From positions 19,016,354-19,080,353 of the forward strand of contig NC_045139.1 of assembly GCF_008831285.2 (NCBI RefSeq): 64,000 nt of DNA, written 5' to 3'. Position numbers and translations under genes: made by a program. Below are positions 1-64,000 of this stretch, one piece after another. The stretch is from Nymphaea colorata (taxonomy: Eukaryota > Streptophyta > Magnoliopsida > Nymphaeales > Nymphaeaceae). Below the pieces are notes generated by a model. That model was not told where the DNA came from. It was given only the letters and a program-made list of their open reading frames with translations, and ran no database searches. Positions within the stretch are counted from its first letter, which is position 1. Every line of letters starts with the position of its first letter.

Positions 1-140
1 CCTATGGTTTGGTTCATGGAAAACTGTCCCATGGTCTGAGGATTCTATCAAATTATCAACACAACAGTAATTGCATAGATTCTCACGGTTGTTTTTGTCT
101 GCCTTTCTACTTATGAGGTTTTGGTAATGAAATCTTTCAG

Positions 141-3100
141 GAAACTCAACGCTTGAGAGAGGCTATAGGGAAAGAAATTGCAAAGATTGAGGTAATTCTT
201 TTTCATGCTAGTAGATGTTGCTATGATGGTTACTTTGTTTGGTAAGACAAAGAACAAGAATATCAACGAATAGCAATGCAGTTGGTCTCCTGTCCTATCG
301 TTTTGTTACACCATTTTTTAGCATTCTGTGTGTTCGCATCCTAATGATAAATTTTTCTAGAAAAGTTGCTTTGGATCATAGAATAATCATTTCTATCCCT
401 GGTTTTCTTCATTTTAGTTTTATGTAGTTGGCCTGCCTCCCAACCGATAATTTTTTTTGTAGAAAACCCATTCATTGAGTGAGCTGACTGGGAGGAGTCA
501 TGCAAGGGAGTATGGCTGGGAAAGTGCAGTTTTTTTAATAAGCAGTGGACATGAAGACCGATGTTCTCATTTTAAAAAACTCATTCTTTCCATTGATTTG
601 TCATTATCATCCGTGAAATGAAAATTTCTTTTACTAATAATAAGGTCATGATGCTTGTCAAATTTCTTTGAGCCAATCTGAAATGATTCCACTAAATTGC
701 CTTTACCTAGAGATATAACTGCACATTAGCAGTGAAGAAAATACAACTGCCAGAGAAGGAGTTCTCTTGCTGGGTATCACCTTGTTCTTGATCAGTCTGT
801 GTAGAAGTCTCTCCTTCATGGTTCGGAGTAAGTGGAGCTAGGTCCCATGAAATAATCATTAACTCTTTTCTTGGTCAGCACAGGCGTCCTATGTACATTT
901 TCCAGTGATGATAAATGTTCTATGTGTGTCTGTGTGTATGGGTGCGTCAATGTTAGTATGCTTTGACGGTAAACTTGACAAAATGTACTAAGGTCTTTTG
1001 GTACTTTAAATCTTTTCATTGTAGAAGCAAGCCTGGTCAAAGCCTCAAGGATTGCCCATATTGACTGAACAAGCCGATGAACTACCTGTATTTGATCATG
1101 TAAAAATACCAAATGATGGAACTGATGTATGGGAAATCGATTTGAGATTGCTGAAATTTGAGAAAAAAATAGCATCTGGATCATACGGTGATCTGTAAGT
1201 TAATGTGTTCTCTTCATTTTGTTCACGATAATTTTTTCCCGTGGATACTCACTCTATGGGCATCATAAATCTTCAGTTACCGAGGAACCTACTGTAGCCA
1301 GGATGTTGCTATTAAGATTCTCAAGCCCGAGCGTGTTGATGTTGATATGCAACGTGAGTTTGCTCAGGAGGTTTTCATTATGAGGTATTACTTGTTTTGA
1401 CAAAAGCAACTTTTGCTTTTCTTTTTAGCATATCTAAACAAATGTTTCTAGTTTCTCCAAGAAACTTCCTTGATAAATCTCCTCATTGTTGATACTTTTT
1501 CAATGTAACTTCTCTTCTTGTCATTAGCTGGCATGAGAAAATCCTTGCCTTCTGGAGCAAACCTATCCGTATGTTCAGTAGCATTTCTGGCCAACATACC
1601 AATGGAAAAGTGTGGGTTCATTGAATGCACAGGAAATTGTGCTATCAATGAATATGCATTTTCAACCATTTCATCGATAATTCTTCAGGGAAGCTACTTT
1701 TGTGCCCTCTGGGAGGTTACATCTTGTTTGCTAATTTTTTGTTTCCATCAATGCTTTTTCCAATTCTTAGGCAGATCTACAGAACAAAACCTTTAAAAGT
1801 TCTCTAACCTGGAGGAAACATCAATCATACTTTTCAGGCATATTCAATTCAATGAGCCCCAGATCTCAGACATTGTGTGGCATTTGAAGTAGTCTTTTGC
1901 ATTTCGTTTTCATGACTAGAGTGAAGGCATATGTGTCTTTTTTCTATTTCAGATCTGGAAACTTTTGGTTGCATTGAGTTTTCTTTTAGTAGCACAACTT
2001 TGTCCATTAAGTTGTGAGTTTGTTGGATTCAAGGTTCTCCTTTTTTTTTTTTTTTGTAGAAAGTATCTCGATTTGACACTTATGTGGTTACTTTCTCTTA
2101 TTGTAGAAAGGTGCGACACAAAAATGTTGTACAGTTTATTGGTGCTTGCACCAAGCCTCCAACCCTGTGCATAGTGACAGGTAGTACTCTTATGTTGTTA
2201 CTCTGGAGTGCCTTAGTTCCTTTCATTTCTAAATTTTTGTCATAAATAAAGCTTTTGCATTTATTTCTCCTTTCAGAGTTTATGTCTGGTGGGAGTGTCT
2301 ATGATTTTCTGCATAAGCAAAAGGGTGTTTTTAAATTGCCTGCATTGCTTAGAGTGGCAGTTGATGTCTCTAAAGGAATGAATTATTTACACCAGAATAA
2401 TATAATCCATAGAGATCTCAAGGCTGCCAATCTTCTGATGGATGAGAATGAGGTGAGATTACATTTTGCAAATTATTTTTTTATTGGATTATCAATCCTC
2501 TTAGATAGATAAGATTTGGTAGAAATTTATGTTTGTAGCTATGAAAACCGTTTTGGTTATTGTTAGAGGTGCAGTTGACTCCTCTCGGACATGAGATTTT
2601 TGACTCCTGTGTTTCATGTTCTCTGCAATACTAGACTTCTCTTGTTTTGCATTGTTTGAAACCTGCAATCGCACTTTTATTTTCAGTTTGTTGCTTTCTC
2701 CCATCCCCGTGTTATTCTGTTGCATTGAAAAGAAAATTTTACATCATATCAAGTATGTCTTCTGCATTAATATCATATTCCTTATGTCAGCCATTCTCTT
2801 CTGTGGTTCTTATTGAATATAAGATATAAATGATGTGGTCTAATCCTCGTTGATATAATATCTTAATTGTGCTTATGCATCTTTCCGTTCTCTTCCTGAC
2901 TGAATGGGCCATTTTTTTGTTTCACAAGAAAAAAAAGGTGGATAAGCAAAATGGTGTTTCTAAATGGTGCATTTTCTGTTTATTTTCTAGAGCTTTACAA
3001 AATGGTTATTTCAAGCTTCTGATTGGTTTCTTCTGTGGAAACTGACTATTGTTGCAAGTTCCAGGACATTATGTTATTTAACAGGATATACTATATTGTT

Positions 3101-6100
3101 TGTTAGATCAATCTTTGCTGTCAAATATTTAATTTTCAAGTCTTTTCAAAAGAACCCTGTTTAGCTTGGGGATGGTTTATTGCTCAGAAGACATGGACAG
3201 TAACTTGTTTTAAAAGTTACTTGGAGCCACAAAAGAGGCTTTTATTTTGTTAGCTTTGTCATGTGTTAAAATTAGTTTTCTGTAAAATTTGATGTCTTAG
3301 GCCATGCATGCTCGGAACCCATAAAAAGCTAGATGTAAATGGAAGGAAACCAGTGGTGAAGGGCAGAAATCTATGATGGATCATCTGGTTCATAGTTGTC
3401 ACTGGCTAGTTCAAGAGTACCTAAGATTTTTGGCCTTCCTATAAGAATAGCTTTGGTCTGTAAGAGGTCTTGCTGTCCATCTGCAACTCCTAGAAGTAAT
3501 CATTAGATGATCATTTTAACCATATTGATTCAGGAGCTGGATTAGATGACCTGTTCGAGGAGTCACTCTGTTTTTCATGTCCTGCTTTGTCTTGTTTCTC
3601 TTTTTATTGTGTTGTTTATATGTACTGTTGTATGGTAAAATAGTGGCAGTCGCTCAATCTAACATTATTGATATGTGATTAACTTTTTCATTTTTCTCCA
3701 TCAGCTATAGTTAAAACTGTGAAACTGGGGCTGAAGAATATAAATCTTAATTTGCAGGTTGTCAAGGTTGCAGATTTTGGAGTTGCCAGAGTTCAAGCTC
3801 AATCTGGAGTTATGACTGCAGAGACTGGAACATACCGGTGGATGGCACCTGAGGTTTGATCTTTCATTTCATTCTACCATCTTCATTCATGCACTATGTT
3901 TCAGATGTTTTTTAAGTATTCCTCTGTTGCAGGAAAGTAGACTGACGGATTATGTATCATTTTTGTTGTCATCGTTTGCAGCATATATGTTTTCATTTGC
4001 ATTATGTTTTCATTTGCATTTTTTTTTCATTACTTTTCTGGTTGTTTTTTCAAGCTGTTAAAAAAATTAGGGTTTGTATCCTACTCTAGGCACATTCTGT
4101 AAACACCTAGTAGAACTAGTTTTTCTAGCTGTCGAGGGTCAGTAAGCCTGGGTGCCCAGGCTTGCTTGGCTCACGCAACGCTCCCAGGAATGAGCCTGCG
4201 GACGTTTGTTACTACAATTAGAAACAAGAAAAAGAAACTAGTGATAAAAATCTGATTAAGAAGATCAAGGACTTCATGACGAATGCTGCAAAAGGTAACA
4301 AGCTGTATGTTGCTAAAATCTGTTATCAGAAATAAAACCTGGGTAAACAAAGAAAGAAATAGTATTAGATCATTGTGCTTTTATATAAAGACAAATGTTT
4401 TTGCTAATAAAAAAAATTGATACCATTAATGCACCAAAATTTCAATATTTCCAAAAACTAGGTTTAGCGGTGAAATAACTTGACCTAATGCATTTTTCTC
4501 TCTGTGTTTACATGCGGGATTGATGAGAATTACATGTGAAAAGTGCACATGGTAAATATGGAAACTACAATGGGCAGCTTTATGTAATTTCCATTTTCCC
4601 TTTCTGTTCTGCTTCATCTCTCTGCGTAAAAAGACATGTTTTTATGTACTCTTTTTGTCCACCTTTTACTTTCATCATGTGGTGACAGTGTCTTCACCCT
4701 CTTCTCTTTTTGGATTTCCTAAGGTTATAGAGCATAAGCCTTATGACCGCAAGGCAGATGTCTTCAGTTTTGGGATTGTACTGTGGGAGCTGATGACAGG
4801 AAAGGTAAAATTATTTGAAACAAGATTACTGCTTACAAAAAATTTTCCTGATGTGTGGGCTTTTTGAATTATTTTCTACTACTGATTATTTTATGTTTTT
4901 CAGCTTCCATATGATTATTTGACTCCATTGCAAGCTGCTGTAGGTGTAGTTCAGAAGGTATTACTATTCTCACTATTCTGACTTTGCTTCTGAATTTCTA
5001 GATTACATTGTCATGCCTGTATCTGTTTAATTTTCTAATGGATCTATTGATTTTTCCCTTCTCTCTTAGTCAAAAATATCTGAAATAATAGACATTATTG
5101 TTCATAAACACACGCATTGCCTAAATATCTCTTTTTTCCTTTTTTTTCCCTGTTATAAGGCCACTTTTCTGGAAATCGCGTTTACTAATGAAAGTTAAGG
5201 TGTTCGAGTAGGAGGTGGGATTTTTAGCTAGTATAGTTTTGCTGTATCTGAAGGAATTGTTGAGGATGTGTGCCAGTTCCGAACCACAATAAACAATGAT
5301 GTAATATACTACTATTACATTTTCTGGCTCATCTGAATGTATCGTTAGATTGGTGCAATCTGCAATCGTGTAGATGCACTCAACACAATATATTTATCAT
5401 GGTGGTAGGTTTAATAACCTCCATTGCTTCATTAGAAAATCATTCTTTTCTAACTTCACAGACATTGGCATTGCCACTGTTTGTGAAAGTTCTAAAACGT
5501 AATGTTGGACTTCATACACGAAATAGTATTGAATCACAGTAGCCATGGACATGATTAATAGGTCAGTTTCTCCTTTCGGATATTAGACATATGCGTAATT
5601 TGAGATACTTCATCTTTTAGTATGTCGTATGTGTGTGTTTGAAGTTCATCCTTCTCATTGTCTTCCTTAAATGCTTGATCATCCTACCAAGTAGAAAGCT
5701 GATCCGTCTTCTGGCTTGCATGAACTGTGGAATTGATGTTTTCTTAAAGCAACTCTCTCTCTATCTGTCTTTCTGTATGTGTGTTTGTGTGTGTGTGTAT
5801 GGATTATTTAATAGTTCAATAATTTCTCCATGTATACTTTTTGTACCTGTGTGAATCTCAGGGACTAAGACCAACCATTCCAAAGAACGTACATCCAAAG
5901 CTTGCAGAACTGCTTGAGAAATGCTGGCAGCAGGACCCAACATTGAGGCCGGATTTCTCTGAGATCATCGAGAACCTGCAGAAAATAGCCAAAGAGGTTT
6001 AGCATCTGCAATTTTTTCGGTTCTTATTTTGTCAGTGAGTCCATTCATATCTTGTAACCAAAAGTCGGGTACAAAAGAAGTCCCATCTAAAAGTGTGCAG

Positions 6101-6287
6101 AATGTGTCATCCATTTTCTGCTCCTCCCTTCCCCTTCCCTTATTGTGACCATTCAAACACATGCTGAAGGTACATTTATCATTTGGCGTCACAGGTTGGA
6201 TGTGAAGGTGAAGATCGACGCAAAGAGAAGTCAACTGGCGGAGGGTTTCTATCAGCTTTCAGGCGGACAGCTGCTAGTGGTCACTGA
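141..6287 (+). CDS. STY46: STY8/17/46-type serine/threonine/tyrosine protein kinase, C-terminal part (5' end outside window)
   Basis: Ten exons: 141-191, 1025-1194, 1277-1384, 2107-2180, 2277-2452, 3758-3853, 4724-4804, 4904-4957, 5862-5996, 6195-6287. They join in one frame of 345 codons plus TGA, with GT-AG introns throughout. The encoded part begins [17 protein letters not shown], just after where the ACT domain ends in this family. A full kinase domain follows: glycine loop ([11 protein letters not shown]), VAIK lysine, catalytic loop [15 protein letters not shown], a GTYRWMAPE activation segment and [15 protein letters not shown]. The tail ([19 protein letters not shown]) resembles Arabidopsis STY8/17/46, cytosolic Raf-like kinases known to phosphorylate chloroplast transit peptides. 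Which of the three paralogues it matches best cannot be told. Start codon, N-terminus and ACT domain lie upstream of the window. The 1.3-kb and 0.9-kb introns hold no coding sequence that I see. Confidence 0.93.
4144..4163. repeat. perfect 9-bp hairpin in kinase intron
   Basis: AAGCCTGGG and CCCAGGCTT are separated by two bases, inside the intron before the exon at 4724. The surrounding ~80 bases are GC-richer than the rest of the intron, as if from a small inserted repeat. No target duplication was recognised. Confidence 0.5.
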
Positions 6288-8640
6288 CTGATGAGCGAAG
6301 CATGGCATGTTAGATGCCCTGCTTGTGTTTGCCTTAACCGTGGCCTTTATCTGAAGTGTACAGTGCTTCCCATTTCTGATGATTAGAAGTTTTCTTGGGG
6401 TTTCATTCGTTGGTTATGGCATTTTGTTGCCCTTCGTGTAACATATCTAGGCTGGCATTCTTACAGAGTTAGTGCAGTCGCTTGATTGTTTCTGAACACT
6501 ATGAAATAATGCGTTTTGGAAAATATGATCAGTTAACATGTTCTTATTCCGAGGCGATTTTCTCATGATGGATATTTATGCGCAGAATATCTTTGGGTCA
6601 GGAAAGCTATGGTCCCATCACGAGATTGTTACATTAGCTTTTAATATTGGATAGAATGCTTCAACTTTTACGGAAGTTTCAGCTTTACGCATTTCTCTTG
6701 GTACCAATATAGATTCTTAATTTGGTGCTGGAACCCACTTTTTTTTTTGTTTTCTATTTCTCCTGTGTTCTTGAATTTTGTAACATCTCAAGTTCCTTCG
6801 TTTCAATTTGAAAAAGTCATCCGTTCGAGGGTGTGTCTAATATGTGATAAGCAGGTCGTATACCAGTGCAAAAAGGATTTAGCTTGCAGTCTTGATCTAA
6901 CTTAACTAGAATTTCTGCCGCTGTATTTTACACTCGCTAGATTCCCATTTTCTGATCGATGGTATGACCTTTTTCTCTTATAATTTTGGGGATTTGCGTT
7001 TAAGTCCAATTAATTATTTTAGTTTGTTTATCTAATGTGGTCAGTAGTTTAATGTGGTACTCTACGCTTTGTCCTAGGTGGGCACTGATCCATGCTGAGC
7101 AGTGCTGCAATAGCGATCTATGACATTTTGACGTCGTGGACCGCTGCACAGCCTACTCTGCAGACGTTACAACCCATCAGCGGGTTTTTTGTTTACACCT
7201 TGAGTTGTCTACGCTGGGCCTCTGCATCTCTAGTCAAGCGGTTGATTTAGTACCACCTTCAAGATGCCGGAGGACGTCTAGTAGTTGCTGGAGGATTAGA
7301 TGGTTGAAAGTCAGATGTCTGAGGAAATGGGTTCCGGCTACGACGCTGATTTCGTATGCTAACCAAGGAGATCATTCTGGAGAGATGTAAACAATGTTCA
7401 TCGACTGTGGGGGTTTCTTGAAGAAGAAAAAAAAAAACTTGGATCCTTCAAGTAAGGTGCATTGCTTGTGGAAGTCAGGTGTTGCTTATCGAGATTTGAA
7501 AAGGTGAAATTCTTGAACATTGTGGAATTGTATGTATTTTTCCACGCAATTTCGGACTCCGTAGGAAATGTAAAAAATATGGCCATGATATATATTCATT
7601 TTTCTCATTCCTACGTGCCTAGAAGAGATTCTACTCTTTATCACCACCAGTTTTGAGCGTTCTGAAAATACACGTGCACCACACTCCTCACCTTGTCTGG
7701 CTTGGAAGTCGTTGGGGCAGCCATGTCTGTGCAAGATGGGGTCACTCACCGTCAAATCTGGTATAGGTGAGGCTCCCCCTAAAATGGTCCCAGACCTTTT
7801 GAGCTTTTATTTAAGCTAGGGATATAAGGTAAGTCCATTAAACGGTGTGGTTCATTTAGAGCTAAGTTTGGATATATATTGTTTTTTACATGAAAAAAAG
7901 CAAGATGTATATGCATCCTCGGTTTAATTTGATTTTGTGAAATTTAAATTATTAAAGCAGTAATCACAAAGCTAAACTCTCCAACTCACTTTGTGTTAGT
8001 ATGATAAATAATTTTGAAAATGTTATGACACCAGATGTAATTGGTTACGGCTAAATTATATATGTGCAAAGCAGATTTTGTTAGTGAATTAGCTATCTTA
8101 TAAAGATTTTGAAAGTTAAAAAATATGTTCAGGTCATAAATTTTTAAGAAATGACTAATCTTCCTCTTGAGAAATAATTTTATTTTTCATTTGTATGTTA
8201 GAAATGGATCATATTAGGAGCCTTGTAGAGTTTGACGCATTTGGCAATAATAATAACAAAATATTACTGTTCCATGAACCTGCCCCAAAAACTGGGGTAG
8301 ACTAATTAAACACAATAACATAGTGTTGCATGCATCTATCCTAAAATTGCTCTCAGATTGATAAAACAGGAACATGTTGTTGCTGTTGCCAAACAAGCCT
8401 TTAAGTTTTTGCTGATTGCAGTTCTATAAAATTAAGATTGAACTCCGAACACGTCTGCCAAATGCAAGTACGCTTGGGATTCTTAGGATGCTGCTGACTC
8501 CTTGTCTAGCTTTTGCCTATCTTCACTCTTGAGGGAGCGGAAAAATCAATCTTAAAATTAAGACGTGGATTAATTAGTACTTTTGTAAAACATAATCTGT
8601 TTGTTTGTTGAGATAAAATGTGAGGCAAGAGCACCTTATA
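6288..8640. other. intergenic, no gene seen
   Basis: The 3' UTR and downstream DNA of the kinase. A GC-richer patch at about 7080-7390 and another at 7650-7790 have only short open frames and no recognisable protein. The rest is AT-rich and featureless by eye. Confidence 0.6.
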
Positions 8641-8647
8641 AAAAACC

Positions 8648-8649
<2 letters not shown>

Positions 8650-8717
<68 letters not shown>
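8650..8717. repeat. (AT)n microsatellite
   Basis: An almost uninterrupted TA/AT dinucleotide run of about 68 bases, ending directly at the start of a 110-bp tandem duplication. Confidence 0.95.
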
Positions 8718-8720
<3 letters not shown>

Positions 8721-8937
8721 TTATCAGCTTTCACTTGAGAAAAGCTTAAATTTGATGGATACCGATAGCTAAAAATAAAAAATCTATCATTAATAAACAA
8801 TCATCATAGAAACATTAGTGATGCAATGATTTGTCCGCTCTCACTCAAGGAAAGTTCAAATTTGATGGATGCCGATAGCTAAAAATAACAAATCTATCAT
8901 TAAAAAGACAATTATAATAAAAACATTAGTGATGGCT
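8718..8937. repeat. two-copy tandem repeat, period about 110 bp
   Basis: Copy 1 (8718-8827) and copy 2 (8828-8937) both run from GATTT(A/G)TC through TTTGATGGAT and CCGATAGCTAAAAATAA to AACATTAGTGATG. A few substitutions separate them, so the duplication is not brand new. It sits between the (AT)n tract and the decayed repeat-borne gene copy. Confidence 0.85.
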
Positions 8938-8989
8938 GACGGTGAAAGAACGATTCAGTGTTATGAGCAATATTTTCAAATTAATTCAT

Positions 8990-9680
8990 AGTCATCCAGC
9001 GCCATCATCATTCCGGAGGTATGTTCCTCCGCCATCTTCTCCAGTCGGTGGAGCTTTCCTCCTATCTTCCTCAGCAATACGCACGCGCGCTGTACATATT
9101 AAAACCCACAGCAAACCGAGTAGCGTTTGTGAACTTGGTGGCGCTACGTAATCCTTGCCATCTTTGTCCGACGTTGCCGGCCAGGATGCCGTCGGCTGGG
9201 AGTCGTCGTCTTCGTCCGACAACGTTCCTTCATCAACCGGAAGCCGGCTTTCGGTTCTGCTCATGGACGTTCCTTCGACGCTCTTTCTTAACTCGAATAT
9301 CCGATGATGGCATCGCCGTAGAGTCGTTCCGACATGTGCTGACGCCGGATCGCCCTTACAGTCTTTTTCTTTCATGACGTATCTTTAACTACCCAAGACT
9401 TCATTCACGTCCCACTGATATAAGAACGCTCTGCGTCCTCATGATGGTTCTTTTCGGGCGCTGATGCATCACAGACCGGAAAAGAGAGGAACCACTGTAG
9501 AGAGGTCGTTGACAGATATGGGAATGGCGGAAAGGTCATAGATGGATCTTCTTCCCCGCTGACTGCAGCAACCGTGCAGGCAATGGCGCTTCTTGATGAC
9601 ACAATGACGGCACGGCACGGCACGGCTCAGAGATGGAGACATTGTCGACATCTAGCAGGCCTGAAACTTCCTTGGTCTCT
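8990..9680 (-). pseudogene. decayed, truncated copy of the 43-56 kb Cys-rich repeat-borne gene
   Basis: Read on the minus strand, 9660-9480 encodes the family N-terminal Cys/His block (KKRHCLHGCC is recognisable). 9375-9150 corresponds to late exon 1 plus exon 3 (DEDDDSQPTASWPATSDKDG against DNDSQPTASKAATSDTDGE in the 44-kb copy). 9150-8990 matches the start of exon 4. Exon 2 is missing, frames shift between the blocks, and the C-terminus is cut off near 8990. This copy is over 30 kb from the main cluster, so the family is dispersed. Confidence 0.75.
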
Positions 9681-9767
9681 GGTCTTCCTTAATCGGAAGG
9701 GGACTCAGTCTCCTTTTCTTTCTAGTATCTATGTCGCTCTAATATGTAACTGGCTATAATCTATACA

Positions 9768-10170
9768 TGTTTATAGATACTAACATCACTTTTTCTCTTA
9801 ATTTAACAATAAAACAAAATAAAATGGCTCTGTCGGATCTTCGATTCAATTTAAATGGATTTGGATTCAGGTTTAAACGCGAGCGCTATTTTTTCCAAAA
9901 CTAAATAGGGAATCAGATCAGATCTGCATGGCCTTTGAGCTAAAACACTGAATGAATGGATTGAGAGGATCAAATGTAGCTGATTCCATTGAAAATCCTG
10001 TATTCATAACAATAAAATAATCATGAAGCAACAACATTTAGCACTCGAGTTTAAATTAAATCAAAATCTATTTAAATAGAATTGAAGATCCGACCCAACC
10101 ATTTTGTCTTTGTTTTATTGTCAAATTAAAAGAAAAAGCGATGTTAGTATCTATAAAAATTACAAAAAAA
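9768..10170. repeat. short inverted repeat made of the family's terminal sequence
   Basis: The left arm, about 9768-9870 (ATAGATACTAACATCACTTT...ACAATAAAACAAA...TCGGATCTTCGATT), is repeated inverted at about 10065-10165, about 190 bases away. The same sequence lies upstream of the gene copies at 43.3, 46.1, 49.45 and 56.1 kb. It therefore looks like a terminal or promoter segment of that element family, here folded back on itself. Confidence 0.7.
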
Positions 10171-11463
10171 ACATGATAAATTAAATGGCGTTTAAAACTT
10201 CAAAAAAATGTGTTTTTTTAAAAAAAATGTTAAAAAAAAACGTTTTAAAGCATTTTTGTGTTTTTTCAGTTTTTTTAATGTCAAACAGTTTTTTTATTTG
10301 TTGCAAATTTACGTATCTATTGATATTCGTGTTATTAGTTTTTCACTTATTTTATTTTTCTTCAATTTTTAGTTTTTAAAAGTTTACCGTATTTTTTTTA
10401 TTTTTTCAAACTCGCCTTATTATACCCTAGAAAAACCTCATCATTCAAAACTCCAAGATGTTATTTGTGACTACATAGTTGGATATTAGAGAGATAAAGA
10501 ATGAAGTCTCATGGGTCAACATTATTGTAAAGAAAATAGTTGCAAAAGGTAAGATAATCATAAATGGCAAGGCTCAACAACCGCTTGTGCCAAAATAGCT
10601 TCTAACAAAACTACTAGAAGTGATACTCAAACCTCTCACGAAATCAAAAATAAACGTGAGAGAGAAATATTTGTCTGTGGACGTGAACCGTATAAATCTT
10701 GTGTTCTTGTTCTCTATTAGGACCTGACCTGGCTTGACTCAACTCAATTTTAATAAAAAATATCTAAAATATATAAATCTAATTATATAAATATATATTT
10801 ACATTTATATATAATTTTTTTATATACATTGTCGGACTCGACAATAAGTGGCTCCTAGAAGTCTTTGTTTGTAGAAAATGGCCGCGTTAATTAACATTTA
10901 AACCGCCTTCTTTTCTTCCACACAGCATGAGAAAAGGTGGGCGCAAGAAACATAAAAATGCTTGTCTCATGTGTCTTGTTAGTATCGCAAAGGAAACGTA
11001 AAAATGCTTTAAATCAATTCCTCCTTTTTGGAGGTCTAAGATCTCGCAGCCAAAGCTTGAGATTTTCAAAAAACTGTCGATTTATTTATTTGTTTCCATG
11101 ACTTTTGCACTTGAGGTAATGGAGGATTAGTTTGATTGCTTAATGCTTATGAACATTTTATTTCACGTCAAAACTGGTAAAGGATTGCGCCGGTTTCTTT
11201 ACTTTCTTTTCTTTTGTACCTTCAATAATTATCTAAATTGGATCTTGGAAAAGAAAGTTTATCCCCCTCAAAATTTCACAAACAAAATTTTTACATGTAA
11301 CTTTTAAAATTTTTAATTAGCATACATAAAAATTTTGATAAAATTTATATTTTTGCTCTTGTTAAAATTTTGAAATTATAATTCGGTCTGGGTGAAAGAT
11401 TTCTGACTCTGCCCCTACATCAGCCAATGATGTTTGATACAAATGAAAAATTATTAATATTGT
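10171..11463. other. AT-rich intergenic, no gene seen
   Basis: Poly(T)/poly(A)-rich DNA with only low-complexity open frames. A short motif (GAAAC[AG]TAAAAATGCTT) occurs twice at about 10950 and 11000. Nothing else recognisable. Confidence 0.5.
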
Positions 11464-12006
11464 TTTTGGTGTTTAGATGACATCAAAATCAGTTTGTCTC
11501 AAGAAACTCTTTTTTTTTTGGTGCAAATCTGGTTCTTAAATGAAAATGAATATCCCAGTCCCCCCTTCCTTCCCTGCGATTGTTGACAAAAAACATTAGT
11601 TTTAGGTGTGTCATCCCAAACCACGGATCAATTTTTAAAAATAAATTAAAAAAATCCTTTCTAACAAAACTTTTTTTTTTAAAACAAATTTTTTTTAGAA
11701 GTATTTGGATGAACACTATAAGAAATTTTTTGAGGCAAAAAATGGAAATTCCAAATATCTATTTCAGAAAAATTTGGATGACAGAAAAAAAGAGTTTTGC
11801 CAAAAAATCATTTTCAAAACGTCTATTTTTAAAAAAGAAGTAAATAACCTGACACTCCCCAAGATCATTCACAAAAAAAGTATGTTTCATCCTACTACCC
11901 ACACACAAACCAGTTTTTAGAAACTTGTTAAAGAACCAAACTGAAAAAAAAAAAAACTCGTTTTCATAAAACCAAATTTTTTAAGTGTGCCATCCAAACA
12001 CAACCT
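11464..12006. mobile_element. possible MITE-like element
   Basis: The left end has GTGTTTAGATGACATC. The right end, inverted, has GTGTTTGGATGGCACAC, resembling hAT/Mutator-type MITE ends. The interior is A/T homopolymer-rich with no long coding frame. I could not fix a target-site duplication, so the boundaries are approximate and the call is tentative. Confidence 0.3.
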
Positions 12007-12749
12007 ATGTGTCTTCCTTTTCTCCTTTTTCATTTTTTTTTCACATATAAGGTGATTATTATTTGTTGTTTTCAGAAATTAAGTTGTATTGTACATCCAA
12101 TAATTTTAACAAGAAAAAGCTGGTAGGATGGGCCTCACTTTTGAGGCGCATTGTCCGTTTGATTCCCAAATGTGATACTCTTACCGACTCCAAATAGTGA
12201 GAATTGTGATACTCAAGTTGTATGGTGTACCATTGTTTAGTAGGTCCTTAAATAACCCTAAGCTCTCGGGGTAAGAAGAAGAGGGAGGGCTTTGGCGCTT
12301 TCGCTCTTGCTTCGCCCACACCTAATGAAAACTGACTTATCAGCCCATGATTTAAAAAAAGATTAACAAAACTACATAAACAAAAGTGAGCAGCTAATGA
12401 AGCGCTTATGTTAATAAATATTGATGAAGCATCTCAATAAAATAGTTTTTGTTAGTTCATGCGTGTGTTTCCAGTTGCAAATCCCCATGTTATTTACATC
12501 AAATATCTTAAAGATGAAACATTGGCTTTTATTTTTTGCTCTGCTCCCCTATCAAAACAACGTAATGAAACCTGAAAACTTCTTAATGTCGTTTTACTAA
12601 ACTAAATTAAAAAAATTCTCCCCCATAAGTTTTAGTTGAGAGAAAAAGACACAATATTTAAAAAGTTTAGAAGTTGTTTCGTTGTATTAAACTATGTTGA
12701 TTACACATAAAAACCTTGGTAAGTTATTGTTGGGTCTGCAAGGTAATAG

Positions 12750-13205
12750 TATTATGCTTCAACCTACATATGGATGTTTTTCATTACATAAAATTGATTT
12801 TACGAGAACTCAAAAGAGTGCGCCTATCACCTCTTGCTCCATTCATCGCGCTAACTGAAAAAACCACTATGGTTCGACTGGTGTTTTCCATTACATCAAA
12901 TTGATTTTATGGGAGCTCAAAAAAAAAGACTAATTGAGCGCTTATCACCTCTTGTCTTATTTAGTACACTAATTCTAAAAATCACTATGCTTCAACTTCC
13001 ATATCATATTTTTCATTTCATTTTATTAATTTTATGGGAGTTCCAAAAGGAAAGGCTGACCATGTCTTGTTGCCCCCATTCATCGCACTAAATCCAAAAA
13101 ACAATATCTTTCAAGTTGCATATAGATATTTTTGACATAAAATTGCTCAGAGAACTCTAAATAAAGATTATCACCTCTTGCCATTGCACTAACCCCAAAA
13201 AAATA
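12750..13205. repeat. degenerate tandem array, about four copies of about 120 bp
   Basis: Successive units contain CTTCAAC(C/T)T..CATAT, a TTTTTCATT block, AATT(G)ATTTTA(T/C)G(G/A)GA, CTATCACCTCTTG and (C/G)CACTAA..CCAAAAA, at about 12752, 12871, 12990 and 13111. The copies are diverged and carry small indels. Open frames here arise from the repeat, not from a gene. Confidence 0.7.
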
Positions 13206-14660
13206 TATAAAGTAATCGAATTAACGTGCTTGACGGAGGAGTTGATGATTCGACATATCACCTAACATGCTCCACCAACGGCGAGTCGCCGTCGGTGGGT
13301 CCACCACAGACGCATCATCCTTTTCTTCGCCTTCGATCTTCTAGCAGGTTTCGGTTTCATATCTGTTTCTCCAAACTAATAAATTTGCACAAACGTGCTC
13401 CGCTTTTGTCATTTTTGTGTGTGGCCACTGAACTTTGTCCATAATTGCCAAACAGGAATCTCACAGTAACGCCTATTAACTTACATAAATAATTTTGATA
13501 GTCTAGTCTATTCTATTATTTGGAAAGTGATTGTTCATTGTGGAAAAAAAAAACAAATCAAGTTTATAAATTAATCCCCAACCAAACAGGTTGAATATGG
13601 TCTAGGATTCCAAACATGTTTCAACTCCAGTTCCTGTTATGAGTTATATTTATATATAATAGAGACTGACAGACAATAAGTTGAAAGATGCTAAGATTGG
13701 TACAAGTTATACGTTGTGTCACCACCTTGTTTATTTGATTCCATCCACGATCTCACCTTCCTAAACTTCAACAAGACACCATACTTATCTATGTCGATCT
13801 CATTAATGAGATCGAGATGGTTTTTGCAGAGGTCAATCTGTATCCCTTTTCTTGTGCAGTTTTGTTGGATCAAAGGTCGGCAGGTGATCCATCCTTTCTC
13901 CTCTGTCGTGGTTCTTCTTCCTTCCGCTTATTCGAATCGACTTCCAAGGCCGCCATGGGTCTTCCCCTTCTCTCTGATCTTCAAAGAACTCTTTCTTTAT
14001 CAAGTGGTACCATTACACCCAAATAAAAAAATTGTATCACTAGCAACAGAACTTCCATTCTTGCCTTCTTGCTTCCATGCACACATTGCATTCTGAACAG
14101 TCGGTTGCCCTTTCTTCTATCGAACCTTGTTTCTAGTTACTTTGTTCCCTAGTTCTTCTACTGACATGAATCCTTAAAAAAAAAAATATTCTTTCTACCA
14201 AGCTGAAACATTATATGCCCATATCCACAGTAAACTATGATTTCCTACCCATCAACCCTTTGAATAGATTAGACTTAAGATGTCTTTCAGACAATTTTGC
14301 ATTTATATGGAGTATTGGGAAGGACAATAGTATCGAGCATTTGTTGAACTGATCTTTACAACTTCTACATTTTATTGATAATCTTGAATTAGCTTTTAGC
14401 TATTTTTAAATGTAAAGAAGGGGAGATAGCCGGATAGGCCTATTCTCCCCGATGTGCACTGCTACTGGTTAAAGATAGCAAAACTAAACCTGCTTTTTGC
14501 AGTTGCCAGCAAGAGAGTATCGTATATGAGAAAAAAACTCAAAGATTAGGCTCGTTCCTGACATGTTGAGCAAAAGATAGGTACCTTAATAAAATCCTCC
14601 CGCCTCTATATCTTTCCCATCCCGGCGATTTTTGTTTTTTCTCCGACAGTGGACGGGTAG
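13206..14660. other. intergenic upstream of the BBD gene
   Basis: Contains a 13-bp-stem hairpin at 13272-13298 (one mismatch). It also has an open stretch at 13716-14096 whose translation I do not recognise. No complete gene was seen. The last part presumably holds the BBD promoter; no clear TATA box was identified. Confidence 0.5.
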
Positions 14661-14668
14661 GCAGCTCA

Positions 14669-14704
14669 GAGAGAAAGAGCGAGAGAGAGAGAGGGAGAGA
14701 GACG
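14669..14704 (+). repeat. GA-rich tract in probable 5' UTR
   Basis: GAGA-type purine run immediately before the BBD start codon. Such tracts are common in plant 5' leaders. Confidence 0.6.
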
Positions 14705-14714
14705 GGAAAGGAGA

Positions 14715-17700
14715 ATGTCTGGGATCCAACTTCGTTTCTATCGCGTCCCGGGAACGAGAATTTCGTCATCTGCAGAGGAGCTCCCACATTGGTGGAGATC
14801 ATCATCACCACCGTCGTCATCATCATCTTCGTCTCCTTCTTCGTGTTATTGGAATCGCAGAGTAAACATGGGAAGACGACTCGTGGTCTCCTGCAAGAGG
14901 GCGTCCGGCTTCCCCAATAACGGCAGTAGGTCGCCGGGGAATCGTCGACGTGATAGGGACCGGGGCGATGGAAACCATGGGGAGTACATTGAGGCCTTCC
15001 TTCTTGCGCCAGGTAACCAATTTAAAAATCCTTGATCCTTCTTGTAAATGCTTCTCTCTATGAGCATTTTTTTCTTCTTCTGCCCGAATGTGTACTTTTC
15101 CATTTATTTTGTCCTGAGAGCTTGATTTTGCACTTCTTGCCCCAATTAAGAAACATTTTATGGTTTATTTATCTTTTAAGGGACATGCTAGTGGCAAAAC
15201 GTGTTCATCAGATGAGAAAATCAACTAGTTTGTGTCTCTAAGATGCAATATATATAGGGTTGGGTAAAGAGGTATAGGTCGTAACTTCCCATTTCTCTTT
15301 TGATTCCTTGCTTCTTGGTATGGTCTTTGATTATGAACATTTGGTCATTATATCCCTTTCCATAATGCTTCTTAATAATGTTTTTTTTCGTTGCCAAGAT
15401 AATATAATTGCTTGTAATCTTATCTTGATGGTTCAGAGAAAGTTTTTCTGCATTCAAATGGCATGTAGATTAGGTATACGGGGTTTCATCCTATGGTGGG
15501 TATGATCCTTTTTCATTAGTGGCACTTGCACCCGCACACAGAGAGCTGGTTGGTTCTCCTCTGCTTTTCTTGTTGCCCATTGATTGGGGAGCCAGAAAAT
15601 GGGAGATTGGGAGGTAATGCGATGGATTCGTGGGGAACGGCGTTCTTGTGCTATTCGAGGCGTATTTGTAAAACTGATGTAATGAAGTGGAGAATAAGAT
15701 GGTTGATTTTAATTTCCAGTAAGCGCAAAATTTTGTTTGGGCTTTTCGCCTACTGTACGAGACAATCAGAGAACCTTCTGCCGGGAGTCGTTTCTTATCG
15801 ACAGTGGAACTTGTGTTGGTCAAAAAAAGTTGTCATCCTCTGGATATTTGCTGCTAATGTTGTATACATAGGGAGCTATAAAATTAGAGGCTGTTGATCC
15901 TTGGAAGAATGTAACATCCTGGTTTTTCAGGTAAGATTTCTATCGTGTTTTACTGGCTCTTGTAGCGAATTACCAGAATAGACTCTCTAGGCCGATAACG
16001 CCCAATGTTTTTGACACTTGTTAAATACTGGTCAAAATAAACAGTAGGAGGGACATCGGTTGACTTAAATATGTAAAAACTAATATTGGTGGGTTTTTGT
16101 AAATTTCATGTTTTTATCAGGAAAATGTCACATATTTCCAAAATATTGCCCAAAAAAGTTGTTATTTTAAAAAATCATTTATATATATAGTTGAATCATA
16201 TTCCTTTAACATTGAAAAAACTATTCTGAATGTTTCTCATTAATCTTCATAATTTCATCATATCTTTATTATTATTTATATGTTTCTAATTTGCAATTCT
16301 CGAGATTTTCTCAAGAAAATAACATAAAAATTCTGAGAAAAACTTCTCACTTCCCAGAGAATAATATTTGTTACCATGCTTAATTCTTTTCAATTTAAGG
16401 ACTAAATAATGTAAAAACAGTTTACGATATGGAACTGATTGTTTTGGTGGCAAATTCTCTTCATGGGATCGAGAAGTGAGTCTCTAAATATATGTTCAGG
16501 ATACCTTTCGGATAGTAGTTTACCCTGACTTTGATTTGCTTTTTGACCTGTGGTAGTTCAGGTGTTACAAATGCTCTCTGCTTTGTGCATCATAATAGAA
16601 CTCTAGCTCGCGTCTTCTGTTTCTTTTGTTGTTCTGTCAGTGACTCAGTAACTATACTCATTCTGATAAGGCAATGATTTTATGTGTATTTGTAGTGTGT
16701 GAATGCTGATGTACAAATTTCTAAAAGAGATTCCTTTTGTTGTACTTAGAAACTGTCAGGCACCACAAGTTGCGAAAGAGTGGCTTCATAGTTGAGGAAA
16801 ACTGGAATACTCTTGGCCATTTTCTCACCTTTCCTCTTCAAGGCAAGGATTACAATGCTCATGCCATTTCCTCAGTTGGAGAGAGTTTCTTCAGGCAGTT
16901 TCGAAATCCCACAATATTTCTGAAAATTGCATGTGATGGTGACTTCTGGCTGCCTATTATTGTTGGTATGCTAATGCATGAAAATGCATGAAACTTTCAT
17001 TTATGCTTGAACTGACTTTTTGAGTTATATAATTACAGTTTCCTGTGTTTAGTTTTTTTAATCTTCAACCTTTTGGTTCCTCTAAGCAATAATAAACTCA
17101 CTGGTTTACTGGCAGGAGAATTTGCTATGGAAGGGTTAATCACTGCACTACAAGGCAAAAGGGAGGTAAATTTGTGTTTGTTTTAAATTTCTTGTACTTT
17201 TTTTTCCTTTTATTTTAGTGTAATTGGAATGTGAACATACTGCAGGAGTCCCCAGATCAATTTGACTTCATGAAAGATGTTGTTGAAGCACTTGGATACG
17301 AGGTGGATTGCAATTTATATTTTTCTTTTTACTTTAATGCGAAAGGAAAAGTCACTTCTTCATTATGCTTATGGTCCCTACTTTTTGTTTTACTTTCAAA
17401 ACAAAAAGTAAAATCACAATAGTGCAATAAATTTGTCTGACATGTGGCCTTCAAATATGATAATATCTTGTCAATTGTATCTGTTGAGCATCATGTTTAG
17501 CAGCTATACAGATCTTCAGATACCATGTTTACATTTGGGTTCTGTTGCTAATCTAGGACTTTATGCTTTTAACTGCAGATAAGAATGGTGAGGATTACGG
17601 AAAGGATTGTAAATACTTACCATGCACACATTGATATTGGCAAGGTAACATTAAACCGTACACACCATTTTTTCTGTTAGTCATCCTTATACGCTTGAAA

Positions 17701-20700
17701 TCTAGTTGGACTGTAAATTTCACTGGCTATAGTTCTCAAAATTTGTAAATCTACCATTTTCTCTTTTCTATATATTTATAAACTTGGAGAATATACAGGC
17801 TGGGGAGCAGGCTGTTCTTAGTCTGGATTCTAGGCCATCAGATGCAATAAATTTGGCAAGAAGATGCAAGGTAACCACTGAAAATGTCTTTTGTAATGCT
17901 TATAGTTCCGAACCTCAGAAAGATGTATTTTATGCCTTGAAATGGATGGATTCTCTATGAGAACAGTTGCATGTCATTGCTTTTGTTTAGCTCTACAAAA
18001 TTACAATTCTTCTATTGCCACACTCAAGTGTTATCTTCATGTAATAATAGAATCATTTTACTAAAGGTTTTGAACACTTGGGATGTTTGACAAAATCTTT
18101 TTATTAAGAAGCGGGGGTTAAATTAGAAAATTTATTGGATCTTTGGTTTTTATTTGAACTTCTCGACAGGCACCAATATATGTAAATAAGCAGATAGTGT
18201 CAGCAGATGCCATTCAAGTTGTTTACGGGAGGTGGAAAGGGAATGATATGAAGTCCACTTATGACGTATTATTGGACAGGTACTTGGTGATGGAATTTTT
18301 TCCTGTTATTAAATTTTCTGAGCTTGCTTAATGACCATACTAATCTTATATTTTCTGCTATTTGTGACAGTAAGCTTACACGTTTATGTACTTTCAACTA
18401 TTTTCCTGGTTTACTGCTAAGCAGATTTTGTCAAATGATTTTATGGTTATAAATTTATAATCAAGTAAGTGAAAATTCAATAGCTGTGTTTTATGTACTG
18501 TGATAAACTCAGAATTGATCAAGAAAAAATATCTATGTAATACCAATGTAGGGCAAGTTTGAAATTTTACTTTCTTTTTGTTCTTTATGATTCTATGTTG
18601 GCGATGTTTGCGTTATCCACACTTAGGTTAGTTATATGCTATTCCAGATTCAAGAGTCTCACCTTTAGCAAAAGGGACATCATCGATGTCCAATCCTCCT
18701 GTTTCTGTATCTAAACTTTCTTAGTGTAAATACGTAATATGCTTCATTGAAGCATATGTATGAAAATTTAAAGTGTATTTTCCTTTATTCTTTTTCCCTT
18801 TTCTTGTCCTTAATGTGTATACTTGATCCTCTAAGTCTCATTTGTATTCTTTTGGTGTTTTCCATGTCTTCTAGGACTGAGTTTCCTCATTATTTCTCTG
18901 CTTATTGATGTCAGCTTCGTATCTTTCTGTTCTCTCTTTCTTCACAGCCTGTTCTTTCACTTTTTCAGTTTTCACCATGGGTAGATTTCCTACAACAGAA
19001 ATTTGATCTTGTGAGCTCATACATTTGAATTTTTTAAAGAGAAACGTTATTAGAAAAAATAAATTTGATTTTTTGAATGTCTCTAATTATTCTGTAATTT
19101 GGAGGTAGAGCATTACCCCTTTTTCCTGCCAAAGTCTGCCTCCCTGGCTTGTTCAGAAATTATCTGCGAGGATACACCTGTTAAAGGATAATGTGATCTT
19201 AACTGATGTGGAGTCAAAGGGTTAAAGGTTGTCTCATTCTGAACTTGAACGTGAACCTTCATCATAGCCTATTCTTCTTTTAGGCCTTTGGAATTTTGAG
19301 GCTTAAGGTGTCGGTAAGTTACCGCAGGGATAATTTCATTGTTTAACCATGCTCAGAAAAATGTTCACATTCAAAGAGTCCACTAAGTTCTAGAGAGAAC
19401 AGTAGAGCTTTTTTTTGGTGTGCGTGTGTTAGCTTAAGATGATAATGGGATTACAAAGGGTTTAATACCTACTTAAGTACTTGTGTACAGAATGGAGGCG
19501 AAGATAGTTCAGTAGCTGGTTTGAGTACTCTAATAGCTGGTCCAAGCTGGTCAAGAACAGCCAAGTTACCTTTCAGAGGGAAAAGTAAGAAATACATAAA
19601 AGGATAAACAAAATAAAATTATTGAATATATCGATTTGGACACTCATTCAGATAGTGTGAAGGCTTAACAACCTAACACTTGGTGTGCTTGTTATATGTA
19701 AAAGTTCTTTCCTTAGGGCAAAGTTCAGATGGTCTTTTTAGAAGAGCTTCATATCTTTCAGTAAGCTTTTCAGCCACATTACATCTTTACTAGTAATAAT
19801 TATATAAAGGATTCACCTAAAAAAGAACAAAAAGAATCAGTAATATAGTATTGGTCCATCCATATCTTTCAGTAAGCTTTTCAGCCTTGGTTCGTTTGAT
19901 ATGTATGATCCCTCGTCTTATGCCACTTTTGTTGTCATTGGAAAGAGTTTCAATGGTCTTGTTTAGAGAACAAAAGGGGACAAAAGCACCAGCACTACAG
20001 TGTGACTTGATGAAGAAAAGATGAATATCCATCTGAAACTAGAAGCAGCATGATGGAACTGGTTTGCCTCATTTTGCTTACTAAAATATGTGAAACTGAA
20101 AGCAATTGTCTACATGAAATAGGTACCATTTTTTTCAACACTCTTTTATCAACGGTCATTAAACTTGAGTCCCTATGGCAGACTTGATTTGGAAATCCTA
20201 GATTTTTTCTGTTAATTTTCATTTTATTAGCTCATGGGATCACTTTCTTTCACTAATCCTTGACCTCTTTCTTGAACGATGCTTTTCTTCTCTTCCTGCT
20301 GCAATAGTACCTTTTGTAGGTGCTTAAAGTTCCACATGGTTATAAGAATTTCTCTGTACATTGTACCTTTCTGTTCTTAATGATATTTGTCTGAAGGAAA
20401 AAGTTTCTTACTACCCATTCATAATTTTCTGAATAAGTAGAACTACTTTTTCTGCTTGTTTTTTAACCTTTTTTTATGTTTTCTCCTTTATTCCCCTTCC
20501 TAATCATGTCATTTTTGGTATATTTGCATTTGTTGATAGATTATAAAATGTGGGGTTAGATGATGTTAAAATTACTGTGGTTAATCCAAGTATTTTTGAG
20601 ACATTGGTTCTACCTGTAAATAGTGCGGAAGGACCTGATCCTGTGTCAGAGGAGCTTAGTTTAGTGAGGAAAATGAATTTGGCAGTCACAGAGGAGCGTT

Positions 20701-20847
20701 ACAAAGATGCAGGTACTCATTTCAGTGGAAGTTTTGTTGTCGAAGCCTGCTGAATATATTCGTATGAGTGCTTATTTTATTTCTCCTTTCGCAGCTTCAT
20801 GGAGAGACAAACTCAACAAGTTTCGTTTATCACAATATGAACCATAG
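14715..20847 (+). CDS. BBD: bifunctional nuclease (BBD family: DUF151/BFN domain plus UVR motif)
   Basis: Nine exons: 14715-15012, 16750-16965, 17116-17165, 17246-17302, 17579-17644, 17799-17870, 18170-18279, 20624-20712, 20795-20847. They join in frame to 336 aa and end at TAG. Residues 1-95 are Ser/Arg-rich (SSSSSSSPSS), a possible organelle-targeting leader. From about 95 the protein aligns with Arabidopsis BBD1/BBD2: ETVRHHKLRKSGF, NPTIFLKIACDGDFWLPI, a DUF151 core ending SRPSDAINLARRCKAPIYV, then the UVR-like EERYKDAASWRDKLNKF at 311-328. Family members have DNase/RNase activity and have been linked to defence and drought responses. The first ATG of the open frame was used. The 1.7-kb first intron and the 2.3-kb seventh intron contain only unrelated open frames. 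Confidence 0.92.
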
Positions 20848-22946
20848 TTGGTTTGTCATTTAAAAGGTAAAATATGATATTAATAGAGTTCCAGTGACGG
20901 TTCAATTTTCATCTATATTGTGAAAAGGAATTTTCACTTCATTTGCTCAATTAAGCGGAAAACAATTAGGATTCTGTCCCTTCGTTTCATCATCAAGGTG
21001 ACTAAGGCTTTTACAAAGTTCCTAATAGATTGGCGTACTTTCAGTTCACAGCTGCAACCAGATCTAAGTCCATGTTTGTCATTACAAGATCAAGTTGGGT
21101 CTTAGTTTGTGTTACTAAAAAACCAACTCCTGTCTGTGAATCTGCCGCTGATTTGTTTGTCAATTCAAACTGATTTCCTGGATGGTATCAATTATCATCT
21201 ATACCAATATAATAAATGTAGAAAATATGTTCCACTCCTGTTTATTTTTTCACTGGAAGCTGCGATCTAGACTGTATTCGAGGAAGATCCATTCACATCC
21301 AGGCATAAAGTCTTGCAGCAGAAACAATATTCCGAGTGCCCTACTTCCTGCTGTTACAGCTATCGTCAGTGACAAACTATCATACTGTTATTGCATGCTG
21401 ACTATGTGAATATTTTCTGAAAATTTTATTTTAATGTGTCTCTTTCGCCTTGCAACAGGATCAGTAAATTGGGGCTCTAGGTTGATAGCGGAACTACCAT
21501 GCCAGCTTTGTACAGGTCTTGCTAATACCAAGTTATTCTAACTGTATATAATCATTTGCTAAGCATTTGCCTCCTTGTGCCTAGTACTGCCTTTTCCTAC
21601 CAAGGAAGTAAATCTGAGCATAGGTATTCGCCTTGATTAAGGTTGAATTGCTAATTGCACAGATTCTGTATCTATGAAATTGAGATTTGGTCCCTTTCCG
21701 TAGAGAAGGAACACCCACTGCCACACACAGAGTTAAAGCTCCATGCATGAGCTAATTATAAAAAAAAACGCTGGTTAGTTGACATTGTAAATTTTCTTAA
21801 TTGGCGGGGGGTGTCATGGCGATGTCCAGTAGTTTTTATTTTATAAACAAGGTTATCAATTGCACCAACTTCTTTGCTTTGATTTAGTAAGCGAGCGTTA
21901 GGCAGACCTTAATATATCAAGTCAAAGAGACTTCATTTAAGGGCATCTTTAGATGGTGGAGAGGAAGGTTTGAAACAGAATTTCTGACCCTATATTTCTC
22001 ATTCAAGCACAACTAAAACTATTTTCTGATGTTTTCCACCCGTCCACATGAAAGTTGCCGCTTTTCTTTAGTCTTTTCGTCGCATCATTCGTAGCGTGGC
22101 AGGAAACGCAGAGAACATCTAAGCGTTTCACTTCATTCAAACAGCGTTGAATTTTTTACTACCTGAACGTCTTAAGTTTAACAGCCGCGATAAATCCCTG
22201 AATATATCGATGGAATAACTGTTCGATTGCCCTTCCTACCACTTATTGGAAAACGTAAAATTCTTTTCATCTCTGTTCTCTGTGCCTACCAGTAGCAAGC
22301 CAGATTGCTAGCAGCCAACTGCCTTGCTGGGCAACTTAAGCTAATCAATAGGCACAAATTTGAAACATGGCCATATGGTTAGGTTCTATGCACTAAATAA
22401 AACTGGATCTTGTCTAGCGCCGAATGTGTGCCACCTCACAGTGCAGATTACTTGTTTCCGTGAATCGGAAGTAGAAGGGACGTATATGGATCAGATACTC
22501 TTTTGTGTTTCTTAGTTGCACCAAATGTAGCTGGATTTAAAATTTTATTATTGATTTTGCTGATGAACAGTCCTTATCGACAGCATTAATCATGGATCTT
22601 GATGCTAGGCCCCATTACTATTAAAAAAAAAAAAAAAACGTGACGATATCAGACTTCTTAAGCCAATTGACATGTGTGTGAGAGAGACAGGGACAGAGCC
22701 CTTAATATGACGATTCTAATGAACGAAGTGAAATTTTTACATAAATAAACAAATATTACAGGTACCGTAAAATGCTCCTTTTTTTTTTTGCATTTTGGAC
22801 TATCAAAGGCGGCCTTTCACATGGTAACTGAAAAGAAAGAAGGAAGAAAATCCTAACAAAAGCCACCCACCAAACAACTACCTTATTGTGCTGTGTGGTC
22901 GCCTAGCGGCCCCTACCTTAGTTAAGGTTCAAACTTCGGCCGGAGA
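20848..22946. other. intergenic between converging BBD and ODC genes
   Basis: Contains the BBD 3' UTR and the ODC 3' UTR, since the two genes converge. There is an A tract at about 22620-22640 and a T tract near 22780. No additional coding region is supported. Confidence 0.6.
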
Positions 22947-24245
22947 TCATGGCGGCGGGAGAGAGTAGGCGACGTGGGTGGGGATGGCCGCCGTGTTGAA
23001 CCCATTGAAGCTGGACCCTGCTGCTGCCGTGTAGGCCCCCATGTTGGGGAACACCACCCAGTCGTTCACGTACAGCTCCGGCAGCCGGACTCCGGACAGC
23101 ACCGTGTCCAGCGCGTCGCATGTCGGCCCAAACACAGTCGACGTATACTGCCCCATCCCGGCGCACGTCGGATTCACCCGGTTCGACCAACAGGCCAGCG
23201 GCTGCGCCGTGATCGTCGCGTGGTCGTAGAGCAGGCAGTTCATCGACCCATAGATCCCGTCGTTGATCCAGTACTCCCTCAGTTCGCCCCTCACCCTCTT
23301 CCCGATGATGTTCGTCGCCAGCGTGAACGCCGTCTCGGCGAAGAACCGGCCTGGCTCGGATATGAACGTCACACCGGACTCCGCCGGAAAGTGCGTCTTA
23401 AGGGCCGCCCGGATTGTCGCCGAGGCCTCGGCGAACTGCGGGCCGAACGTGAAGCCACCACCGATGTTCAGCACCCGCATGCGCGGGAGGCCGAGCCGTT
23501 CAGCCGTGTCGAAGACCGACCGGGCGAAGGCAATCGCCGCGGAGTACGCCCGGGACTGCGTTGCGCCGCTCCCCACGTGGAATGAGACCCCGACGACCGG
23601 CAGGCAGGCGGCGTGTGCGGCCTGGAGGAGTGGCACCACCTCCTCCGGGAGGGCGCCGTACTTTGGGCCGAGCGGGCACCGCGCCTCGCCGTCGTCGGGG
23701 CCCTTAATCCGCAGGAGGAGGCCGCACCTCGGGTGCAACTTCCTCAGCTTTTCCACCTCTTCCTTGGAATCATAGGTGGTAAGGTTGACGCCCACGCCGG
23801 CCGCGTACCGGATGTGGGACTCGGACTTGCAGGGGTTGGCGTAGACGATGCGGTCTGCGGAGACGCCGAGGGCGAGAACGGCTTCGATCTCGGCCCGACT
23901 GGCGCAGTCGAAGTTGGCTCCGAGGGCGGCGAGGCCGCTGAGCAGCGCCGGCTCCGGGTTGCACTTGACGGCGTAGAAGGGCTTGACCATGGGGAGCGAC
24001 TCGTTCCATTTCTCCCACAGGCCGAGGACGACGCCCATGTCCAGCACGTAGAAGGGGTCCTTCTGCTCCTGCTTCATGGCAATGGACTGGATGAGGTCCA
24101 GCAGCGGCTGGTTGGTAGCCTTGTTGGTGGCGCCAAGGCTGGTGACCTTCCTGCCCCTGACTCCTGGTGAGCTCAGGATCGCCTGCAAGCCTTTGCTGCC
24201 CACCCCATTAGCCCTCACTGCCGGTTGCTCCATCACGGGGGCCAT
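22947..24245 (-). CDS. ODC: ornithine decarboxylase, single exon, 432 aa
   Basis: A PLP-dependent group IV decarboxylase making putrescine from ornithine, the first step of one route to polyamines. Visible motifs: PLP lysine K94 in [15 protein letters not shown] (222-227), IGGGF (261-265), EPGRF (297-301), LYDHA (339-343), catalytic Cys376 in FGPTCDALD, and [10 protein letters not shown] near the C-terminus. His342 corresponds, as far as I recall, to the His that is replaced by Phe in legume lysine/ornithine decarboxylases; its retention favours ODC activity. The CDS has no intron, is strongly GC-rich and sits in AT-rich DNA, which explains the long antisense open frames across it. The start is the first ATG in the frame; Met5 is an alternative. 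Some plants, including Arabidopsis, lack this gene. Confidence 0.96.
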
Positions 24246-24351
24246 GGAGACCTAGAGAGCAGCAGAGGGAGGGCTAACGGGGAGGGATGGGTTCGAACGT
24301 GGAGATGCCAACAAACAAGCTTGGACATCTCAAACACTACACAACCTTCTC

Positions 24352-24359
24352 AATTTATA
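24352..24359 (-). promoter_or_regulatory. probable TATA box of ODC
   Basis: The minus strand reads GTATAAATTG about 105 bases upstream of the ODC ATG. That is a typical distance for a plant TATA box with a short leader. Confidence 0.55.
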
Positions 24360-27300
24360 CCACAACTGAAGGGATGGAACAAGGAAAAAACCCCGAAAGA
24401 AAAAAAGTTAGGGGAACAAAAGAAAGAACCATTTTTTATTGGAGGAATCAGCACATAAAAAAAATGCTTCATTGGCATATATAAACCAAAGGTCAACACA
24501 TCAAACTTTCAATCTTCAATTACCAGGAAAGAGATAGGCATGCGGTGGACGAATTTTACGTCCTTTTGTTTTTTCTTCTCCACATCTATACTGGAGAGAA
24601 ATCAAAAGAAATGATTTAGGAAAATAAAGATGAAGGAAATGGGCATGCACCAACTTCCTTGATTCTTCTCATCTACAACAACCCATTGCCTACAAATTTG
24701 GCAACTTACTTTGACCTGCCTCTGGCCACGGATACTTTAATGAGGGGGTTGGTGAGGGCGAAGCAGCCTACAATTTTCTGGTCGCATATTCTTCCATCAG
24801 GAGATAAGGTCTTAACTGATGTCCAGGATCTTCTTTTGGGTTTCCATTGGAGAAGGGTACCAGAGGGCGTCTCTACTGTAAACGGTGCAATGTCTTTTAC
24901 CATGGTTGGGATGTGTATATCAGAGAAAGGCAGACGCAGCAACACTTAAGCGCTTCTCTCAAACAAGTTTGTCATCATTCCCCACCAACTTCTTTCCACG
25001 TTATTTCAAGTGCCTTGATCAAGTTTCTCTAAGCCAAAACCCGCTCCTCTACAACTTTTTTAATACATGTTATGGCACAAAAGATAAAGAATATTGATGG
25101 TTCGGAACTTGGGTGGCAATACGGTGCCCCTTTCAATTTGGGTGTCAGTGCATGCCACCATTGCACTCCATAAAAATAGCACCCATGAACACTAAAACTG
25201 TGTAAAAAACAATACACCATTTGCAAAAGATCATTAGTGTCGAATAACAGACTTTCGTCGGGAATGAAAATGTTTTTTTTTTTTTTGCTTTCATGTGATA
25301 TGCATGGCATTTCTATTTCACATGTTTTATATCTCTCCATCTTCCTTTTTAGGAAATTCGAAAATCCAAAATGTTACAAGAAACGGTTACCATCATGGGG
25401 GAAAGGGATTGGTGGCTATGACCAAAGCAATGACGAAATCTAGGCGAAGAGAGGGGTCCCAAACTTTGAAAGTTTCATCCCTACACAGAATAGCAGAGAA
25501 GGGCGGCGACATTTCGTGTGAAATGTACTTTGTTGAATGAAGCTGCTCCCTGACAAACCAGGCAGCTGGAGGGCACGATGCTATCTTCCTGGGCTTCTTC
25601 AATTCGTCTTTGTGGGCTTTAATTGGTCAAGCCGGTTCTATCACTGCTGGCTCTTACGTTCTGCCCTTGCAACCACAGAGACCACTATATACAGGCAGGG
25701 TGAAACAAAGGCTCAGGGAAACTAGGTCACACTTGGGTATCGTTATCCTCTAGGAGAGATGTGAAATCTAATAAGAGGGGTCTTCAGGGAAGAGTATTTA
25801 GAAAGGTATTTGCTCAGGCACTTAAGAAGATGTTTCAGTTTCCTGTAAATAGCGAGGTAATCGCATTCCGGAGTACAAACCTTCCAATGAGCTCTTGTAA
25901 GGTCTCTGCGTACAGAGAGCGAGAGCCCCTGCCTTTCTTGGTTCAAAATACCCCACTATTCATCTAGCCACTCCCAGTTTGATTAGGTTTAAGAGAATCA
26001 TGCAAAAGTTGGTGCTTTGGCACTGATCACCTTGTCGGCAGGCCTTCACTTTTCTTCTCCTTCCTCCTATAGAAACGCTGGCCAATCAACATCATATTCC
26101 CTTGCTGTAGACAGGCATAAAGAAAAAGAAAGTTATATTTCAGCAATTTGGACAAAATGGTCCTAAATTCCAATTTTAGGCGTTACCAACCTGACCAACT
26201 TAAGAATTAAGACCGAATCTTTTGTAAGTCAACCAAGATCCAACTCACAAGAAAATCGAGACCTGCATCTAATAAGGTTGTATCTTTGTCGTCCGGAAAT
26301 CGCGAAACTTCTTGCTTTACCAAATCCAAATAAAACGGTTCAGATTCAGGTTGCCTAGTCTGATAAATCCGATCCGTTAGCAATCCTAGTACTTAATCTG
26401 GTCGAATTTGGTTTTATTTAATCAGGTTCAAAGTAGAACCCCGGTTTGGGCAGATAGAGCCAACGGATGCTTATGATCTGCTCAAAACTCAAATATTCCT
26501 TACGAGTGAGGCTTAAACGACCTTACATAGGGTAGAAAAAGGACCCATGCATCTGGATCCTAACGAAACAATAATAAATTAAAACCTAAAAACTTTTATA
26601 ATTGGATCAAAATAAAATAAACTAACAAATAAACTTAAATTGCGATTTTTCTTTTCATTCTTTGCTCCTGCATCAATTTAGCATGGTCGTGTCAGACCCA
26701 GGTGTTAGATGGACTATCGTGGATGCGAGGGTGCACAAGTCGAAACAGGCCTAAAACCATTGGGAGAGGAAGTGGAAGGGCCAATGGGTTTTGCTCGTCG
26801 AACAAGCAGCAAAGTCTCCCGACATGCAGGGGTCTATCGAACCTGAAGCTCTCCTGACATTATGGTAAATGAATAGTTTTTTTCTTATATTTGATCTTCT
26901 CCGTATTGCTTAATGCAACTAACATTAGAAAGATTACATACCTTAGAATCAAGGTTATCAGAAACCCTGCTAATATGTCAAAAGCATCCTTCATGGGAAA
27001 CCGCTTTCAACCATACTTCTTACAACAGCTACACCGGTTTCCAGGAACAGCAGAACAGGACGTCTTGTTCTACCTGTTTTTAGAACCGCGAATCAAACGT
27101 ACTCTAGTAAGATCCAATGGTAAATGGACACACATTTTGCTTGTACAAGTCTGGCTTTCAAGTCAGTAGTAATAAGGAGAAGTTACGGAATCAAATGAAG
27201 AACCACAAAGGGCAGACTACCTCCCAAAATGAAACTCAGAAACATCAATATGTTGATGGTTTCGCACTGTCATTCACCAAAATTAAAACTAAGTCGTACC

Positions 27301-27727
27301 CAAAATTCAGCAAATTGAAAACTTGGGGCATGTCTAGTCATGCATAACGTCTCATCTGGCTTTCACGCAATCCATAATTGGTCCAAAGTTGACATTCTGT
27401 AGTGCCATCTATACAAATCCTGCAATAATTAATCCTTAATTCTTTGTGTTGAAGCAGCGCAATGCAGATAATGTTGGTGACCTCATCCATGAAGCTAAAA
27501 ACCTTTGAATACGTTAGGCAAAGACTCAAAGGGGGCACAATCCAACTCAAAGGGGAAACTAAAAAAACCAGCCACAATGCCATGACGGACGCCTTATGCA
27601 CTGAAAACCACATTATTTTGTTCGATCCCACTCGCATCAAAAGATAAATGACTTCAATTTCTGAGCCCTTCAAAACCTTCCTAGTTCCTACCGCTCAATC
27701 AGATAATAGAAGCTCTCCAAATTCATT
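24360..27727. other. intergenic, no gene seen
   Basis: The ODC upstream region, then about 3 kb with only short open frames on either strand. The translations (for example 24706-24945 minus and 25029-25340 minus) match nothing I know and have no splice context. No transposon ends were identified. Confidence 0.5.
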
Positions 27728-27965
27728 ATTTCATATACATGATAACAAGGACCCAAAAGATTTTATCTACTGAAGAAGCCTACTGAACTATCATCAACGA
27801 TGGGCCCCTCTTTGGCCTTGGAAAAATATAATTTGCACGCTTTACCTTGATTTACAAGTAATATTTCATATACATGATAAAAAGGACCCAAAAGATTTTA
27901 CCTACTGAAGAAGCCTACTGAACTATCATCAACGATGGGCCCTTCTTTGGCCTTGGAAAAATTTA
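27728..27965. repeat. direct repeat, about 100-bp units, 135-bp spacing
   Basis: The block ATTTCATATACATGATAA...CCCAAAAGATTTTA...ACTGAAGAAGCCTACTGAAC...GGCCTTGGAAAAAT occurs at 27728-27829 and again at 27863-27964 with only a few differences. This indicates a fairly recent local duplication downstream of the ATR 3' end. Confidence 0.85.
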
Positions 27966-29981
27966 AGTATGCCACCAACCATCAGTACATCAAGTAGACA
28001 CCGCAGCACATTTTTCATTGCAAACTATGAAGGTGAAACTATACCATCAACCACCAACCCTTACATAGACAGCAGCCCTTGGCATCTTTAGAAGTCAAAA
28101 CTTTGACCGTTGAACTGCTCTGTTCAAATAGATGACATGGTACCAAACCTACCTTTGACTCTCTACGTTGGGAAAAAAAATTCTTTAAAAAGAATCAATG
28201 ACAAGAAATATAGAGAAAGCTCACTGGAAGCAGTGACCACTGCCTGGTCGTATGATGCTAAACATACTCGTGTGCACGTGTGCTGCTGTCATGCTTCGCC
28301 AATACAATCTGCCATGAAGTGGATCAAAAGATAATTATCATATTATTATTTTGCCCTCCAAAATAAAATTAAGAGAAACACCTAGCATTACTCGCCTCAA
28401 CAAATAATGCAACTTAAATTTGTAATTGCAAAAAAAGACATGAAAGCAAGTGAAAAACGATAGTCGTTATGGTGGAGTGACAATAATGGTCACAACGCCA
28501 ATGGTGACAAGTATTCTCAATAGTGAGGAACGCTCAATGAAGGTAAAACTAGAAAAGATATTGACAATAAAGGTGAGAAAATAGAAGCAACATCACAGTA
28601 AAAGATGCATGGAACAATGACAGACATAGTGATGTGGAAGTACAACTTCGTATAGATCTTAAAAGGCTAACAATCTTTAGTGCTGTTGCAGTGGCTGCCA
28701 CAAATTTTGTTAGCCTCCAAGAGTTGTTAAAACTTTGTGCAAGGCTTCTGACAACTTTTACGAAAGCCACCAAAACTCTTTGTGAAGCTTTTCACGATTT
28801 TCACAGAACTTACTAAAATTTTCAGGTTTAGGTTTCAGGAAGGAAATTCTTACAACTCTGCAAGTTACCGAAGCTCGTGTGATTTATAGAAGTCAAAATT
28901 CTTTGGTGTCTTGCAGAATTTGCAAAAATTTTGTGAGACTTAGTAAGACTTCTGCAAAACTTGTCAAAATTGTTAAACATGTTTCCTAGAAGGTTGCAGA
29001 GATAATGAAAATGTTTATGAATCTTTCTGATAGTTGTGTAGACTTATGAAAAATTAGTACAACTGCAAATTATTTCCAATAGAAACAACACTCTTTCCAT
29101 CGTATCACCACCCTCGCAATCACCAGCACCAGTACCACCACTGTCATCACATGTTTCCATTGCTTTGAGATCAACAAGCACCACAATTCTCATCATTCAT
29201 TTCCTTCGATATGATGTATCACTGCTGTTACTATTGGAGTACAATTACTTTCACCTCCTACGATATTTTTCATTTCTAAAACTGCCTCCACCACCACTGC
29301 CAATATCTTTATTTTGTATCATATTTGACACTGTTATTTCCACATCCATTTCCTTTTACTATGTCCCTTACCCTCCATCACTACAGCACCATTTTCATTT
29401 TCATACAACCTAACCATCAAACTCAAACAAATGACAGCTGAGTTTGTCCATAATTAAGTGACCCTAAATTTTGACTTGTTAAGGGCTGATCAGAGGCAAC
29501 TTGGTGAATCAAGAGTCAAATCGCCATGTTTGCCAACAACTATACAACCACTGCCACAATGATTTTTCTGCCTCTACCCAATCAAGTTCACCATGTCCCT
29601 CACCACTGACACTACCTCCATGTTCATTTTACAGTGATCATCACCTTATGCCACCATCATTGCTCTAGCATCATAACCTAACCCAAATGAAACTTAGCCA
29701 GGCCTATGTTCCATATTAAAAAACACCTATTGAAACATTTCATTAGGCACAGCTTAAGATGAGATGGTCAAAGGTAAGGCAAGTTCTTGTTAGATAAACA
29801 CCAAAGGGAAAACAAGCAAAAAAGGCAATCCTGTTCCACAAAGCACAATGCATCCAAGGCGACATAAAATAAGAAAGAGCTAAAAAGCTGTATTATGACA
29901 TCTACATAATTTCAAAAGTTTGAGACTCTTACCACCATAAATTTGTAACAGCAACCTCTAATTTTGTTTTCATATTGAAAT
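27966..29981. other. intergenic, downstream of ATR
   Basis: Around 28680-29060, degenerate CTT(C/T)..CAAAA-type motifs recur. At 29090-29680, CCACCA/CATCAC trinucleotide-rich stretches recur. Both look like low-complexity DNA. No gene is supported. Confidence 0.5.
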
Positions 29982-32900
29982 TCAGAACCACGGCATCCAC
30001 CATATGTACATTTCTCCCAGGTTCTTATGGGATACTGCCTCAGCAATCAATCTCTGGGCTTGACCCTCAACAGCCAGAGGCAATGATGGTGCTGCACCAA
30101 CTCCAACAACCACTCCTTGCAGGCGGCCTTCAATGTTGCTCATTGCTTTCTGACATGGTCCCAAAGAAAACAAAAAAAAAAAAGGATGACCAAAGTTTCT
30201 CACTGCTACTAGACTAAAGAATTGCAGCAAATTAAGTGGAGGAAAACCTGTGCATGTGGATTATCAACCTCTACTCCACTAGACTTGTGAGATTTTGTCC
30301 ATTCCACCAGGGGATCATGAATAAATGTCTCCAGCACACTCATAAGAGTCTCTCTATGTGACCTGAGAACTGAAAGTGTGATCTCACAAGTCTTCAAGAA
30401 TATCCCCTCATATCCAGTAATCCCCAAGCCATCAACCATATTCTGCAGGTTCTTCAACCATTAGACTAGTGCCATAAGGAACAATACACGTCCAGAAAGC
30501 TAAAGATGTAAAGCTTTTACCTGGGTAAGCCTGAATGGTACCAACTCTGGCTTCTCCAGTAACAAGCCCTTGTCAAACAAACAACTAAAATCAACATGCA
30601 CACAATCCCCCGTTGTGGAATCAAAGAGAATGTTTTCACCATGCCTGTCACCCAAGCCGACTATATGCCCAACCATGGACCAGACAGCAGCAGTGTGAGC
30701 ATAAGCTATCCTGGCTCTGAACCATGCCCCTGGTTCCGAGAATGTAACCAGAAACCACTTGTGGAATATTGGAGGGAAAAGAGGCAGAATCTTTGTCTTT
30801 AACATCTCATCCCCTGGCATCTTACCCCGAAACTGGTCATATATTTTTTTTATCATTGGGTTTGTCCTCTGTCTGTCAAACTTCCCGCAGGCAACATATA
30901 AGTCTTGCAGGATATGTCGAAGGCCACGAGTATGAGGTACCCATTCTACCATCCCACAATCCTCTGTCAGTGGGATTACAGCAAAAGTGCGGATATACAA
31001 CTTCCTCCTACGGCTTTCTGGGTATTTGGATAGTAGATGGTTGATCATTGCTGTGAACTCCATCATACGTGCATCCTTTCTAAGATCATCTTTTGGCTTA
31101 CAAAGGAATGGATAGTCTGCACCATCGCTACCACGAAAGATAACCTAAGAAATTATAAAAAAATTCCTATTACAAGACCCAAAAAAGATAAGAATAAGGA
31201 TTCCCAGGAAAAATGCCAGACCATTAGTCCAAAATTACGTACCTTTTTTGGTTTCTGGAGAGACGAAAGAATCTCTGCTTCGTCTGCTATGCCTGATATG
31301 GTAGGAAGATCAGCAGAGAAAAGATCACGTCCATGAAGTTCACTTCGACTTAAACCATGAACTGGTAAATTAACAGTAAGAGCTTGTTGGACAGGCATGA
31401 TGACACCAACTGGCATCATTCTCTTCAATGTAGCAAAGTCAGATCCAATGTTGATCATGCGTGCTTTTGGATGTCCGCCATGGAAGCACAGTTTGATCAG
31501 GTGATCAATCAGGCAGGCAAATTCGATAAACAATTTGTCTTGGTTGCTCCCATGGCGAGACCCCTTTCTGGCAGATCGTAATATCTCAGCAGCTGCTTCA
31601 CGCCTTGCAGATATTGTGGACTTTGATACACCAGCCATAATCCAAAGTGCCTGTTGTGGATATTCTTGTAAAACAGTAGTAATGATATGCTTAACCAACC
31701 TCACAACTTCTTCATTCTGGTGACAGATTCTCGACACCAACTGCGAGAGAGTGGTCAACCATTGATATGTTGGTAAATCCTTAAGGCACCCACGCATAAT
31801 GCTCATAACCTTTAGGAATATAAACAAACACAAAATAAGAAAAATTAGAACAAAAGGTTGTGAGATGAACAAGAACAAGGTGAAAGAACATGGATATAAG
31901 TTCATACTCTGCCATGAACATTCTTGACTTCTTTATTGGAAGACAAACCTTCTCTGTGGTACTTGCTCCCAAATTCGAACCAGAGTGTTAATAACCTTGG
32001 CAAGGCCTGAAAAAGATGCTTATGACCTCTGTGAAGACCTTTTGCATAAAACAACAAGACATCAGGAAGATAAGACCACCATGGCTTCTCATCAGTTTGA
32101 GAATGCAAAATTCCACCACCAGAAGATGTAACCATGATTCTTGAACCAGAATGTCCATCCTTGAGTGCTTCTTGGTTCTCCTCCTGTCTTTTCTTAGCAT
32201 CAACAAGTAAATCATCACAATACTTGGCCATGAAAAAATATCCTTTCTCCCATTTCGGTTGGAGTTCCCTCACTCTGGAATAAAGGCTTATCACATCTTC
32301 TTTCTGCTTTTGGCCAGTGTAATGAATCCATCTAGTGTAAAGCAGGATTGTTTTCGCAGCATCTTCACTTTCTTTTGATGGTTGAGTAGATGATATGGAA
32401 GGCAAGTTTGGTGGGAGAAGTGAAAAATTGGCAATGGATGAACTTGCTGCAGCACCCAGAATCTCAATGGGCATATTCAGAAGTGCTTGTTGGAGCTCAG
32501 CTATTGCACGATCAGTTTTCCTTGTACTCCAGAAAAGCTTTGATTTCTCAATATGGACATTAGGAGCACCTGAAGATTGTGCTTCCAAAATTGCCCGACT
32601 GGCAGTTTCATAGTGACCTGCACTACGACAAAGTTTTGCATATCGAAGCCAGCAGATACCAACCTCAGCACCAAGATTGCTGACACTGTATACCATCCTG
32701 CGTAAAGCTAATAAAGGCTCTCTGGCCCAAAGAGATGGTTGTGTATAATGTAAACGATCCTCCCACTCTTTAACAAGTTTCAGAAATTGAGGACAGTCAA
32801 GACTAAATGACCTTTCCAAGAATGAGTCCCCATTCAGGAGATTGTGAAAATCCTCTAGTTCCCTGAGCATATGAAGCTTTACAATAAATGGATAAGCACG

Positions 32901-35900
32901 TGTATAAGACTCCATTCCAGCTGCAGCTAGAGGAGCCAGCAATGCTTGCTTAGATTGTGCAATTCTCTCACAAACCAAGTATTGATCCTTTCTCATCATT
33001 GCCTGTAAAATCTTTGCAATGCCCATATCAAAAGAAGCATTACTCACAGGACCACTACAAATTGCACCTTCTTTATCAGCACCAGCAAGGTATTCATCCA
33101 TCAAATCCCAGCGCCCAAGCCTCCAGGCTGCTTGCACACCTTGCATGAACCAAGTTTTCTTGTGCTGATGTAACCTGGAAATCAACCCATCCACATATGT
33201 GATCATTGCTTGCAAATGACACATGTTAAGCAGACAATTGAGAACTCCGGAATGCCTTGGAGCAGAGTTGGGTTCTGTCTGCAGTGCCTGCTCGCAGCAC
33301 GTCAGTGCTTCAGCCCAGTTTCCTATCTTTTCATTAATTAAAAGTTGGTCATATAAACCTGATGATTTACGTAAATTTGCCAAACCAAAGAGACCATCAG
33401 GTTCATCTAACCCACTATATATTTCCATCAGAAATGAGATGTCATCATCCGCAAAGAGGCCACTAGTTTCTGCAGCTGGATTAAAGGACCCAGATTTTTC
33501 TCGGACATGTGATTCAAAATACAACAAGGACCGAGCATAAGCCTGGCAACGGAATGAAGCTTTGGCGAGTGTTACTTTTGGAATGGCAACCAAAAGTTCT
33601 GAAACGTTATTAAATTGTATATTTAGTTGACCAATATGAGGTGCAGGTTCAGTCATTTGATGACTGGTTGTCTTTGACAATTGCCTAGTGGACTGTGAAA
33701 GCGTAATTTCTTGTTTAAGATCATCCACCCACTGACCAAGATTATCAAGTAATGTGAATATGGCTTGAATGCATACTTCACGCTGTCCTCCAGCAGTTCC
33801 ATGAACTGCTGCCCCACTGCTCTCTGATGCTGCAGCATCGAGAACAGATAGTATCTCTTCTGTGATGCCTTGGCATGCTTCTGCTGTACCATGACATAGA
33901 GCATTCAGCACTAAATATGGGAGCAAATAGAAAGCTGTTTCCATGTCATGTCTCACTATTCCCCGGCATGCACTAAAAATGTTAGCTCTCGAACCATTTG
34001 CTTGTAACATCAGTTTCCTAATCCAGGAATATATCCATCTTCTGAGTGACATAGAAGGTCGATAGATTGGACCAGCCACTACTGATTCTGTCACACTCTG
34101 CAGCTGAAATTTGGAAGTTAAACATGGTGCAATTATTTCTTTAACATAATTAGAGAACCGGGCCCATAGTCTCTTCCCTCTCTCATTTATTTCATGATTA
34201 GCTATGCTAGTTCCCTTAAGTGAGTTTTCCTGAGACTCTCGACCTTTTGAATGCTGAGAAGTTGATGATATGTCTGACCCATCTAATGATGCCTGACAAC
34301 CAGCAAGCTTTAGGAGTTCCTGAATGGCCAATGCAGCAGAATCTTGAACTATAGTGTCAGAAGCAGCCCTGAAAACCCTAGTAAGATGCTCATGAATCAA
34401 CTCAAAAATAAGATCATCATCAGAGCATTCAATCTTGAAACGTGGACAGGATGCCGTTTTAAATTTGGCAGGATCTACTGCACCCACCGCACCAAGACAA
34501 TCTGCAGAAACCAACTTCAGTCGCTGGCCCACATGAGTCCGTGATTCTTCTGCGCATCCCTTTAGCAGTGAGGTAATTAATGAACTCAGAATGTCCAAAT
34601 CAGCACTAGATTCACCCAATATCAGATCTATAACATCCTTTCCTTTTGCACTCAAGAACTTACTCAATTCACAGGCCACCATATACCTTACGTTCAAACT
34701 TTCATGATTTAAACCATCAACAGAATGTCTTAGGTGATCCCTCAAACTCATAGAACCACGGGCCTCTTCAATAACTTTATTGACCTTGGCAAGCATAGGG
34801 ATGCTTGGCAAGAGTGGAAGTTCTCGAATATTATGTGCCAACAGTATCTTATTCTCAACCACTAGTTCCTCAAAAATGTTGACTACCTTGTCAAGATGTA
34901 AAGAAGGATTTTCTTTGTACCTCTCAAGGCAAGGAATAAGAGCAGCAAAAACTTGAGAAGCAACATGTTTAAGGCTTGATGGTGACACCTTTGATAGTTG
35001 AGTAATAAAAAAGTGCCACACTTCAAGACTCTCGTTTTGAAGTGATTCCTTCTCTACTGCATGCATGAGGAGCACAATAATTTTGGGTACATAAGTACCA
35101 AGATGGGTACCAATCATTTCAATTAATTTCCCTATACATTTCAAGGCTTGTTTTTGTAACATAAAGTCCTCAACACGAAGCATCTTTCGGTCAATGCTGT
35201 TAAGGAGACCAACAAAATGATTACGCAAAAAACCTGGAAGATCATCGGAACCAGTAACAATACGAGCAACCTCTTGAACCATCTGTGGAACTCTCGCCAT
35301 CCTGAGAGAGAAAAGAAGTGTGATGAGAAACATGTCGCAACAAATTTAATCTACAGAAATTAAGATTAGTCTATGAGCATATTATACCTTCTACTGCTTT
35401 CAGCAGAGTCTGTATCTCCAAGAAATCGTACAAGTTCATCAAGAAGTGCAGGTAAAACAGCCGCAAATATTTCTCCTGTCCCAGATCCACTTTGCATTTC
35501 ATAAAACTGCAGAGCAGAAACCAATTCCTTGCCATCTGCTTGGAGAAGAACGTAAGCTAGCACTTTGTGGCACCACTCCAAAAGCAACAGGGGTAACTCA
35601 GTGTTCAGTTGATTAGCAAGCTCATGCAAAATATTAACGACTTCATTGTTATCCTGTTGAGAAATTACCAGCCTCGGGAGCACAATTGGCACCATTCTTT
35701 GAATAAGATCTACAAGTTCAATACCTAAAACACTCTCAGCAAACTCTTTGATCATTGTTGGACGGGTCACTAGTCTGGTACATAGATATTCAAAAACCCC
35801 ATCCCTGATATCAGTGAACTTGGAAAAGATTGCAACAATTCCTCCTTTGAACTGTACATGGCATGACTTTTTAATAAGTCTGGATGCAGTCACTCTCACT

Positions 35901-38900
35901 GCAATATGCTGGTTATCAAGTTGATCAATCAACAGGACAAGAGAAAAAAAGAAAAGCTGTCCATGGATGTCAACCGCACTCAAAATCCTTGATGTACATT
36001 GCAATATAGTCTCAACAATTAGAGGATCTTCAGTTGCTACAAAAGCATGCTTTATTTTGTCAAGAAACATTTGTTCACTTGTCTTCCCACATGCAGCTCC
36101 ATCCACAAACAAACTATTTGATAGACGGCCATCTAAGAACCAATGGATACTTGAGCAGAATGACTGGCGAACTGTCCTTTTGTTATGAAGAAGCAAACGA
36201 TCAATAGCATGGATCCATTGAGAACTTGTACTAACCAGCCAATCTTCAGATACATGCATGAGAATACGAGACAACACCTCCACACAGGCAACTTGGACAA
36301 CCTCTGATGATCCATCAAGGAGGAACTTTAAAATGAGGCCATGCAAACCATTGAAATCAAAAACCAAGACAGACTTTTCTCTTGCAGCATGAAACAGGAC
36401 TGTATTTTTAGAAGCCTCCTCTTTTGGCTTCTTGGCTTCCTTGTCACAGGTAGGACACCAAAAACCTTTCATGATAACCTCTGCAGTATTGACACACTTC
36501 ATCTTGCCGACTTCCATATATAATTTACAGTTGCTTTTAATAACATCTTCAAAGCAGCCCAATAGGCAGGATAAATAGCCAATGCAACGAACAACCATTT
36601 CTTTAACTTGTTCACATTTATCTTGGGCTAAACTTCTGACAGTCAAGAGAAAATATGTAACTACAGTAGAGCTAGAATATGTTTCTGTGTCAAGATGAAA
36701 AGGGCACATGCAGATGAGAGTTGAAGATGTGAATAAATTATCATGTATTTCCAATTAAGCATCCAAAACACAATTGAATGAATATATTGAGATATCAATC
36801 ATAAGAACAGCTATGTTAATACAAGATACAAATGACAGATCTACCAATGCTTGCCGAGGTGAACTACTTTGAGAAGCCCCAACAGCCAGAAGGAATGCCT
36901 CCAACTATCTGTTGGTTATAATCCTAACGGCTAGTTTTTGGTTATTCCAAAAGATGATCATTACCGAATAAAGGAGTACCTTAAAACCTTAAAACCAACA
37001 ACAAATGCTAAAACACATAACATTAATCACACTTTTTAGTACACCTTGAATACTTCCAAAAAATACACAAATTTTACAGAATTATAACAATTTTAGGTCA
37101 GAAGCATGATATTCATAAGATCAACAAGATTAGCACTCGAAATGTAACCCTTTTAGTACCTTCACAAGTAAATCATATTAGCTAGCTACAGACTTCAGAT
37201 AGAGAGTACTGGGTGCATCAGGATGCCTGAGAACTAACAGTTGGTATCTTATATAGCTCCTTGAAACCTCTAAACATGAATGTCAACTGAATACATAGGT
37301 AAAACACTTGCAGTGCGTGGGAAAGAGATTTTCATCTCATACAGGGAATTTGTAGAAAACTGCACATACAAAAAGCAGTCTCAGGAGACAGATGAAAATG
37401 CTGGATTGTGTCACTTTACCACTACCTCAGGTCCTTGACTGGAAATGGTTCAGCGAAATCCAGTAAGGAATGTTTTTATTAGCTAAAAAATTTCATAGAC
37501 AAGACAAAACTAGGGACACAAAACACAATTCAGAAACAAAAGAAAGTCCCAGTACATGACAGCTTAAGTGCATTTTCTCATATCAATATGACATTGGGAA
37601 AATGATCATAATCTTTTGTTTTAACTTAAGAACATAAGCTATATGAATAAATGAATTACAAAAGAAGCATTAACAACATGATAGGAACCTAGTTATGCAT
37701 ACTGAGAAGGAAATTTTTGCTAGAAGATCTATGTAAACAAGAAACAAGCCAAGACACTTCGATTAAAAGAAAATATGGACCTGAAAAATTTAATACCACT
37801 TACTCCATTTTCTCAGATGTGTATGCTACCACACTTGGACCAGAAAAGAAAAGCATCAGCGGCACAGAGACGATGGCTTCAATTCTGACATCTTCAGATT
37901 CATCACCAAGAGCCATATCCAGAATCTTTAGAATATCATCAGTTCCCATTTTGTTGCCAATCTTGTACAGAATTTGAACAGAGAGGCATTTTGTCCGTTG
38001 AATAAAATGAACTTGACCATCTGAAAAAGAATGAGTCCACGGCAGTACAAGAATTGATGACATATCCATATTGTTGAACAGGTTTTCAAGGGCAAGATGT
38101 CTTCCAGCTCCAGGACCATCATTTGAATCCTTGGGGTTCTGCTTTTTCATACAATCTGGAGGAGAACAAAACAAGTAGACATCACCACATCAGACAGGAC
38201 AATCATAAAAACCCATATGCATACAGTAACATGTGAACTGCTAGCTCCTAGATTGTAGGTGATTGCGCACTCACACTTCTTGCTTACTTTGCAAAATCAA
38301 TATGTTGTCAACTGCTTCAAGATAGAGGGACAGATCAAACTTGATCAAATTTTCTTTTGCTGCCTGAAAGTAAAAAATGAAGATACATGTAAAGAGAAAA
38401 AAAATATCATATAAATAAACATCTTCAAAGAAGACAACTTTCTAACCTGCTCAGCGATAAAGGGAATCCAGGCATGAACTTGCTGGAACAAGCGAATGGA
38501 TAAATTGGTAACTGGATAATTGCAAAATACATTTGACAGCATGCTTAGAGCAGCTAATGCAGTTTGAGGTGATGTAAATTCAGACATGGTAACACCAGGT
38601 GTCAGAAGTTCTACAAAATCCACAAGCAGATGCTGGAAATGGTCAGCATATAACTCTTCATCAAGTTTGCATCTAAAAGGAAGTGAATTTTGTAGGAAAT
38701 TTTCAACCACAACCAAAGAAGTGGGTGGTTCTTTATTAACATTATGACCAGTGGCATTTGCTTCCACATGCATTTTCCTCCTTTTCCTCTTTAAACTTTC
38801 TGCAGTTTGAACCATTCTCTTGTTCCCTGTTGAAGAAATATGCAACTCTTTGCAAGTCGAATCCCCAGAGAAACTAGGTCCGTCATCAAGAGCTTCCCCT

Positions 38901-41900
38901 TCAATGCCACAAATACCAAGAACATCAATAGCTTTCACGATGCAATCAACCAATAGCAAGCATGGTTTTGGGGAGCACAATAATGTAATAAGGCATTCAG
39001 GCTTCCAGATATGTGGAGGGCACACATTAACCACACACATGTATGCATTGCATATTGCAACCTGCAAGATAGCAAACTATTACATTTCTAAAGCAAGTGC
39101 CAAGTTGTGAGTATAGCAAGAAACAAACAACTTATAAAATTTCTCAAAAATAAATATAAATAACAAGAGTTTCACCCTCAGATCCTGGCTTTCTGTATGC
39201 TGCAGTACTTGAGGGAAAACGTCAACCAAATATTCGGCTGTAGATTGAACAACCTCAGTCGGGCACCCAGAGTACAAAGAGAGGAGGCATGCACCAACAC
39301 ATGAATCATATTGAAGATTTCTGCAACATATGCATTAGAAAAGGAAGCAAATTGAGAAAGTTTTGCAAACCACAGTAAATTAAAGACCCTAACTGTAAAT
39401 AGAATCAAACTCAACGTATGAAGATTACAGCTCCATACGTTATAGCTTCCAGACAGCAACTACCATGTGCAGTAAGGATCTCTACAGTCCATACAATTCA
39501 ACTTGCCTGGACAACCTCACCAGCCATGTTTCCATTTCCACCCTTACCGACAGACAGCCTTTGGGCATCTCAAGCCCCTGTTTTAGGTTACCAGGTTAAG
39601 AATTTAAGACACATAATACCACTATGGTCACCACCCATGCGGAAACCGAAAAAAACCAAAATGCTGTCAAGACACTTCCACATAATAATGTGGAAAGATC
39701 AACAACGAGTTAATTTTCTTTCTACAAAACTAACCAAAAAAAAATCTAGAAAACTAACAAACAAGTTTACTGTTTACCTCTGATACTGATAGAAAGCAAA
39801 GAGTAACTGTGCTTACCAAATGAACCAACTTGTCTATTCTAACTTAAAACATTTTAACCAAGCATTAGCAAATGCTGAATAGGATACCCATTCTGAAGAA
39901 CAGAAGGAGCCAGAAGTGGTTGAATGCAGCTTTAAGAACATTAAACCATACCTGAATTTTGACCACGTTGCCTCTGCCGGACTTAAGATGGATAGAATTG
40001 AGAGAATAAGCTCTTCACTAGGAACGATTTCTGCATCCAATATTGTCGTTGCAATACGTGCAAATTCAAATAATGCCTTTTGGAAAACAATAAAAAACTT
40101 ATTATCAGTGACCTTGATAATGTGTGTTTCAGGAGTAGTTCCATAGTAGTGACACTTACCATCTGCAATGCAGCATCCCCATAACATATAAGAGAACAAG
40201 CATTAAACATGAAGGAGGACCCAATAAGTCCTTCAACATGAAGCGTGCCATCAATTAAGCATCTAGTTATTATCTTGATGACACAAGAAGCAAAAGGCTG
40301 CCACCGTGGTTCATCAGTCACATTAACTAGGATACCAGGTCCATCTGCAGGTTTGCAAGACGGTGGTATGTCACAGAAAAGATCCGTAGCACCAGAAATG
40401 GCAGAAAATGACTCACTGAAACATTTTACTGACACAGTGGAAGAAGTTGTGAAGCTAGTTTTTTCAGCATAAAATGATGCTACAGACTTCAAATCTGCAA
40501 TGAATAAACAAAAAAAATAAGAAGCAATTTCTGAAAGAAATGCAATCTCTAAATTTCAATCTTTACATTAATTGGTGCATTCTATTAGCCTCACGACCGA
40601 TTAATACATTTGTACCTTCAATTGCCAATATGGCGTCTAAGAAAAATTGTCGAAACACTTCACGATCTCCACAACGTAGAAGAGACAAAAGAGATGAAGC
40701 AGTCTCAAAAATTACACCGTGATGGCAACTAGAAATTTGAACAAGTACAATTCATATATTAGTAACTATGAAATAAGGCATACAGAACCAATAACAAGGA
40801 GAAAACTTATCAACTACAAAATAGCAGTATGCCTAAAGCATATCTCAGGCAAGAAGTTCAACCAATACCTTTACAGCTAGAAATACATGGAAGGTCTAAG
40901 TAGTAAAAAAGTGTTAGCAACACCTAGTTGAAGATAATTGTAAAATACAAGAGTAACAGGCCTAGGCATGATCCAAACATAAGCTTAAAACAATCAAACA
41001 AAAAATTGCACTACTAGATTAAAAAAAGTAAATGCAATTATGCCTGAAACCTCATTCTTGGCAATGGAAACTCACGATAAATCAAGTCTATTACTTCTTC
41101 AGGAAAATCGCAGGAAATAAAAGGCAAATCAGTAAAGCATAAACAAACATCTAATATATAGATGCTGTAGATTAGAAACTTACAAATAGGAATATTAAAC
41201 AAAATGGTCCTTAAAAGCTTAGTGTTGTAGTTTCGTTTTATGGCACTGTGAAAACTTAGATTGTTTGGTGACAACCTTTTAACTTAGTTTTGACCGTAGA
41301 AAATCAAAACACTCGGTTCGGAGATGAAAAAGCTACCTTCATTCAGCTTTTCAAGATGGCGGCGTTTTATCGGAGTTATTATCTATTGGAAATAGTTTTT
41401 GAACATCGACGATCGTAAAGACACTTGTGACGTGGTGCTAAACAGAGAAAGGGACCAAGGCGGCTTCCATCAAGAACAATAATAAACAAAGAAAGCTATC
41501 AAAAGAACTTCAATCAAGAAAGCATCAATTGCAGAATCGCATGCTGGAGCGCAATCGTCCAACGACGAAGCATCACGCACTCTCAAAATTAATAGTATTC
41601 ACAACACGCAGATGGCTCCACCTGTTTGTTTTTCTTTTCGAGAACTAGAATTTCAGAATACATAATGCGAACAATCCAGTAGAACGGCGGAAGCAGCGAC
41701 CACGAAGATGTACCTGAAAGCGGGCTCGGCGAAAAACGGCAGGATCCGACCGATAATCGGAAGAGTGTGGGACGGTTTTCCGTTGTAGAAGACGCCCGGG
41801 TAGTTCCGCGCCGTGTGCGTCAATAGCTTCAGTATGGCGATTATTTCTCTCTCCTTCCCTAAAGCGACAGAAACAGAAAACGATGGCGAAATAACGTGAG

Positions 41901-42142
41901 GCAAGACAAGAAAGGAACCTAGAGCAAGAGAAAAGAGGAAGTGGGAGACCAGAACCTGGGGAAGACGGGGAGACGTAGGAGCGGAGGAGGGTCGGGAGAA
42001 CGGATCGGAACCTCGTCTCCAAGGGATCGAGGTCGGGCTGGGACTGCGACGAAGACGACGGAGTGGAGGAGGACGACGCAGCCACGTTCTTGCAGGCGAT
42101 GCGCTCGCCGAGATCCTGCAGTAGTCCACAGAGCTCCGCCAT
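29982..42142 (-). CDS. ATR: ATR, PI3K-like checkpoint kinase, complete, 15 exons, 2762 aa
   Basis: Exons 5' to 3' on the minus strand: 42142-41956, 41858-41714, 40728-40616, 40494-40160, 40076-39952, 39320-39176, 39061-38447, 38363-38288, 38155-37804, 36635-35388, 35301-31908, 31809-31243, 31144-30521, 30442-30248, 30149-29982. All phases agree. The N-terminus (MAELCGLLQDLGERIA; ILPFFAEPAF; HHGVIFETASSLLSLLR) matches plant ATR. HEAT-like repeats and the FAT region follow. The kinase domain has FLCKPKDDLRKDARMMEF (K2450), GLGDRHGENILFD (D2600, N2605) and HVDF (D2619). The protein ends in a FATC domain with the plant signature GEMYIWWMPWF. ATR acts in the nucleus, with ATRIP, on RPA-coated single-stranded DNA in the replication-stress response. 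The length is close to the ~2700 aa of Arabidopsis ATR. One exon of 3394 nt encodes about 40% of the protein. The exon 1 donor is weak (G|GTTCTGG), and the join between 37804 and 36635 is the least certain. Confidence 0.93.
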
Positions 42143-42544
42143 GGGCGACCTCTCTCTCTCTTCTCTCCCGCGTCGGGCAATCGCGCGCGCTGCTTCCCGC
42201 GTCCCAGATAAGAACGTCACTCGAGACGCGACGCTACCCGAGGCGCGAAGTCGCTCCCCTTTTCTTTTCAAATTCGTCCGTGACCCAAAATGATTTACGA
42301 ATTCCGCTCGTATCTTACCGCGATTGACAAATACGTGCCTGAATTTTTTTTATTTTTCAAAATGAGACCATCCTGGTTGGCTCCATTTTAAGCTCTTTGA
42401 TTTTATCGGATTTAGATTCGAACGGATTTTAGAACCTCGGATCTGAGATTGGAGGTTCTAAAATCTTAAATTTTGAAATCCCTTGTTACTCCCTCGGCCT
42501 TCTCTCTCTTCTTCTTCTCTCCTGAATCTGAAATCTTTATTTCC
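42143..42544. other. ATR upstream region
   Basis: The probable ATR promoter and leader. It is AT-rich beyond 42300 and contains AGATTCGAAC/GGTTCTAAAAT-type short repeats. No confident TATA box was seen. Confidence 0.4.
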
Positions 42545-43620
42545 CAAATCACTCTCTTCTTGTTCCAAAGAATATGTTGTGATTATCAACAATATATTGT
42601 TATTGGATTTACTAACAACACTCATATCTTATTATGTTTGGTGAAACATATCAATGTGGTGTTCTTCAGCTCTTCGTTTTAAGAACATGAATTTCAAAAA
42701 CACAACATTCTTATTGTTAAACATCCTTGGAGATCCAAGTCAGATCCAGGCACTTAAGATCTAGGTCAGCATGATTTGGGCTGAATTTAAATAATGAAAT
42801 TTGTTCATTATAGTCATACCATACGAATAATGCCAAACGTAAAACATATTCTTAAAGTACCCAAAACCAATTGCAATTTATGCACATTACTTTCAGGAAA
42901 AGAAAAGAGAAGAAAAGAACGATAATGGCGCGTCGAGCAGTGAAATTTAACAACTTAAAAATTTCATACATCATGGGACAAGATTTTACAACTTGCAAAA
43001 TTTTATAAATTTCAGATCATAGAGTATTTTATCACTATGAAATCTCATTTAACAGACTAATAGGGGTGCAAATAGGGAAGTAGTAAAGAGGTTACACGAT
43101 ATTGATTCGATTAACACTGACTCGATTTGGAACCTTTTATCTGGATCTTAAAAAAAAACTGAATTGGATGAAGTCGAATTCGCATTCAGTAGATACTTTC
43201 ACAACCAATTGAATTTGAATTTAGTATTCGACTGCAATCGCATACAGATCTCATCCGATTAGTATTCAATTTTGCAAAAAAACACGTTTGGGTCTAAATC
43301 TAAATCCATATATAAAATTAAATAGAATTGAAGATCAGATCAAACCATTTTAACGTGGTTCTATTGCAAATAAAAAAAAAGTGATATTAGTATATATAAA
43401 CATCAGCAGATCATATCATCAGTTGCATATGCGAGAGAGAAGAGAGGATGATGGACTCCCCTTTCCGGCGACTAAGCCTAGCGACCAAGGAAGTTTCAGG
43501 CGTGTTAGATGTCGACAATGTCTCCTTCTCTGAGCCCTGCCGCCATTGCGTCACCAAGAAACGCCATTGCCTGCACGGTTGCTGCGGTCAGCGGAAGAAG
43601 CTCCACCTGATGACCCTTAC
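42545..43620 (+). repeat. left arm of long terminal inverted repeat (copy A)
   Basis: Its reverse complement recurs at about 55860-56870 and, partly, at 45890-46560. Matching blocks in order: TTCCAAAGAATATG, GTGTTCTTCA, ACATTCTTATTGTTAAAC (arm B: ATATTCTTCTAGTTAAAC), GCATGATTTGG, GAAATTTGTTCATTA, ATAGGGAAG.AGTAAAGAG, TTGGAACCTTTT, CAGTAGATACTT. The arm runs into the first exon of the gene copy, so the coding start lies within the repeat. The outer end is not defined to the base and no target duplication was found. Confidence 0.7.
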
Positions 43621-44814
43621 GCCAATGCTACATCCGCCGAGGGAGCCTCTACAGAGGTCGCTATCTTTTCCGGTCTGGTATGCATCGCCGCCGGAGGAGA
43701 ACCCAACCATCTTACGGGCGCAGAGCGATCTTCTCACGGTGGGACGAGTGACTGATGTCTTGGCCACCGAAACACACGTCATGGAAGCAAAAGACAGTAA
43801 GGGTGAGCCGGCGTCACCGCAGGTCGGAACGACGCCGACGCCGACTTCATCATCGGATGTTCTAGGCAGGAAAGAGGTGAGACAGCCCTGTATTTGGTTT
43901 CTTCTTTGTCGAACCGGTCGTCCTTTCACCTTCTTTGTTAGTTTCTTATCTTGAAAACGGTGTGCAATTTGCAGATGCAGCACAGGAAGGTGGGACCGTC
44001 AAGAACGAGAAGAAGGCTCTTGATGCAAGAGGTCGAAAAGGTGAAGAAGGAAGGCGGACAGAATGTCTCGCCCACGGAAAAGAATGTGCAGCTGCAGAGG
44101 ACGAATCTTGGATTGAAGGAAGATGAAAATGGAGAAAATAATACCGGGAGACTAACGCCTCCGTCGGTGTCTCGGTCATCCCAGGTAAAGCATAGAGAGA
44201 GAGAGAAGATTCTTGGTTGGTGCTTACTTAGTGCATGCTTAATTCAGATTCTTCTTCTGTTTGATAGACTTGGAAAACACCAATACTTCCAACGATGAAC
44301 ACGATGTCTCCGCCCAACTTCTTGGTCGAGAGACGGCCGGAGGATAGCAGCAGAATCGGAATTCAGCTTCCTGTTGATGAAGAAACATCATCGAACCAAG
44401 ACAATGACTCCCAACCGACAGCATCCAAGGCTGCAACTTCCGACACTGATGGCGAGAATTATCAGAAGGTAAGGAGAAACGGCTGCCCGTAGCACCACAA
44501 ATTCACAGATGCTAATCGGTATGATATAGTTATAATATGTGTAGCGCGCGTGTGCATTGCTGAGGGAGATGGACGGAAAGCTCCACCAACTGGGGAAGAT
44601 GATGGAGGAACTTGCCCTCAGAAACGATGCCAACATCTGTACAGCCGATGGGCAGCCATCCTGCCATCATAGGCGGGCGATGGCGGATGAAGCTACCATT
44701 GATTCCGCCATTGCTACCTCATCGAAGCAAGCCATGTCTGGGGAGAATCAGGAGCTTAAGCCCTCTTACTTTGTCTGCCCCTGCCCCAAATGCAACAAGT
44801 TTTACTCTGCCTAG
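43451..44814 (+). CDS. unrecognised Cys-rich protein, repeat-borne gene copy A, four exons
   Basis: Exons by comparison with copy B: 43451-43876, 43975-44184, 44268-44468, 44563-44814, all phase 0, about 362 aa. The N-terminus (VSGVLDVDNVSF) leads into CRHC-x4-RHC-x3-CC, a possible metal-binding cluster. The middle is basic and may form a helix (RTRRRLLMQEVEKVKKEGG), followed by a Ser/Thr/Asp-rich stretch. The C-terminus has CPCPKCNKFY, another possible zinc site. I recognise no family, and there are no transposase motifs. Exon 1 is intact here where copy B is frameshifted. However, the exon 4 acceptor is CTG|AGG instead of CAG|AGG, and the next AG would shift the frame. Two possible starts exist (43448 and 43451); the second matches copy B. 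Confidence 0.55.
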
Positions 44815-45870
44815 CATGTGGGAAAACTTAGTTCTTTTTTCTCCTTGTAAATGTTTTTTTGTTCTTCGAGTGTAAGAGATCGTCCATTATTGCTTTGTAT
44901 TCATCTTGCAAAAGAATTTACCACTTACAGAAAAGAGAAACACAGTATTTTAAACTTTAATATATATATCTTTTTTGGGAGGTTGATCAAGAAGCAAATG
45001 AGCACATGCCCTAGGATAATGAAGATATTGATGTTGAGGCAAATTAAAAACTAATAAAATCATAAAGCGCGACCATTCTTGTAATGTGATCAGTAAGGTA
45101 AGGACCATTTCAATAAAATTCCATCTCTTGATAGTGAACTAAGTTGCAGCAGAAATGGCGAGGTAGAGATAGACCAAGGTTCGAAAACCGGTGCATGAGT
45201 AATTTTTAGGTTAATGGAATGGATAAAACAATGACTACATCATTGGGATGCCATATGGTAGGCTCTTGTGCACTTCAATCATAAGGTTATTAAATTTACC
45301 CCATCAATAGTTCAGCTACAAACTCCTAAACATCCTCAAAGATTCTTATGAAGTGAAATTTATAATGGCATATGAGATACAACAACAAGCAATAAGATCA
45401 TTAGTGTTGTCAATGCCGGTGTGATACATGTGAAACTGTAGTAGAAGGGAAAAAGGGTTTCCAGGGCTTCTTAATCCCATAGTTTAAGTTCAAGCTGTTC
45501 AATGACATCAAATTAAATTATGTGTCATCTGCATGTTTCCTGAAAGACGGAAAAACTACTATAAAATGGCATTGGTTATCTGATATATTAGCTCAATGTT
45601 GGTGAATTGTCTGTTCAATATCTACCTCTTCATCATGCATCAGTTTATGAACAATGCATCAGTTGTATCAAATTGGGTTTCTTCTTCTCATTCGTTGAAT
45701 AATGAAAAAGATAAGTTAAGCCATATTTTTATCAGCCTGAGATTTCTTACATATGACGGCCAAACGAGAGGAACAAAGATCAATATTGAACGACCTCATA
45801 CACCGACGAATAAAAGAATTTATAAAAGGAGAAAAAGGAATAAGATTTCCACGACGACAAGTTAGGAAGA
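44815..45870 (+). repeat. 3' flank of copy A, duplicated at 50931-52100
   Basis: Shares long near-identical blocks with 50931-52100 in the same orientation, for example CATTCTTGTAATGTGATCAG, CAGAAATGGCGAGGTAG and TTCAATGACATCAAATTAAA. Copy A lacks about 120 bases near 44905 that are present at about 51015-51140. No independent gene was seen. Confidence 0.75.
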
Positions 45871-46030
45871 ATAAAGTTTGTAGCATCTGCTGCATGGGCT
45901 AGTTCGCTTCTGCGGACCGCAGCAACCGTGCAGGCAATGGCGCTTATTGGTAACGCAATGTCCGCACGGCTCAGAGAAGGAGACGTAGTCGACATCTAGC
46001 ACGGCTGAATCTTCTTTGGGTCTCGGCTTC
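45871..46030 (-). pseudogene. internally deleted minus-strand copy of the Cys-rich gene
   Basis: On the minus strand the exon 1 start region (VSGVLDVDYVSFSEPCGHC, KRHCLHGCC) is joined almost directly to sequence resembling the end of exon 4. The middle of the gene is missing. It lies at the inner edge of the right inverted arm of element A, facing the full-length plus-strand copy. Confidence 0.7.
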
Positions 46031-46560
46031 CTTGCCGAAAAGGGGACTCCATACTCTCTGTCTCAATCTCTCTCTCTCTCTCTCAAATATGCAAGTCTGC
46101 AACTGCAGATATAATCTATACATATTTATAGATGCTAACATCACTTTTTTTTAAAAAAGATGACAATAAAACAAAGATAAAATGGTTCGTTCGGATCCTC
46201 GATTCTATTTAAATGGATTTGGAATTAGTTTTGGACTCAAACGTTAATTTTTCTAGTGCTGAATACGTCATCGGGTCAGATCTGTATGCCATTTCAGTCT
46301 AATACTAAATTCAAATTCGAATTAGACGTAATTGAATTTATAATCTTATCAGATGTAGTTACTGCTTCTCTATTTACGTCCCTCATAATTAAATGAGATT
46401 TCATAGTGATAATGTCCTCTACGATCTGAAATTTATAAAATTGTGTAAGTTCTGAAACCTTGTCCCTTGAAGTATAAAATTTTGTAACTATTTGATCTAC
46501 CATCTTCTTTCTTCCTCCTTTTTTTTTCTTGAAAACTATGGACATAAAAAACAGTTGATT
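45890..46560 (-). repeat. right inverted arm of element A, truncated
   Basis: Reverse complement of about 42900-43600: TTATAGATGCTAACATCACTTTTTTT, TAAATGAGATTTCATAGTGATAAT, CTACGATCTGAAATTTATAAAAT. Relative to the arm at 55860-56870, the outer 300 bases are missing. The sequence passes near 46558 directly into DNA matching 57385 onward, so about 800 bases were lost here. Confidence 0.75.
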
Positions 46561-46800
46561 AAAGAATAACTGGAAGATGAGGCCATTTTTTATCTTTAAA
46601 AGATCTGGTTATGTACTAAAATCAGATTTCTGGATCATCTTGACGTTACCCAAAGAAAATTGTCCTACACTTGCTCACAATTGTCAGACTAATTTTGTGA
46701 CACTAATGTTGAGGTACAAGGGAAAATGAAACCTTCCTCTCTTTCCCGAAGTCGAGGGCTAATTCAGGAGGACCTTGATGATCTCATAACTCAAACACCT
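46560..46800. repeat. host flank duplicated at 57385-57620
   Basis: GATGAGGCCATTTTT.ATCTTTAAAAGA, TTTCTGGATCATCTTGACGT and GTCCTACACTTGCTC occur in both places in the same orientation. This shows the duplication includes DNA between the element and the SR45a 3' end. Confidence 0.85.
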
Positions 46801-47104
46801 TTTCAACTTAGGTGTCCAACATGAGTGCCACCTTTTGCAGTTAAAGAAGCATAGCATGAGGCTTGAACATCCGCAGTTGCGCTACATCCCTCCAAGCATC
46901 AACTGAATCTTTATAATATGACTTTAATATAAACCGGCTCAAAGATGCATAAAATAAAATCCAAGAAGGTATCAACAGCGAGCAAATAGCACTAGCAGAA
47001 GCAACTAGACAGTCCCAACAACAAAAAAATAAGAAGAATCCAACATCTTTACTGTGTAACTTAAAGAACATGGACAGCAAGAGGAAATGCATGCGTTAAA
47101 ATTC

Positions 47105-47582
47105 TTAGTCTGCCTTGAAGTCGCAAGTTTGCAAACAAGCCTTGGAAATGCTACAAGAGAAAACATTACAGCAGATATCTATATTAGGTCTGAGTTTGCA
47201 GTCACTTCTCATATCGGCGTCCATTATTTCTGTCAGGACTTCCACAAGGAGAGTAAGGAAGTGACCGCGAGCGTTCCCTTCTAGAGCGACCACCATAAGG
47301 TGATCTTCGAGGCGAGTAATCACGGCCACCTCTGTAAGGGGATCGCCTCGGTGAGCGCCTGTAGCCACCACCTCTGTACTGTAGTCGTCCCGAAAGCCTC
47401 CACGGGCTCTACTACCACGGTCATATCGATAGCCTGCCAATCAGACAACTCACTATCGAGCTAATATGCTCATAGAAAAGAAAAATATCAGAATATCTAA
47501 CGATGAACTTACTGGACTCCCGCGTGCTCTTTACGCCCAGATAATTCCCAGGAGTTGGCGTCCGAGGCCGACGTCTTCTTGA
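47105..47582 (-). pseudogene. duplicated 3' end (last two coding exons) of the SR45a gene, frameshifted
   Basis: Copies of exon 5 (47582-47513) and exon 6 (47433 downward) of the intact gene at 60.5-63.7 kb; adjacent non-coding DNA from about 46830 to 47640 is also shared. Exon 5 is intact with good splice sites. Exon 6 has a five-base insertion near 47378-47382 (CTGTACTGTAG against CTGTAG). This turns the RS/RG-rich tail into an unrelated frame that stays open to TGA at 47105. The RRM-encoding exons are absent. Upstream on the same strand lie two ARP2 exons that splice in frame, on paper, to exon 5. Confidence 0.85.
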
Positions 47583-47639
47583 CTGAAAGATAAACGAGAA
47601 ACAACACGTCACGGCTTTCACTTAGGAAAGCTCCCACCA

Positions 47640-48340
47640 ACAAAGATGTATAGAAAAATCAGAGACATACACACACACATTATGACTATTATGTGCCCAG
47701 CTTTTGAACACACACACACAAAATAACATCAAGCAAACAAATATATATATTCATTGTTTACATTCTTCAATATAAATTAATATACAGAAAATACCAAAAT
47801 AGACACAAAAAGTATCAAATACTTGTTGACACAGGTGTGCTCCCCCTTTTAGGAAAGTCCGTGTGACATAGCTAGTGTGAAACTATCAAACCCCAGCTAT
47901 GGTGCCAAACATATTCTTCCAGAATGAATAGTGAAAATACTCATAACGATGAAAACAACAATGTGTCACGTGAAAGCAATTTATTTCAAATATCACTCCT
48001 GCTACTGGCGCTATGCTATGGTTAATAATTTACCACGCTCAAATTCAGCACAATGTGATTTCTAAAAGTCTCGTGGCTTTAAGTTAACAAGCCTAGGAGA
48101 GTACCTTTAACAAATATAACTAAGAAAGTAAACTCAACAAATACTGGTAGCACACATTATGTGGATCAGATTTACTACAGTAAAGTCGTGGTAAATTCAT
48201 GTGTGTGTGTGCGAGAGAGTGAGGATCCTAATCCTGAAAGCACTGTCCAATAGAAAACTAATGGCACCAGTTGATAAATAAACATGGTATGAATTATTAA
48301 CATGTTACTGTCACAGCACGGATATAATCAAAGAATAAAA
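47640..48340. other. spacer between SR45a 3' copy and ARP2 exons
   Basis: AT-rich, with short CA repeats near 47670-47720. No downstream ARP2 exon was found here. It would be intronic if the ARP2 and SR45a pieces are transcribed together. Confidence 0.5.
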
Positions 48341-48349
48341 ACTCTTTAC

Positions 48350-48644
48350 CGGCATACGGTTGTCAAAGTTCATCTCCTGTATATCAGCAATACCTTCGCC
48401 TTCAACATCTATAATCTCCTGCATGAAACAAGTAAATAAATGAAAGGTGACTAGCATCAAAAGGCAAGACAGCAGACTGATGACATCACATCGAAATATA
48501 ATACCAGCAAAGCCATTGTATTGTTAAGACAAAAATGCAACATGACAGAACAAGGAACGAGACAAAAAGACTAACTGAAGTGAAAAGAGCTTCAGGTGCT
48601 TGGAAACGTTCTGTACCAACTTTTATGACCCTTCCATCTGGAAG
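48350..48644 (-). pseudogene. ARP2: two-exon fragment of actin-related protein 2 (ARP2)
   Basis: Exon 48644-48576 encodes LPDGRVIKVGTERFQAPEAL then FTS. Exon 48418-48350 encodes EIIDVEGEGIADIQEMNFDNRMP. Both have good GT-AG borders and phase 0. Together they match the ARP2 segment around LPDGRVIKVGTERF..LIDVEGDGMADMVFRCIQEM.IDNRM, with an in-frame loss of five residues (MVFRC). ARP2 is a core subunit of the actin-nucleating Arp2/3 complex. The rest of the gene is missing on both sides. The left arm of repeat block B begins about 260 bases upstream (48902), so this is a captured or stranded fragment. Confidence 0.85.
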
Positions 48645-48901
48645 CTGTTACAGAATAAAATTACAGAACTTCAGAAGAATATAACAAATGCCTCAACATG
48701 TTGTCTAGAGACAAATAGAATATATGCATCAATAGTTCAGTAAAATTGAAGCTAGAGGAAGAACAAGGATGGTAGTGAGAAACAAAGGAGAGCATCTTAG
48801 AAGGCAGATGTATAGAGATGCATGTCCAGACAAAATCAACGGTTATCTTTATTTTGGTCATTATTTAGGACATACAACAAAGACGGATAACCAAAAACCA
48901 T

Positions 48902-49730
48902 TAGGTCAGAATGATTAGAGCTCAATGTAAATAATGAAATTCGTTCATTATAGTCTTTCCATACGAATAATGCCAAATATAAAAAATTTATTCGTAGAGT
49001 TCCCAAAATCAACTGCAATTTATGCACAGTACTTTCAGGAAAAGACAAGAACGACAATGGCACGTCGACCAGTGGAACTTAACAACTTACAAAATTTCAT
49101 ACATCAAGGGACAAGATTTCACAACTTGCAAAATTTTATATATTTCAGATCATAGAGTATTTTATCACTATGAAATCGCATTTAACTATTTGGGGTGTAA
49201 ATAGGGACGTAGTAAAGGGGTCCCATGATATTGATTCGATTAACATTGACTCGATTTGGAACCTTTTAGCTGGATCTTAAAAAAAAATTGAATTCGATGA
49301 AGTCGAATTCGCATTCAGTAGATACTTTCATAACCAGTTGAATTTGACTAGAGTATTCGACTGCAATAGCATACAATTTGAATTTAGTATTTTGCAAAAA
49401 ACACGTTTGGGTCTAAATCTAAATCCATATATAAATTAAATAGAATTGAAGATCCGATCGAACCATTTTAGAGTGGTTTCATTGCAAAATTAAAAAAAAA
49501 AAGTGATATTAGAATATAAACATCAGCAGATCATATCATATGAGAGAGAGAGAGAGAATGGACTCCCCTTTCCGGCGACTGTGGCTAGAGACCAAAGAAG
49601 TTTCAGGCGTGTTAGATGTCGACAATGTCTCCTTCTCTGAGCCCTGCCGCCATTGCGTCACCAAGAAACGCCATTGCCTGCACGGTTGCTGCGGTCAGCG
49701 GAAGAAGCTCCACCTGATGACCCTTACGCC
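48902..49730 (+). repeat. left arm of block B, direct copy of 42762-43620
   Basis: Begins at TTAGGTCAGAATGATT (A: CTAGGTCAGCATGATT) and stays alignable with block A through the first exon of the gene copy. The outer ~200 bases of arm A are absent here. The ARP2-bearing DNA joins at this point. Confidence 0.85.
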
Positions 49731-50930
49731 AATGCTACATCCGCCGAGGGAGCCTCTACAGAGGTCGCTATCTTTTCCGGTCTGGTATGCATCGCCGGCG
49801 GAGGAGAACCCAACCATCTTACGGACGCAGAGCGGTCTTCTCACGGTGGGACGAGTGAATGATGTCTTGGGCACTGAAACACATCATGGAAGAAAAAGAC
49901 AGTAAGGGCGAGCCGGCGTCACCGCAGGTCGGAACGACGGCGACGCTATCTCGAGGCAGGAAAGAGGTGAGGCAGCCCTGTATTTGGTTTCTTCTTTGTC
50001 GAACCAGTCGTCCTTTCACCTTCTTTGTTAGTTTCTTATCTTGAAAACGGTGTGCACTTTGCAGATGCACCACAGGAAGGTGGGACCGTCAAGAACGAGA
50101 AGAAGGCTCTTGATGCAAGAGGTCGAAAAGGTGAAGAAGGAAGGCGGACAGAATGTCTCGCCCACGGAAAAGAATGTGCAGCTGCAGAGGACGAATCTTG
50201 GCTTGAAGGAAGATGAAAATGGAGAAAATAATCCTGAGAGACAAACGCCTCCGTCGGTGTCTCAGTCTTCCCAGGTAGCGCATAGAGAGTGAGAGAAGAT
50301 TCTTGGTTGGTGCTTAGTTAGTGCATGCTTACACCTGTTTCTTCTGCTGTTTGATAGGCTTGGAAAACGCCAACACTTCCATCGATGAACACCATGTCTC
50401 CGCGCAACTTCTTGGTCGGGACACGGCCGGAGGATATCACTAGAATCGGAATCCAGCTTCCTGCTGATGAAGGAACGTCATCGGACCAAGGCAATGACTC
50501 CCAACCGACGGCATCCAAGCCTGCAACTTCCGACACTGATGGCGAGAATTACCAGAAGGTAACGAGAAACGGCTGCCCGTAGCTCCATAAATTCATAAAT
50601 GCAATCGGTTTGATATAGTTTTAATATATGTAGCGCGCGTGTTAATTGCAGAGGGAGATCGACGGAAAGCTCCTCCAACTGGGGAAGATGATGGAGGAAC
50701 TTGCCCTCCGAAACGATGCCAACATCTCTACAGCCGATGGGCAGCCATCATGCCATTATAGGCCGGCGATGGCGGATGAAGGTGCAACGGCAGCTTTGCG
50801 ACCACCATCTGCCATTGATTCTGTCATTGCTATGTCATCGAGGGAAGCCATGTCTGGAGAGAATCAGGAGCTTGAGCCCTCTTACTTTGTCTGCGGCTGC
50901 CCCAAATGCTACAAGTATTACCCTGCTTAG
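49558..50930 (+). pseudogene. Cys-rich repeat-borne gene, copy B, frameshifted in exon 1
   Basis: Exons 49558-49966, 50065-50274, 50358-50558, 50652-50930. All four splice junctions, including the exon 4 acceptor CAG|AGG, are good. Exon 1 has lost two bases near 49882 (ACACATCATGG against ACACACGTCATGG in copy A) and 15 bases near its end. The frame stops shortly after ETHHGRKRQ and exons 2-4 are out of phase. Exons 2 and 3 have exactly the lengths seen in copy A (210 and 201 nt). Exon 4 is 27 bases longer, encoding an Ala/Pro-containing insert. The C-terminal motif is CGCPKCYKYYPA. Confidence 0.8.
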
Positions 50931-51188
50931 CATGTTGGAAAACTTAGTTCCTTCTTCTCCTTGCAAATGTTCTTTTGTTCCTCGAGTGTAAGAGATCGTC
51001 CACTATTGCTTTGTATTCATCTAGTTTAGTCACAAATCTCAGGCTGATAACAATATGTTCTGTTTACCATTATTCAGTGAATGAGAAAAGAACCCCTATT
51101 TGATGCAACTGGTGCATTCCAAATTCTCCACGTCATCTTGCAAAAGAGTTTACCACTTTTACAGAAAAGAGAAATACAGTATTTTAAA

Positions 51189-51195
<7 letters not shown>

Positions 51196-51238
<43 letters not shown>
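51196..51238. repeat. (TA)n microsatellite
   Basis: About 21 TA units. At the same place in block A (around 44960) there are only about five, so the tract expanded or contracted after the duplication. Confidence 0.95.
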
Positions 51239-51240
<2 letters not shown>

Positions 51241-52074
51241 GGTTGATCAAGATGCAAATGAGCAGATGCCCTAGGATAATGAAGATCTTGACGTTGGGGC
51301 AAATTAAAACTAATAAAGCGCGACCATTCTTGTAATGTGATCAGTAAGGTAAGGACCATTTCAATAAATTTCCATCTCTTGAGAGTGAACTAAGTTGCAG
51401 CAGAAATGGCGAGGTAGGGACAGACCAAGGTTCGAAAACCGGTGCATGAGTAATTTTTAGGTTAATGAAATGAATAAAACAATGACTACATCATTGGGAT
51501 GCCATATGGGTAGACCCTTGTGCACTTAAATAATAAGCTTAATAAATTTACCCCATCAATGGTTCAGCTAGAAACTCCTTAACGTCCTCAAGATTATTGT
51601 GAAGTGAGTGAAATCTATAATGGCATATGAGATACAACAATAAGCGATAAGTTCATTAGTGTTGTCAATTCCGGCGCGATACATGCTAAACTGTAGTAGA
51701 AGGGAAAAAAGGTTTCCAGGGCTTCTTAATCCCATAGTTTAAGTTCAGGCTGTTCAATGACATCAAATTAAATTATGTGTCATCTACATGTTTCCTGAAA
51801 GACGAAAAAACTACTTTACAATGGCATTGTTCGTCTGATATATTAACTCAATGTTGGTGAGTTGTCTGTTCAATATCTACCTCTTCATCATGCACCAGTT
51901 TCTGAACAATGCATCAGTTGTATCAAATTGGGTTTCTTTTTCTCATTCATTGAATTATGAAAAACAAAAGTCAACTCACATTTTTATCAGCATGAGATCT
52001 CTTGCATATGACGACCAAATGAGAGGAACAAAGAGTAATAGTGAACGACCTCGTACACTGACGAATAAAAGAAT

Positions 52075-53085
52075 TTATAAAAGGAATAAGATTTCCAACA
52101 ACGACAAGTTCGGAAGAATAAAACTTGCAGCATCTACTGCAGGGGCAGACGACGTGAAAGGGCTTCGGCTTTTGATTACCAACAAACATGGCTTCCCTAG
52201 ATGAAGTGGCATTAATGGCCGACACAATGGCAGATGATGGCAGCAAAGCTGCCGTTGCATGGCCGACCAATGATGGTAGGATGGCTGCCCATCGGTTGTC
52301 GGAATGTTGGCATCCTTCCTAAGCGTAAGTTCCTTCATCATCTTCCTCAGTCGGTGGAGCTTCCTTCGATCTCCCTCAGCAATATACACGTGATGCCAAC
52401 CAGACATATTAAAATCATCTCAAACCGATAATAAGCATTTGTAAACTTGGTGCTGCTACTGGCAGCCATTTCTCGTCACCTTCTGGTAATTCTCTCGCCA
52501 TTAGCATCGGCTGGAATGCTACCAGTTGGGAGTCGTTGTCTTGATCCCAGGATGTCCCTTCATCAACAATAAGCCGGATCCCTGATTCTGGTGCTATCCT
52601 CCATGCCTGTCTGGACGAAGAAGTAGGTCGGCCACATTGTGCTCATCGGTGAAATTATCGGACTTTTCCAGTCCATCAAACAGAGAAGATGCTAAATTAA
52701 GTACGTCCTAAAGAAGCACCGACCCAGAATCTTTGCTCTCTCTCCAGTCCTTGAGAAGACGGAGAGGCCGCCGGAGGTATTAGTCTCCCCGGTTTATTTT
52801 CTCCAGTTTCATCTTCATTAAGCCAAGAATCGTCCCTTGCATCTCCACGTTCTTTTCCATGGCCGAGACATTCTGTCCGTCTTCCTTCTTCACCTTTTCG
52901 ACCTCTTGCATCGAGAGCCTTCTTCTGGTTCTTGACGGTCTCACCTTCCTCTGCTGCATCTGCAAAGAGCGGACAGTTTTCAAGATCCAAACACACTACC
53001 AAAAAAAGTGAAAGGACGACTAATTCCATGAAGAAGAAACCAAATACAAGGTTGCCTCACCTCTTTCCTGCCTCAAACATCCTGA
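52075..53085 (-). pseudogene. minus-strand copy of the Cys-rich gene, exons 4 to 2 and end of exon 1
   Basis: On the minus strand: exon 2 (about 52975-52780, PSRTRRRLSMQEVEKVKKE), exon 3 (about 52680-52450, decayed) and exon 4 (about 52400-52126, LRKDANIPTTDGQPSYHH, VCPCSRCCKFYSS). It is cut off near 53085 inside exon 1. It faces the plus-strand copy B across about 1.1 kb, forming a gene-sized inverted repeat. Confidence 0.8.
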
Positions 53086-53299
53086 TGGCGTCGCCTTATA
53101 CCTTTTATATTATTAATTCTATTTTGAGTACAAAATTTATCTTTGGTTTTCAGCTAGAAAAATTAAATTCATTTGACCGAATTTATTAAAAATTGGTTAA
53201 CGTCTATATCATACAGAAATCTGATTTTAGTACAACCAAGTTCTTTTATTGTCCTCACTCGGTTGCATCGCTGATCTTGCCTCTATACTGCTAATTCTT

Positions 53300-54500
53300 G
53301 CTGCTTTGCTTTGCCAAGAAGCACCATTGCCTGCACGATTGCTGCGGTCAGCCGAAGAAGATCCATCTGATGACCTTTCCGCATTCTCACATCCACAGAC
53401 GACCTTTCTACAATGGTCCATCACATTTCTGGACTGGTATGCATCGCCGCCGGAGACTAACCCGAGCATCTTGAGGACGCAGAGCGATCTTGCCTAGGTG
53501 GTACGAGTGAATCACGTCTTGGGTAGTGACAGACACGTCGTGGATGTAAGGATGACCCCGGCGACACCACATATCGGAACGACTCTACGGCAACGCCATC
53601 ATCCGTTATTCAAGGCAAGAAAGAGGTGAGCTCCCTTGAATCTCGTTAATTTCATCTTTGTCGAACGAGCCCTCCTTTCACATTCCCTGTCACTTACTTT
53701 GAATCTTGGAAACGGTGAGCTCTTTTTACCTGCACGAGAGGAGCTCAGAAAGTTATAAACCTTTCTAGATACAAGAGGTCGAAAAAGTGAACCAGGAAGA
53801 CGGGCAGAATGAAGTTGCTAAGGAGATGGACTAAGAGATGCGGGGGACGAATCTTAGGTTGAAGGAAGACGAGAATGGCAAAAATAGTCCAGGGAGACTA
53901 ACGCCTTTGGTGGTGTCTCCTTGTTAGAACGAGAGATCCAAAACATAATTAATATAACGTGCGAAGGTGGGCTTTCCTTAAGATAAATGTAAAGTGAAGC
54001 TCGTAAAGCGGGAGGACGGTTGTGCTAAGGAAGGATCCTCTCGAGCTTCTCTTGAAGATAAAGATGGATTTAAACAGGAAAGCTTGCGCACTATCCAGAT
54101 AAGGAAATCGGTCCAGTAAAGCTGTTAGCCACAAGGATAACGATAAAGATTCTGTTAAACCTCTCCCTTATCTTATCTAATGCAAAGCAAAATGGCACAA
54201 TGACAAGTCATGGAAAGAGGAAAAAGTCCTCTACCTTAGGGACTGTACCTTGTTAATTTTAGTACACGATGTGTCCGGCTGACTTCTTGGTCGAGACACG
54301 GCCGGAGGATAGCATGTACATAAGCAAAACCAGAATCCAGCTTCCTGTTGACGATACGACATTGATGGCCAAGATTATCAAAAGCTAACGATGAAGCTTA
54401 CCTTCCAGAATGGTGCGAAAATCCACACAGCATAAGGCAATAATAGCGGATGAAGCAGTGACGACAGAGCACTGCGACCACCATCTGCCTTTGCTTTTGC
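53300..54500 (+). pseudogene. plus-strand decayed copy of the Cys-rich gene
   Basis: Starts within exon 1 (CLHDCCGQPKK-like coding from 53330, WYASPPETNPSILRTQSDL), then an exon 2 remnant near 53765-53880. An exon 3 remnant lies near 54270-54390 (ADFLVETRPEDS), and an exon 4 remnant at 54400-54500. About 330 bases of unrelated DNA interrupt it at about 53925-54255. Many frameshifts. Confidence 0.7.
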
Positions 54501-54529
54501 TGTTACTACTTCATGTATATATTTGAAGA

Positions 54530-54847
54530 ACACCATATTCTGTTTCAATGAACATTACAAAATTATGGACGCTGTTCCTAAATCCAGACATACTGACAAC
54601 ATATTCTTTGGATCAAGAAGGCAGTGTTTTGGTAATATATATTTGAAAAACGCAATGTTCTTCACTTCTTCTGAAACACTTCTGCACATGTGATTTTTCT
54701 GTACTAAATAAAAGGTTCTGTTAGAGAGATAACAGTGTTATAAGGATGGGCGTAATCCAATGCTACAAGAAAATCATTTATTAAATATTTACTACATATG
54801 CATTATTTTGTTACTTTCAAAAAATAAATATAATAGATAAATTGTCC
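54530..54847. repeat. direct repeat of 56727-57056
   Basis: The same blocks occur in both places: TTTGAAGAACACCATATTCT, GGATCAAGAAGGCAGTG, AGAGAGATAACAGTGTTATAA, TTATTAAATATTTACTAC. The second copy is followed by the SINE-like insertion; this one shows the uninterrupted site. Confidence 0.85.
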
Positions 54848-55181
54848 TACTCTTGCTACCCAAGAGGGTGTTTGGTTGATGCAACATGTCGTTACAGGAA
54901 CGCTCTGTCCTCGGAAATCGATGACAGCCATGGATAAGAACAACGTGGAGGACAAAGTGTTCGAGGGTGTTTGGAGAACAGAAAAAACTGTCCTTACTTG
55001 TTACACCCCTAACCCTCGAATCCGATGCCATACCCCCCTCTCCAAACTCCTTTTTTTTCCTCCATTGGTCGAAAGTCGCTTTCTCTTCGATCAAACGGTC
55101 TCACTCTTACTCTCTCTTGATCACAGGCTACACTCTCACGCAGGTAATCATCTCTCTCTCTCGTGACAGTTCGCCACTGGC

Positions 55182-55208
55182 CGCTCAAGAAGGGAACGCT
55201 CGCGGTCA
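55182..55208 (+). repeat. 27-bp match to SR45a exon 6
   Basis: Identical to the RS-encoding part of SR45a exon 6 (near 60577-60603, opposite strand) at 26 of 27 positions. It encodes RSRRERSRS and is flanked by a CAG acceptor-like and a GAG|GTAAGAG donor-like sequence. It could be a captured scrap or a chance match between RS codons. Confidence 0.35.
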
Positions 55209-55209
55209 A

Positions 55210-56010
55210 CGAGGTAAGAGGGCTTTGCCTCCTCATTCTGATCGGCAAACATGGCTTCCCTATATGACTTATAGCAATGACAGAAGCAACAGATGGTGGT
55301 CGCGGAGGCGCCGATGTCAGCTGCGACCGCTGGCGTATGATGGCAGCATGACTGCCCATCGTTTGTAGGTATGTATGTTTGCATCGTTCCGGAGGGTAAA
55401 TTCATCCATCATCTTCGCCAGTCGGTGGAGCTTTCCTTCGATCTCCCTCAGCAATACACACGCACCATTCTCCATTGTGAAACATTCTGTCCGTCTTCCT
55501 TTTCGAACTCTTTCATCCAGAGCCGCCTTCTCGTTCTTGACGGCCTCATCATCTTATCATGGTTTCCAAGATGCAAAGAAAGTGACAAGGAAAGTGAAAG
55601 GACTGCTAAAAGAAGAACTTAACCAAACTCAATTCTGTCTCACCTCTTTCTTTCCTCGAATAATATCTGATGACGGCGTCGCCATCGGAGTCGGTCCAAT
55701 ATGCGGTGTCGTCTACTCGCCCTTACAGTCTTTACCCAAGAAGTCATTCACTCTTTCCACCAACACAAGATCGCTCTGCGTGATGGTCACGTTCTTCTCG
55801 GGCGGCGATGCATGCCAGACCGGAAAAGAGAGGATTCGGTGGCGGATGTGGCATTGGCGTAAGGGTCATCAGGTGGAGCTTCTTCCGCTGACCGCAGCAA
55901 CCGTGCAGGCAATGGCGCTTTTGGTAACGCAATCTCCACACGGCTCAGACAAGTCGACATTGTCGACATCTAACACGCCTGAAACTTCTTTGGTCGCCGG
56001 AAAGGGGACT
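55210..56010 (-). pseudogene. minus-strand copy of the Cys-rich gene at right arm of block B
   Basis: On the minus strand: exon 1 start at about 56000-55840 (KEVSGVLDVDNVDLSEPCGDC), later exon 1 and exon 2 remnants to about 55480, and exon 4 remnants at 55405-55220 (NDGQSCCHHTPAVAADIGA). Frames are broken. It lies within the inner part of the right inverted arm. Confidence 0.75.
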
Positions 56011-56870
56011 CCATGCTTTCTCTCTCTCACACACACACACACATATGCACGCATGCAACTGCAGATATAATCAATACATATTTATACATGCTAACATCAC
56101 TTTTTTTTAAAAGAAATTACAATAAAACAAAGATAAAATGGTTGGGTCGGATCCTCGATCCTACTTAAATGGATTTGGATTTAGTTTTGGACTCAAAACG
56201 TTAATTTTTCTTGATCGATCTGTCTGCCACTTCAGTCTAATACTAAATTCAAATTCGATCGGTTGTGGAAGTATCTACTGAATCCGAATTAGACTTAATT
56301 GGATCTATAATTTTATCAGATGTAGCGAAAAGGTTCCAAAATCGAAACAGTATATTTCACGGGATCTCTTTACTGCTTCCCTATTTACATCGCTAATAAT
56401 TAAATGCGAGTTCATAGTGATAATATCCTCTACGATCTGAAATTTATAAAATTTTGTAAGTTTTAAAACATTGTGCCCCGACGTGTAAAATTTTGTAACT
56501 ATTTGATCTATTCTCTTCTTTCCTTCTTTTTTCTGTCCTGAAACTTATGCACATAAAAAGCAGTTGGTTTTGGTTACTTAGAATCTGTTTCATGATTGGC
56601 GTTATTCATATGATGCAACTAATAATGAACAAATTTCAATGTTTAATTAAGTCCTTCCAAATCATGCAAACCTTGATTCCGATACTCCCGGAGGACGTTT
56701 AACTAGAAGAATATCGTGTTCTTGAAATTTGAAGAACACCATATTCTGTTTCAATGAACATTACAAAATTATGGACGCGTTACTAAATCAAGGAATAAAA
56801 TATTATACATAATGGCAGCATATTCTTTGGATCAAGAAGGCAGTGCATTGGCAATATATATTTGAAAAAC
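55860..56870 (-). repeat. right inverted arm of block B
   Basis: Reverse complement of 42545-43620 and 48902-49730, as shown by the shared blocks listed for the left arm. It is the only right arm that retains the outer part (56565-56870) and so pairs best with the outer left arm of block A, about 14 kb away. Confidence 0.75.
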
Positions 56871-57056
56871 GCAACTTCGTCTTCAGAAACACTTCTGCAA
56901 ATGTGATTTTTCTGTAATAAAAGGTTCTATTAGAGAGATAACAGTGTTATAATGATGTGCCTAATCTGCGCAATCAATTGTGTTACATGTCAATCTATTC
57001 ATTTATTAAATATTTACTACTTATGCATTATATTTTCAAAAAATAAATATAACAGC

Positions 57057-57254
57057 GGTATTAAGGCAGGTCTCTAGTTCGATTTTCGTGGGCGCTATGT
57101 TCTTGTGTCTTAAGGCGGTAGAGCGCGACATCCAAGCTGAAAGGTGCACCGCTGTTATCGCTGACACCGACGCAGCCCAGGACCCCGGAGGCAGAAGAAA
57201 TGAGGGGGCCTTCGGGCCTTGCTTGGGCGGTGGGGGTTCACCTCTCGCTCACCC
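57057..57254 (+). mobile_element. SINE-like insertion with 12-bp target duplication
   Basis: About 198 bases flanked by AAATATAACAGC at 57045-57056 and 57255-57266. Near the 5' end is TAGTTCGATTTTCGTGGGCG, resembling a pol III B box. The body is GC-rich, unlike the surroundings. The paralogous site at 54847 lacks it, confirming insertion. There is no long A tail; the 3' end is CTCGCTCACCC. Confidence 0.7.
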
Positions 57255-57266
57255 AAATATAACAGC

Positions 57267-57889
57267 ATTTTTTGTCGATTCACAATGGACTCGGCTAAAC
57301 CATGAATGAATGAACTCAGTGGATCATCAACATCCCAGCTGGTTCCATGAAAACCCTCTATTGTATAACATTAAGATTATCATGAAAGACAATAAAGAAT
57401 ATCACGAAGATGAGGCCATTTTTCATCTTTAAAAGAACTGGTTATATACTGAAATCAGATTTCTGGATCATCTTGACGTTACCAAAGAAAATTGTCCTAC
57501 ACTTGCTCCGAATTGCCAGACTAATTTTGAGACACTAATGTTGAGGTACATGAAGAAAAAAAAAAAACTTCCTCTCTTTCCCGAAGTCCAGGGCTAATTC
57601 AGGAGAACATGGGTGATCTCATTCTCTTTCCCGAAGTCCAGGGCTGGCCGAGAGCTACACCTGCGCCGCAGGCAGGCGGCCTCAGCCAAGGCTGGCCGGT
57701 GCCACTGTCAATTGACATTGGCTTCAAGCCTTCTTTAAATTTCCCCCCTCGAGCGACCATCTTTTAACACGAGATTTCAGAAGCCTAAAAAAATAAGATC
57801 TTTTCTAAAACACTGTTAATTAAGCTGGAAACATCATGTTTGAAGCAGTCAAACCGTCAATTTAACCCAAGTGCTTTTCAAATTTTTTA
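57267..57889. other. non-coding, partly duplicated at 46560-46800
   Basis: 57385-57620 matches block A. 57630-57720 is a GC-rich patch of unknown origin. No gene was seen. Confidence 0.5.
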
Positions 57890-59964
57890 GGGGCCGTTTG
57901 ATGGATTGAAAACCTGAAATTGAGAAAATATTTCTCAAAATATATTATTTTCTGAAATAAAAGAATGAGAAAAATCTTTTCGATTCTCATGAATAGGAAA
58001 TATATTTCCGAAAATATATTTTTGTGTTTGATAATAAAGAAACATATTTTCAGATTTCCAGAAATTTATTTCTTAGAACTAGATTCATCAAAATTAAAAT
58101 GAACGGATGGTTGGAGCAAAGAGATGGAATGTCTGAAAGTAGTTTTTCTATTTCCAAACTGAAATCCTTTTCCAGGATGGATCAAAAGGGCTCCTACACT
58201 TCCTTCTTCCTTCTTTTAAGAACAGATTAGCAACAATGAGCACACGAATATAGAATCAAATCAACACTGCAATTCCAAAAAATGTTCCCATATTGGAGAA
58301 CAAAGCACATATATAGAAGTTCAGGTACAAATATACAATTCCTAATTTCCTACAAGTATGTTGAGCACAAATCTGGTGCCCATATGGAGTGTTTTCCTAC
58401 CTTAGATCAGCATATCATTAAATGAATGACTACTTGAAACATCATATGTGTTTAGAGGTCATAATCGAAAGGCACATAATTGAACATCATCTTATATTAA
58501 TAAGACTTATAGTTAGCAATTTAGCACATCTTGCCGCAAATTGCAAAAGGAGATTCAATAAGTATGGCTACCATATGTTTCACAAAGGTAAATTTCATAC
58601 TAACAATACGTTTGATGTCCCAATTGTTTCGGAGGCTGTTTGATGTCCCAATTGTTTCCGTGGCCAACTACCTAAATTGTCAAATCCCTTCTAATCAAGA
58701 TACAACTGCTATCTCCAGGATCTTATTCCTCATAACAACAATTTCACTTTCCCTCTTTCTTGTCATAACAGAGTCTCCTTACAGTTTCTGTTTCATGTTA
58801 TCCTAAAAGGGAGCAGATTCCAGGAGAAAGTCAATAGCAATCTCAATGCCAATGTACTTTGCTTTCTTATGTCGCATGAAGAAGAAAAGAATGAAATGCT
58901 CTTGCTATATGCTTGACAAAGCCAAGACTATCCTGTAACCTTTTCCTGTTTTCCCTCTCAAAAGAGTTCCCCTATGTCAAAATGGAACAGGCAAATGATT
59001 TTTGTGCAACAATTAAATCATCTGGATCATTCTCAGCTGAATGCCACTTCAGGGGGCCTACAAGAAAAGCTAAGGCTAGATCTAGAAGAATGAAACAGCA
59101 CAAATTTAGATTACGCTCTCATCACAGAAACGAACAAGGGTCGATGTTCAGTCCAAGAATACAAATGATGCTCTAAGAATTGTATCAACGAATTGAGAGA
59201 GATCAAACAACAAATAAAGACTTATTGGTACCTGTTGCATCAATTTTCTGTAATGAGCTTGTCAAATCTTGCACTGTCCCAACATTTTATAGAAATTTAG
59301 CAACTTCAGCAACCTAACCATCACGAGAATAGAGGTGGTAATTCGAAAATGGAAAGATCAGAAGCTTAATGTACGAGCTTGAAAAGAGGACTAATACAAT
59401 AACGGAGAAAAATGAGTTTATATTGAACTCGAATTTACCAGGAAACAAGCAAGCAAGCCTCCAATCTCCCCCAATGCGAATCGGGGTGGGGAGAGAAAGA
59501 GAGAGAGAACTGATAACGAATTCATTCCAACGAAACAACGGATGTAAAAAGAGAGAGACCTGAAAAACCTGCTCGCTGTGCAGCAGCGATGGAGTTGAGC
59601 AGCCACCCGCGATCGTCCGTGAAATCGTTTGAAGATGGCGAGGGGTCGTATCTCTTGAGGTTGGCAAGCTCGTCCGGGCTCCGGTAGACCAGCCCTTCTT
59701 GGTACTGCTGGCGTTGTGGGTCGTCAAAGTCTTGGTGGCGGTGGTGGAACGAGGGAGAGGAGGAAGCAGAGCAGGAGAAACAGGAAGGCGAGGTCAAAAA
59801 GATGAAAAGAGGGGAGCCCGACGCGAGAGTGCGTGCCCTAACGGGTAAAAAAAAAAAATTCGAATGGGCCTCAACGGTCATAAAAATTTTTCTCCGTCTG
59901 CTGGGCTGGAAAAATTTTAAATTTTTTTTTCTGTTGCACAGTAGCCAGCCCATCAAACGGGCCC
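57890..59964. mobile_element. PIF/Harbinger-like TIR element carrying a coding exon
   Basis: Left end GGGGCCGTTTGATGG; right end, inverted, GGGCCCGTTTGATGG. TTA flanks both sides (57887-57889 and 59965-59967), the target duplication expected of PIF/Harbinger elements. It is 2075 bases long with no transposase frame seen, so it is non-autonomous. The interior at 58080-59560 is AT-rich with no recognised gene. A GC-rich coding exon on the minus strand lies near the right end. Confidence 0.7.
59575..59810 (-). pseudogene. captured first-exon fragment of an unidentified host gene
   Basis: The minus strand reads HRHQDFDDPQRQQYQEGLVY, then RSPDELANLKRYDPSPSSND, then FTDDRGWLLNSIAAAQRAGF, ending SG with a GT donor at about 59573. 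Upstream is a hydrophobic stretch, but in a different frame, suggesting a frameshift or truncation of a signal or anchor segment. It recalls the N-terminus of plant RmlC-like cupin proteins, but that is from memory and weak. No following exon was found inside the element. Confidence 0.55.
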
Positions 59965-60508
59965 TTAAGGCGTCCAAATTCCTCTGACGTACCGTAATTA
60001 GATATTTTGCAAAAAAACCTATAAGGAATCTTCAATTTCAGGTCAAGCAAGACCGTGATTGCGATTTAGAGTCCGAAGCAACAGAAACTATAACCCAGGA
60101 AAAGAACGGTTTCAATTAAATGAAACATCATGGACTAAGCTCGAACGCTTAAGTGCCATTGAAGAAACAAAAGGTGGAAACTGAAGCAGCCACATACGAT
60201 ATTTCTCACAATCTTACGAAAACATAGTAAAAAATATATTATGGGAACAATTTCAAACCAAACAGGAGCGAGGGGGAGGGAGGGGGATCTTGAAGCACTA
60301 GCAGAAGCCAACTAGAGAGTCCCAACAACAAAAAAAAGGAGAGAATCCAACATCCTTACTGTATAACTCAAAGAACATGGACAGCAAGAGGAAATGCATC
60401 TGTTAAAATTCTTAGTCTGCCTTAAAGTAGCAAGTTTGCAAACAAGCTTTGAAAATGCTACAAGAGAAAACATTACAGCAGATATCTATATTACGTCTGA
60501 GTTTGCAG
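59965..60508. other. SR45a 3' UTR and downstream DNA
   Basis: 60290-60508 is also present at about 46960-47200, as part of the duplicated SR45a 3' end. No separate gene was seen. Confidence 0.6.
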
Positions 60509-63500
60509 TCACTTCACATATCGTCGTCCATAATTTCTCTCAGGACTTCCATAAGGAGAGTAGGGAAGTGACCGCGAGCGTTCCCTTCTAGAGCGGGCAC
60601 CATAAGGTGATCTTCGAGGCGAGTAATCACGGCCACCTCTGTAAGGGGATCGCCTCGGTGAGCGCCTATAGCCACCACCTCTGTAGTCGTCCCGAAAGCC
60701 TCCACGGGCTCTACTACCACGGTCATATCGATAGCCTGCCCAAACAGACAACTCACTATTGGGCTAATATGCTCACAGAAAACAAGAATATCAGAATATC
60801 TAACGATGAACTTACTGGACTCCCGCGTGCTCTTCACACCCAGATAATTCCCAGGGGTTGGCGTCCGAGGCCGACGCCTTCTTGACTGAAAAATAAACGA
60901 GAAAAAACATGTCACATGCTTTTTCTTAGGAAAGCTCCCACCACTTCAGACAAAGACAACTGATATCAAGAAAGATGTATAGAAAAATCACAGTAGATGT
61001 TAGGTGGATAAGAACAATGGGTTGAAAGAGACTTAATGAACCTATGTACATGAAAAAGAAAAACCATGCAAAGTAAGAACAAAGATTGCAGGTGTCCTCG
61101 CACAACTAACAGCTGGATCAAATGAATGCCGATTCCAAGAGCGAGATACCATAGATGCCTGATTAGAGTGTTGTAGAGAAAGTCCGTTGATTAGTTGAGA
61201 GAGTTGATGGTGAATGCTGAGGTAGTTTAGTTGGACAATAATTGCTATTTTAGTTGATGAGATGCATGGCAAAAACCATTAGGCTGGCCATTCATCAAGC
61301 TGTTTGAGACTTAAGTGCAGATGGATGACTGAACTCATCATCTTGATTGCTGCCAACATAGCTGAAGCAATATCTTCTGAATATAACCAAAAACCTCAAC
61401 GTCAAAAAAGACGGATAATTAAATGAAAACCCTGTTTCCACTGAAGCAGAAGGTGTTACCTTTTCCACAGTGATGTAACGGCCTTCTAAAATTGACTGGT
61501 TTAGATGTTTGATGCACCGATCAGCATCCTCAACCTGATCCATCGTCACAAAAGCAAAACCTCGTGAAATGCGTGTCCGGGGCTCAACAACTAGACGGCA
61601 GCTTACTACCTGTCAAAATTGCAAAAGTTACCACCATTCACAAATATATTAAATTATAGCGTGTAAGAGCATGTACCAACCTTCCCCTCTTTAGAGAAGT
61701 GGGCTTCAAGGTCCCTTTCAGTAACTCTGGTAGACAAGCCAGTCACATAAAGGGTATTCCCAGGATTTGCTGCATCAACATTTTGTCTGCAAGACCACAA
61801 TGATCTTGATTGGTTTCATTCCGAAAGATCTGAAAAAAAAAATCAAAAAGTGACAATTGCTGTTTGATTTCTTACCTGTCGTAACTTCCCGACCTGGATC
61901 TAGACCTTGATCTAGACCTCGATCTTGACCTTGAACGTGATCTCGTCCTTGATCTTGATCTACCCCTCATTCTTCCAGGAGAAGGAGAAGGTGAGTATCT
62001 GCATACCAAAAATCAGTAACAAAGCACCAGTACATTAATAGAAAAATGATAGGGACATAGGGTAAAATAAATTTTTTAGATGGCCACAACTCACTTTATA
62101 TCAGATTCACACAGCCAGATAAAAGGAGATAATTATGAGAATCAAGTAACTAAATAAGTACTTCTGACAAAATACACAAACATTAGTACCTACATATCTT
62201 TCCATGAAAAGTAACTAAAGTAGCATATAAGGATATCATTTCGTCTCTCAGGTCTTTAGCCATAGGACCAGCGACCTACTTAATTTCACCGGAAACTGAT
62301 CTAAATACATGCTTCTCAATTTATAAATCAAATAAGGTCTATTTGTTAATCATTTTTAATTCCTTTGTTGTCCACCTTAAACTGCCATCAAAAAGGCTAG
62401 GAGACAGATAACAAACTGAACACCTCTCAGATAAGACTACGAAGACGAGTGTTGCAAAATTATACCATATTGTGCATGTAGATCATTTTTACATGGGCCA
62501 CAAACATGTAGAAATGGATTTAAGTTCATTCTTCTTTTTTAATGGAGCTGGTATAGTTCATTGCGTGAACCCATAAATTGCAGGATTCGAGTCTTGGAAG
62601 GGAGATGATCAGCAAGCAGGAACTAAGAATAAAATATCGATCAGACACAAAGTGTGCAACACAGTACAAGCATATGGCAAGTTATCCTTACAAGATCCTT
62701 TTTCCAATGTTTGGCAGCTATTACAGTATAACTAGACATTAGTCACTAATAGAGGAGAAAAAAAATTATAAAGAAAATACTAAAGTTCCAACACTCATGC
62801 AAATGAATTCAGATTACATAAGACACGGACAAACAGACATCTATACAAATGAAACAAATTCAACTAAATTCAGCCACTGAATCCAAAGCTGGCAAAATGA
62901 TCTGCAATAATTCCCACGCATATCAAAAAACATGATCGAGATAAGAATTAAGGAAAAAAAATGGAGAGTCATAACATGCCCATAACTAGATAAAGGGATC
63001 CCACCATTCAATTTTCCTCGAATTACAGAGGAAATTAAAAACAACATAATCCAAAAGAACCTAATGCTAAAAGTTAAAAAGAGAAAAGGGGACACGGTTT
63101 AACTCATAGGAATGACAAATGAATGAGAAACTATCTCATGCACCAGCCAATACGATGGAAATGATATCTCCAACAGGACACTTCGTTTGACTTCCGTAGA
63201 ACATGACACTCCATAAAACAATTTCAACCCAATCGCAAATGTTAAATCATCAACAAAATGCAGAGGGAGGGAGGGAGGACAAATGTCACTTCCTCCAACA
63301 CAAGCAAGAAACCTTGCACTGCATCGAGGCAAGAATCCAACGCAAAAGACGAACTAGTCGACCAAAGCTGCAAAAAAAAAGATATGATGACACACAGAAA
63401 GAAACATTTATGGCCTTCCTTTCTGCAGACTCGATCGAGATCTTGAAAGACGACTTCCACAGGCTACAAGCAGATCTCCAGGTAATAAACAACACATAAT

Positions 63501-63675
63501 CGCACTTCTAGACAGAATCGACAGATCAAGAAAGGAAAAACCATGTCCCCTGCCAACAAATTTCGTGGACCATATAATTCGAAGAAAAGAACATGAACAC
63601 CACCAAAGACAGGTCAGAGAGAGAAAGAGATAGAGACCTTCGGCCGGAATCATCAGGGCCTCCTGCTCCTCCCAT
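60509..63675 (-). CDS. SR45a: SR45a-like serine/arginine-rich splicing factor, 237 aa
   Basis: Six exons on the minus strand: 63675-63638, 61998-61876, 61786-61681, 61609-61460, 60885-60816, 60735-60509, with matching phases and a TGA stop. Residues 1-54 include an RS/SR repeat (about 24-48). One RRM spans about 64-140, with RNP2 LYVTGL (66-71) and RNP1 RGFAFVTM (105-112). A basic linker SRRRRPRTPTPGNYLG follows, then an RGG/RS-rich tail ending ERNYGRRYVK. The layout RS-RRM-RS is that of transformer-2/SR45a proteins, nuclear pre-mRNA splicing regulators; Arabidopsis SR45a is stress-responsive and autoregulated by alternative splicing. The 1.6-kb first intron would be the place for a regulated exon, but none was identified. 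Its last two exons and 3' flank are duplicated at 47 kb. Confidence 0.93.
62535..62605 (+). repeat. possible tRNA-derived (SINE-like) fragment in SR45a intron 1
   Basis: TGGTATAGTTCATTG followed 25 bases later by GGATTCGAGTCTTGG resembles pol III A and B boxes. There is no cloverleaf and no clear target duplication, so this is weak. Confidence 0.25.
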
Positions 63676-63743
63676 TCCAGCGTTGCGAAAACGAGAGCGC
63701 GAGCGAGAGAGAGAGAGAGAGAAGAGGAACAAAGGGCTCAAAG

Positions 63744-63752
63744 AAACCCTAG
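63744..63752 (+). promoter_or_regulatory. telo-box (AAACCCTAG) in SR45a 5' leader
   Basis: AAACCCTAG lies between the SR45a TATA box and ATG. Telo-boxes are frequent in leaders and promoters of plant genes for RNA processing and translation. A GA-rich tract lies at about 63700-63723. Confidence 0.5.
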
Positions 63753-63777
63753 TTTTCAGAAGAGGAGAGTTCTCTGC

Positions 63778-63786
63778 ATTTTATAG
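63778..63786 (-). promoter_or_regulatory. probable TATA box of SR45a
   Basis: The minus strand reads CTATAAAATG about 105 bases upstream of the start codon. Confidence 0.55.
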
Positions 63787-64000
63787 AACTCGGGGCCAGT
63801 TTAGGAAAGCGGTTCTGATATGGATCCTAAGAAGATTGACCCGGTAAATGGATCAGATATTCGAAACCAGGGAGGCCTGTTACGGGTTCGGTCCCGCTCG
63901 AATATGGTCCGGACCCAGATGTGAGTTCAGTTCCTCTCACGTGTATTATCATGTTATGTTTCCCCATGGGACGAATAAAATAGATCAGATGGACTTGGAC
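63787..64000. other. SR45a upstream region
   Basis: The promoter-proximal part of SR45a. No other gene was seen before the window ends. Confidence 0.4.

Follow-up and report, generated by a model that had tools for sequence, protein, structure and literature searches.

The locus and its gene copies

The window, i.e. the whole 64-kb stretch of DNA that was analyzed (C2:19016354-19080353), contains seven copies of a Cys-rich gene, designated A to G, of which only copy A is intact. The copies and the neighboring genes are listed in Table 1. The ATR kinase gene probably starts near 42.2 kb, judged by the start of the protein, with its 5' end directed towards the copy A upstream module.

Table 1. 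Positions of the gene copies, their parts and neighboring features. Decay was scored against copy A as stops plus indels of <60 nt not divisible by three.
Feature	Position	Strand	Description	Decay against copy A
Copy F	9004-9930	-	decayed; exon 1 joined to mid-exon 3; start codon lost	2 stops + 8 indels (10)
Ornithine/diaminopimelate/arginine decarboxylase	22950-24251	-	long single ORF of 434 aa (Pfam)	
ATR kinase gene	30503-42200	-	M-HEAT_ATR, FAT, UME and PI3_PI4_kinase in two ORFs (Pfam)	
Copy A, upstream module	42762-43440	+	TATATAAA near 43392	
Copy A, whole gene	43451-44814	+	four phase-0 exons, GT/AG introns	
Copy A, exon 1	43451-43876	+	142 codons; Cys/His cluster at codons 30-45	
Copy A, exon 2	43975-44184	+	basic SRTRRRL patch	
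Copy A, exon 3	44268-44468	+		
Copy A, exon 4 with stop	44545-44814	+	C-terminal VCPCPKCNKFY	
Copy G	45773-46560	-	tail-to-tail with A; ATG not in the frame of the remainder	0 stops, 2 indels
Duplicate of 60294-60943 (92.8%)	46988-47639	-	between copies G and B	
Copy B	49558-50930	+	four-exon layout of copy A; exon 1 frame-shifted; exon-4 acceptor moved	1 stop, 1 indel
Copy D	52022-53097	-	tail-to-tail with B; most of exon 1 missing, including its start	1 stop + 9 indels (10)
Copy E	53301-54529	+	decayed; start of exon 1 missing	6 stops + 13 indels (19)
Copy C with upstream module	55163-56863	-	decayed	1 stop + 8 indels (9)
RRM_1 ORF	61298-61612	-	Pfam	
Unlinked paralogue	C2:32864118-32865253 (L001 4618-5753)		intact; three phase-0 exons, 315 aa	0 stops, 1 frame-changing indel

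The original prediction of a gene with four phase-0 exons was borne out in copy A, where all introns have GT/AG sites and the spliced 368-aa frame is open throughout. The exons are 426, 210, 201, and 270 nt long, each divisible by three, and a second ATG is found at 43448, 3 nt 5' of the start ATG at 43451. The copy A protein has both the N-terminal CRHC-x4-RHC-x3-CC cluster and the C-terminal Cys motif (CxCxxC) that had been described.

The two direct copies that had been claimed, A and B, were confirmed; they lie 6.1 kb apart, and 42762-44906 matches 48902-51022 at 88.6%. The predicted protein of roughly 360 aa fits copy A and not copy B, in which exon 1 is 409 nt instead of 426 nt (17 nt shorter), so that the frame shifts and is stopped after 115 codons (ORF end 49902). 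A TAA is present after the old exon-4 acceptor site in copy B; the copy would therefore need a new acceptor 18 bases further on. An acceptor region resembling that of exon 4 of copy A is present in copy F and at the unlinked paralogue. Copies B, C, F, and G share segments of the copy A upstream module, as does the region at C2:32.66-32.76 Mb.

The five further decayed copies that had been claimed were identified as C, D, E, F, and G. Judged by alignment coordinates, exon 2 is gone from copy F. An internal deletion in copy G fuses exon 1 to the C-terminal motif; we considered this copy as an intact mini-gene and rejected the idea because its ATG is out of frame with the rest.

Relatives in the genome and in databases

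The genome searched comprised 407.8 Mb in 783 contigs. Copy A DNA gave at least 13 matches, with E values from 0 to 1.2e-8 and thus far beyond chance, all on contig C2: in the window, at C2:32.864 Mb, and, as a 194-bp fragment, at C2:14.368 Mb. Copy A with its flanks gave at least 26 matches, the upstream part alone at least 17, and the downstream part alone at least seven, every listed one again on C2. Among the matches listed, the flanking DNA recurs in the window and near 32.66-32.76 Mb, with one 54-bp match at C2:7.35 Mb. The copy A protein gave at least 32 matches up to E = 10; among those listed, one on C12 (E 5.2) and one on C2 (E 6.8), both weak, lie elsewhere. All listed matches of the paralogue protein (at least 18) fell within the known places of the family. 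A 79-residue block of the paralogue gave at least four additional weak matches (E 2.9-4.5) at C2:32.75, C2:32.76, C5, and C10. The matches listed thus suggest that the gene family is restricted to one chromosome, as far as this is testable.

The paralogue at 32.864 Mb has exons of 396, 273, and 276 nt with GT/AG splice sites and an open frame, and its protein is 53% identical to that of copy A; intron 2 is missing, as is much of exon 3. Since its own frame is open, the single indel scored against copy A (Table 1) would be an alignment effect or compensated. Among the matches listed, copy A and this paralogue are the two with open frames.

In six stretches at C2:32.66-32.76 Mb (L002-L007), the upstream module is partly present, at 66-86% identity to the window; among themselves, the stretches are up to about 97% alike. 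A DNA-profile search found weak exon-1 relics in L004, L005, and L006 (E 5.8e-6, 6.9e-7, and 7.3e-8, respectively), and tblastn of the paralogue matched residues 51-84 in L004 (E 0.004) and residues 56-83 in L005 (E 0.58). A fourth relic in L002 was not counted, as its E value of 0.013 missed the inclusion threshold and its strand was opposite to that of its module. A partial screen for hidden intact genes, with ORF lists for L002, L003, and L006, three-frame readings of L002 and L004, and, for each of the six stretches, six-frame or DNA-profile searches, yielded exon-1 relics only, in three of the six. Since upstream modules and exon-1 relics occur together there, the region probably represents an earlier cluster of this gene that has since decayed.

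The absence of a known domain, as originally stated, held across Pfam, NCBIfam, PHROGs, PDB sequences, and viral contigs. A Pfam search of the copy A protein up to E = 10 returned no family, and the same search of the paralogue returned only CENP-Q at E = 0.23, which misses the cut-off. The best values were E 0.032 in NCBIfam and E 0.025 in PHROGs, each for one of four rows, and E 0.77 in PDB sequences, none of them significant, and the viral contigs searched contained no relative. Topic searches of the literature, which are ill-suited to finding such a gene, returned nothing on the family, and we know of no relative of this domain-less gene.

Cys residues spaced x2, x6, x3 (CX2CX6CX3C) mark the LOB domain of the LBD transcription factors. 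Copy A has this spacing, whereas in the paralogue Ser takes the place of the fourth Cys and the spacing is x2, x6, x4. With no match to the LOB-domain profile in either protein up to E = 10 (Pfam) and the motif absent from the paralogue, we rejected membership of that family. Four aligned rows are identical at C30, C33, C40, H32, H39, and H42, and both copy A and the paralogue retain CxCxxC. A structure model of exon 1 was uninformative (mean pLDDT 36.4). Reading by eye, we noted two Cys/His clusters, a basic SRxRRRL patch, and a helical-looking C-terminal stretch. With low confidence, we suggest that the protein may be mostly disordered and may act as a metal-binding nuclear adaptor or regulator.

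Origin of the copies

Self-comparison of the window showed that 42762-45899 and 48902-52146 are direct duplicates, each consisting of a sense gene followed by the end of an inverted copy placed tail-to-tail (A with G, B with D). The inverted orientation of copies is thus accounted for by local tail-to-tail duplication. The flank of copy G (46560-46787) is 89% identical to that of copy C (57393-57622); despite this, the copies themselves (45907-46560 and 55882-56569) are only 74% alike. The similarity of A and B is uneven: 95.6-96.9% from exon 1 through intron 1 to exon 2 (43450-44150 and 49557-50239), 90.0% upstream, 88-90.7% from intron 2 to exon 4, and 92-93% downstream, a pattern that may represent a gene-conversion tract. 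In a tree of eight copies, A and B were split from the rest at 100, and the other splits had values of 45-60.

The block at 60294-60943, which has a duplicate between copies G and B, sits 0.35 kb downstream of the RRM_1 ORF. This block probably forms the 3' portion of the RRM gene, and DNA of a neighboring host gene has thus probably been duplicated together with the family.

The original prediction left open whether the gene was a captured host gene or an accessory protein of the repeat that carries it, and the host-gene half of that proposal fared better. A transposable element bringing its own flanks might carry the gene as cargo or as an accessory gene; this idea draws on the observation that modules up- and downstream travel with the gene, also at C2:32.66-32.76 Mb. 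Against it, there was no dispersal over chromosomes, as all 13, 26, 17, and 7 listed matches were on C2 with nothing significant elsewhere, and sequence next to an RRM gene forms part of the duplicated blocks; 'carried by a repeat' is therefore not a fitting description. Nor could the 'inverted-repeat elements' be upheld: at seven chosen sets of unit ends, no terminal inverted repeats exceeded shuffled sequence (longest exact inverted match 7-10 nt against means of 7.6-9.0 in 100 shuffles, exact matches only). A search for an element enzyme, which covered copy A, the paralogue, and six other ORFs of the window, found no Pfam family in copy A and only the weak CENP-Q match in the paralogue. Also against element cargo, near 32.7 Mb, three of the six module stretches carry an exon-1 relic, which fits tandem gene units. 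As an accessory gene of a mobile element, the family would be unimportant; that reading fails, and given the results on dispersal and on end repeats, we rejected a transposable-element origin as very unlikely.

The tail-to-tail pairs A/G and B/D also raise the possibility that the cluster is an RNA-silencing locus, in which read-through would produce double-stranded RNA as well as siRNAs directed at copy A, in the manner of the soybean chalcone-synthase (CHS) I locus, whose inverted CHS repeats give rise to siRNAs. Exact 21-mers are common to copy A and the inverted copies C (60), D (12), G (8), and F (4), and the longest exact run is 67 nt. The soybean locus has inverted gene repeats that non-allelic recombination has reshaped (PMC6710647), which resembles the present inverted gene copies in a short region with segmental duplication. 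However, the arms there are identical 10.91-kb repeats (PMC6710647), whereas those of the present cluster are interrupted by indels and only about 69-92% alike. Moreover, only four 21-mers of the paralogue recur in C, and D, G, F, and E contain none, and Rfam at gathering scores gave no match over 40-60 kb. We therefore consider a silencing locus unlikely. A still more specific version, in which a new plant-specific family with a paired N-/C-terminal Cys/His metal site has a cluster beside ATR that silences its own working copy, is highly improbable; if it were true, the gene and a source of RNA targeting it would evolve together.

Constraint and interpretation

The dN/dS check proposed for the copies was run, and the outcome did not support purifying selection once it was calibrated on pseudogene pairs and neutral simulation. 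The ratio between copy A and the paralogue was 0.61 (bootstrap 0.46-0.79, 310 codons) and, in a second alignment, 0.72 (0.51-0.95, 286 codons), which is no lower than that of pairs with pseudogenes: 26 other scored pairs, each with at least one decayed copy, gave 0.56-0.90 (the pair D-G was too short and was left out). Neutral simulation at kappa 2-2.5 (estimate 2.0-2.4) gave 5-95% ranges within 0.66-1.06, so that 0.61 lies just below the neutral range and 0.72 inside it. Amino-acid constraint is thus weak or unproven.

These values, and an intron that is as similar as the exon (identical sites in A and the paralogue: 79/98 in intron 1 and 301/396 in exon 1), also fit a reading in which every copy is dead, A and the paralogue included, their open frames being leftovers. 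However, both frames survive despite a dS of 0.42-0.60, and neutral drift is unlikely to leave such long open frames at this divergence: of 2000 neutral runs simulated with 0.2 changes per site, 0.15% left copy A free of stops and 0.7% the paralogue, although with 0.1 changes per site the values rise to 2.9% and 7.1%. Copy A also keeps its start codon, splice sites, and TATA. In an alignment of the TATA and start region, from which D and E were left out as they lack that part, TATAAA was found in six of seven copies (the row of the paralogue stopped short of its own TATA) and ATGGA in six of seven (F being the exception). We regard the death of all copies as rather unlikely; the frames of A and the paralogue have probably been kept, under an amino-acid constraint that is weak or unproven.

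The reading that we favor, and consider probable, is a small host gene family, on one chromosome as far as testable, which arose by segmental duplication and inversion and is subject to birth-and-death turnover, with A and the paralogue open and the rest pseudogenes. Local segmental duplication and inversion would have amplified the family, producing the tail-to-tail pairs A/G and B/D, and one duplicated block is shared with the DNA beside the RRM gene. A and the paralogue keep their open frames, and the other copies in the window are pseudogenes. Copy A and the 32.864-Mb paralogue would be expressed; more tentatively, the two short Cys/His clusters might bind a metal, and the basic patch and the C-terminal helix might serve a role as a nuclear adaptor or regulator.

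Orphan plant gene clusters that form by tandem or segmental duplication have local copies in mixed orientation, pseudogenes, fast change, and no known domain. The present family resembles them in its mixed-orientation local copies, its many pseudogenes, its fast change, and its lack of a known domain, with several local copies of which part are intact and part decayed. It differs in that the same contig also carries an intact paralogue at an unlinked site, and in that sequence next to an RRM gene was included in the duplications. Thus, it is interesting as an orphan and unsurprising as a kind, and we read it as a candidate lineage-restricted, weakly constrained, and fast-changing gene family rather than part of a mobile element. 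If expressed, it would be a domain-less plant gene in birth-and-death turnover, with an open copy beside the gene of a DNA-damage kinase and another at an unlinked site, and it would offer a compact case of how lineage-restricted genes hold their frames open under little amino-acid constraint.
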